Shown here: one piece after another, positions 1 through 64,000 of the stretch
Layout of the letters: the number at the start of each line of letters is the position of its first letter
How positions within the stretch are numbered: position 1 is the stretch's first letter
Notes under the pieces: model-generated
The model's database searches: none
Seen by the model: only the letters and a program-made list of their open reading frames with translations
What the model was told of the DNA's origin: nothing
Position numbers and translations under genes: made by a program
Assembly: GCA_019096065.1 (NCBI GenBank)
Contig: JAGUCH010000005.1
Location: 7,192,001 to 7,256,000 of the forward strand
Source of the DNA: Paracyclopina nana
Lineage: Eukaryota; Arthropoda; Copepoda; Cyclopoida; Cyclopettidae
DNA: 64,000 nt
Reading direction: 5' to 3'

Positions 1-2838
1 CATCAAAAGGCAGGCCTGTTGCTCAAGCCCACCAAGTGCCACCTCTTCCAGACCAGGGTGACTTACCTCGGGCATGTCGTCACCCCAAAAGGGCTGGAAG
101 TCATGCCAGCTTACATAGATCTCATCCGCAAGTGGCCGCTGCCGAACACCCGCAAGCTCCTTCGCATTTTCATGGGCAAGGCCAATTACTATCGGGCCTT
201 CATCGAAAAATACCAGCACATCGCCGCGCCGCTGACTGCACGGCTCTCCAAGGATGACGGGACTCCCGACACCCAGGCTTTCGAGCCATCGCAGGAATAT
301 CGCGATGCCTTCGAGGAGATCAAGAGGCGGCTTGTATCGGCCCCGGTCCTTGCGTATCCTGACTTCGCGTCCCCGAACCCGTTCATCTTGGACACTGACT
401 TCTCCCAAGAGAACAGGGCAGTGGGGGCGGTCTTGTCCCAGGTGCAGGGCGGCAAGGAGCGAGTCATTTTGTACGGAGCGAAGAAGCTGACCCCGGCCCA
501 GAGCAACTACTCCGCCAACCAAGGAGAGCTGGTCGCTGTCATTATCTTCATTAAGCAATTCAAGTACTACTTGCAGCATCGACGGTTCATCCTCCGGACC
601 GACCATCGGGCTCTGCTATGGATTCGCTCCATGGAGGCCCCAACGGGCATGTTGGCCAGATGGCTTGACACCATCTCCAACTATGACTTCGAGGTCGTCC
701 ATCGGGCAGGCACCAAGCATGGCAATGCCGATTCCCTCAGCCGGGCGCCTCATCTGGACCAAGCGGGAGACCACATTAGTTCCGAAGTCTCTGACGACGA
801 CTTCTTCCGCGTGGCCAGCCTGAAGCTCATCCCTACCAAGCCGGAGCTGTGGGCCGAAGCTCAGGAGGAAGACGACGACCTGGTGACGCTTCGCCAACTG
901 GTCAGACTCCAGCAAGCTCCCTCCAGGGCCCACCTCGATGCCGCTTCTGCCCGAGGGCGAGTACTCATGGAGCAATTCGACAGCCTGAGCCTGGACCAGG
1001 AGGGAGCTCTCCGGCTGCGTGATCCTCAGGGCCGGCCCTCGACTCGGCTCATCGTGCCTCGCAAATGGGAAGAGGCCAGTTTGAGGCACGTGCATGAAAC
1101 CATGGGGCACCAAGGCCGAGACAACCTGATCCATCGGGCAGCTCAACACTTCTACTTCCCAAACATGGCCAGAGTGGCCGATGAGGTCGTAAAGTCCTGC
1201 TTGCTATGTCAAAAGACCAAACCCGCAACCTCGGATCAGCGACACACCTTGGTGCCACGCCATGCTGGATTTCCATTCCAAGTGCTCTGCCTTGATTATG
1301 TGGGGCCGTTTAAGCCCATGTCTAACCAGCACCGGTACCTGTTCACGGCCAAGTGCGTGTTCAGCAAGTGGATTGAGGCCTTTCCATGCCGGTCCAACGA
1401 TGCCGGGACTGCGGTACGATTCCTCATGACGGAAATCATCCCCCGCTTCGGGCTGCCTGAGCGCCTGCACACCGACCAGGGCACGCACTTCACAGCACAC
1501 CTCATGAGGGAAGTATGCGCGGCCCTGGGCATCAAGGCTACCACCACGCCGTCATACAACCCGAAGAGCAACCCGGTGGAGCGGGCCCACCGTGACCTCA
1601 ACGAGCTCATACGTAAGATGATCAAGGGACACTATTCTAAATGGGCCGAAGTGGTGCCGTTTGCATTATTTATCTTGCGTACCACCAAGAACCGCTCCAC
1701 TGGGCTAGCCCCCTATGAGATGGTGTTCGGCAGGCAACCTACCACCAACCTCGATCTCATCTTCGGAGACCCACAGCCGGCAGTGCACAAGGCAACAGAT
1801 GCCGGCCGTTTTGCCAAGCAATTACGGGAACGGATACAACTTGCGCATGAATGGGCTCGTAAGAACATTTCTGCATCCATTGAACGGCAAAGACGGGCCT
1901 ACCATATGGACAAGCAAGCCTTCTCCCCAGGCCAGAAGGTGTGGCTGTTCACACCAAAAGTTGTGCGGTTAATATCCAAGAAATTGCAAACTTTCTGGAC
2001 TGGCCCTTGGACCATAGAGAAAAGAATTAATGAGCTCACGTACGAAATCTCGCCAGACCCATCATGGCCGCCAACTAAAAGGCAAGTTGTCTCAGTGGAC
2101 CGATTGAAACTGTACGTCGCACCGTCAGATCCACAAGCCGAGACAATCACAACACCTCCAATGGAAGACATGGATTTCGACATGCCAGGAGATGAATCTG
2201 CAGAACACATGCACGCCCCCGACCCAGCCTCCGATGAGCAGCCCAGCGAGACCACACACTCGTTCGAATATGCAGTAGCACCCACGGATCGCGAATATGG
2301 ATTTCCACACACGAAAGACGATCCTATTCCACCATTCAATGACGACCGAACCATTCCACAATACGACTGCACCATGTTTGAACACATGCCACAAGACAAT
2401 GATGATACCCCACCGAACGAGAACGAGGTGCAGGATCAAATCATCCCCGATAATAGTAGCAACAACTCGCCGCCGCCATCACCAATAGCTCAACCACCAC
2501 CGAGGAAAAGAAGAACAGCAGCAGAAATGTTGCAAGAATATTCACAGCAAATATTAGGGGGCCAAGACAAGCTTGCAGAAACATCGCGCTCAAGAACGAG
2601 AAGTGGCGACAAACAACCAAGTTGCGACGAGGCAATGCTGCCCTTGCAACAAGCACCAACAACACCAGCTCTGCCTGAAACAACAAGGTATCTGCTGCCA
2701 CCGCTAGAGCCGCGGCCACCACCAATAAGACCGTCAATACCATCAACCATCCCAGAAGGGTCACGCTCACAAACATCATCATCACAAGGGCAAAATTCTA
2801 GCACATCAACACCGATTTCTGATAATGTATTTGATTAA
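1..2838 (+). CDS. Ty3/Gypsy-type Pol, 3' part (RT thumb, RNase H, integrase); element 1
   Basis: The frame is already open at base 1, so the 5' end lies outside the window; about 945 codons are visible. The first ~90 residues match the RT connection/thumb (YLGHVVTPKGL, then NYYRAFI). RNase H follows (FILDTDFSQ, later LRTDHRALLW). The integrase has an HHCC finger (H365, H369, C400, C403) and a D432/D492/E527 catalytic triad. There are 34 residues between the last two acidic residues, one fewer than usual. A GPY-type module (FWTGPWTI) comes next, then ~220 residues of Pro/Ser/Thr-rich, probably disordered tail. The protein would copy the element's RNA to DNA and integrate it. The frame has no visible breaks, so this copy may be fairly young. 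The RT catalytic motif is off-window. Family (Metaviridae) is confident; the lineage is not. Confidence 0.93.
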   Translation, partial: HQKAGLLLKPTKCHLFQTRVTYLGHVVTPKGLEVMPAYIDLIRKWPLPNTRKLLRIFMGKANYYRAFIEKYQHIAAPLTARLSKDDGTPDTQAFEPSQEYRDAFEEIKRRLVSAPVLAYPDFASPNPFILDTDFSQENRAVGAVLSQVQGGKERVILYGAKKLTPAQSNYSANQGELVAVIIFIKQFKYYLQHRRFILRTDHRALLWIRSMEAPTGMLARWLDTISNYDFEVVHRAGTKHGNADSLSRAPHLDQAGDHISSEVSDDDFFRVASLKLIPTKPELWAEAQEEDDDLVTLRQLVRLQQAPSRAHLDAASARGRVLMEQFDSLSLDQEGALRLRDPQGRPSTRLIVPRKWEEASLRHVHETMGHQGRDNLIHRAAQHFYFPNMARVADEVVKSCLLCQKTKPATSDQRHTLVPRHAGFPFQVLCLDYVGPFKPMSNQHRYLFTAKCVFSKWIEAFPCRSNDAGTAVRFLMTEIIPRFGLPERLHTDQGTHFTAHLMREVCAALGIKATTTPSYNPKSNPVERAHRDLNELIRKMIKGHYSKWAEVVPFALFILRTTKNRSTGLAPYEMVFGRQPTTNLDLIFGDPQPAVHKATDAGRFAKQLRERIQLAHEWARKNISASIERQRRAYHMDKQAFSPGQKVWLFTPKVVRLISKKLQTFWTGPWTIEKRINELTYEISPDPSWPPTKRQVVSVDRLKLYVAPSDPQAETITTPPMEDMDFDMPGDESAEHMHAPDPASDEQPSETTHSFEYAVAPTDREYGFPHTKDDPIPPFNDDRTIPQYDCTMFEHMPQDNDDTPPNENEVQDQIIPDNSSNNSPPPSPIAQPPPRKRRTAAEMLQEYSQQILGGQDKLAETSRSRTRSGDKQPSCDEAMLPLQQAPTTPALPETTRYLLPPLEPRPPPIRPSIPSTIPEGSRSQTSSSQGQNSSTSTPISDNVFD

Positions 2839-2968
2839 TGCGCATATTGCTGCCCGCATACAAAAGTTTGGGGGGGTGGCAACACGCGCGCACGCAAAAA
2901 CAAGTAAAACCAAAAACTTCAAAACTTTCGCATTCTGGCTGCAAAATTATGACAGCTCAATAATTTAC

Positions 2969-2984
2969 TATTCCTCTCTTCCAG
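2969..2984 (+). promoter_or_regulatory. putative 3' splice site for env mRNA (element 1)
   Basis: A pyrimidine-rich run ends in CTTCCAG at 2984. The first ATG downstream is the env start at 3051. This is the layout expected for a spliced subgenomic env mRNA. The donor would lie upstream, outside the window. Inference from sequence only. Confidence 0.45.
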
Positions 2985-3050
2985 TTCTGAGTACCAGTGC
3001 TAATCTTAATTTGCTACCATACAAACTTATAACCCACGAATCAACGAATC

Positions 3051-5525
3051 ATGACGCCAGTAAGCTGCCTTCTTTGGCCCTCTACGTACTTGATGGTTTT
3101 CTTCGTGTACGCGTACTGGATCCTGTTCAGCGAACTGGCCCAGGCTGCCGTGGTCCCGGGGACGTCACCCCGGAGTCGCGTCTCCGATCTCTACACCCCG
3201 GATGCGAAGGTCACGTCGTTCACCACCTACGACTGTGCACACCCCGACGCTATTCACGAAGCCATTGACTTGAGTCAGCCAGAGCTCTGTGAGGACATTA
3301 GAAGCGCATATCAGGCCCCCGTCAACATCACGGTCCAGGTGCTCCAGACCGCGTCGACCCTCTCGATCAAGGCCTTCCGGTGCAGGGTACACTTGTCCCG
3401 ACAGGTGACGAGATGCGGGTATGATAGCATCAGCTACGGTAGCCAGATGACCGACGTCAACAGGCCCTACTTGGTGACCCCGCAAGCCTGCCGGGAGGCC
3501 GCCGAGAAGCATTACCTGATAGTGGAAAATAAGAAGGTGGAGGTGGCTCTCAATAACCCGACCTCGCTCTCCTATTTCTCCAAAGGAGGGTTGGACAAGG
3601 ACCACAAGTGTACTACCACCACCTTTACCAGCGGAGGTGTTACATTCTACAAGTCGTACGAGACCACCACCATCCACGCGCTGGTGGAGCCGATCTACGG
3701 GAAACTGAATACGGCCAATGGGCGGGTGGTGTTCTCCAACCACCTGACTGCGAACTTTCAGGATCTCATCGTGCAAGACGATGCGGAAGGCACCATTGTG
3801 TGGCCCAAGCGGAAGTCACCTCGCTGCGAGGACGAGCTCAGTGAGGTGTATCGAGGGCCTGCCGTGCTCTATCCGCACAGGAATGCCACCAGCCTCATGG
3901 GAGGAGCTGGACATCTCGGTGATCTCCTCCTGCTAGCCCATGAGGAGGAGTCAAGGTTCGCGGGGTTCGTCCTCAAAGGTGTACAGTCCATGTGTCAGCG
4001 AAAACTGTTCACCACCCAGCTGAGGGATTTCGCCATCCTCTTGGTGGGGCCCGGAGAAGGACCCCTCCAAGCCAAGTACCTGCACCCGGAGGACATGGAT
4101 GGAGCCAACATCCATACGCAGCTCGCGTTTGTGCACTCCCAACATGCGCTGCACATTCAGGACCGCTTCAAATTCTTACAGGAATTAATCTGTAAAAACG
4201 AGCGTGCAATTCTCCATTCCAAGTTGCAGAGCATGGCCTCCGGATCGTCGTCGTATGCCACCCTGGACAGCCATGGGCCCGGTCACCTCGTCACGCGGGC
4301 GGGGGCCGTGGCCTACGTGACTTCCTGCTACCCAGTGCAGGCGGTCACCCGGTCCATTGACAACTGTACCCAGGAGATTCCCGTGCTGGTCAACAACGAG
4401 ACCCGGTTCGCGGACCCGCTGTCATTTATTCTGACCGATCGGCCGAGTGTGGTCCCGTGCGACTCGATCACGCCCATCAAGTGGCGCATACACAACCAAT
4501 GGATGTGCGCCACGCCCCATATTCACGCCTGCATCGCTCCGTCCCAGCTCAATCCTATGTCTGATGCCGCCCAGCGCAGCCATCAGTACGACATCAGCCG
4601 CGGGTTGGGCGGTGGCGTGTTCTCAGCAGAGCAGCGGGCCAACCACATCTTGTACCTCCACCTCTTCAGCAGCCGGGAGGCGGTGGTCAACACGATCACC
4701 AGCAACGTGCTGCATAACTCCCTGATCACGGGTAGCCGCTCCACCACCTTCTGGTCTCAGGAGGACATCGACCAAATGGTGGACCATGTGGGGAGTGCGA
4801 TCATTCCCTTCTTCAGTTCTGTTGGGAAGTATTACTCGTACTTCACCGGGTTCCTCATCACCGTGGGCCTCCTGAAGTTGATCCTGGGAGCCGCGCTACG
4901 CATGATCATCCTCTACCGCCGGCGTGGCTTTGGGTGGTGGATGTTGTTGGCCATTTGGCACACGGCGTTCCTGATGGTGGAGATGCCGTGGAGGATGGTG
5001 ACCAACTTAGGGCAGGATCAGATCCTGTTCCCAGGGGGCGACAGCGACGATGAACGGCCCTCTCGCCAAGGGCGCCGCCACCCTGGGGGCGGGACTACCC
5101 AAGCATTCCACCTGGCCAACTTGGGCAGCTCCGACGACGACGATGATGAGGATGCACCGCCCAAGTACGCGACGGCCGCCGCCGGTGCCGCGGGTGTGGA
5201 AGAGGACGAGGCCACTCCTAGGACTAGACGTGGGTTTCGCCAGCGGCTGCGAGAGGCCCTCTCCCAAGAGCAAGACTCGGTGTACAAGAACCTGCAGGCG
5301 CAGGTGGATGTGCTGGCTCGGCAGAACGAGTCTATGCATACGTATCTGATGACCGTACTGCCCGCCGCCACCGTGCCTGCGGTGCCCTCCGCCACGTCCA
5401 CTCCGCTCAAGCCGTTTCCGGAAGTCGCGGTTACACCGGCCCCACCGATCTCCCCGGTTCGGCCTGCTACGCCCAGACAACGGACCGTGGGCCCCCGTCG
5501 TGAGGACACAACAACCCTTCAGTAG
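3051..5525 (+). CDS. env-like viral glycoprotein of element 1 (824 aa)
   Basis: Membrane glycoprotein gene between pol and the 3' LTR, where retrovirus-like elements carry env. Residues ~6-34 are hydrophobic and can serve as signal peptide. The ectodomain (to ~590) is Cys-rich and has several N-glycosylation sequons (NIT, NAT, NCT, NET). A membrane segment at ~594-622 is followed by YRRRG, then a second hydrophobic stretch (~627-645). The long cytoplasmic tail has an acidic run, a possible short coiled coil (~744-768) and a Pro-rich end. There is no RxKR-type furin site followed by a fusion peptide, so it is not the usual F-like errantivirus Env. The N-terminal Cys pattern, including VTRCGYDS, recalls chuvirus-type glycoproteins, which are known to be captured by arthropod LTR elements. 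That assignment is from pattern memory and is moderate at best. Intact frame. Confidence 0.75.
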   Translation: MTPVSCLLWPSTYLMVFFVYAYWILFSELAQAAVVPGTSPRSRVSDLYTPDAKVTSFTTYDCAHPDAIHEAIDLSQPELCEDIRSAYQAPVNITVQVLQTASTLSIKAFRCRVHLSRQVTRCGYDSISYGSQMTDVNRPYLVTPQACREAAEKHYLIVENKKVEVALNNPTSLSYFSKGGLDKDHKCTTTTFTSGGVTFYKSYETTTIHALVEPIYGKLNTANGRVVFSNHLTANFQDLIVQDDAEGTIVWPKRKSPRCEDELSEVYRGPAVLYPHRNATSLMGGAGHLGDLLLLAHEEESRFAGFVLKGVQSMCQRKLFTTQLRDFAILLVGPGEGPLQAKYLHPEDMDGANIHTQLAFVHSQHALHIQDRFKFLQELICKNERAILHSKLQSMASGSSSYATLDSHGPGHLVTRAGAVAYVTSCYPVQAVTRSIDNCTQEIPVLVNNETRFADPLSFILTDRPSVVPCDSITPIKWRIHNQWMCATPHIHACIAPSQLNPMSDAAQRSHQYDISRGLGGGVFSAEQRANHILYLHLFSSREAVVNTITSNVLHNSLITGSRSTTFWSQEDIDQMVDHVGSAIIPFFSSVGKYYSYFTGFLITVGLLKLILGAALRMIILYRRRGFGWWMLLAIWHTAFLMVEMPWRMVTNLGQDQILFPGGDSDDERPSRQGRRHPGGGTTQAFHLANLGSSDDDDDEDAPPKYATAAAGAAGVEEDEATPRTRRGFRQRLREALSQEQDSVYKNLQAQVDVLARQNESMHTYLMTVLPAATVPAVPSATSTPLKPFPEVAVTPAPPISPVRPATPRQRTVGPRREDTTTLQ

Positions 5526-5532
5526 GGGGAAG
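5524..5532 (+). other. polypurine tract of element 1
   Basis: A purine run directly after the env stop and directly before the TGTAG start of the LTR; plus-strand priming site of reverse transcription. Confidence 0.7.
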
Positions 5533-5533
5533 T

Positions 5534-5730
5534 TGTAGCAGGAACGCGGGTATACGGGTGTGTTCTATGGGCGCGCAGTGAGCGCCTTGTCCCGGTGAAA
5601 TGAATTGTACAGCAGTTAATAAACGGACGCACTCGAGTAAACACCTCGACTAGTTTCTAGTAGCACGTTCTTCCATCGCTACCCGCGGGCGCGCATGTCA
5701 CCCTCGGGGGGTCTATACGAACCTCCTACA
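5534..5730 (+). repeat. 3' LTR of element 1 (197 bp)
   Basis: Starts TGTAGCAGG and ends CCTCCTACA, an imperfect 9-bp terminal inverted repeat with TG...CA ends. It follows a polypurine tract. It contains AATAAA at 5618-5623, the probable polyadenylation signal. A related solo LTR lies at 46602-46825 on the other strand. The 5' copy is off-window, so age cannot be judged. Confidence 0.8.
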
Positions 5731-5746
5731 AATGCGGAAAATAGCC
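5731..5746 (+). promoter_or_regulatory. right half of the zinc-finger promoter palindrome, cut by the LTR
   Basis: Reads AATGCGGAAAATAGCC, the same block found upstream of zinc-finger genes 2 (40332) and 3 (43630). There it is the right arm of an inverted repeat whose left arm is ATTTTCCGC. Here the left arm is replaced by the LTR of element 1, so the element inserted inside the palindrome. Confidence 0.7.
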
Positions 5747-5806
5747 AGTGTGTTTTGGCAGGAGAAAAAAAATCAGTCGTTTCAGTTTCAATTCAGCTGT
5801 TAAAGA

Positions 5807-7573
5807 ATGAACAAGTGCAACATTTGTGGGCAAAAGTTCAAGCTTGCCATCGCTTTGAAGAAGCACCAGGAAGCCAAGCATGAGCTTGTGAGTAGCATGC
5901 CAAAGGCAATGCCTTCTAAATGTGACATTTGTGACAAATTGTTTTTGCAGAAAAGCAGCCTTCTTCGTCACAAAAACCAAGAACATAGAGGAATAAAAGA
6001 ATTCAAGTGTGACATATGTGACAAATTATTTCGAGAAAAAGGTAACCTTTCAAAACATATCAAAATGGTGCATGAGGGACTGAAGCCTTTCAAGTGTGAC
6101 ATATGTGACAAATTATTTGGAGAAAAAGGTAACCTTTCAAGGCATATCAAAATGGTGCATGAGGGACTGAAGCCTTTCAAGTGTGACATATGTGACAAAA
6201 CATTTGGTCACAAAGTTACCCTTTCAATGCATATCAAAGCGGTGCATGAGGGACTGAAGCCATATAGGTGCGACAAATGTGACAAATCATTTGTCTACAA
6301 AGTTTACCTTTCTACACATGTCAAAACGGTGCATCAGGGACTCAAGCCATTCAGGTGTGACATTTGTGACAAAGCATTTGGTGTAAAATGTAACCTTTCA
6401 ACACATATCAAAATTGTGCATATTGGGCAGAAGCCATTCAAGTGTGACATTTGTGACAAAACATTTGGGGGAAAACGTAACCTTTCAGTACATGTAAAAA
6501 CTGTGCACGAGGAACTCAAGCCATTCAAATGTGACATTTGTGACAAGCAAATTGGCCACAGATCATCCCTTATAGAGCATTTCAATATGGTGCATGAGGG
6601 ACCGAAGCCATTCAAGTGTGACATTTGTGATAAAGCATTTGGCAATAGATCACACCTTTCGTCACATATCAATAGGGTGCATCAGGGACTGAAGCCATTC
6701 AAGTGTGACATTTGTGACAAATCGTTTTGTGGAAGAGGTGACCTTACAATACATGTCAAAACTGTGCATGAGGGACTTAAACCATTCAAGTGTGACATTT
6801 GTGACAAAACATTTGGGGAAAAACGTAACCTTTCAGTACATGTTAAAACTGTGCACGAGGGACTCAAGCCATTCAAATGTGACATTTGTGACAAGCAGTT
6901 TGGCCACAGATCATCCCTTTTAGAGCATTTCAATATGGTGCATGAGGGACTGAAGCCATACAGGTGTGACATTTGTGATAAAGCATTTGGCAATAGATCA
7001 CACCTTTTGTCACATATCAATAGGGTGCATCAGGGACTGAAGCCATTCAAGTGTGACATTTGTGACAAATCGTTTTGTGGAAGAGGTGACCTTACAATAC
7101 ATGTCAAAACTGTGCATGAGGGACTGAAACCATTCAAGTGTGACATTTGTGACAAAACATTTGGGGAAAAACGTAACCTTTCAGTACATGTTAAAACTGT
7201 GCACGAGGGACTCAAGCCATTCAAATGTGACATTTGTGACAAGCAGTTTGGCCACAGATCATCCCTTTTAGAGCATTTCAATATGGTGCATGAGGGTCTG
7301 AAGCCATACAGGTGTGACATTTGTGATAAAGCATTTGGCAATAGATCACACCTTTTGTCACATATCAATAGGGTGCATCAGGGACTGAAGCCATTCAAGT
7401 GTGACATTTGTGACAAAGCGTTTTGTGGAAGAGGTGACCTTACAATACATGTCAAAACTGTGCATGAGGGACTGAAGCCATTCAAGTGTGACATTTGTGA
7501 CAAGCTCTTTGGCCAAATATCAAACCTTTCCAGACATATCAAGATGATACATGAGCGACTTAAGCCATTCTAG
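5807..7573 (+). CDS. C2H2 zinc-finger protein 1 (20 fingers, 588 aa)
   Basis: Single-exon polyfinger protein, most likely a sequence-specific nuclear DNA-binding factor. It has 20 fingers of form C-x2-C-x12-H-x4-H. Most repeat every 29 residues with the linker EGLKPFK in place of the commoner TGEKPYK. No other domain is present. The first finger (KCNICGQKFKL) and the start codon context are shared with the genes at 40426 and 43721, which fixes the start. Fingers 8-11, 12-15 and 16-19 are three copies of one four-finger block. The frame ends at TAG 7571-7573, where the lysine codon that opens the next finger would be; an intact 21st finger would otherwise follow. Element 1 sits ~75 bp upstream. 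Targets unknown. Confidence 0.9.
   Translation: MNKCNICGQKFKLAIALKKHQEAKHELVSSMPKAMPSKCDICDKLFLQKSSLLRHKNQEHRGIKEFKCDICDKLFREKGNLSKHIKMVHEGLKPFKCDICDKLFGEKGNLSRHIKMVHEGLKPFKCDICDKTFGHKVTLSMHIKAVHEGLKPYRCDKCDKSFVYKVYLSTHVKTVHQGLKPFRCDICDKAFGVKCNLSTHIKIVHIGQKPFKCDICDKTFGGKRNLSVHVKTVHEELKPFKCDICDKQIGHRSSLIEHFNMVHEGPKPFKCDICDKAFGNRSHLSSHINRVHQGLKPFKCDICDKSFCGRGDLTIHVKTVHEGLKPFKCDICDKTFGEKRNLSVHVKTVHEGLKPFKCDICDKQFGHRSSLLEHFNMVHEGLKPYRCDICDKAFGNRSHLLSHINRVHQGLKPFKCDICDKSFCGRGDLTIHVKTVHEGLKPFKCDICDKTFGEKRNLSVHVKTVHEGLKPFKCDICDKQFGHRSSLLEHFNMVHEGLKPYRCDICDKAFGNRSHLLSHINRVHQGLKPFKCDICDKAFCGRGDLTIHVKTVHEGLKPFKCDICDKLFGQISNLSRHIKMIHERLKPF
6431..7474 (+). repeat. three tandem copies of a 348-bp four-finger block
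   Basis: The DNA encoding fingers 8-11, 12-15 and 16-19 repeats every 348 bp (4 x 87). Copies 2 and 3 differ at only a few bases and copy 1 at more, so the last duplication is recent. Finger-tip residues are almost unchanged between copies. Confidence 0.9.
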
Positions 7574-7640
7574 TGTGACATTTGTGACATTCATTTTGGC
7601 ACTAAAAGTGGCCTTTCAAAGCATTCAGTTGGAATTCCTG
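7574..7640 (+). pseudogene. untranslated remnant of the last finger of gene 1
   Basis: In the same frame after the stop, the DNA reads CDICDIHFGTKSGLSKH. This matches the terminal finger of gene 3 (CDICGIHFGTKDRLSKH). The sequence after the first His has a deletion relative to gene 3. The C-terminal finger is therefore lost by a nonsense change plus decay. Confidence 0.8.
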
Positions 7641-7659
7641 TAACATTTGTGGTGCAAAA

Positions 7660-7890
7660 ATAAGCATCAAAAGAAGATCTCACGAAAATATGGATCAACA
7701 ACAGATCGTCCTTGGATAGACTACGACGAACCTGACTTAGATCGACAAAACGAATCAGCTTTGGATCCACTATTAGAACACACTGTCCTGTGCTTGGATA
7801 GACAAGACAAACTGTCCCAGGGCCGACAACGAGAACGCACCACAGTCCTTGGATCGACAAATCGAATTGTACTTAGGTCGACATAGCACT
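7660..7890. repeat. degenerate repeat with core CTTGGATMGAC
   Basis: Several diverged ~30-bp units share CTTGGATAGAC or TTGGATCGAC. The same core recurs throughout the window: 9000-9110, 9700-9840, 10320-10390, 11700-11910 and mirror positions, 37150-38470, 47570-47790, 49150-49300, 50900-51060, 54330-55000. No gene is seen here. Confidence 0.6.
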
Positions 7891-7911
7891 AGTAACTTAT
7901 TATCTTACCTC

Positions 7912-8112
7912 CCCCTCCACATTTCGCTGTGACCTATGTCACTCCCCAGTTTTTAGCCAGGAAACTGCACCAGGAAACCAAACCAGGATATCGACCAGGA
8001 AGTAAATTGCAATCCAGAAAAAACCAGAAAAACAACTGCCTGTTGTGGGATTTGAACCTGGGTCTGACTGCATTGCAATCAGACACTCTGTCACTGAGCC
8101 ACCAAAGCATCA
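7912..8112 (-). mobile_element. tRNA-derived SINE-like copy
   Basis: On the minus strand there is an A-box-like GGTGGCTCAGTGACAGAG and a B box GGTTCAAATCC, then the body TTTACTTCCTGGTCGATATCC and the tail end TCACAGCGAAATGTGGAGGG. The GC hairpin at the very 3' end is truncated here. A near-identical mirror copy is at 17210-17433. Confidence 0.65.
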
Positions 8113-8212
8113 CATAAAATTTACTTCTCTGATCAGCATTATCAATGAAAAAGTTGAAGTTGAGCAAATTTTTAGGATTGCCTGTACCCCAAGCAAATTT
8201 TGTATGTTTGCC

Positions 8213-8283
8213 TATACCGGGATTTGAACCTGGATTGGACTGCATTGCAATCTAACTCTCTGTCACTGAGCCATCAGAACATC
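8213..8283 (-). mobile_element. tRNA-like SINE head without tail
   Basis: Minus-strand A box (TGGCTCAGTGACAGAG) and B box (GGTTCAAATCCCGG). The body is missing relative to its mirror copy at 16773-16980, because ~267 bp are absent from this arm. Confidence 0.6.
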
Positions 8284-8389
8284 ACACAATTTTTCCAACT
8301 CTTTGCAGTATCATTCATAGCAAAAGCTGAACAAATGTTTTGAATTGCCCCTTCACCAAACAAATTATTCAGTAATATTCGGGCAATAT

Positions 8390-9000
8390 TTGTGGGAGCG
8401 GGCAGAAGAAGACCCGCCCTCCACATTTCACTGTGACATATATTGCTCCCCTGTTTGAAAATGGAAACAACAAAAACCAATGACCCACCATGATTCCTTT
8501 GTATGCTTCTTCTCTGATATTATATGCTTTTTGCAACAAGGACATTTTAAGAAGAGCAATATTCGGGCAGTGTAAGTGAGAGCGGGCCAAAGGCCCGCCC
8601 ATTCTCATTATTTTTGGGAGGGAGGGCTCTCATAACTCAAACTGCAATACTATCAACAAATTGATTGAAGCACATTATTGGGAGTGGGCAAAAGGCCTGC
8701 CCTCCACATTTCACTGTGACTTGTGTTGCTCCCCTGTTTGAAACAAGAAGCTGTACAAAAACCAATCAGGCACCATGATTCCTTTGTATATGTGATGTTT
8801 CTAGTTTGATATTAAGTGCTTTTTGAAAATACAAAATTTTAAGAAGAGCAATAGGCAGGAAATATTAGTTGGAGCGGATCAAAAACCCGCCCACTCTAAT
8901 TATTTTTGGGAGGCTGGGCCCTCATAACTCAAACTGCTATCACAAAGTTATTGAAGCATATTATTGAGAGTGGGCAAAAGGCCTGCCCCCTCTCCCTTCC
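8390..9000 (-). repeat. two to three ~300-bp units with SINE-tail-like ends
   Basis: Each unit contains CCTGCCCTCCACATTTCACTGTGAC or a variant and a hairpin-like GGGCNNNNGCCC stretch. They resemble the SINE tails without the tRNA head. The same units recur mirror-wise at 16080-16660 and in diverged form at 39080-40020. No coding sequence is seen. Confidence 0.5.
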
Positions 9001-10559
9001 CAATGCATCTCTGTCCTGTCTATCCAAGGAGTGTGTGTTCTAACAATCGATCCAAGTAGTATCCCTCTTGTTGATCCAAGGACTGTACAAGTAGTTGATC
9101 CAAGAAGGATGTATATTGCAGTTTTGAGTTTTTGGGATAAGTTTCAAATCCCCTCTTTGGAAAAAGAAACACTACCACATTCAGCACAGAGGCCTACAGC
9201 CTCTTGTGCAGTTTCAGCAAAATGTCAAGGGCAGGCCTTCAGTCTGACTTCCAAAAGAAGGACCCAGATCATGACCAACAAAACATTTCAGGAACATGGC
9301 CTACTGGTATGACTGACCCAGAACATAGCATGACAGGGACCAACTACTATTCTATTATTCTAACATACTAAGTTGGGGCTCATTTGTGTAACCTAACTGA
9401 CTTGTGACTTAACTAGCTTGGGCTGACTTGGTTAAACACAAACTACTTAGGAATGACTTGGGTAGCCAAGCCTTATTAAGCTTCACCTTGTGCAGCCACT
9501 TAAGGAGTGACTTGAGTCACCATTTCTGACTTTGGAAACCATAGCTGAATTGAGGAGCAATGGATTACTTGGATAATGGTTATCCAAGTAATCCATTGCT
9601 GACTTAGATTTACCAGGACATAGGTAAACTTTGGGCAGCCAGGTCCAAGAACTGACTAAAATCTATTAGAACAGTTGGGACTCCTTCCCTTGGATTCACA
9701 ATGGATCGTCCATGGATAGACTACGACAAATTGGCCTCTCATGGACAAAATAAATCGTTCTTGGATCAATTACTTTTACAGATAATCCATGGATCATCAT
9801 TGGATCGACAATCAGAACACACAGGCCGTAGATAGACCAGGACAGACATATATTGGGTTCGACAAGAAATACCAACTCACATAAAAAGCCCTTTCCGCAA
9901 TCTCTAGAAATTCCACCAATTGGCCAAATTCTCATTTCAAGACCAATTTTCAGCATCTTATTTTTGAATGACTTCTTGGCTATCAAAAGTGCCCAAAGTA
10001 GTAGATATTGACAAATAAGATGAAAATTTGCCTTAAAAATAAATTTTTCTTGGATATAGTCCATTTTTGGAGAAAAAGAAGAACAGTTTGGCCATTTTGA
10101 GGCAATCAAGATATTGTGACAAAAAAATAACCAAGACACCATTTCAGGATAATCAATTGAAATTGGGCCTGGAAATTTACGGAATGAGGAGATATGATAG
10201 ACTGTTTTTAGCTTAGGGCTATAAGAAAAAGATTTTGAAATACTGTCTCAAATGTAGCTATACTTTTGCTGTAAGAGTCAAAATTCAGTTGCTGAGCACT
10301 TTCTCCAGCCATGGTAGTCTCTTTTGCCAGTCTATCCAAGGATAGTCTGTTCTGCCAGTCTATCCAAGGACAGAATGTTTTTGTCAATACAGGGACAGTT
10401 TGTTGCTGCATTCTAACAATGTACAGGGTGCAGCGCCAAAAATGCAATTGTGCAACAGCCAATTCGGCCAGTTTCTTTACTACTTCTGAGCAGCCCGCTG
10501 TGTGTAGGGGCTCCTATCCTAGGATCTACTATGGACCTGGACTAGAAACTACTGTGATG

Positions 10560-11240
10560 CACCTGGACTAGCATCTACACTGGACCCGGAATTGAATCTA
10601 CTGCCACAACGTACCAGGAATAGAAACTACTGTGACAGAACTGGAATAGGATCTACTGTGTAACATAACAGGAATAGCATCTACAGACCTGTACTTACAT
10701 CTACTACAAAGACAGAAAAGGAATAGAATCCACTAGAACAAAAACTAGGCCAGCAAAGTTAGTAATACATCAGGTAGATAAATCAGCTAAGTGATTAAGG
10801 TCATGACAAATAAGATATATTGAAGTATGCAACAAGTCCTAGAAGTCTTGGCCATGTTTTTCAGTCAGGAAGAACTTTGGCATAAAAAGTCATAGTCTAA
10901 TAAGTAAAACACAAGTCTTGAACTTATAGGCAAGTCTTGGAGTTATAGGCAAGCCCTTAAGTTTTGGCCAAATCCTGAAGTATTGGCCAAGTCCTGAAAT
11001 TTTGGTAAGTCCTGAAGTTTCAACTAAGTCCTAAGTATTGGCTAAGTCTTGAAGCTAGAGACAAGTCCTGAAGTATTGGCCAAGTTCTGAAGTTAAGGTA
11101 AATCCTGAAGTTAAAAGCAAGTCTTGAAGTGAGAGGCAAGTCCTTAAGGTTCAGCCAAGTCCTAAAGTCCAAATCTTGAATGTAGTGGCCAAGTCCTGAA
11201 GTCCAAATCTTGAATGTTTTGGCCAAGTCCTGAAGTATCA
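10560..11240. repeat. degenerate short tandem repeats inside element E
   Basis: 10560-10740 repeats a ~30-bp phrase around GGAATAGAATCTACTGTGAC. 10910-11240 repeats a ~20-bp phrase around AAGTCCTGAAGTATTGGCC. Copies are diverged. The second array recurs at 34925-35160. No coding potential. Confidence 0.55.
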
Positions 11241-12288
11241 GCTAGGTTGTAAAGTAAATTGCATTTCAGCTTTGGTTTCAACAAATTCAGAGTATTAGGT
11301 CAGCCTAAATTCTATTATGGCATGCATTAGCAATTGTTTAAATCCCAAGTCTGGTAAAGATGCTGTTCCTGGTCTGTCACAGTAGTTTCTATTCCTGTAC
11401 TGTCACAGTAGATCCTATTCCTGCTCTGTTATGGAGTAGATTCTATTCCGGTATCGTCACAGTAGTTCCTATTCTAGCTCTGTCATGGAGTAGACTCTAT
11501 TCCATTACCGTCACATTAGTTTCTAGCACAGTATGTTCTGGTAGGTCCTATTCCAGCTTCTTGAGTACAGTTTTGGAGCCGCATGCTTTTCTAGCTTTCA
11601 ATCCAAGTTTGATCCGTTTTTTGGTGCAGGGACAATCAGATTTGTCAGGCTATCCAGTCACAGTTTGAAATACTTGACCCAAGTCCTGCTAAGTCAGAGT
11701 AGTCGATCCAAGGACTATCCATTTCATTGATCCAAGGACAGTTTGTCTTCAAAGTTAATCCAGGGACTATGAGTTATGTCTATCCAAGGGCAATCCGTTG
11801 GAGTATTCCAAGTACAGTATGTCTTAGTTGATCCAAGCACAGCTGCCCGATAGTTGGTCGTGGCTCTAGCAAACAGTTGGTCCTGGTCTGAGTTTGTCTC
11901 AGTTGATCCAGGCATAGGACACAGGTCTTCTTAATATTAGCATATTTGAACCTGAGTGCAACTACTAGTTCAACTGTACATCAGAGAGAGTGGCAATCTT
12001 GGCAAGCTGAGCCCGCCAAAATTTGCCAAGGTCAAACTTATTTACTTGGTGAAGTGGAGTGACAGATTTCCTTAAAATTGCACCACCTATGACTTCGACC
12101 TTTGCAATCTGCTCAGCAATGTGCGTTGGATGATTGCCGCTCTGTCATATAATAAAGTTGAACTATTAACTACACATGTGACTCAGCTCCATTTAAAAGT
12201 GAAGGTTGCTGAATGAAAAAGCTTTGTGATATGAAGCATGCTTTCCATTTTTTTTATTAAAATAAAGGGCTATACTTTCAAATATTTC

Positions 12289-12333
12289 CGTAGGCCCGCC
12301 CTCCGCTGTCCATTTATGGACGCCTTTACCTAG
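12289..12333 (+). repeat. terminal module ending in CTAG (copy 1)
   Basis: Contains AGGCCCGCCCTCCG, the perfect inverted repeat GTCCATTTATGGAC, and after 8 bp CTAG, followed by T. The same module occurs at 35690-35734, 36044-36088, 36443-36487 (-), 46141-46185 (-) and 55809-55853. A hairpin just before CTAG-T resembles Helitron 3' ends. Confidence 0.6.
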
Positions 12334-12463
12334 TTCTACTTTTACAAAAAAGTTGGAAAAAGGCTCAATCTTTCCAACGATATCATTTAAAAGTCCGGTA
12401 TTTATTGAATATGTGACAACAAGTTTAGATTCCCGTACCCTCCAATTTTGAACGGTCAGACTG
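12334..12463 (-). mobile_element. first half of a split TA-MITE
   Basis: Read on the minus strand it starts CAGTCTGACCGTTCAAAATTG next to TA and runs to GTAAAAGTAG. The intact relatives at 48041-48426 and 51805-52208 show that the rest of this MITE is at 17434-17698. It breaks exactly at the end of element E. Confidence 0.75.
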
Positions 12464-12574
12464 TATATCTGTCGCACAAGGTTACGGCACTATCATAAGA
12501 GTGAGTGTTGTTAGGCGGAAGAAGGAAAAGGGTTAGTTGCGTAAAAGAGTGATTGCCAGGAAGTCAAAAGTACA
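12464..12574 (-). repeat. 5' half of the 5' LTR of element 2, inverted
   Basis: On the minus strand it reads TGTACTTTTGACTTCCTGG and onward, matching the first ~75 bp of the 3' LTR at 32445, plus a ~35-bp extra stretch, up to GACAGATATA. It then meets the MITE. The remaining half of this LTR is at 17699-17814 in forward orientation. Confidence 0.75.
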
Positions 12575-12576
12575 AT

Positions 12577-12950
12577 AGCGGTACTTCTACTTAACTGCTT
12601 ATAAAACATGAAATTCTTGACCAAGTCGAATTTGAGTCAAAATGTCAGTTGCAACAGATAGTTTGAGTCAACTTGACTCAAACTGTGAGGCAAAGTCAAA
12701 CTTTTGACTCATTTTGAGTTCACAAGGGTGAAAACTTGCGCATCGCGCGGTACTTCTACTTAACTGCTTATAAAACATGAAATTCTTGACCAAGTCGAAT
12801 TTGAGTCAAAATGTCAGTTGCAGCAAATAGTTTGAGTCAACTTGACTCAAACTGTGAGGCAAAGTCAAACTTTTGACTCATTTTGAGTTCGCAAGGGTGA
12901 AAACTTGCGCATCGCGCGGTAATTCTACTGCTAAACTCGAAATTCATGAC
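12577..12950 (-). repeat. 169-bp tandem repeat, about 2 units
   Basis: GCGGTACTTCTACTT recurs at 12578, 12747 and 12917. Each unit is rich in TTGACTCAAA and its inverse. The same unit, on the plus strand, flanks the 3' LTR of element 2 at 32639-33100, so element 2 inserted into this array. Confidence 0.8.
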
Positions 12951-12977
12951 CAAGATTAAACTAGCAAAAAGCATTGT

Positions 12978-13978
12978 TTGCAATGTTCGCATTGTTCGCA
13001 ATGTTCGCATTGTTCGCATTGTTCGCAATGTTCGCATTGTTTGCATTGTTCGCAATGTTTGCAATGTTTGCATTGTTCGCATTGTTCGCAATGTTCGCAT
13101 TGTTCGCATTGTTTGCATTTTTCGCATTGTTCGCAATATTTGCATTGTTCGCATTGTTCGCAATGTTCGCATTGTTCGCATTGTTCGCAATGTTCGCATT
13201 GTTCGCAATGTTCGCAATGTTCGCATTGTTCGCATTGTTCGCATTGTTTGCAATGTTCGCATTGTTCGCATTATTCGCAATGTTCGCATTGTTCGCATTG
13301 TTCGCAATGTTCGCATTGTTCGCAATGTTCGCAATGTTCGCATTGTTCGCATTGTTCGCATTGTTCGCATTGTTCGCAATGTTCGCATTGTTCGCAATGT
13401 TCGCATTGTTCGCATTGTTCGCATTGTTCGCAATGTTCGCAATGTTCGCATTGTTCGCATTGTTCGCAATGTTCGCAATGTTCGCATTGTTCGCATTAAT
13501 TGCATTGTTCGCATTGTTCGCAATGTTCGCATTGTTCGCATTGTTCGCATTGTTCGCATTGTTCGCAATGTTCGCATTGTTCGCATTGTTCGCAATGTTC
13601 GCATTGTTCGCATTGTTCGCAATGTTCGCATTGTTCGCATTGTTCGCAATGTTCGCAATGTTCGCATTGTTCGCATTGTTCGCAATGTTCGCATTGTTCA
13701 CAATGTTCACAATGTTCGCATTGCTCGCATTGTTCGCAATGTTCGCATTGTTCGCAATGTTCGCAATGTTCGCATTGTTCGCAATGTTCACAAAGTTCGC
13801 ATTGTTCGCAATGTTCGCATTGTTCGCATTGTTCGCAATGTTCGCATTGTTCGCAATGTTCGCATTGTTCGCAATGTTCGCATTGTTCGCAATGTTCGCA
13901 TTGTTCGCAATGTTCGCATTGTTCGCGATGTTCGCAATGTTCACATTGTTCGCGATGCTCGCAACGTTCGCATTGATC
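12978..13978. repeat. 9-bp minisatellite GTTCGCAWT, about 110 units
   Basis: Almost pure 9-bp units GTTCGCAAT and GTTCGCATT in irregular order, with a few T-for-C and A-for-G variants. The length is a multiple of three and the unit has no stop codon, so all frames stay open. The long reading frames here are artefacts of periodicity. Confidence 0.95.
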
Positions 13979-14036
13979 TCATTGCACTCTGTTGCTTAAG
14001 TTTTGCTTGCATTTGTTGGCTGGGTATCCAGTCTTA
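13979..14036 (+). other. linker between the 9-bp array and the right arm
   Basis: The stretch GCTTAAGTTTTGCTTGCATT...GTCTTAGCC is repeated at 34881-34925, where it also follows a 9-bp array. The array and linker therefore travelled together as one unit. Confidence 0.7.
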
Positions 14037-16772
14037 GCCAAACTTCAGGACTTACCAAAACAGGACTTGGCCAATACTTCAGGATTTGGCCAAAACTTAA
14101 GGGCTTGCCTATAACTCCAAGACTTGCCTATAAGTTCAAGACTTGTGTTTTACTTATTAGACTATGACTTTTTATGCCAAAGTTCTTCCTGACTGAAAAA
14201 CATGGCCAAGACTTCTAGGAATTGTTGCATACTTCAATATATCTTATTTGTCATGACCTTAATCACTTAGCTGATTTATCTACCTGATGTATTACTAACT
14301 TTGCTGGCCTAGTTTTTGTTCTAGCGGATTCTATTCCTTTTCTGTCTTTGTAGTAGATGTAAGTACAGGTCTGTAGATGCTATTCCTGTTATGTTACACA
14401 GTAGATCCTATTCCAGTTCTGTCACAGTAGTTTCTATTCCTGGTACATTGTGGCAGTAGATTCAATTCCGGGTCCAGTGTAGATGCTAGTCCAGGTGCAT
14501 CACAGTAGTTTCTAGTCCAGGTCCATAGTAGATCCTAGGATAGGAGCCCCTACACACAGCGGGCTGCTCAGAAGTAGTAAAGAAACTGGCCGAATTGGCT
14601 GTTGCACAATTGCATTTTTGGCGCTGCACCCTGTACATTGTTAGAATGCAGCAACAAACTGTCCCTGTATTGACAAAAACATTCTGTCCTTGGATAGACT
14701 GGCAGAACAGACTATCCTTGGATAGACTGGCAAAACAGACTACCATGGCTGGAGAAAGTGCTCAGCAACTGAATTTTGACTCTTACAGCAAAAGTATAGC
14801 TACATTTGAGACAGTATTTCAAAATCTTTTTCTTATAGCCCTAAGCTAAAAACAGTCTATCATATCTCCTCATTCCATAAATTTCCAGGCCCAATTTCAA
14901 TTGATTATCCTGAAATGGTGTCTTGGTTATTTTTTTGTCACAATATCTTGATTGCCTCAAAATGGCCAAACTGTTCTTCTTTTTCTCCAAAAATGGACTA
15001 TATCCAAGAAAAATTTATTTTTAAGGCAAAATTTCATCTTATTTGTCAATATCTACTACTTTGGGCACTTTTGATAGCCAAGAAGTCATTCAAAAATAAG
15101 ATGCTGAAAATTGGTCTTGAAATGAGAATTTGGCCAATTGGTGGAATTTCTAGAGATTGCGGAAATGGCTTTTTATGTGAGTTGGTATTTCTTGTCGAAC
15201 CCAATATATGTCTGTCCTGGTCGATCTACGGCCTGTGTGTTCTGATTGTCGATCCAATGATGATCCATGGATTATCTGTAAAAGTAATTGATCCAAGAAC
15301 GATTTATTTTGTCCATGAGAGGCCAATTTGTCGTAGTCTATCCATGGACGATCCATTGTGAATCCAAGGGAAGGAGTCCCAACTGTTCTAATAGATTTTA
15401 GTCAGTTCTTGGACCTGGCTGCCCAAAGTTTACCTATGTCCTGGTAAATCTAAGTCAGCAATGGATTACTTGGATAACCATTATCCAAGTAATCCATTGC
15501 TCCTCAATTCAGCTATGGTTTCCAAAGTCAGAAATGGTGACTCAAGTCACTCCTTAAGTGGCTGCACAAGGTGAAGCTTAATAAGGCTTGGCTACCCAAG
15601 TCATTCCTAAGTAGTTTGTGTTTAACCAAGTCAGCCCAAGCTAGTTAAGTCACAAGTCAGTTAGGTTACACAAATGAGCCCCAACTTAGTATGTTAGAAT
15701 AATAGAATAGTAGTTGGTCCCTGTCATGCTATGTTCTGGGTCAGTCATACCAGTAGGCCATGTTCCTGAAATGTTTTGTTGGTCATGATCTGGGTCCTTC
15801 TTTTGGAAGTCAGACTGAAGGCCTGCCCTTGACATTTTGCTGAAACTGCACAAGAGGCTGTAGGCCTCTGTGCTGAATGTGGTAGTGTTTCTTTTTCCAA
15901 AGAGGGGATTTGAAACTTATCCCAAAAACTCAAAACTGCAATATACATCCTTCTTGGATCAACTACTTGTACAGTCCTTGGATCAACAAGAGGGATACTA
16001 CTTGGATCGATTGTTAGAACACACACTCCTTGGATAGACAGGACAGAGATGCATTGGGAAGGGAGAGGGGGCAGGCCTTTTGCCCACTCTCAATAATATG
16101 CTTCAATAACTTTGTGATAGCAGTTTGAGTTATGAGGGCCCAGCCTCCCAAAAATAATTAGAGTGGGCGGGTTTTTGATCCGCTCCAACTAATATTTCCT
16201 GCCTATTGCTCTTCTTAAAATTTTGTATTTTCAAAAAGCACTTAATATCAAACTAGAAACATCACATATACAAAGGAATCATGGTGCCTGATTGGTTTTT
16301 GTACAGCTTCTTGTTTCAAACAGGGGAGCAACACAAGTCACAGTGAAATGTGGAGGGCAGGCCTTTTGCCCACTCCCAATAATGTGCTTCAATCAATTTG
16401 TTGATAGTATTGCAGTTTGAGTTATGAGAGCCCTCCCTCCCAAAAATAATGAGAATGGGCGGGCCTTTGGCCCGCTCTCACTTACACTGCACGAATATTG
16501 CTCTTCTTAAAATGTCCTTGTTGCAAAAAGCATATAATATCAGAGAAGAAGCATACAAAGGAATCATGGTGGGTCATTGGTTTTTGTTGTTTCCATTTTC
16601 AAACAGGGGAGCAATATATGTCACAGTGAAATGTGGAGGGCGGGTCTTCTTCTGCCCGCTCCCACAAATATTGCCCGAATATTACTGAATAATTTGTTTG
16701 GTGTAGGGGCAATCCAAAACATTTGTTCAACTTTTGCTATGAATGATACTGCAAAGAGTTGGAAAAATTGTG

Positions 16773-16980
16773 TGATGTTCTGATGGCTCAGTGACAGAGT
16801 GTTAGATTGCAATGCAGTCCAATCCAGGTTCAAATCCCGGTATAGGCAAACATTTTTTGTCTTTTTCTGAATAACAGTTTACTTCCTGGTCGATATCCTG
16901 GTGCAGTTTCCTGGCTAAAAACTGGGGAGTGACATAGGTCACAGGGAAATGTGGAGGGCGGGCCTTTTGCCCGCTCCCAA
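16773..16980 (+). mobile_element. tRNA-derived SINE-like copy
   Basis: A box TGGCTCAGTGACAGAG, B box GGTTCAAATCCCGG, body TTACTTCCTGGTCGATATCC, tail GAAATGTGGAGGGCGGGCC. The hairpin is imperfect here. Confidence 0.7.
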
Positions 16981-17209
16981 TAATATGCATCAATCAAATT
17001 GTATATAGCATTGCTGTTTGTGTTTAATGGGATGAAGGTTTAAATCCCATCTTTGGAAAAACAGTAACTGCCATATTCTGCCCAGAGGCCTACGGCCACT
17101 GGGCAGAATGCGGCCAACATACAAAATTTGCTTGGGGTACAGGCAATCCTAAAAATTTGCTCAACTTCAACTTTTTCATTGATAATGCTGATCAGAGAAG
17201 TAAATTTTA

Positions 17210-17433
17210 TGTGATGCTTTGGTGGCTCAGTGACAGAGTGTCTGATTGCAATGCAGTCAGACCCAGGTTCAAATCCCACAACAGGCAGTTATTTTTCTGG
17301 TTTTTTCTGGATTGCAATTTACTTCCTGGTCGATATCCTGGTTTGGTTTCCTGGTGCAGTTTCCTGGCTAAAAACTGGGGAGTGACATAGGTCACAGCGA
17401 AATGTGGAGGGCGGGCCTTCGGCCCGCCCTCCA
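17210..17433 (+). mobile_element. tRNA-derived SINE-like copy with full terminal hairpin
   Basis: Head GGTGGCTCAGTGACAGAG with B box GGTTCAAATCC, the same body, and the complete 12-bp stem GGAGGGCGGGCC / GGCCCGCCCTCC with a TTC loop. An A run (11 A) follows directly, as at SINE 3' ends. Confidence 0.75.
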
Positions 17434-17698
17434 AAAAAAAAAATCAATTGAAAGAGGAAAAAATCGAGAAAATTCAATTTTCAGAAGGCAACCCAGAAAA
17501 TTGTCACGAAAAAACTGATGCATCATTTATTTTTTGATGTCACGCGGAATTCACAATAATATTTTTCATTTTGTCAGAAAACAAAAAAGATGCCCAAAGG
17601 TTCAAGCTTTCCAACGATACCCATTAAGCCTCAAAATTCATGAATTCATAACACAAACTTGTAATTCCCGCACCGTCCAATTTTGAACGGTCAGACGG
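17434..17698 (+). mobile_element. second half of the split TA-MITE
   Basis: Matches the interior and one end of the intact MITEs at 48041 and 51805, and ends GAACGGTCAGACGG followed by TA. With 12334-12463 it accounts for one whole MITE. Confidence 0.75.
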
Positions 17699-17814
17699 TA
17701 TAAGCGCGAGTACTGCAATAAAGAGACAGATTTGATACTGACTTTGAGCTAGCAAGTTGTGCTCATTCCGGCTCGTCACTGTTGTCAGGATCTTGGAAAT
17801 CCAGGATCCATTAC
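17699..17814 (+). repeat. 3' half of the 5' LTR of element 2
   Basis: TATAAGCGCGAGTACTGCAA through GGATCCATTAC matches the second part of the 3' LTR (32521-32637) with a few differences. It includes the polyadenylation signal AATAAA. The MITE lies exactly where the TATATAA box of the LTR should be intact. Confidence 0.8.
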
Positions 17815-17832
17815 TGGTGGCATCTGGTTTTC
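17815..17832 (+). other. primer-binding site region of element 2
   Basis: TGGTGGCATCTGGTTTTC follows the end of LTR identity directly; TGG is the expected start for pairing with a tRNA CCA end. The primer tRNA is not identified. Confidence 0.5.
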
Positions 17833-17928
17833 GACCTCACGTCCTCGTTTTTAACCTGGGGGAGGGACTCTGCCCTTTTTGCTTGCTTGCAAAAGAGCAG
17901 ACTTTGCGCCGGAACATAGTCAGTGTAT

Positions 17929-19017
17929 ATGCCTGGCTCAGGACGAGTTGCAGGTGAAGAAGACGTACCAGTGGAGCCTGGTAATCAAGAGGAGCCTGCG
18001 GGCAGATTGGATCAATTGGGCAGTCACAGCACTACTGCCATGGCCAACAGGGCAATCAAGGCAATCGATTTGCCTGAGTTTTCTGGAGACCGATCGACGG
18101 ACAAGCTTGGACCTCGAGCCTGGGTGACACGCATAGATCACCTGCGTACAATTGTCAACCAAGGGGCTGCTGCTGCTGAACAACCCCGCTGGAGTGATGA
18201 AGCCACTGCAAGTTATGCAGCTTTGGCCTTGAAAGGCAAAGCAGGTCAGTGGTATAATATTTTGGCTGAGGAGAAGCGGACGCCCTCCACTTGGGAGGGG
18301 CCTAATGGATTGAAGAAGATTTTTCTTGCTCGTTTCCACCATGTATGCACCTTGGCTGAAGAATCTGCAATTGAAGACTCCTTGGTACAGGAGCCTAATG
18401 AGACGGTCAAGGACTTCTTTGATAGGGTCAAAACTGGAACCCTGACCTTAATGGAGAACTTCTCACCTTTGGAGAACACCCCCACCACTCTGGTTGCCGC
18501 GGGTAAACTGCCAGAGGTCCAGGAATTGGCGAAGAATGAGGCCTACCAATTTATGGTGAAGCGCCGATTTGTACACGGGCTCATCAAGACTATCAAGTCA
18601 CAGGTTGTGGTCCAAGAATACACCAAGTTGGAAGATATAGTTGGCTTCGCATCAAGAGTGGAAGCTTCATTTTCCAATGACAAGAAGGCTTCAGTACCAC
18701 CACCAGAGGTTAATGCCATCAAGATTCAAGATAAGGAAGATCAACCGGCCCAACCCAAGAATCAAGAGAGCCTCGAGAATACAGTGGAGAAATTCATTGA
18801 CCTTGTCAAGGGCCGCCTTGGCGAATGCAGACCACCTAGGACCTCCCAGGGTAATCGCCTTAAATGCTGGTATTGCGACATTCCAGGCCACCGAGAGACG
18901 GAGTGTTTCAGCAAGAAAAGAGATCAGAAGAACAATCTATATAAACCCAAGCCTGGAAGCAAGAGGGCCAGTGAAGGGAAGCAAGCTCATGAAGTTCAAG
19001 GTGATTTAAACTGGTAG
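17929..19017 (+). CDS. Gag of element 2 (362 aa)
   Basis: Capsid-type structural protein that would package the element's RNA. The start is the first ATG in the frame. Residues ~45-230 look like a Ty3-type capsid (WVTRIDHLR, ALALKGKAGQWYN, KDFFDRVK). A CCHC zinc knuckle (CWYCDIPGHRETEC) starts at residue 313 and is followed by a basic stretch. It ends at TAG 19015-19017, with a -1 frameshift heptamer just before the stop leading into protease. No frame breaks. Confidence 0.85.
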   Translation: MPGSGRVAGEEDVPVEPGNQEEPAGRLDQLGSHSTTAMANRAIKAIDLPEFSGDRSTDKLGPRAWVTRIDHLRTIVNQGAAAAEQPRWSDEATASYAALALKGKAGQWYNILAEEKRTPSTWEGPNGLKKIFLARFHHVCTLAEESAIEDSLVQEPNETVKDFFDRVKTGTLTLMENFSPLENTPTTLVAAGKLPEVQELAKNEAYQFMVKRRFVHGLIKTIKSQVVVQEYTKLEDIVGFASRVEASFSNDKKASVPPPEVNAIKIQDKEDQPAQPKNQESLENTVEKFIDLVKGRLGECRPPRTSQGNRLKCWYCDIPGHRETECFSKKRDQKNNLYKPKPGSKRASEGKQAHEVQGDLNW

Positions 19018-19063
19018 GCGGCCGTCCCGTGCTCCAGCCGACAAGCCGCCCTGGTCTGGCCGC
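19005..19063 (+). promoter_or_regulatory. -1 ribosomal frameshift signal (gag to pro-pol)
   Basis: TTTAAAC at 19005-19011 is in the canonical register (T TTA AAC) relative to the gag frame. A slip of -1 enters the protease-pol frame, which is open from here. The gag stop is 4 nt downstream. A possible stem pairs GCGGCC (19018-19023) with GGCCGC (19058-19063), 6 nt after the heptamer. The alternative GGCGG/CCGCC pairing could form a competing stem. Confidence 0.8.
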
Positions 19064-19442
19064 TTCAACATTCTCGATGCTACTCTCATACTTCACAACC
19101 ATGACTGTAAGTCGACCTGTTACCAATAAACGGCCATTTTTGACTGTAACTTGCCATGGAGCAAACTTCAATTGCCTTTACGATACTGGTGCTAATATCA
19201 GCTTGTTGTCACGCACCGCCTTTAGAAAGATTCCCATTGACAAGAGGCCTCAAAAAGTGCTAACTGCATCCCCGCTAAGAGCTACCTGTGCGTCCGGTAC
19301 GCCGCTGCGAATACTTGGACTTTATCAGCTGCCATGTGACATCAAAGGAAAACAAACTCTGTGCAACTTTTATGTTTGTGACTCCTTAAACGTAGAAGGC
19401 ATCCTGGGGGTAGACATTATCCATGCTGCTGGTTTGCACTAA
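19011..19442 (+). pseudogene. aspartic protease domain of element 2 Pol
   Basis: Entered by frameshift from gag. It contains the retropepsin motif LYDTGANISLLS (catalytic Asp at 19192-19194) and the later hydrophobic ILGVDII. It would cut Gag-Pol into mature proteins. The frame ends at TAA 19440-19442, but the same frame continues straight into the RT region, so this stop interrupts what should be one pro-pol polyprotein. Either a disabling mutation or, less likely, a readthrough stop. Confidence 0.75.
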
Positions 19443-22400
19443 GACCCTGTTTCTATGGCTGTTCACTACGAGAAAACCTCGCCAACCGCTGCTGTCGTGC
19501 ACAATGACACCTTTCTGCCTGCCAGAAGCGTTGCAACTGTCAAACTGCTAATTACTGATGAACTACGCAAACGACAACCTAATTTTGAAGGATGTTTCAA
19601 ACTCAGAAACTTCGAGGATTCCATGGTGTGCGCAGACGACTGCCTTCTCCGAACAGACGAATTTGGAATCGCTACTGTGAAGATTACCAACCCTGGATTG
19701 GAGCCCACTACACTGATAAAGGGGCTAAAAATTGGTGAACTTGTCAACGTTGATTTATCCAATTTTGTACCGTTTAATGATGTATTTGCTTGTGTTTCCA
19801 GCATTTCTACTTCGGGACAGCCACCTAGGCATGATCCCATGGTGAAGGAGTATATTAACAAGCATGCCAGACTTGACCACTTGACTCCTAATGAGCGTCA
19901 GAATTATTTAAAACTGCTCTTAAACAATTCTGACGTTATTTCCATTTCAGAATACGACTTGGGTAAATGTACCCTAATGAAGCACAAGATCAATCTGACT
20001 AACAGAAACCCAGTGTTCAACAAACAATTTCCGATCCCTCAAAAACATTTGGAGCACATCAGTGAAAGTGTTGACGAATGGCTGAAAATGGGAATCATTG
20101 AGCCATCTGACTCCAAATGGAATTCCTCCATATTTTGTGTTCCAAGAAAATTACCAGATGGACAGACAGGCTGGAGACCAGTGATTGATTATAGAGGCCT
20201 GAATGCCAAAACAGAGCCATCAAGCTATCGCCTCCCACTCATCTCCGAATGCATCGATGACATTGGAAGGTCAGGAACCCAACTTTTCTCACAATTAGAC
20301 CTCCGCAATGGCTTTCACCAAATGCAAATGGATGAATCTTCCAAACACTTGACTGCATTTACTATCCCCGGGAGAGGCCAATTCCAATACTGCAGGGCAC
20401 CGTTTGGACTTTGCAACATGCCCCTATCATTTCAGCGTATGATGATGAAAGTGTTTGAACACCTGACCCCCAAACGAGTTTTGCTTTATTTGGATGATAT
20501 TTTAGTCAAGGGAACTGATCACAATGACATGATTGCAGGTTTGGAGGAATGTTTCACGCGGCTTCGAAGAGCAAATCTAAAAATCAACCTCCCCAAATGC
20601 TCCTTCGGGACTACGGAATGCACTTATCTAGGCTTCACTTTGACACCTACAGGTTACCAACCCAATAGGAGGAAATTACAAGCCATAGAAGATGCTCCTC
20701 CTCCAACTACTGTCCGAGAAATAAGGCAATTTCTGGGATTATGCAACTTCTTTCGGTCCTGCATTCCAAGGTTTAGCAAACACTCACATGCCTTATCACA
20801 GTTAACTTGCAAGGACTCCAGCTGGCTTTCTGGCCCTTTGCCCCCTCAAGCCTTACAGTCTTTTCAGAAATTGAAGGAGCTCCTGTGCAGTGAACCTGTG
20901 TTGGCTTACCCTAAGCCAGAGCTTGACTACCATTTATATGTGGATGCTTCCCAAGGCACTGTAGACAACAGTTTGGATGATGGATTGGGCGCCGTTTTAA
21001 TCCAGTACCAAAACAACGAGCCTAGAGTAATCAGCTATGCATCGAGGAGTCTGCTAAAACATGAGAAAAACTACACACCTTATCTACTTGAGCTATTGGC
21101 GTTCACCTGGGCAATTGAACACTATGCTGTCTACCTCACCGGAACCAAGTTTACATTGTACAGTGATCACAAACCCTTGGAGAAACTCAACAAGACCCAT
21201 ACTCGCACTCTTTCTCGCCTCCAGGACCTCATGATACAGCATTCATTTACAGTCCAGTATTGTCCAGGTGACAAAAACCCTGCTGATTTTTGTTCTAGAA
21301 ATGTGCCCGAGGCCTTGCGCCAAATCAACGCCTGTGTGTATGGGGTCTCTACAGAAGCCCTAGAGGATTTAGAAGTCATGAAGCAGCTGCAGAATTCAGA
21401 CACGGTGCTTTCCGCTCTGATCTCCAAGATAAAGAGCGATTTGATGCCATCTTCACCCGAATTGAAGCAAATTGTGAATAGATATGCCAAGCACTGTGAG
21501 CTCAAGGATGACATCTTGTTGATAAAAATTGGGCAACTAGGCCGCCGGGTTATTTGCGCACCGGCTATATGCCAGGCCGACATCATTAGTGCTGCTCATG
21601 CTGCTGTTGGCCACAAAGGAGTTTACAAAACATGCGAACGAATACGAGAACAGTATTTCTGGCCAAGAATGATGGCCGATGTGGAAGAATACATTAGCTC
21701 ATGCTGGAAATGTGACAAGAGCAAGCAGAAATCGCAGTTTTCTAACACTCCCTTACACCCACTGTCACAACCTAGAGGGCCGTTTGAACGAGTACACTGC
21801 GATCTCTTTGGGCCACTACGAACATCAGGTCGACAAAAGAAGTTTATCCTAGTCATCACGGATGCTTTCACGAAGTATGCCGAGTTCGTGGCGTTGCCAG
21901 ACAAGACCCCAGAAACAGTTAGCCGAGGCATTTTTAACAGGTGGATTTCACGCTATGGATCACCGTGCATTTTAGTGACTGATGGTGGTAAGGAATTTAC
22001 AGCAAAGGTAAATGATGAACTGTTCTCGCTACTGCAAATTGATAAAAAGAAAACAAGCCCCAGGCACCCCCAGACTAACGCTGCGGCCGAAGTAATTAAT
22101 AAGCATATCATTAGCTATTTGCAGAAGACGCTAGATTTGGATTCGACACTTGACTGGGAAGAAATGTTACCAGCACTGCAGCTGAGCTACAATGTGGGCG
22201 TTAGCAAGGCTACAAAAATGAGCCCGTTTTTCCTTCTGTTTGGGGTACAACCCAGGACCCCTTACATGGATCCAAATGTGGTAGACCACAAGTATTACGG
22301 CGATAGCTACAAAGACGAAATTGGAAAACGTCTCCAAATTGCGCGACAAGTGGCCGCAGAAAACAACATTCACTACAAAGAGTTATACACAGCACAGCAC

Positions 22401-22466
22401 AATGCCAAGGTAAAACAAGAAGACTTCAGAGAAGGTATGCTGGTGTGGCTACACAGACCTGAATAA
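19443..22466 (+). pseudogene. RT, RNase H and integrase of element 2 Pol
   Basis: In the same frame as protease. RT carries the LYLDDILVKG catalytic motif (Asp pair at 20493-20498). RNase H follows (LYVDASQG, LYSDHKPLE). Integrase has an HHCC finger (HAAVGH ... CWKC) and a D,D-35-E core (VHCDLFGPL, LVTDGGKEF, AAAEVINKH). All catalytic residues that can be recognised are present. The first ATG in this segment is 19455, but expression would start in gag. The frame stops at TAA 22464-22466, upstream of recognisable integrase C-terminal sequence that continues in frame. Ty3/Gypsy type; lineage not assigned. Confidence 0.88.
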
Positions 22467-22955
22467 CGTAAGATTAACCCTAAAATTAATTCACCTTGGG
22501 AAGGCATGTATGTTATTGTGGGTCTGCAAGATGAGAATGCGCTCATCCAACACATGCAGACTAAGAAAACAAGATATGTGCACAAAGACAGGTTGCGAAT
22601 TTGCAAATCCGCAGCCAACATGCCTGGGCCTACTCAGTCAAGCGCCTTGCCCGACAACCCAAAGCCAGACGTTGCAACTCGTGCAGAAGAAAATGAAACG
22701 CACGCCTCAGAAACAAAGTCTGGCTATATAAGGATTGAAGACGACGACATCACCATTCTTAACCCTCTGGCACCTCCGCCGCAGCCCATCCCGATCAAAA
22801 CTGATACTGATCAAGAGTCTGCAACTGACTTCACTCGGCCTAACGTTAAAGAGGAACCACCTAGCCCAGAATCTGCTACGGATAATCAACCCACAGGGCT
22901 GTTTCAGCGGTTACGGAAGGTATTTGACCGTTATCTGATTTTGGTACCGAGCTAG
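22467..22955 (+). pseudogene. integrase C-terminal region of element 2, beyond the in-frame stop
   Basis: Same frame as the preceding segment. PWEGMYVIVGLQDENALIQ and TRYVHKDRLRI look like the GPY/F-type end of integrase, followed by an acidic, Pro-rich tail. This shows that TAA 22464-22466 is a premature stop. The frame ends at TAG 22953-22955. From about 22943 another frame (+1 relative) runs on to a TGA at 23138-23140 with similar Pro/Ala/Lys-rich composition, so a small indel near 22940 may have cut off the natural tail. Confidence 0.65.
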
Positions 22956-23136
22956 GCAACCTGGTTGTCCCCCTTGACCCTGAAGTCCAACGCCAAGCCT
23001 GTTCCTATAAGAAGGCTACTGCTCCCACCGAACAACCCGCTACCACCCGTAGAGCTGCGGCTGCAAAAAATATCGAGATACAAGATCCAGTTTTACCTTC
23101 CAGGCCAGTTGAATACAAGAAATACACGAAGAAAAA

Positions 23137-23496
23137 ATGAACCTACACCTGTACTTTATCGATCTGCAACTTGTAGCAGACTTTGTGGCCACAGGGAGGG
23201 GATTGGCTGAAACGCAGAACCCCACAACTCAACTGTTGTCCAAAACTTCCAATACAGACTGGTCCCACTATGGATTCCAAAGGGCTGGCAAAGCCATGGT
23301 CTCGGTCCATTATGGCAATATCTACATAAATGTCAATCTTCATAATCTCAAGGAATACTTTTCAGTTGCTCTGAACCTCCAGCTCCTCATCTCAAGCGCC
23401 GCCACTTCTAAAGCAAATGACTTAGTACTCCAAACTCTCATGGATCTTGTCAATGAACGCACTCGCCGAATGGAATTGAAGTACAACGATGTTGTT
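23137..23496 (+). pseudogene. 5' part of the env gene of element 2, interrupted
   Basis: Starts at ATG 23137, which overlaps the TGA of the alternative pol tail (ATGA). The N-terminus (MNLHLYFIDLQLVADF) could be a weak signal peptide. About 120 codons of surface-subunit-like sequence follow. The frame is broken by the insertion of element 3 at 23497. The continuation is at 31016-32419, in the matching phase once the insertion and one target duplicate are disregarded. Confidence 0.7.
23492..23496 (+). other. target-site duplication of element 3, left copy
   Basis: TTGTT directly before the 5' LTR is repeated at 31011-31015 directly after the 3' LTR. A 5-bp duplication is normal for Ty3/Gypsy integrases. 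Confidence 0.9.
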
Positions 23497-23797
23497 TGTT
23501 ATATCACGTTGAAACGTACTTCCCTATATTGACTCTCACGTGTATTATATAGCTATAGATACGCCCTCTTGTTACCCCAGCGCGCGCGTGCACTATCATT
23601 CATTCTTTCTGTATCGCTTAAGCTTGCACCGAATTACACTCAGTACACTTCTCGTATCAAAGTGGATACGTTCGCCTCGATCTGGTAAATCTCGGCGTAG
23701 TGCTTCACGGCTACCTGGTACAAGACCAGGGATCCATTCACCGACGTAGCTCGAGTAGTAGTGCCTTAAGTGTCACCCACGAGGTCGGGATCCACCA
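23497..23797 (+). repeat. 5' LTR of element 3 (301 bp)
   Basis: TGTTATATCACGTTG to GGGATCCACCA. It contains TATATAGCTATAGATA as a candidate TATA region near 23550. The LTR begins in the env frame of element 2. Confidence 0.9.
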
Positions 23798-23815
23798 TGG
23801 CGTCAGTCTCAGTCT
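23798..23815 (+). other. primer-binding site of element 3
   Basis: TGGCGTCAGTCTCAGTCT directly abuts the LTR end; TGG pairs with a tRNA CCA end. The tRNA is not identified. Confidence 0.6.
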
Positions 23816-23854
23816 CTTTGCATAAGAGGCCCTTTCCTAGAAGAGGGAAGGTTT

Positions 23855-24004
23855 GAGAAGCAGCCGAAGAAGGTTTGTGAGTGGAAAATTTCCGCCACCC
23901 TTGGCAGCATCACGACAACAAAGTGTGAGAGGCAGCCGGAGAAGGTTTCGTGAGTGGAATTGTGAAAGTTCCGCCACCCTTGGCAGCATCACAACAAAAA
24001 AGTG
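23855..24004 (+). repeat. direct repeat in the element 3 leader (two ~72-bp units)
   Basis: GCAGCCGAAGAAGGTTTG and CCGCCACCCTTGGCAGCATCAC recur with a spacing of 72-75 bp. It lies in the untranslated leader between primer site and gag, where packaging signals usually are. Confidence 0.75.
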
Positions 24005-24019
24005 TCAACAAAGGTGTCC

Positions 24020-27000
24020 ATGAGCCAGGACTCAATTAAAAGTGCTGGCGAAGAAGAGTGGCATACTGCAGATCAGAACGTATTTGCAGCACTTCAAAGG
24101 CAAGTGAAAGCCTTAGAAGAAGCCAAAGAAGAAGCGGAGGGCCCCGAAGATACGCTTTTGGCAGCCACAAATAGTGACGAGGACACATTTGACACAAGTG
24201 TGGTCAGAGCAAATTCAGCGATGACCGATAAGGAGAATCCAACTGACTTGCAATTGGCAATCGGGAAGCTTGCCGATGCCAGAGGTGCAAGAGCACTCGA
24301 GGACCTCACCAAACAAGTACATAGTCTCAATGGACACAAGAGTTGGTTGTCCAGGCACATGAATGCCGGAGAGAAGCTATGCGAGGCCCTGGAAAAGCAG
24401 AAGGAGCTGTCAGTTTCAGAGGTGAAAGACCTTTACAAGCTGAAGCAAAAGTTGGCCGACCAGGAGAGCAGCATCATGCAGATTTTGAATAATTTGCCGG
24501 ACAGAGACCGGGTCACACAAGGAGACAAGGTCAAGGAGATGTTTGAGAGAAAGGATGCCCTGGAATTGGAAGCACTGGCACTCATAGGCCGGTACGAAAA
24601 GGCCAATCCTACTGCCACACTGGCAACAAGTGCACCGGCACAAGAGGACAGAAAAGCTGTCAAGCCGGATGCAAATTTGAAGCCGAAAACGCTGAAGACT
24701 GGTGCAACAGCCATTGAGCTGCAGGTTTTTTTGAGGACTTGGAAGACCTACGTTCAAGAGTCGGAGATCCAGAAGAAGTCCATCAATGCCCAGCACACTT
24801 ACAGTCTGGTATTATTTGATGCCAATCTATCAGCCAAGATTTCAGCAAAGTTGAGTGCGGAATCGCCCCTATTCATACAAGATGAAAATGCGGGCACTCC
24901 TTGGATCCTTTCAATGGAGAGGATCGTAGTAAACGAGTTCCAGCTGGCGTTTCCATTGTCTAGGAGAAGACTGGAGTGCTTTCGTCACAAAAGTACAAAC
25001 CCAAGCGAGCTGCATGGAACGAGTTGGGCTGCATTTGAGCTGAAATGCAAAGCAGCCGAGTTTGAGAGCATGGACATAGAGACGGTAATGAAGTACCTCT
25101 ATATGAGCTCTCTAGCTAATAAAGCCTTACGGAAAGAGCTTATCAAGGCCGACAATTCATTGGGCGGCAAAGCAACGATGGAAGAGCTCAAATCGGCAGG
25201 CAATATGTATGATATTAATACAGCCACCGAAGAGGGATATGAGGTCCCCTCCGTGAAGAAGGCTGGGCCTACTGCTTATCGCAAGAAAAAGGCCATGGGC
25301 TCGAATGCTGGGGCTGAGGCCGCAGGTTCAAGCCAGAAGAAGAAGCATGGAGGTTGCTTTGAATGCGGAAGTAAAGAGCACCTACGACCAAATTGTCCGA
25401 AGGCACCAACCTGTCAATTTTGCAAGAAGAAGGGTCATGGGGCGGACAAATGCTTCAAGAAGAAAGGCAAGGGCGAGGGTGGCGAGAAGAAGCCAAATGG
25501 GAACCCGAAGAAAGCCATTAAAAAATTCACAGTTAAGTTGCCTTTGAGTTCTGATTTTTCTAGCACGTTGGAGTGTAAAAACGCTATTGCTTGCAATGAG
25601 GCAATACGCATTATGAAAAAATCAAAAGATAGATACTCTCTGCCGTTCATTTTTCAGAGTCGCATCAAGAGGATGGAGGAAGATGACGGAGGGGCAGGGG
25701 TTATCAAGATGGCGAAGACCAAGAGCAGAAAAAAGAAGGAGATGCAGCAGAAGATCTCCAAGGCAGTGAGCGGGCTGCGGCCCTCATGCCTACCCAATGC
25801 TACCAGGGTCACGTCATCAAGGCCAACTCCCAAGGCCAAACTATTATTTTGCCCTGAGATAGGGTCTGCTTTCTCTACGTATTGCCTGCCAGATACTGGA
25901 GCAACCATTACTGTGGTTGATGAGAAAGTTGCAGCGGAGATGGGGATGCCAATATATCCCAATCCGGAGACCGTCAGGAGCGTTGATGGCACCGAAGTAA
26001 AGACGAGCAGAACATGTGAGATTGCAATATCACGTGGCATGAAAGTGGTTGTAGTAACCAATGCAGTGGTCGCTTCACTTGGTGACGATGAAGAGGTGAT
26101 TGTCGACTGGCAGACACTGGAGATTTTAGGCGTGGTTGGCCTAAACATCAATTCCACGGCAATCGCAGCAACCACAATGGATATGACTCTGGAAAGCTTG
26201 AAGCTCAAGTATGCAGAGGTCTTTGCAGACAAGCTTGACAAGACTAGGTTTATGAAGGGTGAACCCATGAAGATCCACCTAGTGGATGGGGACATAAAAC
26301 CTATGAGGATCTCTTCAACCAATGCCATACCGGTGCACCTCAAAGCAGCGGCGGATAAGTGCATAAAGGATCTGGAGGATGCCGACATTGTCAAGAAGCT
26401 GAAGCCAGGGGAGATGACAGATTGGACCTCTAGGGGCTTCTTTGTCATCAAGTCTGATGGGAAATCAGTAAGGTTGGTTACGGACTTTGTTCAGCTGAAC
26501 AAGTACGTGAAGAGACCAACCCACCCCTTTACGTCTGCATTCCATTTGTTGAAGAGCATCCCTGCAAAGGCTCAGTGGTTTGTGGTCGGAGACTGTGCGC
26601 AGGGATACCACCAGATCAAGTTGGAAGAAAAATCATCCTACTTGACTACATTTTTGCTACCACAGGGAAGATTCCGTTATGTGAGAGCTCCCATGGGGCT
26701 CACATCTTCCAGTGATGAGTGGTGTTGCAGGAGCGACATGATCATGACAGGCCTTAACGGAAAGGGAGTCAAATTGGTCAATGATGTCCTCATCTGGGGG
26801 GAAACAGAGCAGGAAGCCCTGCACAATCTGGATGTTCTCCTCAGCAACTGCAAAACCTATGGTGTCAGCTTATCACCCAAAAAGCTGCACATGGGTGAAC
26901 GTGTCAAGTTTGCTGGATTCATGGTCAGCAAGAATGGTGTAGAACCACATGATGACAACTTGAAAGCAATCAGGGAGTACCCAAGGCCAGCCAACCAGTC

Positions 27001-28825
27001 GGATGTGCGAAGCTTTTTGGGATTGGCTCAAACTTTAGGAAGTTTCTTGCCTGATTTGGCCCACATGTCAGCTTCATTGAGGGAGCTAACAAAGGCCAAA
27101 GTTCAGTTTCAGTGGTTACCAAGACACGAAGAAGACTTCAACCAGCTGAAGAAGATCCTGACCGGACCTTTGTTGGTGAAGCATTTTGATGTCAACAAGA
27201 CCACAGTGTTGACAACGGATGCCAGCAGATTATATGGCATCGGCTACATTCTAACTCAGTATGACCCAAAAGACCCGGACAGGAGCTACCTGATTACCTG
27301 TGGGTCCAAGGTCAACTCCGCTGCTGAGAAGAATTATGCAACTATTGAGCTGGAGTTGTTGGGGATAGTCTATGGATGTGAGAAGAGCTCGCATTTTCTG
27401 CATGGCTGCCCAAAATTTTTGGTGAAGACTGACCACAAGCCTTTACTTGGTATTATGAACAAGGACATGGCAGAGATCACAAACTCCAGACTCTTGAGGC
27501 TCAGGGAGAGGTTACTACCGTTCAACTTCGATTTGGTCTACCTTGAGGGGAAGTTAAACTTCATTGCAGATGCCTTGTCAAGACATCCAATTAACTTCTC
27601 AGATGACCACCCAGACGCTGAAGAAACAGAAACTTTGAAGAACTCAAAGATCAGCGTAATATCAGCCCTCTCTGTCTCAGCATTAGAAGATCCGGCATTC
27701 CAAGAAATCCATGAAGCAGCAAAAGCTGACAAGGAGTATCAGGATCTAATCGAGGCCATCCAGGAAGACCTTCATCATCATAAGAAGAAGGGTGTGGCCA
27801 TTCATGCATTGAAGCTGGTGCCCCAAAACCTTTGGGGGCAGCTCTCGGTTCAAGATGGAATGGTGGTTATTGATGGGAAACGTGTATTCGTACCAAAAGA
27901 AGCACGTCCATTCATCTTGAGGGCTCTTCATATTGCGCACCCTGGGCAAACGAAGAGCCTGGCTACGGCCAGACAATTCTACTATTGGAGTGGTATGACC
28001 AAGGATATCAGACAATCAGTAGAAGAGTGCGAAATGTGCCAGAAGTACATGGCCTCTTTACCGCATGATGAAGAAGGCGAGAACATGATACCGACGGCCC
28101 CAATGCAAAGCATTGCAATGGATTTGGGTCACCACGAAGGGGCAGACTATCTGATAGTTGTGGACACCTTCAGTGGCTGGCCATGGATTTTCAAGATGGT
28201 AAGATACACTAGCGAGGAAATCATCAAGAAGTTGACGATCATTTTTGCCACATTTGGGTACCCGATCGTGATAAGATCCGACAATGCTGGATGCTTCACT
28301 TCTCATGAAATGCGTGAGTTTTGTAAAGAGCATGGCATAATTGCCACCACCAGCAGCCCGTATCACCACGAGTCCAATGGGACCGCGGAAGCTAGTGTGA
28401 AAAACATGAAAAGGCTGGTTATGAAAACCAAGACCCTAGGGGAGATGAACGCCGCGGTGCTGGAATTTCGAAACCTGGCACGGGCAGACGGCAAATCCCC
28501 CGCGAAGATGTTTTTGGGCCGTCATTTAAGGACGAAATTACCAATCTTGCATGAGATGACAAAGCTTGAGATGCCAGAACCCAGAGCTGAAAAGAAGCAA
28601 TTGCCTAACGAGATCATTCCAGATTTCAAGGTGGGGGAAACAGTGCGCATGCAAAATGCAATCACTAAGCTTTGGGAGGAGTTTGGAGTCATCCTCGAAG
28701 TTCGGCATTCCGGTAGAAGCTACGTCATCAAAAAGGATGATGGCGTGATCAGTGTGAGGAATAAGCGCTTCTTACGTAAGCATAACGCGCAGGCGGCTGA
28801 CCTCGATGCAAATGCATCTTTATGA
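24020..28825 (+). CDS. Gag-Pol polyprotein of element 3, single frame (1601 aa)
   Basis: The first in-frame ATG is 24020. The Gag part starts acidic and helical and ends with two CCHC knuckles (CFECGSKEHLRPNC at 446 and CQFCKKKGHGADKC) and a Lys-rich stretch. Protease has LPDTGATITVV (Asp 625). The RT fingers and palm are recognisable (RLVTDFVQLN, QGRFRYVRAPMG). At the polymerase motif the frame reads KLVNDVLIWG, so the first of the two catalytic acidic residues is Asn 921; Asp 922 is kept. RNase H has TTDASRLYG (Asp 1067) and KTDHKPLL. Integrase has an HHCC-like finger (from His 1304; CEMC) and the triad D1368, D1421, E1457 with 35-residue spacing. No frameshift separates gag and pol. The motif style is like Mag-type Ty3/Gypsy elements; lineage not verified. 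Confidence 0.93.
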   Translation: MSQDSIKSAGEEEWHTADQNVFAALQRQVKALEEAKEEAEGPEDTLLAATNSDEDTFDTSVVRANSAMTDKENPTDLQLAIGKLADARGARALEDLTKQVHSLNGHKSWLSRHMNAGEKLCEALEKQKELSVSEVKDLYKLKQKLADQESSIMQILNNLPDRDRVTQGDKVKEMFERKDALELEALALIGRYEKANPTATLATSAPAQEDRKAVKPDANLKPKTLKTGATAIELQVFLRTWKTYVQESEIQKKSINAQHTYSLVLFDANLSAKISAKLSAESPLFIQDENAGTPWILSMERIVVNEFQLAFPLSRRRLECFRHKSTNPSELHGTSWAAFELKCKAAEFESMDIETVMKYLYMSSLANKALRKELIKADNSLGGKATMEELKSAGNMYDINTATEEGYEVPSVKKAGPTAYRKKKAMGSNAGAEAAGSSQKKKHGGCFECGSKEHLRPNCPKAPTCQFCKKKGHGADKCFKKKGKGEGGEKKPNGNPKKAIKKFTVKLPLSSDFSSTLECKNAIACNEAIRIMKKSKDRYSLPFIFQSRIKRMEEDDGGAGVIKMAKTKSRKKKEMQQKISKAVSGLRPSCLPNATRVTSSRPTPKAKLLFCPEIGSAFSTYCLPDTGATITVVDEKVAAEMGMPIYPNPETVRSVDGTEVKTSRTCEIAISRGMKVVVVTNAVVASLGDDEEVIVDWQTLEILGVVGLNINSTAIAATTMDMTLESLKLKYAEVFADKLDKTRFMKGEPMKIHLVDGDIKPMRISSTNAIPVHLKAAADKCIKDLEDADIVKKLKPGEMTDWTSRGFFVIKSDGKSVRLVTDFVQLNKYVKRPTHPFTSAFHLLKSIPAKAQWFVVGDCAQGYHQIKLEEKSSYLTTFLLPQGRFRYVRAPMGLTSSSDEWCCRSDMIMTGLNGKGVKLVNDVLIWGETEQEALHNLDVLLSNCKTYGVSLSPKKLHMGERVKFAGFMVSKNGVEPHDDNLKAIREYPRPANQSDVRSFLGLAQTLGSFLPDLAHMSASLRELTKAKVQFQWLPRHEEDFNQLKKILTGPLLVKHFDVNKTTVLTTDASRLYGIGYILTQYDPKDPDRSYLITCGSKVNSAAEKNYATIELELLGIVYGCEKSSHFLHGCPKFLVKTDHKPLLGIMNKDMAEITNSRLLRLRERLLPFNFDLVYLEGKLNFIADALSRHPINFSDDHPDAEETETLKNSKISVISALSVSALEDPAFQEIHEAAKADKEYQDLIEAIQEDLHHHKKKGVAIHALKLVPQNLWGQLSVQDGMVVIDGKRVFVPKEARPFILRALHIAHPGQTKSLATARQFYYWSGMTKDIRQSVEECEMCQKYMASLPHDEEGENMIPTAPMQSIAMDLGHHEGADYLIVVDTFSGWPWIFKMVRYTSEEIIKKLTIIFATFGYPIVIRSDNAGCFTSHEMREFCKEHGIIATTSSPYHHESNGTAEASVKNMKRLVMKTKTLGEMNAAVLEFRNLARADGKSPAKMFLGRHLRTKLPILHEMTKLEMPEPRAEKKQLPNEIIPDFKVGETVRMQNAITKLWEEFGVILEVRHSGRSYVIKKDDGVISVRNKRFLRKHNAQAADLDANASL

Positions 28826-28904
28826 CTAGTAATTGAAGCATCTCACTCAACGCCCAGCTTTTGCAGCAACACCTTCTCCACGATAAACTTTACATCAGCA
28901 CTCA

Positions 28905-29687
28905 GTAAGTCCTTTTTGATGTATACATACACCCAGTGGCTCGGTACTTTGAACACGCCGACCGCAGAAGAGGCTAAGAAAAACGAAGAGAAGTTAGTTG
29001 CCCAAATCGCAAAAAGCCTTGTAAAAAATTGTCCCCCTGTAAATTGCACTTGGTCGAAGGTTATAATGGGCTCGGGTCAAAGTACAACCAACAGCGCTGA
29101 CAAAGCAAAGACTCAGGTTGTCGATGAGACCAGCCACACTGGAATTAGGCTAGCGGACATTGACATTATGGTTCCGCAAGGCTCCAGTGAAGAAGACAAG
29201 TCGGCTGCCGAATCAGCTGGCAAAGATGTCACGCATTGGATCTTCTATGGAGTGGCCTTTTGCGCTTTGATGGCTTTGCTATGGATTGGACTGCGGTTCA
29301 GGAAATGGCGGAAGAAAGCCAGCGCAAGGAAAAGGGCCAGAGACTCACTGTTGATCATGCATTCTCAGGCTGCAAATGTGCAGCCACAGGTCTACCCCCA
29401 ACAAGCCCCTGCCCCATATGGATGTCAAGGCTACGTGTCACCCTATGCCACACCCTTCGCCTCGACAATGTCCATTGCCCCGACCCCTCATCCGATGGTC
29501 TACCAACCGTTTCCAGGAGTTGTACAGAGCTTGCCAAATATGGCTTATGGAGCCTCCCCGCTGGGAAGTTCACCTGCGGTTTCGCATCCTGACTCACCCC
29601 CCTTGCAGGAGGAGGAGCAGAGACGGCGAAATCGTCTTCTAGCCATCTCTTACAACAATATCTAAAGTGTTTTTCTCTATGTTGCAG
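28905..29687 (+). other. putative intron that would remove ORF A
   Basis: GTAAGT at 28905-28910 is a perfect donor. TTTTTCTCTATGTTGCAG ends at 29687, 2 nt before the ATG of ORF B. The intron would span all of ORF A, so splicing could select between ORF A and ORF B. Another acceptor-like CAGCTTTTGCAG ends at 28866 and could serve a leader exon. Confidence 0.5.
28919..29665 (+). CDS. ORF A of element 3: unrecognised single-pass membrane protein (248 aa)
   Basis: First ATG after the pol stop, in an env-like position. I recognise no family. Residues 1-49 contain an NCT sequon. An internal Met at residue 50 (29066) begins MGSGQSTT, which would fit N-myristoylation if that Met were used as start. 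A hydrophobic segment at ~107-127 (WIFYGVAFCALMALLWIGL) is followed by a strongly basic stretch (RKWRKKASARKRAR), so the C-terminal side is probably cytoplasmic. The last ~110 residues are rich in Pro, Gln, Tyr and Ser. There is no clear signal peptide, furin site or Cys-rich ectodomain, so it is not a typical Env. Removal of a putative intron would delete it. Confidence 0.7.
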   Translation: MYTYTQWLGTLNTPTAEEAKKNEEKLVAQIAKSLVKNCPPVNCTWSKVIMGSGQSTTNSADKAKTQVVDETSHTGIRLADIDIMVPQGSSEEDKSAAESAGKDVTHWIFYGVAFCALMALLWIGLRFRKWRKKASARKRARDSLLIMHSQAANVQPQVYPQQAPAPYGCQGYVSPYATPFASTMSIAPTPHPMVYQPFPGVVQSLPNMAYGASPLGSSPAVSHPDSPPLQEEEQRRRNRLLAISYNNI

Positions 29688-29689
29688 GC

Positions 29690-30436
29690 ATGTTGAAAGG
29701 TCAAGCCAACCAGAGTCCCCCCTTAGATTGGGATCACCCAGATTGGGATCCTGAGGCACCATACGAACCCCTAATCTCGCCGCTCGATGTTGACACGCTG
29801 GCAAAGCTAGATGATGTCGACAAACTCAAGGCCGCATTGGAGAAAGCCAATGACAAGCTGGAGACCGCCCAGTATAGGATTACCGAGCTGGAGCACAATC
29901 TGGCCGAGGCCAACGAGGAGGTTAGAGACCTCATTTGGACCAAGGATGTGCTGCGTGCGGACCTTAAACACCAGTACAATGGATACAGGCGGATGTTGGA
30001 CAAGATATTCGACAACATCCACAAGGCCATGAATTCGCCGAGCAAGAAATGGAAGCGGACTCGGATTATACCCATGACGCCCCTCAAGGTGGAGGTTGAT
30101 GCCGAAGGGGTCCGCAGAGTCTCCAGGCCACATTATGAGACCGCGGAGACTGCGAAGCGTGATGGCTACGCCCCAAGGGCTGGCAAGGCGTATACCCGTC
30201 AAGGTATTATGCTGGAGGCCGAGCTCATTGGATTCGGACAACTCGACAAGGCTTGCGAATTGGACGCAGGCTCTGAGGTCGAGACGCTCGTCACGAAGGC
30301 CGAGATCGCTGAGATTTTGGACTTGAAGCGCGACGAGATTGTCGAAGTAGTCAAAGATGGCCGCCGTAAGCTTGGTATGGCGATAGCTGCAATGGCAGCT
30401 GTGGGTGCGATGATGGTCATATGGTACTCAAAATAG
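29690..30436 (+). CDS. ORF B of element 3: unrecognised coiled-coil, tail-anchored-like protein (248 aa)
   Basis: The ATG follows a good 3' splice site by 2 nt, which supports both the start and expression from spliced RNA. No family is recognised. The N-terminus is acidic and Pro/Trp-rich (PPLDWDHPDWDP). Residues ~35-95 form a probable coiled coil with heptad-spaced Leu/Ala (KLKAALEKANDKLETAQYR). A basic patch (KKWKRTRIIP) follows. The last ~20 residues (LGMAIAAMAAVGAMMVIWY) are hydrophobic and end three codons before the stop, as in tail-anchored proteins. A coiled coil plus terminal anchor could suggest an oligomeric membrane protein; function unknown. Confidence 0.7.
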   Translation: MLKGQANQSPPLDWDHPDWDPEAPYEPLISPLDVDTLAKLDDVDKLKAALEKANDKLETAQYRITELEHNLAEANEEVRDLIWTKDVLRADLKHQYNGYRRMLDKIFDNIHKAMNSPSKKWKRTRIIPMTPLKVEVDAEGVRRVSRPHYETAETAKRDGYAPRAGKAYTRQGIMLEAELIGFGQLDKACELDAGSEVETLVTKAEIAEILDLKRDEIVEVVKDGRRKLGMAIAAMAAVGAMMVIWYSK

Positions 30437-30710
30437 ATGCCCAATGGAGGGAGGTTGCTGACGGCATTGCCTCGAAGAGCAACATAGAGAAGAGAAGACA
30501 CCGGACCAGATGAGAATATTTTATTTTGATATGCTATGCATTTTTCCTATTTCCAATTTATTAGGTTTTTTATGCTCTTATCGAAATTTTCGCTTACTAG
30601 GTATGTCATAAATCCTAGGCCCCAAAATTAGCGTAGTTCGAGGTCAATTGATAGGCTAATATGTTAGTGATTACAGCTACCCAGGGGTATCCGTACCCAC
30701 TTGGGGGAGG
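30437..30710 (+). other. 3' untranslated region and polypurine tract of element 3
   Basis: Non-coding, AT-rich. It ends in TTGGGGGAGG at 30701-30710, directly before the 3' LTR. Confidence 0.75.
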
Positions 30711-31010
30711 TGTTATATCACGTTGAAACGTACTTCCCTATATTGACTCTCACGTGTATTATATAGCTATAGATACGCCCTCTTGTTACCCCAGCGCGCG
30801 CGTGCACTATCATTCATTCTTTCTGTATCGCTTAAGCTTGCACCGAATTACACTCAGTACACTTCTCGTATCAAAGTGGATACGTTCGCCTCGATCTGGT
30901 AAATCTCGGCGTAGTGCTCACGGCTACCTGGTACAAGACCAGGGATCCATTCACCGACGTAGCTCGAGTAGTAGTGCCTTAAGTGTCACCCACGAGGTCG
31001 GGATCCACCA
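30711..31010 (+). repeat. 3' LTR of element 3 (300 bp)
   Basis: Same sequence as 23497-23797 except one missing T. It is followed by the target duplicate TTGTT at 31011-31015. Confidence 0.92.
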
Positions 31011-31015
31011 TTGTT

Positions 31016-32419
31016 AGCTTCTATACGCTTTATGCAGACAACAACCAGGGCCCCAGACAGAAACGGTTCCTTGGTGTCCTCCTAGCAGGCCTCGCTGGTC
31101 TGGGCATTGGATCAACCCTATTCGGATTACTTGACCAAGGAAAGATGGACAACCTTGCCAGAAACATCAACAAGCTGGGTTTCCGCCAGGACAAGATAAT
31201 ACACCTCCTTGGTAAGACTAATGAAAACGTCCGCTTAAACAGGGTAGACATTGCTAAACTAAGAGAAGCCTTGTCTGCTGTTTCCAACCTGGTAAGCAAG
31301 AACCAGCTAGAAATAGAAGTCACCGTTCTAGCCATGCAATCTGACCACATCCTTAGTCTGATTGAAAATAAGCTTGACTTGTATGTCGCTGCAGCAGCTG
31401 CCAGCGCCCGTCACAGACTTGCCCATGGCTTACTCTCTTACGAGGAAGCCTCCAGCTCCTTAAAAGTGATCGCGAAGATGGCACGCAACAAGGGCTTACA
31501 GCCAATTGTTACTGACCCCCATTACCTATACCAGCTTGAGACCTCCATAATCTTTGATGTGGACGGATTTAACCTACTTGTACATGTGCCACTTACCAAT
31601 GAAGATCAGGTTTTGACACTCTATCGCTACTTGCCCTTCCCCATTGAAATCACGCCAGGCCTAACTGTAGAAGTTCATCCAGAACATGACATGTTGGCCT
31701 TACACGAAGAATCCGGATCGCATTTTGAGCTATCCCACACGGACATCTCTATGTGTGAAAAGGTGCACAACTACTATATCTGTCCCCATATATCCTATCT
31801 GGCCAAAAGAAATCAGCCTTCCTGCGTAATGTCCCTCTATCTTGCAGACCACAATCAAGCTTTAAAAACTTGTAAACTGGCAATACGGCAAGCTACCGAT
31901 TGCATCCTTCCATTTGGGAACAACGAGTTTTCTGCTTTTACTGAGGATCCAACTTATTACCAACTGACATGCAGCAATGGGACCACGAAAACTAGCCAAC
32001 TACACCACTTTCATCATTTCAAGTTAGAAGAGGGTTGCAATGTTGAGCTTCCACACTTCACGTTGTTTGGGGGCATAGAAATCAGAGTGGAGAAGACTAT
32101 GGAAACCTACAAATGGAATGTCCCAATTCTCCAGCTTGGTCACAATATGTCACCAGACGACATTCTTAAGACTCTCAACCAGATCAACTCCACTTTACCT
32201 CCAACTGACCCACATTCTCTGGCTTTCCTCAAAAGCCATTTTGAACCAGTCACAACTTGGAATGAGACGTTAATCATCATTGCCATCGTTGCTGTCATCT
32301 CCTTAGTTTTGGTTCTCCTGGTCTACTCCTACGCCTTCAAGAATTTCCGTGTAATGACTTTCTTCCGACAAACTAAAAATCAGGACCATGACCTAATTCC
32401 TAATAACGTCACCACCTAA
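31016..32419 (+). pseudogene. 3' part of the env gene of element 2 (F-like fusion protein)
   Basis: Continues the env frame after element 3. A furin-type site RQKR (31055-31066) is followed at once by a Gly/Leu-rich fusion-peptide-like segment (FLGVLLAGLAGLGIG) and a long helical region with heptad character. This layout is that of the F1 part of baculovirus F and errantivirus Env proteins. Cys-rich middle part; sequons NGT, NST, NET. A membrane anchor (IIIAIVAVISLVLVLLVYSYAF) lies near the end with a short ~30-residue tail. The frame itself is open, but the gene is split by a 7.5-kb insertion and cannot be expressed as a whole unless element 3 is removed. Ends 26 bp before the 3' LTR. Confidence 0.82.
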
Positions 32420-32432
32420 ATCTTTTTACCAT

Positions 32433-32440
32433 GGGGAGGG
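32433..32440 (+). other. polypurine tract of element 2
   Basis: GGGGAGGG four bases before TGTACTTTTG, the LTR start. Confidence 0.65.
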
Positions 32441-32444
32441 ATAT

Positions 32445-32637
32445 TGTACTTTTGACTTCCTGGCAATCACTCTGACAACACTCACTCTTATGATAGTGCC
32501 GTAACCTTGTGCGACAGATATATAAGCGCGAGTACTGCAATAAAGAGACAGATTTGATACTGACTTTGAGCTAGCAAGTTGTGCTCATTCCGGCTCGCCA
32601 TAGTTGTTAGGATCTTGGGAAGTCCAGGATCCATTAC
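32445..32637 (+). repeat. 3' LTR of element 2 (~193 bp)
   Basis: Intact reference copy for the split 5' LTR. It has the TATA box TATATAA at 32519-32525 and AATAAA at 32539-32544, and ends GGATCCATTAC. The start could be a few bases earlier, because TATTGTAC is also shared by both copies. No clean target duplication is seen, but both flanks fall in the same 169-bp repeat. Confidence 0.78.
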
Positions 32638-32638
32638 T

Positions 32639-33100
32639 GCGCGATGCGCAAGTTTTCACCCTTGCAAACTCAAAATGAGTCAAAAGTTTGACTTTGCCTC
32701 ACAGTTTGAGTCAAGTTGACTCAAACTATTTGCTGCAACTGACATTTTGACTCAAATTCGACTTGGTCAAGAATTTCATGTTTTATTAGCAGTTAAGTAG
32801 AAGTACCGCGCGATGCGCAAGTTTTCACCCTTGCAAACTCAAAATGAGTCAAAAGTATGACTTTGCCTCACAGTTTGAGTCAAGTTGACTCAAACTATTT
32901 GCTGCAACTGACATTTTGACTCAAATTCGACTTGGTCAAGAATTTCATGTTTTATTAGCAGTTAAGTAGAAGTACCGCGCAATGCGCAAGTTTTCACCCT
33001 TGCGAACTCAAAATGAGTCAAACATTTGACTTTGCCTCTTATTTTGAGTTAAGTTGACTCAAACTGTCTGCTGCAACTGACATTTTGATTCATTAGCAGT
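32639..33100 (+). repeat. 169-bp tandem repeat, about 2.7 units
   Basis: GCGCGATGCGCAAG recurs at 32639, 32808 and 32977. Inside each unit are near-palindromic phrases around TTGAGTCAAGTTGACTCAAA. Same family as 12577-12950. Confidence 0.88.
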
Positions 33101-33727
33101 TGGTACAAATGCACACTTTTTATTGGGACAAAAGCACACTTATTATACAACCAAAGCTGTGGATCTTTGAAAGTTGCGACACTTATGTATCCCTAATTTA
33201 AGGGATTTTCCAAGAACAATTTCCATTCCGTTACAGCCCTAAGCGCTTCCATTTGGCTTGCTTATACAATCAAAATACAATCAAATATCCTTAAAAAAGC
33301 CAAACATAAGAATATGAATATTTTGGTTACTTTTGAAAAGCCTGAAATGGCTATGACAGAAACATTGAATCAAAGAAACTTTGTTTATATGATGGAAAGC
33401 AATTTTTGCATGTATAATTCAGTTTACCAATTCGTCTCAGTTCATATAACTACACATGCATAAAAGCTCTGACGTTTTACTTTATCAAGTGACACACATT
33501 ATAAAGTATTTTATATACTGTAATACGATTTCTTCGTGTTATAATTCAGTTTACCGATCCAACTCAGCTCTTTTATATCCCAGTTCTTTCTAAGCAATTT
33601 GAGGGATATTAAATACTTAACGGCTCTGGAATCAAATTCGAGGGATTTTAAGTAGTTTAATACCAAACATATTACATTGAACTAATCAACATTCCAAACA
33701 AATTAGAAAAAAGAGAGAATTGTCCAA

Positions 33728-33790
33728 GATTTGAATCTCAGCCAGTTGGATCAGCATTCCAATACTCTAACCACTGAGCTATGGAAACAC
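33728..33790 (-). mobile_element. tRNA-like SINE head, second family
   Basis: Minus strand GTTTCCATAGCTCAGTGGTT with a perfect anticodon stem TTGGA/TCCAA and B-box-like GATTCAAATC. Acceptor and T stems do not pair well, so it is not a functional tRNA gene. The same head recurs at 61166. Confidence 0.5.
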
Positions 33791-33854
33791 CATGAAATTG
33801 AAAGCTATATATAGGACTTAAACATAATTAAGCCAGATAAAGAAATCAAAAAAA

Positions 33855-33925
33855 TTTAGGAATGACTGGGGTATGAACCCTAGACAGAGGAATCAAGAGC
33901 CAAGTGCTCTGACCACTAGGCCATA
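33855..33925 (-). other. tRNA-like sequence, probably a pseudo-tRNA
   Basis: Minus strand CTATGGCCTAGTGGTCAGAGC, then GGGTTCATACCCC. The A and B boxes are recognisable, but the cloverleaf is imperfect. Confidence 0.4.
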
Positions 33926-34130
33926 GGTGCTACTCACAAAAATTGTATTTTTAAAGTCTCTTTTATTGCTCTCAATCCACTGGATGCTAGCTGATGAGAG
34001 CCAGTATTACATAGCATAAAAACCGAGCAGCATTTTCTAGGGCACTGGGCAGCCCGGTAACTTCATTAAAACACTCAAAAATCGTATTACAGTATATAAA
34101 ATTGTATATTTTGAGCTGGGGCACGTAAAA

Positions 34131-34862
34131 TTGTTCGCATTGTTTGCAATGTTCGCAATGTTCGCATTGTTCGCAATGTTCACAATGTTCGCATTGTTCG
34201 CAATGTTCGCAATGTTCGCAATGTTCGCATAGTTCGCAATGTTCGCAATGTTCGCAATGTTCGCATTGTTCGCAATGTTTGAATTGTTCGCATTGTTCGC
34301 AATGTTCGCAATGTTCGCATTGTTCGCATTGTTCGCAATGTTCGCAATGTTCGCATTGTTCGCAATGTTCACAATGTTCGCATTGTTCGCAATGTTCGCA
34401 ATGTTCGCAATGTTCGCAATGTTCGCAATGTTCGCATTGTTCGCAATGTTCACAATGTTCGCATTGTTCGCAATGTTCGCAATGTTCGCAATGTTTGCAA
34501 TGTTCGCGTTGTTTGCAATGTTCGCAATGTTCGCAATGTTCAAATTGTTCGCATTGTTCGCAATGTTCGCAATGTTCGCATTGTTCGCATTGTTCGCAAT
34601 GTTCGCAATGTTCGCAATGTTCGCATTGTTCGCAATGTTCGCAATGTTCGCATTGTTCGCATTGTTCGCAATGTTCGCAATGTTCGCAATGTTCGCAATG
34701 TTCAAATTGTTCGCATTGTTCGCAATGTTCGCATTGTTCGCAATGTTCGCAATGTTCGCAATGTTGGCATTGTTCGCATTGTTCGCATTGTTCGCATTGT
34801 TCGCGTTGTTCGCGTTGTTCGCAATGTTCGCATTGTTCGCATAGCTCGCAACGTTCACAGTG
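34131..34862. repeat. 9-bp minisatellite GTTCGCAWT, second array (~80 units)
   Basis: Same unit and orientation as 12978-13978. It is followed by the same linker (34881-34925). GTTCGCAAT is the commoner form here. Open reading frames across it are periodicity artefacts. Confidence 0.95.
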
Positions 34863-34872
34863 ATCTCATTGT

Positions 34873-35734
34873 TCTCGGTTGCTTAAGTTTTGCTTGCATT
34901 TGTTGGCTGGGTATCCAGTCTTAGCCTGAAGTTTCAACTAAGTCCTAAGTATTGGCTAAGTCTTAAAGCTAGAGACAAGTCCTGAAGTATTGGCCAAGTT
35001 CTGAAGTTAAGGTAAATCCTGAAGTTAAAAGCAAGTCTTGAAGTGAGAGGCAAGTCCTTAAGGTTCAGCCAAGTCCTAAAGTCCAAATCTTGAATGTAGT
35101 GGCCAAGTCCTGAAGTCCAAATCTTGAATGTTTTGGCCAAGTCCTGAAGTATCAGCTAGGTTGTAAAGTAAATTGCATTTCAGCTTTGGTTTCAACAAAT
35201 TCAGAGTATTAGGTCAGCCTAAATTCTATTATGGCATGGATTAGCAATTGTTTAAATCCCAAGTCTGGTAAAGATGCTGTTCCTGGTCTGTCACAGTAGT
35301 TTCTATTCCTGTACTGTCTTCTTAATATTAGCATATTTGAACCTGAGTGCAACTACTAGTTCAACTGTACATCAGAGAGAGTGGCAATCTTGGCAAGCTG
35401 AGCCCACCAAAATTTGCCAAGGTCAAACTTATTTACTTGGCAAGGTGAAGTGACAGATTTCCTAAAAATTGCGCCACCTATGACTTTGACCAGTTTCAAC
35501 CTTTACAATCTGCTCAGCAATGTGCGTTGGATGATTGCCGCTCTGTCATATAATAAAGTTGAACTATTAACTACACATGTGACTCAGCTCCATTTAAAAG
35601 TGAAGGTTGCTGAATGAAAAAGCTTTGTGATATGAAGCATGCTTTCCATTTTTTTTATTAAAATAAAGGGCTATACTTTCAAATATTTCCGTAGGCCCGC
35701 CCTCCGCTGTCCATTTATGGACGCCTTTACCTAG
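34873..35734 (+). mobile_element. partial copy of element E ending in the CTAG module
   Basis: Linker (34881-34925), then sequence matching 11013-12333, with ~520 bp missing that correspond to about 11405-11927. It ends GGACGCCTTTACCTAG and is followed by T. Confidence 0.7.
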
Positions 35735-36088
35735 TTATTATTAACTTATTTTCTTGGTCAAGCTTGGTAAGTCTAGCTTGCGACAGAGTTTCACAAGCCC
35801 ATTTTAAAGTGACAACAAGAACAGCCATTTTTCACAACAAATTTGTCGTCGTCATTCTGCGCCTTTTTGGAGCTACGAAAATAGTTTTACAAGACGTGAC
35901 ATTATTCTGTAGCCAAAAATAATAATTTGCCGGCATAGGAAACAAAAAGCTTTTTCTAGCTCAGATCAAGAATTTCTATCAATGCAATCAAAAACAGAAA
36001 TGAGCCACACTTTATAAAATAAAGGGCTACTTTCAAATATCTCCGTAGGCCCGCCCTCCGCTGTCCATTTATGGACGCCTTTACCTAG
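35735..36088 (+). mobile_element. short non-coding element with the same CTAG end
   Basis: About 354 bp, ending with AAATAAAGGGCTACTTTCAAAT and the CTAG module at 36044-36088. Its 3' ~170 bp resemble, in reverse, the start of the copy at 36443. The left end is uncertain. Confidence 0.5.
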
Positions 36089-36442
36089 TTTTAAAAAGTT
36101 AGGCTGGCCTTCGGGCTTGCTTTTGGGCAAGTAAAGCACCAATTAAAAGTGCTACACGAATGGCACTTGCAAAAAAGTGGCTTTATCATAGGAGAAAGTT
36201 GGCTCTTTTAGACCACTTATTTTAGTTCACTTCTTGTAGCTCTAACGAAAACTGGCTAACTCCGCTCACGCGCTGATGACGTCACGTTAGCTCAGCCGGC
36301 ATCCCAAAAATGCGAAAAACTAGGATTCCACTAGTGTTCTAGATATAACTCCGCCCACTTCGCTCCACTATAATGGCAAGCTTGAACATTACCCCACAAA
36401 GGTCAGAACTTGTTCTCTACTCTAGATTTTCAACTAAGTTGA
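36089..36442. other. spacer between two outward CTAG modules
   Basis: I see no gene, repeat or regulatory feature I can support here. Confidence 0.4.
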
Positions 36443-39400
36443 CTAGGTAAAGGCGTCCATAAATGGACAGCGGAGGGCGGGCCTACGGAGATATTTGAAA
36501 GTAGCCCTTTATTTTATAAAGAAATGGGAGCATGCTTCACTGGTAGCAAGGAGTTACAAGTGTGGCTCATTTCTGTTTTACATTGCAATGATAGAAATTA
36601 TTGATCTGAGCTAGACTAAGAAAATAAGCAGCTGATTAAATACAATTTATCATGAAAGTTTTATATTGAGGAACCATAAACTCTGCTCTTATGAAACCAA
36701 TGAGGTGATTCATTATTTTGGTGCTTTTATTCTACATGATTATTGATGTTTCTAAAATATGGTTGATTATGGTAATCCCCAAGGTATAACAAAACTTTAC
36801 AAAAAGTACTTACAGCAGTTTTTGAATTAATTTAAGGTCTCCCGGTATAATGATGTGTCATTATGGGGCAATATTATGAAGATATTTGTAAATATCAGGT
36901 ACTTTCAAAAACATTTTATCAATTTTTTCTGCATAATTGTTTTGTTTGAAACATATACCTTTGCCATTGAGAATTCAATGTCAATGTTTCCTTTTTTTCA
37001 ATATTGTCATTGTGCTAGGTGAACTGGGCCTAAGAATTGTACAATTATTTAGCAGTTGACTTCATTAAATATTATGATTTGCCAAGAATGATTTGTGTAA
37101 ATTAGAGGATCAAAAGTTAAATTAATTCAGTGAATATTGTGGCCAGACTTGGATCAATTAGAACATACTGTCCTTGGATAGACTGAAATGGATCATGCTT
37201 GGATCGACAGCTAGAATACATTGTATATTCTTAGAATGCAACAGCAATCAGTCACTGGATCGACAAAACACACTGTTCTTGGATAGACTGGCAGAACAAA
37301 GAGTCTTGCATTATTTTCTGGCATTGAGGCAGAGCTACTTTTGTAAGGCATAATTTTGCAAGGCCGTTAAAAAAAAGATATAGATAATAAAGTGACATGA
37401 TTGTTTAAAAGTTTACATCAAATTAAATGCAGCTTAAGTTTTATTTGCCAAGATTTTCTTCATTAAAGCTTAAAATATTAATTGGTTTAACATTTTTGAT
37501 ATGCCTTATTTTAGCTTGGGTTCTATTTTTGATGTTTGGTGCTCAGATGAAAAATAGCTGCTTGGTTCTCAAATTTTTCCCAACCTCTCAGGGATTTTTC
37601 TTGGGGTCTAACTTTTGCTGAGGGGGTAGGGAACTATTAGTCTAGTCGATCCAAATATAGTTTAATCTGTAGCTGATATAGTTTATCTGGAATGGCACTA
37701 CCTGGTCAGCTCATTCATTCAAAATAAATATACTGCCTTTTGCCCCAGGTACTTGTTCCCCTATTGACTTCAGTTGACCAGTAACGCTCTACTAAAACAT
37801 AGGAGCTTTTTCATTCAGCAACCTTCACTTAATGGAACTGAGTCACAATATGTACAGTTGCACTCAAGTGCAAATATGCTGATATTAAGAAGACCAGTGT
37901 CATACGCAAGGATCAACTGAGACAAACATAGACCAAGACCAACTGTGGGCAGCCACACTTGGATTGACTAGAACATTGACTGCAACAGATCATCCCAAGA
38001 TTGATTATGAGAACACACTGTCCTTGGACCAATAAGACAGGATTGTACTTGAATCAATAGTCATGACAGAGACGGACTTGGGTCAACTAGAACTGTACTT
38101 GGATAGACTGGCAGAATGTACTGCACTTGCATCGAAAAACGGATTGCCCTTGGATTGACTGTTATAACAAACAGTCCCTGGATAGACTAGAGCTAATCTG
38201 GTACTATTGGGAGTAGACAGACTAGAAAAACACTTTGTTGATTCGTTTTGTCGATCCAAGGACTGTGCGTTCTCATAGTCGGTCCTAGGACAGTTTGTCT
38301 TGTCTATCCAGGCACAACTCGTTTTTCTAGTTTAACTAAATGCATTAAGTTCTGGTCTATCTGAGGACTGTGTGCTCAGATAGTAGATCCAAGGCAAATC
38401 CTTTTGTCAATTCAAGTCCAGTTCGCTGTAGTCTATCCACGAACAATCCATTGTCAATCCAAGAGTAGGAGTTGACCAAATGTTTGCTAGAAACAGGACC
38501 TACTGTCCACATGGTCTAACTAGTATTTGAACAGAATTGCTGACCATGACCAACTGGAAGACCAAGATTAACAAATAGATTAGTCAGTTCTTGGACCTGG
38601 CTGTCCAAAATCTACCTATGTCCTAGAAAATCTAAGTTGGCCATGGTTATCAAAGTAATCTATAGCTGCTCATGTCAGCTATGGTTTCAGTCAGAAATGG
38701 TGACTCAAGTCACACCTTATGTGGCTGCACAAGGTGAAGCTTTAACAAGTCATGGTTACCCAAGTCAGTCATAAGTAGTTTGTGGTTAACCAAGTCAGCC
38801 CTGGCTAGTTAAGTCACCCAATGGCTTCACTAGTCAGTTCTTCTTGTTGAGTGAATTTAAGTCAGTTACACAATTTAAGCCCAACTTAGTATGTTTTAGA
38901 ATAGTAGTTGGTTACTGTCATGCCATGGTCTGGGTCAGTCATACCAGTAGGTCATGTTCCTGATATGTTTTATTGGTCATGATCTGGGTCCTTCATAAGT
39001 TGGTCATGTTTCTGTGAGCCTGTAGTTTGTCCTTTTGCCCAGTCAAACTAGTGGCAAAAAGTCCATAAAGGCTCAATCTCAATTTGCTTGCTGGTCAATT
39101 TTTTGGTACAGTTTCCTGTTTCAAACAGAGGAGCAACATAGGATGTAGAGAAATGTGGAGGGCAGGCCAGCCCTCCATAAAATTGAGAGGGGGTGGGCCT
39201 TTTGACTACTCCCAAAAATATGCTTCAATCAATTAGTTCATAGTGTTGCAGTTTAAGTTTTGTGGGATAAGGTTCAAATCCCCTCTTTTGAAAAAGAAAT
39301 ACTACTAATACATTCATCCTAGAAGCCTCTAGCTAATGTAGTTAAAACACATAATTTGCTAGGTGTAGGACAATCCCAAACTTTTGCTCATCATTTTCTT

Positions 39401-40272
39401 TGAATTTGAATTAATTATGTGATAAGAGGCAAACATTTTTTCTAGATTGCAATTTACTTCCTGGTCATTTTCTTGTACAGTTTCCTTGTTCAAACAGGGG
39501 AGCAGGGGAGCAACATAGGTCACAGCAAAATGTGGAGGGTGGGCCTTCAGCCCACTCACAATAGTATTGCCTGAATATTGATCTTCTTAAAATTTACTAT
39601 TTACATAAAGCACATAATAACAAGCTGGAAACACGAGATATATAAGTCAGTCATAGAGCATTGGACTTGCATTCAGAGCAATGTGGGTTCTAAAGACAGA
39701 TCCATAAAGGCTCAATCTCAATTTACTCAATTTTTTGGTACAGTTTCTGTTTTAAACAGATGAGAAAAAGATCACTTTGTTGAGAGTGTTTAATGGGATG
39801 AAGGTTTATATCCCATCTGTGGAAAAAAAAAACTGGGGAGCGACATAAGTCACAGCGAAATGTGGAGGGCGGGCCTTCGGCCCTCCCTCCAAATATTGAT
39901 GACTCATTGGTTTTTGTACATTTTCCTGTTTGAATCAGGAGAGCAACATAAGTCATTGACTGGGGTTGAGCCTTCAGCCCGCTCACACTAATATTCTCTT
40001 CTTAAAATTTCCTTTTTACAAGAAGCACTAAATATAAAACTAGAAATATCAGACATACTAAGAAGTAAAGCTGGCTCACTGGTAGAGCGTCTGACTTGTA
40101 GTCAGAGAGATGTGGGTTCAAACCCCATTGATGACAAATGTACTTTTTCTCGTTTTTTCAGTGAGAGAATTTACTTCCTGGTCGATTTTCTTGTGCAGTT
40201 TCCTGTCTCAAAAAGGGGAATGTCATAGGTCACAGCGAAATGTGGAGGGCGGGCCTTCGGCCCGCCCTCCAA
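36443..40272 (-). mobile_element. element E, diverged full-length copy
   Basis: Starts with the reversed CTAG module and ends with the GC hairpin. Between them lie blocks matching element E in order: GCTTTTTCATTCAGCAACC near 37805, GTTCTTGGACCTGGCTG near 38590, CATGATCTGGGTCCTTC near 38977. About 1.26 kb (36535-37795) is extra relative to copy 1 and contains AT-rich DNA and CTTGGATMGAC repeats. No coding frame is convincing. It shows the two natural ends of element E. Confidence 0.6.
40068..40272 (+). mobile_element. tRNA-derived SINE-like copy with Thr-like anticodon arm
   Basis: Head GCTGGCTCACTGGTAGAGCG. It has a perfect anticodon arm TCTGA/TCAGA with loop CTTGTAG (anticodon TGT, threonine-like) and a T-arm GTGGGTTCAAACCCCAT. 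The acceptor ends do not pair. The body and the 12-bp GC hairpin follow. It ends 40 bp before the promoter palindrome of zinc-finger gene 2. Confidence 0.7.
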
Positions 40273-40312
40273 TAACTGATTGTACTTTCTGGAACTTTCC
40301 TGAAAAGGTGCA

Positions 40313-40342
40313 ATTTTCCGCTTTTCTCAAAATGCGGAAAAT
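40313..40342. promoter_or_regulatory. conserved palindrome upstream of zinc-finger gene 2
   Basis: ATTTTCCGC and GCGGAAAAT form a 9-bp inverted repeat with a 12-nt loop, followed by AGCC. It is shared with genes 1 and 3 at ~75-110 bp before the ATG, so it is a likely core promoter or factor-binding element. Confidence 0.6.
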
Positions 40343-40425
40343 AGCCATGGTAATCAAAGATGAATGAGTGCCACACTCAAAAAAGGTTTAGCAGTACGTT
40401 TCAGTTTCTATTCAGCAGTTGAAGA

Positions 40426-41496
40426 ATGAACAAGTGCGACATTTGTGGGCAAACGTTCAAGTTGGTCATTGCCTTGAAGAAGCATCATGAAGCAAATCAT
40501 GAGCTTGGGAGAAGCATGCCAAAAGACATGCCTTTTAGATGTGACATTTGTGATAAACACTTCCCGCAGAAAAGTAGCCTTTCTAGCCACAAAATCCAAG
40601 TGCATGGAAATCCTTTCCATTGTGACATTTGCGACAAATTATTTGGTAAAAAAGGTAACCTTTCAAAGCATATCAAAATGGTGCATGAGGGACTGAAGCC
40701 ATTCAAGTGTGACATTTGTGACAAGCAGTTTGGCCGAAGAGAAAACCTTTTAAAGCATGTCCAAACCATACATGAGAGACACAAGCCATTCAAGTGCGTC
40801 AATTGTGACAAATATTTCAGTGACAAACGCTATCTTTCAATTCATTTTAAAACAGTACATGAGGGAGAGAAAAGATTCAAGTGTGACGTATGTGACAAGC
40901 ATTTTGGCCTAAGACCAAACCTTTCTAGGCATATCAAAATGGTGCATCAGGGACTCAAGCCCTTCAAGTGCTACATTTGTGACAAATTGTTTGTCATAAA
41001 ATGTAAACTTTCAACGCATATCAAAATGGTTCATGAGGGACTGAAGCCAATCAAATGTGACATTTGTGAACAATTGTTTGTTGAAAAGGGTACTCTTTCA
41101 AGGCATATCAAAACTGTGCATGAGGGACTGAAGCAATTCAAGTGTGACACTTGTGACAAGCAGTTTGGCCGAAGAGAAAACCTTTCTATTCATGTCACTA
41201 GGGTGCATGAGGGACTGAAGCCATTCAAGTGTGACATTTGTTACAAGCAGTTTGGCCAAGGATCACACCTATCAACGCATGTAAAAAGTGTGCATGAGGG
41301 ACTGAAACCATTCAAGTGTGACATTTGTGACAAGCAGTTCGGCCAAAGAGCACACCTTTCAGCACATATCAAGATGGTGCATGAGGGACTGAAGCCATTC
41401 AAATGTGACATTTGTGACAAATCATTTGGTGATAAAGGTGTCCTTTCAAGGCATATGAAAATGGTGCATGAAGGACTGAAGCCATCCAAAAGCTGA
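40426..41496 (+). CDS. C2H2 zinc-finger protein 2 (12 fingers, 356 aa)
   Basis: Paralogue of the genes at 5807 and 43721. It has the same start context and first finger (KCDICGQTFKL). Twelve C-x2-C-x12-H-x4-H fingers have HEGLKPFKC-type linkers; the linker between fingers 2 and 3 is shortened (GNPFHC). Every finger keeps its four ligands. No other domain is present. The frame ends at TGA 41494-41496, where one base has been lost relative to the expected finger start (CCAAAAGCTGAC), so a 13th finger lies out of frame. AATAAA at 41594-41599 and 41696-41701 are possible polyadenylation signals. Likely a nuclear DNA-binding protein; targets unknown. Confidence 0.9.
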   Translation: MNKCDICGQTFKLVIALKKHHEANHELGRSMPKDMPFRCDICDKHFPQKSSLSSHKIQVHGNPFHCDICDKLFGKKGNLSKHIKMVHEGLKPFKCDICDKQFGRRENLLKHVQTIHERHKPFKCVNCDKYFSDKRYLSIHFKTVHEGEKRFKCDVCDKHFGLRPNLSRHIKMVHQGLKPFKCYICDKLFVIKCKLSTHIKMVHEGLKPIKCDICEQLFVEKGTLSRHIKTVHEGLKQFKCDTCDKQFGRRENLSIHVTRVHEGLKPFKCDICYKQFGQGSHLSTHVKSVHEGLKPFKCDICDKQFGQRAHLSAHIKMVHEGLKPFKCDICDKSFGDKGVLSRHMKMVHEGLKPSKS

Positions 41497-41560
41497 CATT
41501 TGTGACAAAACGTTTGTCTTGAAGTGTAGCCTATCAAGGCATTCATCAACTGTGCATGTG
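41497..41560 (+). pseudogene. frameshifted 13th finger of gene 2
   Basis: In another frame the DNA reads CDICDKTFVLKCSLSRHSSTVH, a complete finger, then a stop. It was lost from the protein by a 1-bp change near 41492. Confidence 0.75.
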
Positions 41561-42059
41561 GCTTAAAACCATTCAAGTGTGACATTATTTGACAATAAAT
41601 GTTCGTCAAAAAGTGATGGTTTATGCAGACACTGATCATCCAAAGTTGTTGCCCTTACAGTGTCTTTAACTCTAAATGTAAAAGAAATCATGAGTAATAA
41701 AGAATCTTTAAAAGTATTTTCTGTAATTGATGCTAGTTGGCAGAAATTGAAAGCACCTAATTTCTGACAACTGCTCCAAAAAAGTAATTTTGCTGAGACC
41801 TATACAAACAATGTCATGAGTTGGAGGAATTTGCCAATCAGAGGCCTAAATAGGATTTTCTCTATCGGTATCCGAAAATCCCATGTTAGGTTTCAATTTC
41901 CAAGTAGTTCTCTGTTTATTTCTCTGCCGGTAACAACAATAAAAAATTAACCAGGGAAATTTTTTTACCGGAAAAAATATCACCAGGGGAATTTATTTTC
42001 CGAAAGCTTTTTGGTAGCTTGATGTCAAGATCGGAGATCGGCAGAGGCATCAATTTGGA
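41561..42059. other. 3' flank of zinc-finger gene 2
   Basis: Contains decayed zinc-finger-like sequence to ~41670 and the two AATAAA signals. 41850-42000 resembles parts of 46230-46380 and 55615-55770 (ACCAGGGGAATTT). No gene. Confidence 0.4.
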
Positions 42060-42300
42060 CTTCGTAGTCTTCAGCGGCCTCAATTCTTTGCATTGAGCGG
42101 CCTCAAATTGTAGTCTTAAGTGACCTCAATTTGTAGTCTTGAGCAGCCTCCTTTCACGTCATAAACGGCCTCAATTTGTAGTTTTTAGCGGCCTTCTTTT
42201 GGAGTCTTTAGCAGCCTTAATTCATAGTCTTGAGCGGCCTCAATTTGATGTCTCAAGCAGCCTCAATTTTTTGCTTGAAAGGCCTTAAACTTGTTATAAT
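42060..42300. repeat. degenerate ~21-bp repeat (AGTCTTGAGCRGCCTCAATTTGT)
   Basis: About ten diverged units. The same repeat is at 46425-46515, 47155-47470 and, reversed, 55250-55560. Confidence 0.7.
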
Positions 42301-42840
42301 GTGCCAATACTACAATGGCGTCAGTCAGCCGCCTCAGTCACTCAGCAGAGAGTAAGACTCAGCACAGAGCCGCCTTAAATAGAGCACTGAGTTTTGATGA
42401 GAGTATCTCGTTCTCAACAACAGCTGAACCTTTTTTTGAAAAAAGGGGATGAGTATATTCTCAGCAGTAGGGTTATTTGGGAGCCCTGTGCATATAGTTT
42501 GAGCTATCAACCTGAAATTTGGTACGAGTATTCCTCTCCTCATTGCGCATAATGTTTATTAGCGGCACTTTTTGATTTTCCGCCAAATGACAGACTTCCA
42601 TTTTTCTCCTCTCTCTGATGACCAAATGAGCTGAATTTTTGTGTGTGACTCTCATTTTGCAAGGGCTACAACTTTTATTTATGACTTTTTTCCAAATTCG
42701 GACTTCCAAGGGGACATGTGTGTGAACGTTTTTCGTATTTTTGCGTCATCTCCAAGAGGCCTCAACCAAATGAGCTGAATTGTTTAGTGTGGCCCTTACT
42801 TTGTATTCCCCACAACTTTGATTAGTGTTATTTTTGCGCT
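42301..42840. repeat. dispersed repeat around AGAGCAGAGAAAAATAGAAGT-type sequence
   Basis: Diverged copies, in either orientation, at 49330-49640, 50470-50880 and 52290-52560 share phrases such as GACAGACTTC, ATGAGCTGAATTTTTGTGTG and CGACCTGAAATTTGG. No coding potential. Confidence 0.55.
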
Positions 42841-42899
42841 AAGTGACTTTTCAGGGTGGCTGCTTAAGGATATTACATTTCATTTATTGTGATTTTTTC

Positions 42900-43050
42900 G
42901 CATTTCCCTACAATTCAACTGTGACATTATTTGAGCATAAATGTGCATCAAAAAGTGACTCTCTGGTTCATGCAGACACTGGTCATCCTTACAGTGTGAC
43001 AATTGTGACAAAACTTTTGGGCAAAAAATGTCTCTAACCCTAAAGCTCTC
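42900..43050 (+). pseudogene. relic of a fourth zinc-finger gene
   Basis: A CAGTGTGACAATTGTGAC stretch at ~42990 encodes CDNCDKTFGQKMSL, a half finger. The preceding ~90 bp match the 3' flank of gene 2 (41575-41650). Remnant of a duplicated copy. Confidence 0.65.
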
Positions 43051-43070
43051 AACAAGGAGAGACATTAGCC

Positions 43071-43468
43071 CGTTCTCATATTAGTTAAGCAAAGCTCTAT
43101 GATGTGAAGCAAGGCTCTTTGGAAGCAAATAACTCAGCAATAGATGAGCCGATTGGAACCAAACTTGGTAGGATTCTTCAGTGAGGCTATCCTCAGCTGT
43201 GTACCAAATTTGGTTGAGATCCGAGGCCCCCAACTGGAGGCTGTTTAAAATATCAAGTCAGTCAGCTTTGCTTCACATTTATAGAGGAAAAAAAAGGCCT
43301 CCACTAATCAGCCTTCAATCCGGATGAATTTTGGCATGAACTTTGACTAGGGTCTACTGATGAATCCTACCAAGTTTGGTGCCAATCGGCTCAGTAGTTG
43401 TTGAGATATGCGCCTTAAAAGAGCCTTGCTTAACATTATAGGAGCCAAGCTAGAAAAATATGAGAACG
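43071..43468. mobile_element. MITE with long terminal inverted repeats (~400 bp)
   Basis: Ends CGTTCTCATATT and AATATGAGAACG. Internally, ~67-bp inverted arms share CCTACCAAGTTTGGTNCCAATCGG. No ORF. A right-half copy is at 45480-45612. Confidence 0.7.
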
Positions 43469-43612
43469 TGCTATACTTGAAAATCCATGTCGTTAATCAA
43501 AAAATGTGGAAAATAGTAGTGGATGTGCTTTTACAGGAGGAATTGAGTTGTTTCTGTTTCAATGTGATGGGGGACGGAACCGAGCTGAGAGTTCTCAATG
43601 TGTAAAATTGCA

Positions 43613-43641
43613 ATTTTCCGCATTATTAAAATGCGGAAAAT
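43613..43641. promoter_or_regulatory. conserved palindrome upstream of zinc-finger gene 3
   Basis: Perfect 11-bp arms ATTTTCCGCAT / ATGCGGAAAAT around a TATTAAA loop, 80 bp before the start codon. The loop could act as a TATA-like element. Conserved with gene 2 and in half with gene 1. Confidence 0.62.
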
Positions 43642-43720
43642 AGCCGTGGTAATCAAAGACGAATGGGTGCTTCGCTCTAGAAAGGTGCAGAAGTTTCAGT
43701 TTCAACTCAGCAGTTGAAGA

Positions 43721-45202
43721 ATGAACAAGTGCAATATTTGTGGGCAAAAGTTCAAGTTGGTCATTGCTTTGAAGAAGCATCATGAAGCGAAGCATGAGCT
43801 TGGGAAAAGCATGCCAAAGGCGATGCCACTTAAAAGTGACATTTGTGATGAACAGTTCCCGCAGAAAAGAAGCCTATCTTGTAACAAAAACCAAGTGCAT
43901 AGAGAGCCTCTTCAATGTGACATTTGTGACAGATTATTTGGAAAAAAACATAAACTTTCAATGCATATTAAAATTGTGCATGAGGGACTGAAGCAATTCA
44001 AATGTGATATTTGTGACAAGCAATTTGGTGAAAAAGGTAACCTTTCAAAGCACATCAAGATGGTGCATGAGGGACGGAAGCCATTCAAATGTGACATGTG
44101 TGACAAAACATATTGTGCAAAAGGTAACCTTACAACACATGTTAAAACTGTGCTTGAGGGACTGAAGCCATTCAAATGTGACATTTGTGACAAGCAGTTT
44201 GGCCAGAGAGAAAACCTTTCAACTCATATCAAAAGTGTGCATAAGGGACTGAAGCCATATAGGTGTGACATTTGCGACAAGAAGTTTGGTCAAGGATCAC
44301 ACCTTTCTACGCATATCAAAATAGTGCATGAGGGACTGAAGCCATTCAAGTGTAATATTTGTGGCAAAGCATTTGGTAAAAGATCAAGCCTTACAATGCA
44401 TATCAAAATGGTGCATGTGGGACTGAAGCCATTCAAGTGTAATATTTGTGGCAAAGCATTTGGTGAAAAACGAAGATTTTCAACACATGTTGAAACTGAG
44501 CATGAGGGACTGATGCCAAATAAGTGTGACATTTGTGAAAAATCTTTTGGTGAGAGAGCTTACCTGTCAAAGCATATCAAAATGGTGCATGAGGGACTGA
44601 AGCCATATAGGTGTGACATTTGTGACAAGCAGTTTGGTCAAAGATCAAACCTTTCGATGCATATCAAAACAGTGCATGAGAAACTGAAGCCATTCAAGTG
44701 CAATATTTGTGACAAGCAGTTTGGCTTAAGAGAAAATCTTTCAAAGCATATCAAAATGGTACATGAGGGACTCAAGCCATGCAAGTGTGACTTATGTGAC
44801 AAAACGTTTGGTCACAAAGTTACCCTTTCAAAGCATATCAAAACGGTGCATGAGGGACTTAAGCCATACAAGTGTGACATTTGTGACAAATCATTTGGTG
44901 AAAAAGGAAGCCTTTCAAAGCATATCAAAATGGTGCATGAGGGACTGAAGCCTTTCAAGTGTGACATTTGTGACAAATCATTTGCTGACAAACATTACCT
45001 TTCAACACATGTTAAAACTGTGCATGAGGGACTGAAGCCTTTCAGGTGTGACATATGTGACAAGCAGTGTGGCCAAAGATCAAACCTTTCAACACATATC
45101 AAATTGGTGCATGAGAAACTGAAGCCATTCAAGTGTGACATTTGTGGCATTCATTTTGGCACTAAAGATCGCCTTTCAAAGCATGTCAGTGCTGAGCATT
45201 GA
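43721..45202 (+). CDS. C2H2 zinc-finger protein 3 (17 fingers, 493 aa)
   Basis: Longest intact C-terminus of the three paralogues. Seventeen finger units have the same 29-residue period. Two are damaged: finger 2 has Ser for the first Cys and Asn for the first His (KSDICDEQ ... CNKNQVH), and finger 5 ends in Leu instead of His (VKTVL). The last finger (CGIHFGTKDRLSKHVSAEH) ends the protein and is the model for the lost final finger of gene 1. Single exon, no KRAB or other domain. AATAAA at 45342-45347 is a likely polyadenylation signal. Probably a DNA-binding regulator; targets unknown. Confidence 0.9.
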   Translation: MNKCNICGQKFKLVIALKKHHEAKHELGKSMPKAMPLKSDICDEQFPQKRSLSCNKNQVHREPLQCDICDRLFGKKHKLSMHIKIVHEGLKQFKCDICDKQFGEKGNLSKHIKMVHEGRKPFKCDMCDKTYCAKGNLTTHVKTVLEGLKPFKCDICDKQFGQRENLSTHIKSVHKGLKPYRCDICDKKFGQGSHLSTHIKIVHEGLKPFKCNICGKAFGKRSSLTMHIKMVHVGLKPFKCNICGKAFGEKRRFSTHVETEHEGLMPNKCDICEKSFGERAYLSKHIKMVHEGLKPYRCDICDKQFGQRSNLSMHIKTVHEKLKPFKCNICDKQFGLRENLSKHIKMVHEGLKPCKCDLCDKTFGHKVTLSKHIKTVHEGLKPYKCDICDKSFGEKGSLSKHIKMVHEGLKPFKCDICDKSFADKHYLSTHVKTVHEGLKPFRCDICDKQCGQRSNLSTHIKLVHEKLKPFKCDICGIHFGTKDRLSKHVSAEH

Positions 45203-45479
45203 GAGTCCAGTTGGAGTCATTGTGGCATGTGCAGTGAAAAATAATCTTCATTAGAAGAAAAATGTTCCTTTTTTGTGCAAGAAAACCACTTAACAAACTA
45301 AGCTGAAAACTTTCAGTGTTTAACTGCTTGCAATAACTTTGAATAAAGAGAAAGATGTTACTTTAATAGGTCTGAAAATTCAATTCTTGTTGGAAATTGA
45401 ATAATAGGGTCTTGTATAATGGCTTGTATTAGGATTGCTTGTGGCTCAGAGTCTGAAACTGTTAACATTTATTGCGGGA

Positions 45480-45612
45480 AAAATGGCCTCCATTAATCGG
45501 TCATCAATCCGGATGAATTTTGGCACAAACTTCTGAAGAGCCCTAACAAGTTTGGTGCCATTCAGCCTTGCTTAACACTATACGAGCCTAGCTAGAAAAA
45601 TATGAGAAAGGG
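45480..45612. mobile_element. right half of the 43071-type MITE
   Basis: ATCCGGATGAATTTTGGCAC, then AACAAGTTTGGTGCCATTC, and an end AAAAATATGAGAAAGG. The left half is missing. Confidence 0.6.
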
Positions 45613-45636
45613 CTGCTGTCTATTTTTTACCATAGG

Positions 45637-45880
45637 AACTTGCAAGGGCAAAAGTTCCCAAGGGCAGAAGTATTTAGGGCAAATGTTCCCAAGTGTAAAG
45701 TTTTCCAAGGTCAAAAGTCCCCAAGGGCAAAAGTCTTAAGGGCCAATGTCCTAAGGGCAAAAGTATCTTGGGGCAAAAGACTCCTTGGGCTAAAGTCTAA
45801 TGGGCAAAAGTGCCAAGGGCAAATGGCCAAGGGCAAACGGCTAAGGGCTAAGGGGACGCAGCCCAAAACAGCTGAATGTT
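45637..45880. repeat. degenerate ~16-bp repeat (AAGGGCAAAAGTCCCC)
   Basis: About 14 diverged units. A shorter run is at 58220-58290. Confidence 0.75.
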
Positions 45881-46424
45881 GACAAAATCAAAGTGACTTT
45901 TTTTAGAGTTGCTCCCGCAAAATGTCTGTGCATTGAAAAAAGCAGTAGCAATATTTTTTATATGACAATCTCCTAAAATATTGTCTTAAGGTCTTTGAAA
46001 GCTTTAAAAACATGGGCCACTAGGCTGAATGCAGCCAATACCCTTTTGCCGGAATATTGCTCTTCTTAAAATTTCCTTTTTACATAAAGCACTTATGTCC
46101 TGTTCATGTACACCCCAAACTCCTTAAGAAAATGCACAAACTAGGTAAAGGCGTCCATAAATGGACAGCGGGGGGCGGGCCTACGGTTTTGAGCAAAAGT
46201 TTGTACTAATTTTGTACCATCATAATTATTTTTCTCTACCGGTAACCAAAAATCCCTGATAAGATTTCAATTTCTAGATAGTTCTTAGTTTATTTCTCTT
46301 CCAAGGCTAGCACATAATAGGGAAAAACGAAATGAAAACAAAAATATTGGGAAAAAAATTTGACCAGGGGAATCTTCTCATCTTCTTTTGAAGTTGATAT
46401 TGGGCTACTTTTTTAGTCTGAATA

Positions 46425-46515
46425 GCCCTTGCAGTCTTAAGCAGCCTCAATTGACAGTCTTAAGCAGCCTCAATTGACAGTCTAGAGCAGCCTCAAATTA
46501 TCAGTCTTGAGTGGC
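46425..46515. repeat. ~21-bp repeat, left arm, first part
   Basis: Three to four units around AGTCTTAAGCAGCCTCAATT; interrupted by the block with the solo LTR and resumed at 47155. Confidence 0.65.
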
Positions 46516-46601
46516 CCAAGATTATGATATGCTCATGCTAGATGCTAAATGTATAAGGTGAGCTCCATGCGCTAGCACGTCATCGCACTATACTATTGTA
46601 G

Positions 46602-46825
46602 TGTAGTAGGTCGAGATATACTGCTGTGACTTATCAAGCCACTACTCGGATCTAGGCTACGTCTGACGGGGACGGGCCTGTAAGGCTAGCAGAGGTCAAT
46701 ACTGGGCCGCAGACAACATGTGTCCATGCGGTTTATTCCTTTTACTTATGATACTACTACACTACTCAATATACTACGGCGCGCAGCGAGCGGTCGACCT
46801 GTAGGCCGACCGGCTCCCTGCTACA
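46602..46825 (-). repeat. solo LTR related to element 1 (224 bp)
   Basis: On the minus strand it starts TGTAGCAGG, like the LTR of element 1, has AATAAA, and ends CCTACTACA. GTAG flanks it on both sides (46598-46601, 46826-46829), a 4-bp target duplication. No internal element sequence remains, so it arose by recombination between two LTRs. Confidence 0.6.
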
Positions 46826-47154
46826 GTAGGGTGCAGGACGAAATTTTTATTTAAATCTGTGGATTTTTCTTTGTGTTAGAATATATGGATTCAAAATTAT
46901 CCCCAAGAACCCATAAAAACAGCCACAATCTATTTTATGAAGAGCTAAAGTTTGAAAAAGGCTGGTAACGCTTTCAGGCATGTGATGCAAGCGAGCGTGA
47001 ACGCTCACTCTCAAACTGGTTTATCCAGTTCTTGTATTTGAATTTCGCGATATTTTTATGTACTAGCGCCACTGAAGCGCTCCCTAGGGGAGGACAAAAT
47101 AACTATCATAGTTTCGTGATTCAAAAGTAGAATGGTTCCATCAGGATTGCTCGT

Positions 47155-47470
47155 TAGAGATGCCCCTGGAGTGGCCTTAATATTTAGTCTTGAGTGGCCT
47201 TAATTTGTAGTCTTGAGCAGCCGCAATTTACATCTTGAACAGCCTCAAATTACTGTCTTGAGCTGCCTCACTTTGTGGACTTGGGTGGCCTCAATTTTTA
47301 CTTGGGTGGCGTCAATTTGTAGTCTTGAGCAGCCACAATTTGCGCCATGAAAAGTCCAAATTCTAGCAATTTGTGGTCTTGAACAGCCTCACTTTGTTGT
47401 CTTGAGCAGCCACAACTCATAGTTTTGAGCAGCCCTGTATGAAGTCTAGAACAGCTTCAAGTTACAGTTT
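47155..47470. repeat. ~21-bp repeat, left arm, second part
   Basis: About 14 units of TCTTGAGCAGCCNCAATTTG; mirrored at 55250-55560. Confidence 0.7.
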
Positions 47471-47569
47471 TAGTTTTATATCATTGGTTAAAAATGTGCG
47501 ATGCAAAATTGCAATCGCCACATGGCGTCAATCGGCAGTGGTTCAAGTTCAAACTCAGTCTTGGTATTG

Positions 47570-47790
47570 AGCTAGAAGTAGAAGCGGGCGGCTGTACTTG
47601 GATCGACTTGGACGTACTTTCCTTGGATAGACTGCAACTGATCGCCCTTGGATAGACTGCAACTGATCGCCCTTGGATAGACAGACAGAACTCATAGTCC
47701 CTTGATTGACAAGACGGATCATCCTTGGATCGACTATGAAGACAAACAGTCCTTAGATCAATGAAACGAATAGTCTTTGGATTGACTACT
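47570..47790. repeat. CTTGGATMGAC repeats, left arm of inverted repeat 2
   Basis: Seven or more units, including an exact 26-bp tandem duplicate (GACTGCAACTGATCGCCC...). Mirrored at 54830-55000. Confidence 0.7.
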
Positions 47791-48040
47791 ATGACTTGGT
47801 GACAAGGTGAAACAAAGGCCAAATAAGCGCCTAGTCAAAAATCGCAATTCTGCTCAAGCAATTATTCACATTTCTCGATCTGATTTTTTGACCAGAAGGT
47901 AGCAAGACTTGTCGATGCAAATACAGTATGTTTTCCCAATATGACCAAGGCTGATTTGTCCCGTTGATGTAAGTGCTACCCATCTTTTGTCTATCCAAGA
48001 TAGTCCTCTAAATTGTCACAAATTAGGATGTTCCATAATA

Positions 48041-48426
48041 CCGTCTGACTGTTCAAAATTGGACAGTGCGGGAATCAAAAGTTTGTGTTATGAATTCATG
48101 AATTTTGTGGATTAATGGGCATCAATGGAAAGCTAGAACATTTGGACATCTTTTTTGTGTTATGACAAAAAAAAAGTATTATTATAAATTCCGCGTGACA
48201 TCAAAAAATAAATGATGAATTAGTTTTTTCTTGACTATTTTCTGGATTGTCTTGGGTTAATTGAATTTTTCCGGCTTTTTCCTCTTTTGATTGATTTTTT
48301 CTACTTTTACAAAAAGATGGAAAAAGGCTCAATCTTTCCAATGATATCATTTAAAAGTCCTGTATTTCTTGAATATCTGACAAAAGTTAAGATTCCCGTA
48401 CCGTCCAATTTTGAACGGACAGACTG
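48041..48426. mobile_element. intact TA-MITE, copy A (386 bp)
   Basis: Ends CCGTCTGACTGTTCAAAATTG and CAATTTTGAACGGACAGACTG are inverted repeats of ~35 bp, flanked by TA on both sides as for mariner-type elements. No ORF. Confidence 0.8.
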
Positions 48427-48489
48427 TATATGGCCGCATGAATAATTATAAAGTAACATTCTGTGCTACATCAAGCTACATGGGCCCAA

Positions 48490-49145
48490 ACATAATGTCA
48501 CACAGCATTATGTCCCATAGCATTTTGTCTCATATCATTATGTCCCATAACAAATTGTCACAAAGCAAATTGTCGCATAGCATATTGTCACATAGGCATT
48601 TGTCACATAACATATTGTCTCATGGCATATTGTCACATAGCATAATGTACCATAGCATGTTGGCTCATAGCAAATTGTCACATAGGCTTTTGTATCATAG
48701 CATATTGTCTTATAGGATATAGTCCCATAGCATAATGTCTCATAGCATAATGTCTCATAGCATAATGTCACAAAGCATAATGTCTCATACCATATTGTCA
48801 CATAGCAAATTGTTACACACATAGCATTTTGGCTCATAGCATAATGTCTCAAAGTGTATTGGCACACAGCCAATTGTCACATAGCATAATGTCTCATAGC
48901 ATATTGTCACATAGCAAATTATAAAATAGCCAATTTAACTAAACATGCTAATATGCATATTGTCTCATATCAAATTGTCACATAGCATTATATCCTATGA
49001 GACAATTTGCAAGGTGACAAATGCCTATGAGACAATTTGCTATGTGACAAATGCCTATGAGACAATTTGCTATGAGCCAATATGCAATGGACATTGTACT
49101 ATGTGACAATATGCTATGAGACAATATGCTACGAGACAATATGCT
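48490..49145. repeat. 15-bp minisatellite (CATAGCAWAWTGTCN), left array
   Basis: About 43 units. The orientation flips at ~48995, after which the units read GACAATWTGCTATG. The array is itself a palindrome. Confidence 0.9.
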
Positions 49146-49640
49146 ATAAATTGACAAAACAGAACTGTCCTTGGATCGACTGCTCTGATGTAGAAGAGTT
49201 CTTGGATTTGCATTTAAAACATAGTCTATGGATGGGCTAGAAGGATGGACATGATTTGCCACCCATAAAGATACTATGTTATTCTAGTCTATCCAAGGAT
49301 GATAGTGAACAGTATCATTACAAAAACATGCCATCAGCCTACAATTTAGTAGAATCACTTAAGGGCAAAAATGATACTTATAAAAGTTATGGGGAATGCA
49401 AAATTAGGGCTCCACGCAAAAATTCACTTCATTTGGCCAAGGCCTGCTGGAGATATTGGAGATATACTAAAAAAGCTTATAAAAAAGTACCCTTGGGGGT
49501 CCGAATCAGAAAAAAGTCATTAATTTAAATTGTAGCCCTGACAAATGGGAGCTGCACACAAAATTTCAACTCATTTTGTTTCATGAGAGCAGAGAAAAAT
49601 AGAAGTCTGTCATTTGGTGGAAAAAAATGGCCCAAATAAA
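49146..49640. repeat. inner end of the left arm of inverted repeat 2
   Basis: CTTGGATMGAC units to ~49310, then the 42301-type dispersed repeat. Mirrored at 50590-51060. No gene. Confidence 0.6.
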
Positions 49641-49724
49641 GATCCATTCCACCCACTCCGTAATTACTATGTAATGACAAGCCTAAGGCCTGCCCTAAAG
49701 TGTTTTATTAAGTAGCAAATAATT

Positions 49725-49943
49725 GGGGGGCGGGCCGAAGGCCCGCCCCCCACATTTCGCTGTGACCTACGTCAGGATCCAATTTCCAGACAGGAAACTG
49801 TACCAGGATATCGACCAGGATATCGACCAGGAAGTAAATTGTGATCCAGAAAAATGGAAAAATTTCTATGACCCTTGTGGGATTTGAACCAGGTACAGTC
49901 TGTTCTGCAGCCGGACACTCTACCAGTGAGCCACCTGAGACAC
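49725..49943 (-). mobile_element. tRNA-derived SINE-like copy
   Basis: Minus-strand head GGTGGCTCACTGGTAGAGTG and B box GGTTCAAATCCC, body, and hairpin GGGGGGCGGGCC / GGCCCGCCCCCC. Close relative of 56160-56374. It sits in the spacer of inverted repeat 2. Confidence 0.75.
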
Positions 49944-49967
49944 ATAATTAATGATCAATTTTATCTG

Positions 49968-50460
49968 CTACTTACTTAATTGAACACTTTAGGGCAGGCC
50001 GTAGGCCTGCCAATTAACAAGCTTCAATGGTATGCCATAGGTTTACCATTACATAGTAATTGTGGAGTGGGCCAAAGGCCCACCCTCCACATTTAGCGGA
50101 ATCAAATTATCTGCTACTTAATTGAACACTTTAGGGCAGGCAGTAGGCTTGCCAATTAACATGAAGCTTCAATGGTATGCCATAGGTTTGCCATTATATA
50201 TTAATTTTGGAGTGGGCCGAAGGCCCCCCCTCCACATTTAGCAGAATCAAATTATCTGCTACTTAATTGAACACTTTAGGGCAGGCCTTAGGCTTGCCAT
50301 TACATAGTAATTAGGGAGTGGGCCGAAGGCACTTTCACATTGAGCGGAATCAAATTATCTGCTACTTAATTGAACACTTTAGGGCAGGCCGTATGCTTGT
50401 CATTACATAGTAATTAGGGAGTGGGTGGAAGGCCCACCCTCCACATTTAGTAGAATCAAA
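49968..50460. repeat. ~105-146-bp tandem units with GC-rich hairpins
   Basis: ATCTGCTACTTAATTGAACAC recurs four times. Each unit also holds a GTGGGCCNAAGGCCCAC-like palindrome and a CCCTCCACATTTAG end similar to the SINE tails. Two to three reversed units are at 55857-56150. Confidence 0.75.
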
Positions 50461-51064
50461 TGAAAAAGAGACATCAACATTGGAACTAGTATGATTATTT
50501 GTAAGCCCTGTGCACATACTGAGCAGGCGACCTGAAATTTGGCATGTGAATTCCTCTCCCAATCGAGCTTGATCTTTATTTGGGCCATTTTTTCCCACCA
50601 AATGACAGACTTCTATTTTTCTTGCTCTCATGAAACAAAATGAGTTGAATTTTTGTGTGCGGCTCCCAGTTATCAAGGCTACAATTTGTATTAATGACTT
50701 TTTTCCGATTCGGACCCCCAAGGGTACTTGTTTGTAAGCGTTTTTAATATATGTGCAATATCTCCAGCAGGCCTTGGCCAAATGAAGTGAATTTTTGCGT
50801 GGAGCCCTAATTTTGCATTCCCCATAACTTTTATAAGTATCATTTTTGCCCTTAAGTGATTCTACAAAATTGTAGGCCCATGGCATGTTTTTGTTATGAT
50901 ACTGTTTTCTATCATCCTTGGATAGAGTAGACTAACATAGTATCTTTACGGGTGGCAAATTATGTCCATCCTTCTTGCCCATCCATAGACTGTATGTTTT
51001 ACCTGCAAATCCAAGAACTCTTCTACATCAGAGCAGTTGATCCATGGACAGTTCTGTTTTGTCA

Positions 51065-51735
51065 ATTTATAGCATATTGTATCATAGCATATTGTCACAT
51101 AGCACTATGTCTATTGCATATTGGCTCATAGCAAATTTTCTCATAGGCATTTGTCACATAGCAAATTGTCTCATAGGCATTTGTCACCTTGCAAATTGTC
51201 TCATAGGATATAATGCTATGTGACAATTTGCTATGAGACAATATGCATGTTAGCATGTTTGGCTAAATTGGCTATTTTATAATTTGCTATGTGACAATAT
51301 GCTATGTGACAATTTGCTAATTGGCAATATGCTATGATACATTATGCTATGTGACAATTGGCTGTGTGCCAATACACTATGAGACATTATGCTATGAGCC
51401 AAAATGCTTTGTATGTAACAATTTGCTATGTGACAATATGGTATGAGACATTATGCTATGTGACATTATGCTATGAGACATTAAGCTATGAGACATTATG
51501 CTATGGGAATATATCCTATAAGACAATATGCTTTGAGACAAATGCCTATGTGACAATTTGCTATGAGCCAACATGCTATGGGACATAGTGCTATGTGACA
51601 ATATGCCATGAGACAATATGTTATATGACAAATGCATACGCAACAATATGCTATGCAAAAATTTGCTTTGTGACAATTTGTTATGGAACATAATGCTATG
51701 AGACAAAATGTTATGGGACAGAATGCTATGTGACA
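51065..51735. repeat. 15-bp minisatellite, right array
   Basis: Mirror image of 48490-49145. The orientation flips at ~51205. Confidence 0.9.
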
Positions 51736-51804
51736 TTATTTGTGGGCCCATGTAGCCTGATGAAGCACAGAATGTTACTTTATAATTATTCATGTGTCCA
51801 TATA

Positions 51805-52208
51805 CAGTCTGTCCGTTCAAAATTGGACGGTACGGGAATCTTAACTTTTGTCACATATTCAAGAAATACAGGACTTTTAAATTATTCAAGAAATAAAGGA
51901 CTTTTAAATGATGTTGTTGGAAAGATTGAGCCTTTTTTGTAAAAGTAGAAAACATCAATCAAAAGAGGAAAAAGCCGGGAAAATTCAATTCTCCCAAGAC
52001 AACCCAAATCTTGTCACGAAAAAACTGATACATCATTTATTTTTTGCTGTCACGCGGAATTCACAATAATACTTTTCATTTTGTCATAAAACAAAAAAGA
52101 TGTCCAAAGGTTCTAGCTTTCCATTGATGCCCATTAAGCCACAAAATTCATGAATTCATAACACAAACTTTTGATTCCTGCACCGTCCATTTTTGAACAA
52201 CCAGACGG
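51805..52208. mobile_element. intact TA-MITE, copy B (404 bp)
   Basis: CAGTCTGTCCGTTCAAAATTG at one end, TTTTTGAACAACCAGACGG at the other, TA on both flanks. It is the mirror partner of copy A, with a small duplication near 51870-51900. Confidence 0.8.
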
Positions 52209-52254
52209 TATTATGGGACATCCTAATGAGTAACAATTTAGAGGACTATCTTGA

Positions 52255-54590
52255 TAGAATTTTTTTCCTGGAGCTGGACACATGCGCGTTCAGAATTGGG
52301 AAAAAAGTTGCTAATACAAATTGTAGCCCTGACAAAATAAGAGTCATTATCAAAAAATTCAGCTCATTTTGTTAATTGGGAGCAGAGAAAAATGAAAGTC
52401 TGTCATTTGGAGGAAAGTCAAGAAATGGCGCCAATAATGATCATGCACAATGAGGAGAGGAATGCACTTGCCAAATTTTAGGTTGCCTGCTGAAAGTATA
52501 CACACAGGGCTCCCAAATAATTGTACTTGTTCCAATGAGGACAGCTACTTTTCAATTATGACCCCACTTGACCAATTTGAAAAATCTAGATGCAATATCT
52601 GGGCAGATTACTATGTACTCTGGAAGTTTCACGAAATCATCGAAAAAGTGCAGCACTATCTTGGCAGATTTTTCATCGATACCAAAAGTAGATGACGTCA
52701 TCAACTACGTTATTGGTTGATGATAAATCTGGCCAGATCATGTACTTTATTTCAACAAAAATCTAGCTTACTCATGCCGACCCAAAAAATGGCAAAGCTA
52801 GCTACTTTTCATCTACATTTCATGTACAAGTTAGTTTTAAAAGACTGTTTGACCAATCAGAAGCTGATGCCAACAGCCAATCATTGCACAGAGTTTACGC
52901 GGAATCTAACCGTCGGCCGCCATTCCGTCACTAGTCTCACTACGAGCTCGGCACTGCTGAAATCAACTCGGAGCCGGCCATTTTGGACTAAGGGAAACAC
53001 AAGCTCAGGGGCCTTGGACTTTTGCAAAAACTCAGGCTTGGCTTGGAGACTTGGCGCTGCCAAAATCGACTCGGGAGCCGGCCAATTTTGGATGGGAATG
53101 CAAGTTTGGATTCGAATAAGACAAGCTCAGGGGCCATGGACTTGGACAAACACTCAGGCTTGGAGACTACGAGCTTGGCGCTGCCGAAATCGACTCGGGA
53201 GCCGGCCAATTTTGGACGGGAATGCAAGTTTGGATCGAATAAGACAAGCTCAGGGGCCTTGGACTTTGGCAAAAACTCAGGCTTGGCTTGGAGACTACGA
53301 GCTCGGCGCTGCCGAAATCGACTCGGGAGCCGGCCAATTTTGGACAGGAATGCAAGTTTGGACTCGAATAAGACAAGCTCAGGGGCCTTGGACTTTGGCA
53401 AAAACTCAGGCTTGGCTTGGAGACTACGAGCTCGGCGCTGCCGAAATCGACTCGGGAGCCGGCCAATTTTGGATGGGAATGCAAGTTTGGATTCGAATAA
53501 GACAAGCTCAGGGGCCATGGACTTTGGCGAAAACTCAGGCTTGGAGACTACGAGCTTGGCGCTGCCGAAATCGACTCGACGATTATTTAAAGTGCAGAAT
53601 TGCAACTAACAATGACAAATACAATATTTTTATTGTAAAACATGTCCGTTTCAATTATATTGCCATATCGAGGTTGCTATGAGGCTGCGAGGTCAAAAAG
53701 GATCAGCATTTGAAGGTATCAAATTCTTAAAAAACTTCTCCATTAACTCGAGACGTAAAGCATTAAAAAAGGTTGAATCGATCACTTCAATTGTTGTTCG
53801 TTCTGATACGGTACAATACCGGTGTTTTTTTTGCAACATTTTATGTACAAATAATGTATTTAAAAAGTAGTAGAAATGTAGTAAAAACAGCTGACATCAA
53901 CATTTCTTTCTAACATTTCAGCGGCATTTTTATACCATAGGAGCCGATATTTTTTGAGATAATGGAGTAAATTAATGTCCATGTTTTCCGTGCGACAGCT
54001 GCAATTCTCACTCAAATTGGTCAAGTGGGGGACTGAGAGGGTTCATCAGAAACAATTCATTTAATGATTATTCATCAAACTTGGATGCAGAAATTTGTGG
54101 AATAAGCTATTTGCGAGGTTCTCTAATTATTACTAACCTATCAGGGATTTGTCACGGGGTCTAACTTTTGTTGATGGTGATAGGGATTCATTTTTCTCTA
54201 ACAATCACCAAAAATCCCAGGTTGAAATAAATTCAAAGATGGACTCAACCTACTATTTTGATCCATCATAAAGTGACCCAAGTCAACACATGCTCACTTG
54301 GCGGGTCTGTGGCTTCTATGGACTCCTACCCTTGGATCGACAATGGATCATCTGTGGATAGACTACGACAAACTGGCCTTGCATTGACAAAACATATCAT
54401 CCATGGATCAACTACCGCTATGGACAGTCCCCAGATTGACAAGACAGATCATCCTTGGATCGACTGTTATAACACATAGTCCTTGGATAGACCAGGACTG
54501 ACATGAATTTTGTTAGATAAGAAAAATGAACTGTACTTGGATCGACAAGACAAACGGTTCTTGGATCGACTATTAGAACATATAGTCCTT
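52255..54590. other. 2.3-kb block present only in the right arm of inverted repeat 2
   Basis: Includes a 42301-type repeat (52290-52560), a GC-richer tandem repeat (52965-53578), AT-rich DNA and CTTGGATMGAC units from ~54330. Longer frames over the tandem repeat exist in several phases, which is typical of repeat DNA. No gene is supported. Confidence 0.55.
52965..53578. repeat. ~124-129-bp tandem repeat, about 4.6 units
   Basis: TCGGGAGCCGGCCAATTTTG recurs at 53071, 53195, 53323 and 53452. Units are highly similar and GC-richer than the surroundings. Confidence 0.9.
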
Positions 54591-55112
54591 AGATCGACCA
54601 ACCTTGGATAGAAAAAAGATGGGTAGTACTTGCATCAAACAGGATGAATCAGCCTTGGTCCGTCTGGGAAAACATACTGTACTTGCATCTACAGGTCTTG
54701 CTACCTTCTGATCAGAGTTCTAGCTGATACAAAAAATCAGATCAAGAAATGTGAATAATTGCTTGAGCAAAATTGCGATTTTTAACAGGGCCCACATTTG
54801 GCCTTTGTTTCACCTTGTTACCAAGTCATATTAGTCAATCCAAAGACTATTCGTTTCATTGATCTAAGGACTGTTTGTCTTCAAAGTCGATCCAAGGATG
54901 ATCTGTCTAGTCAATCCAGGGACTATGAGTTCAGTCTGTCTATCCAAGGGCCATCAGTTGCAGTCTATCCAAGGAATGTATGTCCAAGTCGATCCAAGTA
55001 CAGCTGCCCGCTTCTACTTCTAGCTCAATACCGAGACTGAGTTTGAACCACTACCGATTGACACCATGCGGCCATTGCAATTTTGCATCGCACATTTTTA
55101 ATCAATGATATA

Positions 55113-55218
55113 TACCGATTGAGTCATGAGAAACGGTATGCGCTGGCTGCACTGTCGCACTAAATAAACCGGCCGAATTGGCCATAGCGCTTACCCGGTT
55201 TTGATGACTCAATCGGTA
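55113..55218. mobile_element. short TA-flanked MITE (~102 bp)
   Basis: Inverted ends CCGATTGAGTCAT / ATGACTCAATCGG, TA on both sides. Absent at the mirror position of the left arm (~47480), which shows it as an insertion. Confidence 0.7.
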
Positions 55219-55249
55219 ACTAAAACTGTAACATGCTGTTCTGGACTTC

Positions 55250-55560
55250 ATACAGGGCAGCTCAAAACTACAAGTTATGGCTGCTCAAGACAACAAAGTG
55301 AGGCTGTTCAAGACCGCAAATTGCTTATAATTTGGACTTTTCATGGCGCAAATTGTGGCTGCTCAAGACTACAAATTGACGCCACCCAAGACTATAAATT
55401 GAGGCCACTCAAGTCTACTAAGTGAGGCCGCTCAAGACAGTAATTTGAGGCTGTTCAAGATGTAAATTGCGGCTGCTCAAGACTACAAATTAAGGCCACT
55501 CCAGACTGATGATTTGAGGTTGTTCTAGACTGTCAATTGAGGCTGCTTAAGACTGCAAGG
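55250..55560. repeat. ~21-bp repeat, right arm
   Basis: Reverse of the 47155-47470 and 46425-46515 arrays joined without interruption. Confidence 0.7.
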
Positions 55561-55856
55561 GCTATTCAGACTAAAAAAGCAGCCCAATCTCAACTTCAAA
55601 AGAAGATGAGAAGATTCCCCTGGTCAAATTTTTTTCCCAATATTTTTGTTTTCATTTCGTTTTTCCCTATTGTGTGCTAGCCTTGGACCAAAAATAAACT
55701 GAGAACTATTTTGAAATTGAAACCTTATCAGGGATTTTTGGTTGCCAGTAGAGAAAAATAATTAACAATTATGATGGTACAAAATTAGTACAGACTTTTG
55801 CTCAAAACCGTAGGCCCGCCCCCCGCTGTCCATTTATGGACGCCTTTACCTAGTTT

Positions 55857-56150
55857 GATTCCGCTAAATGTGGAGGGTGGGCCTTCGGCCCACTCCACAA
55901 TAACTATGTAATGGCAAACCTTTGGCATACCATTGAAGCATCATGTTAATTGGCAGGCCTACGGCCTGCCATAAAGTGTTCAATTAAGTAGCAGATAATT
56001 TGATTCCGCTAAATGTGGAGGGTGGGCCTTCAGCCCACTCCACAATTACTATGTAATGGCAAACCTATGGCATACCATTGAAGCTTCATGTTAATTGGCA
56101 AGCCTATGGCCTGCCCTTAAGTGTTCAATTAAGTAAGTAGCAGATAAAAT
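55857..56150. repeat. hairpin-containing tandem units, reversed
   Basis: Two to three units matching 49968-50460 in reverse. They lie directly outside inverted repeat 2 and directly before a SINE. Confidence 0.7.
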
Positions 56151-56159
56151 TGATGATTA

Positions 56160-56374
56160 TGTATGTGTCTCAGGTGGCTCACTGGTAGAGTGTCCGGCTG
56201 CAGAACAGACTGTACCTGGTTCAAATCCCGCTAGGGTCAGAGAAATTTTTCCATTTTTCTGGATCACAATTTACTTCCTGGTCGATATCCTGGTACAGTT
56301 TCCTGTCTGGAAATTGGATCCTGACGTAGGTCACAGCGAAATGTGGGGGGCGGGCCTTCGGCCCGCCCCCCAAA
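56160..56374 (+). mobile_element. tRNA-derived SINE-like copy
   Basis: GTGTCTCAGGTGGCTCACTGG, B box GGTTCAAATCCC, shared body, and the perfect GC hairpin GGGGGGCGGGCC / GGCCCGCCCCCC followed by AAAAA. Confidence 0.78.
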
Positions 56375-56524
56375 AACACCTCAAGGAAAGGAGAAAAATT
56401 GTCTCATGACAAGCGCCAGCTGATACTAAAAAAATCAGATCGATTTTAAGCCAACTTGAAAGTAAACAAATCTAATTTTGGCTATTAAGTGCTCCACATT
56501 TTAGTCCTTTTGAGCAAAATCAAT

Positions 56525-59500
56525 AGTTAAAGAGCGTGTCACTCAATTTCGATTTGGCGCACGGACTTTCTCCACATATACATAAGGCGGTCTTTCTCGC
56601 AGCGCGCGCGTGCTTTTGGAGCCGTTCGTGTCAACCTCATGAATCAGTCAATTCTTTTTGTTAAAACATGGCGAAAACAATACACATAATTGGAATCGGG
56701 TCAGCGCGCCCTTTAATTTGAGCCCAAAAAAGTCGTCAAAATGCGGCGTATAAGAAAGTTGCCAGTATCTCAGTTGTCTTTGGGCCTACAGCAAAACTAA
56801 AGACAGTTTTGGAAATCCCAGCCCGAGCTCTACAAATGTTATTTTTGGACTTTTTCAAAAAATTCCATTATATTGCTTCAAAATCGCCATTTTCGTGTTT
56901 ATTAGTGAGCAGCTCCATTAATTGAGGTCAAATTGTTGAATTAGCCATAGCTCATTGCAGGAAACATTAATAAAATGTAATATTGGCGCCATTGCAACCG
57001 CCTCAACATGCCATTTAATTTGAGCCCAAACAGTTTGTCAAAATGTAGCATATAAGAAAGTTGCCTGTATCTCAGTTGGCATTTGGCTTTAAGCAAAACC
57101 AAAGTTTTGGAAATCCCAGCCCGAGCTCTACAAATGTTATTTTATCAACTTTTTCCAAAAATTCCATTCTAGTGCCTCAAAATTGCCATTTTCGTGTTTA
57201 TAAGGGGAATACCAGTTTCCCGTGTCTCAGCAGTCTATTAAATAAAAATGCTAGCTCCAGTGCTGAGCCCTGAGCAGCCTGAGGTAAAAAATTCGGTCAT
57301 ATCCTGAAACTGCACATAAAACAGAGCCACTTTGTGCTTCATAGCCAACTCAGCATTCTGACTCTAGGCAGGAGAAAAAGCCAGTGCAAACTTGGACTGG
57401 GCTCAAATTGTAACACCAATATCCCAGCGCTGAGTTGTCCGATTTGAAATCAATTTACTGTTTTGGAAATGGTATGACATTGTCTATCATTCATTACTTC
57501 AAAGCCATTTTGCTTGCACAGTGATTAGCTTCCTCTGTCTCAGCAGTCTATTTAGTAAACATGCTAGATCCAGTGCTGAGCCCTTAGCAGCCTGAGGTTA
57601 AAAATCTGGTCATATCCTGAAACTCCATATAAAACTGAGCCACTTTGTGCTTCATAGCCAACTCAGCATTCTGACTCTAGGCAGGAGAAAAACCAGTGCA
57701 AACTAGGACTGGGCTCAAATTGTTACACCAATATCCCAGTGCTGAGTTGTCCGATTTGAAAACAATTTACTGTTTTGGAAATGGTATGACATTGTCTATC
57801 ATTCATTACTTCGAAGCCATATTGCTAGCTCAGTGATAAGCTTCACTTGTCTCAGCAGTCTATTAAGTAAATATGCTTGCTCCAGCACTGAGCCCAGATC
57901 AGCCTGAGGTAAAAAATTCGGTCATATCCTGAAACTGCACATAAAACAGAGCCACTTTGTGCTTCATAGCCAACTCAGCATTTTGACTCTAGGCAGGAAA
58001 AAACCCAGAGAAAACTTGGACTGGACTCAAATTGTAACACCAATATCTTAGCGCTGAGTTGTCCGACTTGAAAACAATTTACTGTTTTGGGAAGGGCATG
58101 AGATTAGCTAACTTTCATTGCTTCATAGCCATTTTACTAGCTCACTGATTAGTTTCCTCTGTCTCAGCAGTCTATTTAGTAAACATACTTGCTCCGGTGC
58201 TAAGTCCTGAGAAGCCTGAGGCAAAAGTCCTCAAGGGCAATAGTCCTCAAGGGCAATAGTCCCCAAGGGCAAACGGCCAAGGGCAAAAGTCCTGAGACCA
58301 TTATTGTTAGACTATTATTGTCTATAAATAGTCGATACTTGCTAAAATGTTCTACTTAGATCAGTTGAGTCAGGCAAAGTGGCAATAGACTGCTGTGAGA
58401 AGGATGGCAAATAACCAAGATATGATTTTTTACCTCAGACTGCTCAGAGCTCAGCACTGGGCTTTCTTGTTTACTTAAATGGCTGCTGAGACATAGAAAA
58501 CCAATTGCTGAGCTAGCAAAATTGCATTGAAGCAAAGAAAATTAGCTGAGTTGGCTCTGAAGCTCAAAGTGGCTCAATTTTTTACCTCAGGCGGCTCAGG
58601 GCTCAGCACTGGAGCAAGTATGTTTCCTTTATAGACTTTATAGACAGGGGAAACTAATTGCTGAGCTAGCAATATGGCTTTGAAGTAATGAAAGTAAGAC
58701 AATGTCATGCCATTTCTAAAAAAGTAAATTGTTTTCAAATCAGACCGCTCAGCGCTGAGATATTTGTGTTACAATTTGAGCCAAGTGCAAGTTTGGGCAT
58801 GCTTTTTCTCATACCTAGAGACAGAATGCTGAGTTGTCTATGAAGCACAAAGTGGCTCAGTTTTATAAATAATTTTAGGATATGACCACATTTTTTACTG
58901 CAGGCTCAGTGCTGGAGCAAGCATATTTACTTAATAGACTGCTGAGACAAGGGAAGCTTCGAAGTAATGAATGATAGACAATGTCATACCATTTCCAAAA
59001 CAGTAAATTGTTTTCAAATGGGACAACTCAGCGCTGGGATATTGGTGTTACAATTTGAGCCCAGTACAAGTTTGCACTGGTTTTTTCTCCTGCCTAGAGT
59101 CAGAATGCTGAGTTGGCTATGGAGCTTAAAGTGTCATGCCATTTCCAAAACAGTAAATTGTTTTCAAATTGGACAACTCAGCGCTGAGATATTGGTGTTA
59201 CAATTTGAGCCCAGTCCAAGCTTGCACTCGTTTTTCTCCTGCCTAGAGTCAGAATGCTGAGTTGGCTATGAAGCACAAAGTGTCATGCCATTTCCAAAAC
59301 AGTAAATTGTTTTCAAATGGGACAACTCAGCGCTGAGATATTGGTGTTACAATTTGAGCCCAGTCCAAGTTTGCACTGGTTTTTTCTCCTGCCTAGAGTC
59401 AGAATGCTGAGTTGGCTATGAAGCACAAAGTGGCTCAGTTTTATGTGTAGTTTTAGGATATGACCAGACGTTTTACCTGAGGCTGCTCAGGACTCAGCAC

Positions 59501-59915
59501 TGGAGCAAGTATGTTTACTAAATAAACTGCTGAGACAGGGGAAACTGGTATTCCCCTAATAAACACGAAAATGGCGATTTTGTGGCACTAGAATGGCATT
59601 TTCGGAAAAAGTTTATAAAATAACATTTGTGGAGCTCGGGCTGGGATTTCCAAAACTGTCTTTTGTTTTGCTCTAGGCCTCAGGACAACGGAGAAAATGG
59701 CAACTTTCTTATACGCCGTATTTTGACGACTTTTCTGGGCTCAAATAAAAGGGCGCGCAGACCCGATTCCAAATATGTGCTTACATCGCGGAAAAGTTGC
59801 GTAACGGCAAAGTTACGGCGGTTTTACTGGGTATGTTTTTCGGGAAGCCTCCTTATGTATACGTGGAGAAACTCCGTGCGCCAAATCGAAATTGGGTGAC
59901 ACGCTCTTTCATCTT
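56525..59915. repeat. inverted repeat 3
   Basis: AAGAGCGTGTCACTCAATTTC at 56530 is answered by the reverse at ~59890. GGAAATCCCAGCCCGAGCTC at 56811 and 57110 is answered at 59632. The inside consists of ~308-bp units forward (57227-58230) and in reverse (58430-59560). The short frames in it are not convincing genes. Confidence 0.75.
57227..58230. repeat. ~308-bp tandem repeat, about 3.3 units
   Basis: TCTCAGCAGTCTATT recurs at about 57226, 57539, 57850 and 58162. The reverse array at 58430-59560 has shorter, rearranged units. Confidence 0.8.
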
Positions 59916-61289
59916 TTTTCAAAGAAACATGATAAAAGATAATTTGTTTTGAAATATGCTGAAAACCATGAGACAAAATAGCAAAAATTGCCATTAAAAA
60001 CGCTGCTCGGACCCAAGCTGAACTCGTAGAGTGGCAGTCAGCAACAGATTCACTTTTTCTTATGACAATTTTTTCCATACCTTACGGCATTCTTTATACA
60101 TGAACAGGGCTTTAGGCATGGTTCACCTGCATATTATGGCTGATATTTTGTCAAAATATCGGAGCGAAATGCTGAGAAACTGAGAATTTAGATGCTGTTG
60201 TAGGATGGATTTTGGTACCAAAAGACCGAATCCGAAGAAAAAATCTAAAAAATGTTTTTGGAAGTACCTGATATTTGCAAATATCAGCATAATATCGCTC
60301 GATATTTTGATCATAATATTGCAAATGATCCAGGCCTTAATATGATACTAGAAACATCTGGGTTCCAATGGAATAATGGTGGCTCATAGGTAGAGCATCG
60401 AACTTGCAATTAGAGGTATTGGGTTCAAATCCCATACATGACGAAAATATTTTTTCTCATTTTTGGCCCATCCTCCAACAACAATTACTAACTTTTTCTT
60501 TTCTTGGCACTGCTCAGAGTTGTTATCGGTGGCAAAACATTTGGTAAAAATAGCTATTTATCTCGAGCTGGGGCACTTAAAGTGATGTGCGAAGATATTA
60601 AAATGGAAAAACACGAGTGCATTGTGGTTTTTTTTGCCGATTTCACGCGCACGGAAAAAAGTCGCGAAATCAACGTAGCACCTTTTCTTATTGGCTGTAA
60701 GCTAAAAATATTCCATCCTGGCACCCGGGAGAGCAAGTAAGAGCAGCCAATTCTGGTGGATTATCAATTTATGCTATAAGCTTGACTTCCCTGACTTGGT
60801 CACTCAATTGGAGTGGTTTGGAATCAAAAGTTATGGAAGATTCAATTTTTGCTCAAATTGTGCAAAGTTGCTGTTCTACTGAATTCGCCAAAATCAACTT
60901 TTGCCCAAAAATTACGAGTTCTTCACCAAATTTGAACCTTTATCTGTCAATAAACATTAATTTGTGCTCTTTAGATAGCCTAGAAGTCATACAAATTAGA
61001 AGCTGAAAATGGGTGCTAAAATCGGAAATCTGCCATTTGACGTAATTTCTCGTGCGCGTAAATTCGCCTTTTTGATCCACAGTGGAGTGCTACTTTATAC
61101 GCACAAACGAAGTGAGTGCGTGAAAGAAACGAGTCCTGTAAAAGCATTTAATTTATATGATGTTTCCATAGCTCAGTGGTTAGAATATGGGAATGCTAAT
61201 CCAACTTTCTGGGCCGCGACTGCATAGGCAGGGATCAAATGCAAGCAAAACTTAGATTTATTTTCACAATAAATATAGATTACGCCGTG
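59916..61289. other. intergenic DNA with two tRNA-like heads
   Basis: 60373-60443 has TGGCTCATAGGTAGAGC and GGGTTCAAATCCCA. 61166-61236 has TTTCCATAGCTCAGTGGTTAG, as at 33728. Neither folds into a complete cloverleaf. TGATATTTGCAAATATCA at ~60269 is a short perfect palindrome. No coding frame is convincing. Confidence 0.45.
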
Positions 61290-61915
61290 TGAACCTGTGT
61301 GTGGTGTGTTCGCCATGTTCGGGGTGTTCACCGTGTTCGGTGTGTTCGCCCGTGTTCGGTGTGTTCGGCCGTGTTTGGTGTGTTCGCCCGTGTTCGGTGT
61401 GTTCCCCGTGTTCGCCGCGTTCGCCGTGTTCGCCGTGTTCGCCGTGTTCGCTGTGTTCACCGTGTTCGCTGTGTACGCTGTGTTCGCTGTGTTCAGCCGT
61501 GTTCGGTGTGTTCGCCGTGTTCGCTGTGTTCGCCGTGTTCGCCGTGTTCGCCGTGTTCGCCGTGTTCGCCGTGTTTGCTTGTTCGCCGAGTTCGCTGTGT
61601 ACGCCGTGTTCGGTGTGTTCGCCCGTGTTCGGTCTGTTCGGCCGTGTTCGGTGAGTTCGCCGTGTTCGCTGTGTTCGCCGTGTTCGCTGTGTTGGCCCTT
61701 GTTCGCTGTGTTCGCCGTGTTTGCTTGTTCGCCGAGTTCGCTGTGTACGCCGTGTTCGGTGAGTTCGCCGTGTTCGATGTGTACGCCGTGTTCGCTGTGT
61801 TCAGCCGTGTTCGGTGTGTTCGCCCGTGTTCGGTGTGTTCGCCCGTGTTCGCTGTGTTCGCCGTGTTCGCCGTGTTCGCCCTGTTCGCTGTGTTCGCTGT
61901 GTTCTTATTTAGCAC
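61290..61915. repeat. 9-bp minisatellite, third type (GTGTTCGCY)
   Basis: About 65 units of GTGTTCGCC, GTGTTCGCT and GTGTTCGGT with occasional indels. Much more GC-rich than the other 9-bp arrays. Confidence 0.92.
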
Positions 61916-61939
61916 TAGGTCATGTCAAAACAAGATGAA

Positions 61940-62600
61940 AAAAAAGCAATTTTGCTCTTGCAATTATTCACGTTACGCGAGTTTCGCTCCCAGGTTAAAA
62001 AAAATGTCCCAAAAATGTGCTAGTTTCGGTTTCACGTTACGCGAGTTTCGCTCCTAGCTCAAAAAATTGAAAAAAAATATGCTAGTTTCAGTTCTTATTT
62101 TTCACTAGGAGACCAGTTTTGTCAAAACTAGATGAAAAAAGGCCAAAGTGTGGCCTTTGACAAAAAAATGCAATTTTGCTCTTGCAATTATTCACGTTAC
62201 GCGAGTTTCGCTCCTAGCTCAAAAAGTTGCAAAAAAAAATATGCTAGTTTCAGTTCTTATTTTGCACTAGGAGACCAGACTTGTCAAAACTAGATGAAAA
62301 AAGGCCAAAGTTTGGCCTTTGTCAAAAAAATGCAATTTTGCTCTTGCAATTATTCACGTTACGCAAGTTTCGCTCCTAGCTCAAAAAGTTGCAAAAAAAG
62401 GGCGTTCTCATATTGGACTTTAGCTTACCAAAACCTGATTTTGGTTAACCAAAAACTGGTTTTAGTAAAGCGCTATGTAGTGGCTACCTACCGAAATTAT
62501 TCACGTTACGCGAGTTTCGCTCCTAGCTCAAAAAGTTGCAAAAAAAATATGCTAGTTTCAGTTCTTATTTTGCACTAGGAGACCAGTCTTGTCAAAACTA
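61940..62600. repeat. ~160-bp tandem repeat, about 4 units
   Basis: TTCACGTTACGCGAGTTTCG recurs at about 61967, 62031, 62191, 62353 (with A for G) and 62500. Each unit also holds GGCCAAAGTNTGGCCTTTG. 62401-62490 is an extra block. Confidence 0.85.
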
Positions 62601-62764
62601 GATAGCAAACTCATAGCAAACGTGGGGCCTGTTCACCTGCTTATTATGGCCGTTATTTTGGCCAGGACTGCATACCCAACCTTCAAATACTCCCAAAACA
62701 AGATCATACAAGAATACATAATTAGTGAACAAAGCATTATTCATAAAGATTTGATGCATATAAA

Positions 62765-64000
62765 CAATCTGACCAATCTAAACAATCTGAACATTCTGAA
62801 CAATCTGAACAATCCGAACATTCTGAACAATCTGAACATTCTGAACAATCCGAACAATCTGAACAATCCGAACAATCTGAACAATCTGAACATTCTGCAC
62901 AATCCGAACATTCTGAACAATCCGAACAATCTGAACAATCTGAACATTCTGAACAATCTGCACAATCCGAACATTCTGAACAATCCGAACATTCTGAACA
63001 ATCTGAACAATCCGAACATTCTGAACAATCTGAACATTCTGAACAATCTGAACAATCTGAACAATCCGAACAATCTGAACAATCTGAACATTCTGCACAT
63101 TCTGCACAATCCGAACATTCTGAACAATCCAAACAATCTGAACAATCTGAACATTATGAACAATATGCACAATCCGAACAATCTGAACAATCTGAACATT
63201 CTGAACAATCCAAACATTCTGAACAATCCGAACAATCTGAACAATCTGCACAATCCGAACATTCTGAACAATCCGAACAATCCGAACAATCTGAACAATC
63301 TGAACAATCTGAACAATCTGAACAATCCGAACATTCTGAACAATCCGAACATTCTGAACAATCTGCACAATCCGAACATTCTGAACAATCCGAACATTCT
63401 GAACAATCCGAACATTCTGAACAATCTGAACATTCTGAACAATCTGAACAATCCGAACATTCTGAACAATCTGAACATTCTGCACAATCCGAACAATCTG
63501 AACAATCTGAACATTCTGAACAATCTGAACATTCTGAACAATCCAAACATTCTGAACAATCTGAACAATCTGCACAATCCGAACATTCTGAACAATCCGA
63601 ACAATCCGAACAATCTGAACAATCTGAACAATCCAAACATTCTGAACAATCCGAACATTCTGAACTATCTGAACATTCTGCACAATCCGAACATTCTGAA
63701 CAATCCGAACATTCTGAACAATCCGAACAATCTGAACAATCCGAACATTCTGAACAATCCGAACAATCCGAACAATCTGAACAATCTGAACAATCCGAAC
63801 ATTCTGAACAATCCGAACATTCTGAACAATCTGCACAATCCGAACATTCTGAACAATCCGAACATTCTGAACAATCTGAACATTCTGCACAATCCGAACA
63901 ATCCGAACAATCTGAACAATCTGAACATTCTGAACAATCTGAACATTCTGAACAATCCAAACATTCTGAACAATCCGAACAATCTGAACAATCTGCACAA
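62765..64000. repeat. 9-bp minisatellite, fourth array (CYGAACAWT), continues past the window
   Basis: About 137 units of CTGAACAAT, CCGAACAAT, CTGAACATT and CCGAACATT with CTGCACAAT variants. No stops in several frames, hence long meaningless frames. The end lies outside the window. Confidence 0.95.

What the first reader, a model, noticed from the sequence alone, without database searches (positions are those of the whole stretch)
28828..30436. Two unrecognised membrane-protein ORFs, mutually exclusive by splicing, in place of env in a young LTR element
Element 3 carries two 248-codon ORFs between pol and the 3' LTR. ORF A has an internal MGSGQSTT start that could be myristoylated, one membrane segment, a basic stretch and a Pro/Tyr-rich tail. 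ORF B has a coiled coil and a C-terminal anchor. A perfect GTAAGT donor (28905) and a good acceptor (29687, 2 nt before the ORF B ATG) bracket ORF A, so one RNA could give either protein. Neither looks like a known Env. The near-identical LTRs say the arrangement was mobile recently.
Basis: partly seen in the sequence, partly recalled or inferred. Interest (0 to 1): 0.78.

Follow-up and report, generated by a model that had tools for sequence, protein, structure and literature searches.

The report
Fusogen-like gene pair in arthropod retrotransposon
A jumping genetic element in an arthropod genome carries, where a virus would keep its envelope gene, a small membrane protein built like the cell-fusing FAST proteins plus a second protein, with conserved RNA-splicing signals that look set to choose between them; this suggests a way for the element to pass between cells without an envelope.

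Summary
Element 3 (LTRs 23497-23797 and 30711-31010, one indel apart, TSD TTGTT) is a Ty3-like element with, between pol and 3' LTR, ORF A (likely start MGSGQSTT, 29066) and ORF B (29690-30436). Both are under purifying selection (dN/dS 0.05-0.12 and 0.16-0.28).

Six related elements in this genome (pol 46-51% identical) all carry after pol an MGxxxS protein with a short N-terminal part, one membrane segment, basic residues and a proline-rich tail, then an ORF B. All seven have a GTAAG donor upstream of ORF A and a pyrimidine-tract CAG 2-9 nt before the ORF B ATG. Three proteins of unnamed origin carry ORF A homologues.

Best reading: ORF A is a FAST-like protein, as known from insect retrotransposons (Voichek et al. 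2025), for envelope-free cell-to-cell transfer; splicing selects ORF A or ORF B. New: position after pol throughout the group, about double length, ORF B partner, conserved splice layout. Neither fusion nor splicing is shown. The window copy has an altered RT motif; a multicopy subfamily lost the donor and fused pol to ORF A.

The parts
23492..23496 (.). target-site duplication TTGTT (left copy)
   Evidence: right copy 31011-31015
23497..23797 (+). 5' LTR (TGTTAT...ATCCACCA)
   Evidence: one-indel difference from the 3' LTR
23877..23955 (+). stretch of the untranslated leader with two GTGAGT donor-like sites (23877-23882, 23950-23955), candidate 5' splice donors
   Evidence: both kept in L054 and L031. 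Inference, no RNA
24020..28825 (+). gag-pol, single open frame (aspartic protease, RT, RNase H, integrase); RT catalytic motif altered in this copy
28867..28904 (+). candidate small non-coding exon between acceptor CTTTTGCAG (ends 28866) and the donor
   Evidence: acceptor identical in 21 of 33 rows, deleted in 12. Inference
28905..28910 (+). splice donor GTAAGT upstream of ORF A
   Evidence: GTAAGT in 20 of 21 rows that keep the region; a GTAAG donor lies upstream of ORF A in six related elements too
28919..29065 (+). in-frame 49-codon upstream extension of ORF A; slow at synonymous sites, more like a cis-element than coding; contains NCT
   Evidence: dS 0.03-0.20 against 0.23-0.30 in the rest of ORF A for the window copy (few changes: 1-5 synonymous); no upstream ATG in frame in L047-L052
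29066..29665 (+). ORF A, 199 aa from MGSGQSTT: FAST-like membrane protein (myristoylation motif, membrane segment 29237-29293, basic stretch, Pro/Tyr-rich tail)
29686..29687 (+). splice acceptor for ORF B (TTTTTCTCTATGTTGCAG|GC ATG)
   Evidence: 32 of 33 rows; best of 639 AG sites
29690..30436 (+). ORF B, 248 aa: predicted long helix (residues 41-115, nt 29810-30034), C-terminal membrane segment (30371-30427)
   Evidence: divergent cassette against sister copies
30711..31010 (+). 3' LTR
31011..31015 (.). target-site duplication TTGTT (right copy); the insertion lies inside the F-type env of element 2

Best explanation
Element 3 belongs to an env-less Ty3-like lineage. In place of env it carries a two-gene membrane cassette. 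ORF A, made from MGSGQSTT, is probably N-myristoylated, spans the membrane once with the N-terminus outside, and has a basic and proline-rich cytoplasmic tail. Like the FAST/sORF2 proteins it resembles, it most likely sits at cell contacts and lets capsids pass directly into a neighbouring cell, for example from soma to germ line. A splice from the 5' leader into the region after pol would give the ORF A message; a further or alternative splice from the GTAAG donor to the acceptor just before ORF B removes ORF A and gives ORF B, probably a membrane-anchored helper or regulator. Shown by sequence: conserved layout, protein-level selection, conserved splice signals. Inferred: myristoylation, topology, splicing in RNA, fusion, transfer, and any function of ORF B.
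For: Layout in 7 of 7 elements examined (window plus the six pol relatives at 46-51%) and in 3 database proteins of unnamed origin. The FAST-like filter passes 6 of 612 frames in loci L039-L054, exactly the six relatives, and 0 of 318 in reversed DNA of all loci. Homology of ORF A to P0004-P0006 from residue 1: hhalign E 1e-5, probability 82%, against E 0.27-0.56 for three column shuffles. Purifying selection on both ORFs in the window family and in relatives. Acceptor before ORF B in the top 0.2-2.7% of AG sites of the stretch scanned, donor in the top 0.5-4.5% of GT sites (each is the best site within 14 nt upstream of ORF B or 170 nt upstream of ORF A, weights from recalled consensus frequencies). 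Predicted single helix covering the membrane segment, pLDDT 92-95 over residues 61-80. Precedent: 412/MDG1 sORF2 at fusogenic synapses, FAST-like layout in insect elements, downstream of pol in 7/22 Lepidoptera consensuses (PMC11952523, abstract and section headings; sections read).
Against: No RNA or protein data. No genomic copy of the two expected spliced junctions tested was found (window-family patterns only). An amphipathic motif, reported for sORF2 ectodomains, did not beat shuffles in any of 7 ectodomains. No sequence homology with reoviral FAST or Drosophila sORF2 was tested. ORF A is about twice as long as the 63-107 aa reported for retrotransposon FAST-like proteins, and the window N-terminal part is 57 residues, not about 30. 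The basic stretch is weak in L047 and L052 (4-5 K/R but 4 D/E in 20). Twelve of 33 aligned copies multiplied without the donor, 5 of them also without MGSG, so the cassette is not needed in cis by every copy. ORF A of the window family matches that of the relatives only weakly (vs L047/L052 E 0.08, vs L048-L051 E 5e-4). The 5' donor is a guess; the leader in L053 shows no GT[AG]AG[TAG] site. pol is broken by a stop or frame change in L047, L050 and L052. Pol relatives at 25-31% identity were not examined for such ORFs.
Confidence: 0.6

Rival explanations
1. ORF A is an accessory membrane protein of another type (Nef- or Vpu-like: acylated trafficking, budding or channel function) and not a fusogen; transfer between cells is not its task.
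For: Acylation motifs, single membrane segments and basic tails also occur in accessory proteins of retroviruses (recalled). No fusion test exists; the amphipathic motif is not supported.
Against: It takes the env place in all six relatives examined, and the feature set matches the FAST/sORF2 set of PMC11952523, including an N-terminal part of 33-38 residues in L047-L052.
Confidence: 0.25
2. ORF B is a regulator of unspliced RNA export, made from the fully spliced message like Rev or like CERV of Cer1, and the splice switch is early/late control.
For: ORF B would come from the message with ORF A removed, as for early proteins of complex retroviruses (recalled). CERV of C. elegans Cer1 is encoded in the env place by a spliced mRNA and is needed for RNA export (PMC10309623 abstract and passages). 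ORF B of L047/L052 has no membrane segment by the same scan.
Against: ORF B of the window family and of L048-L051 ends in a hydrophobic segment, odd for a nuclear protein. The three ORF B types show no detectable homology (E 0.43-0.58), so one shared function is not assured.
Confidence: 0.3
3. ORF A acts only as the C-terminal part of a gag-pol-ORF A polyprotein, and the MG start is incidental.
For: In 11 of 12 copies of the donor-less subfamily, and in P0004-P0006, pol and ORF A share one open frame. The stretch before MG is alike in P0004 and P0006.
Against: All 12 copies of the donor-bearing kind shown (window included, of 21 such rows) keep the pol stop; in L047-L052 ORF A starts 126-231 nt after the end of the pol frame. 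M1, G2 and S6 are invariant in 12 aligned ORF A proteins, and P0004-P0006 align to ORF A from the MG on.
Confidence: 0.1
4. The ORFs and splice-like sites are relics without function in a defective element.
For: The window copy has an altered RT motif; many copies are broken or deleted.
Against: dN/dS 0.05-0.28 between chosen copies of the window family, and 0.10-0.17 within three related pairs where it could be computed.
Confidence: 0.04

Closest known systems
sORF2/FAST-like proteins of MDG1-group (412, Stalker2) and other insect LTR retrotransposons (Voichek et al. 2025, PMC11952523; abstract, introduction, several results sections and discussion read)
   Same: Env-less Metaviridae element; MGxxxS/T start, short N-terminal part, one membrane segment, basic stretch after it; two accessory ORFs in one element
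   Different: Here downstream of pol (in that paper 7/22 Lepidoptera consensuses), 199-221 aa instead of 63-107, long proline-rich tail, second ORF of a different type, splice signals (412 and relatives showed no evidence of splicing)
Reoviral FAST proteins (p10, p14, p15 and others)
   Same: Layout: acylation motif, N-out single membrane segment (prediction), polybasic, proline-rich tail; similar length (about 100-200 residues by a passage of PMC12945298)
   Different: Different genome type; sequence homology not tested; fusion not tested
Cer1 of C. elegans with CERV (PMC10309623, abstract and passages)
   Same: ORF in env place made from a spliced mRNA, with TTTCAG/TTGCAG acceptors described for it
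   Different: CERV is a nuclear RNA-export protein; no fusogen-like partner in the passages seen
Bdelloid LTR retrotransposons with small membrane ORF3 (Vesta; PMC5408684, passages)
   Same: Small membrane or coiled-coil ORFs after pol, fusogenic role suggested
   Different: Other architecture (two membrane segments with cysteines, RXXR); the term myrist- does not occur in that text
F-type env of element 2 in the same window (my reading of the sequence)
   Same: Same genome, same position after pol
   Different: Open frame of about 595 codons with RQKRF cleavage-like site and a hydrophobic fusion-peptide-like stretch; not compared directly with ORF A or B

Membership tests
Ty3/gypsy (Metaviridae) LTR element | protease, RT, RNase H, integrase in this order between LTRs with TSD | tested here: met
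   the RT motif is altered in this copy. Clade within the family not assigned
sORF2/FAST-like proteins of LTR retrotransposons | MGxxxS/T N-terminus | tested here: met
   7 of 7 elements and 3 of 3 tails of P0004-P0006, there inside a longer frame
sORF2/FAST-like proteins of LTR retrotransposons | single membrane segment, N outside (positive-inside rule) | tested here: met
   hydropathy and K/R counts, 7 of 7; prediction only
sORF2/FAST-like proteins of LTR retrotransposons | basic stretch after the membrane segment | tested here: met
   8-10 K/R in 20 residues in 5 of 7; only 4-5 K/R with 4 D/E in L047 and L052
sORF2/FAST-like proteins of LTR retrotransposons | ectodomain about 30 residues | tested here: inconclusive
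   33-38 in six relatives, 57 in the window copy
sORF2/FAST-like proteins of LTR retrotransposons | amphipathic motif in ectodomain | tested here: not met
   hydrophobic moment no better than shuffles in 7 of 7; a crude test
sORF2/FAST-like proteins of LTR retrotransposons | Tyr just after the membrane segment | tested here: inconclusive
   by eye: present in L047, L048, L050, L051, L052; not in L049 or window
sORF2/FAST-like proteins of LTR retrotransposons | length 63-107 aa | tested here: not met
   199-221 aa; the range of that survey, not a definition by function
sORF2/FAST-like proteins of LTR retrotransposons | located upstream of gag | tested here: not met
   downstream of pol in 7 of 7; the paper reports 7/22 such in Lepidoptera
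FAST fusogens | causes cell-cell fusion when expressed alone | not testable with these tools
   needs an experiment
Retroviral/errantiviral Env | match to Env families, cleavage site and fusion peptide | tested here: not met
   no Env family among Pfam matches at E <= 1 for ORF A or B; by eye neither protein has a cleavage site followed by a hydrophobic stretch
Complex-retrovirus-like splicing | internal donor and alternative acceptors before the accessory ATGs | tested here: met
   sequence only: donor and ORF B acceptor in 7 of 7, ORF A acceptor in 4 of 7
Complex-retrovirus-like splicing | spliced messages present | not testable with these tools
   no RNA reads; indirect search for spliced retrocopies empty

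The most novel reading that the evidence does not exclude
A lineage of arthropod Ty3-like retrotransposons replaced env with an alternatively spliced two-gene membrane system: a long FAST-like fusogen and a separately selected, exchangeable partner protein. The element would switch between them by one donor, as complex retroviruses switch between early and late messages, and spread from cell to cell without an envelope.
Probability: 0.4. Interest if true: 0.85.

Novelty: new variant of a known kind. Interest (0 to 1): 0.72.

Why it matters
Envelope-free transfer by FAST-like proteins was reported for fly elements in 2025. Here the same layout appears in another set of elements, after pol, with a partner gene and conserved splice signals. 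This offers a naturally replicated family (window type, two further types, and relatives of unnamed origin) to ask which parts of such a protein are constrained, and whether capsid transfer is switched on by splicing. The window also holds elements with two other membrane-protein solutions, so one genome can be used to compare them.

Tried and rejected
Protein searches with ORF B and ORF A against 5.8 billion proteins gave nothing at E <= 0.01. IMG/VR scans with the integrase end gave no confirmed relative (5 and 34 pattern matches, none confirmed). Spliced-retrocopy idea: the recurrent deletions seen in copies (about 28859-29022; about 95 nt after 29069; most of ORF B) first looked like introns lost through RNA. 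The first two are shared by many copies, and by eye the ends of the first do not read as donor and acceptor, so I take them for ordinary deletions that spread. Direct junction patterns: 0 matches, and one single-mismatch match that is only L019's GCAAGT donor site. AlphaFold models are mostly low confidence (means 52.8 and 53.9), so no fold search was run. Blo-t-5 and 7tm_6 searches were empty but had no positive control, so they do not place the host; 80 Chitin_bind_4 matches say arthropod. Ectodomain amphipathy was tested and not supported. The upstream ATG as the main start was set aside because of its poor context and the different rates in the extension. The dN/dS row for the end of pol was out of frame and gave nothing. 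An earlier count said 13 loci have the usual RT motif; the count is 14 of 17 window-family sequences, 2 altered (window, L030), 1 without a match (L021). The notes also speak of metagenome proteins for P0004-P0006; the listing gives only 'ena' as source, so their origin is unknown.

Full report
Setting. The window lies in a 91,952,342-bp, 10-contig assembly (C5:7192001-7256000). Eighty matches to the cuticle domain Chitin_bind_4 make the host an arthropod (the domain's range is recalled). Searches meant to say which class were empty and uncontrolled, so insect or not is open.

Element. LTRs of 301 and 300 bp (23497-23797, 30711-31010) differ by one indel and are flanked by TTGTT. gag-pol is one frame, 24020-28825, with protease, RT, RNase H and integrase matches in Pfam, in this order. 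The insertion interrupts the F-type env of another element; 17 rows elsewhere have that env stretch in an open frame of 595 codons at 95-100% identity. The RT catalytic motif is altered in the window copy and in L030; 14 of 17 window-family sequences keep the usual one, and L021 gave no match. So this copy is young but probably not active by itself (the meaning of the motif is recalled).

ORF A and ORF B are genes. ORF A gave 41 match rows (some copies split into two rows) and ORF B 42 in the genome. In the 33-row alignment ORF A from 29066 is open and in frame in 27 rows and ORF B in 26. dN/dS of the window copy against chosen copies is 0.07-0.12 for ORF A (10 copies) and 0.16-0.22 for ORF B (7 copies); between sister copies 0.05-0.10 (4 pairs) and 0.20-0.28 (3 pairs). 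In related pairs L048/L051 and L049/L050 it is about 0.10 for ORF A and 0.15-0.17 for ORF B; L047/L052 ORF B 0.10; L048/L050 ORF B 0.31; ORF A dS is saturated in the last two pairs.

Start of ORF A. The stretch 28919-29065 has dS 0.03-0.20 against the window copy, where the rest of ORF A has 0.23-0.30, and dN/dS 0.26-1.07, from few changes. It is slow at synonymous sites, as expected for a splicing or RNA element. In the relatives the MGxxxS ATG is the first in-frame ATG. I therefore take MGSGQSTT at 29066, with a good start context, as the main start. A longer form is not excluded: P0004-P0006 have a similar stretch before MG.

Relatives. A search with the integrase end found six elements at 46-51% identity (loci L047-L052); rows at 25-31% were not followed. 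All six have, 126-231 nt after the end of the pol frame, a 207-221 aa protein beginning MGSSQS, MGNSAS, MGQSNS (twice) or MGQSTS (twice), with one membrane segment starting at residue 34-39, K/R residues after it and a tail of 14-19% proline, followed by an ORF B of 129-181 aa. pol is interrupted by a stop or frame change in L047, L050 and L052. A filter with these features passes only ORF A in the window (1 of 506 ATG-started frames of at least 60 aa), only these six in L039-L054 (6 of 612), and nothing in reversed DNA (0 of 73 for the window, 0 of 318 for all loci). The thresholds were set after seeing the proteins, so this measures rarity and is not a blind test. Genome searches with ORF A of L048 and of L052 gave 6 rows (4 full length) and 4 rows (2 full length), so these two types are low-copy. 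LTRs of the L048 element (251 bp) are 99.6% identical.

Database relatives. Among 1540 pol homologues at E <= 1e-20 (the best 120 listed), P0004-P0006 have tails of 439-459 residues after the integrase end that hold an ORF A homologue beginning MGMSAS or MGITGS. Profile comparison aligns them to ORF A from residue 1 over 59 columns, 34% identity, E 1e-5, against 0.27-0.56 for three shuffled versions. P0002, P0003 and P0007 have tails of 69-72 residues without a membrane segment. Organisms are not given for any of these.

Splice layout. In all seven elements a GTAAG donor lies 5-161 nt upstream of the ORF A MG codon and a pyrimidine tract with CAG ends 2-9 nt before the ORF B ATG. By a weight matrix from recalled consensus frequencies, the ORF B acceptor is the best of all AG sites scanned in window, L047 and L052 (639, 506 and 484 sites) and in the top 0.8-2.7% in the other four; the donor is in the top 0.5-1.9% in six and 4.5% in the window (for L047-L052 the first 6200 nt of each locus were scanned; the sites named are the best within 14 nt of the ORF B ATG and within 170 nt upstream of ORF A). 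L048-L051 also have an acceptor 1-2 nt before the ORF A ATG (top 0.4-2.0%); window, L047 and L052 do not. So two designs exist: retention against splicing (window, L047, L052) and choice of acceptor (L048-L051). Within the window family the donor is GTAAGT in 20 of 21 rows that keep the region, GCAAGT in L019. The leader of the window element has two GTGAGT sites, also in L054 and L031, which could be the 5' donor; the L048 leader (in L053) has no such site. No RNA was available.

A subfamily without the switch. L021-L032 have lost about 28859-29022 and the pol stop, and 11 of 12 read pol and ORF A in one frame (same open-frame length; L032 does not). Five of them also lack MGSG, and four (L024, L026, L028, L031) lack most of ORF B. 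They multiplied all the same, perhaps with proteins from other copies.

ORF B. AlphaFold gives a long helix 41-115 (pLDDT 73-83 in the blocks 41-80) and little else. The ORF B region of the window copy is 67-87% identical to five sister copies while its flanks are 89-97%, with dS about 0.9-1.0 against 0.23-0.30 in ORF A. This looks like an exchanged cassette. The three ORF B types (window; L048-L051 with C-terminal membrane segment; L047/L052 without) are not detectably homologous.

Comparison with the literature. The closest match is Voichek et al. 2025 (PMC11952523; outline and abstract; introduction and first results section; sections 7, 8, 10, 11 and 12; passages). 412 and relatives carry sORF2, a FAST-like protein at soma-oocyte contacts; [quoted passage not shown] The words mite, arachnid and crustacean do not occur there. 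My paper searches listed no other report of a FAST-like protein found in an LTR retrotransposon, judged from titles and abstract starts; PMC12945298 cites the same work. Most subscription papers are not in that library. Cer1/CERV (abstract and passages) is the model for the rival that ORF B regulates RNA export.

Verdict. The finding is real and interesting: a FAST-like protein plus a second gene in the env place with conserved splice signals. Function is inferred from layout and precedent.

Noticed in passing
window 19-5525: A Ty3-like element end (RNase H and integrase, 19-2838) is followed by an 824-aa ORF (3051-5525) that matches Pfam Monjiviricetes_fusion at 3e-76: a glycoprotein of negative-strand RNA virus type in the env place.
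   Followed up: partly
window 17923-23491 and 31016-32419: Element 2 (gag 17923-19017, pol 19455-22466) carries an F-type env (my reading: RQKRF and a hydrophobic stretch), interrupted by element 3; 17 rows elsewhere have an open frame of 595 codons at 95-100% identity. No Pfam match above cut-off.
   Followed up: partly
window 29690-30550: ORF B of the window copy is an island of divergence between conserved flanks, beginning near the splice acceptor: a likely recombination cassette.
   Followed up: partly
L021-L032: A multicopy subfamily in which pol and ORF A form one open frame (11 of 12), with the donor lost; P0004-P0006 of unnamed origin show a similar fused arrangement.
   Followed up: partly
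L019 (G000:C2:10482237): The donor reads GCAAGT instead of GTAAGT, the minor GC-AG donor type (recalled), in a copy with both ORFs open.
   Followed up: no
window 8204-16853: A 2793-bp perfect inverted repeat (arms 8204-10996, 14061-16853) around a 9-bp tandem array near 12840-14000; part of the middle (12578-12923) is 97% complementary to 32633-32978, next to element 2.
   Followed up: no
window 5807-7573, 40426-41496, 43721-45202: Long uninterrupted C2H2 zinc-finger ORFs in the same window as the retroelements.
   Followed up: no
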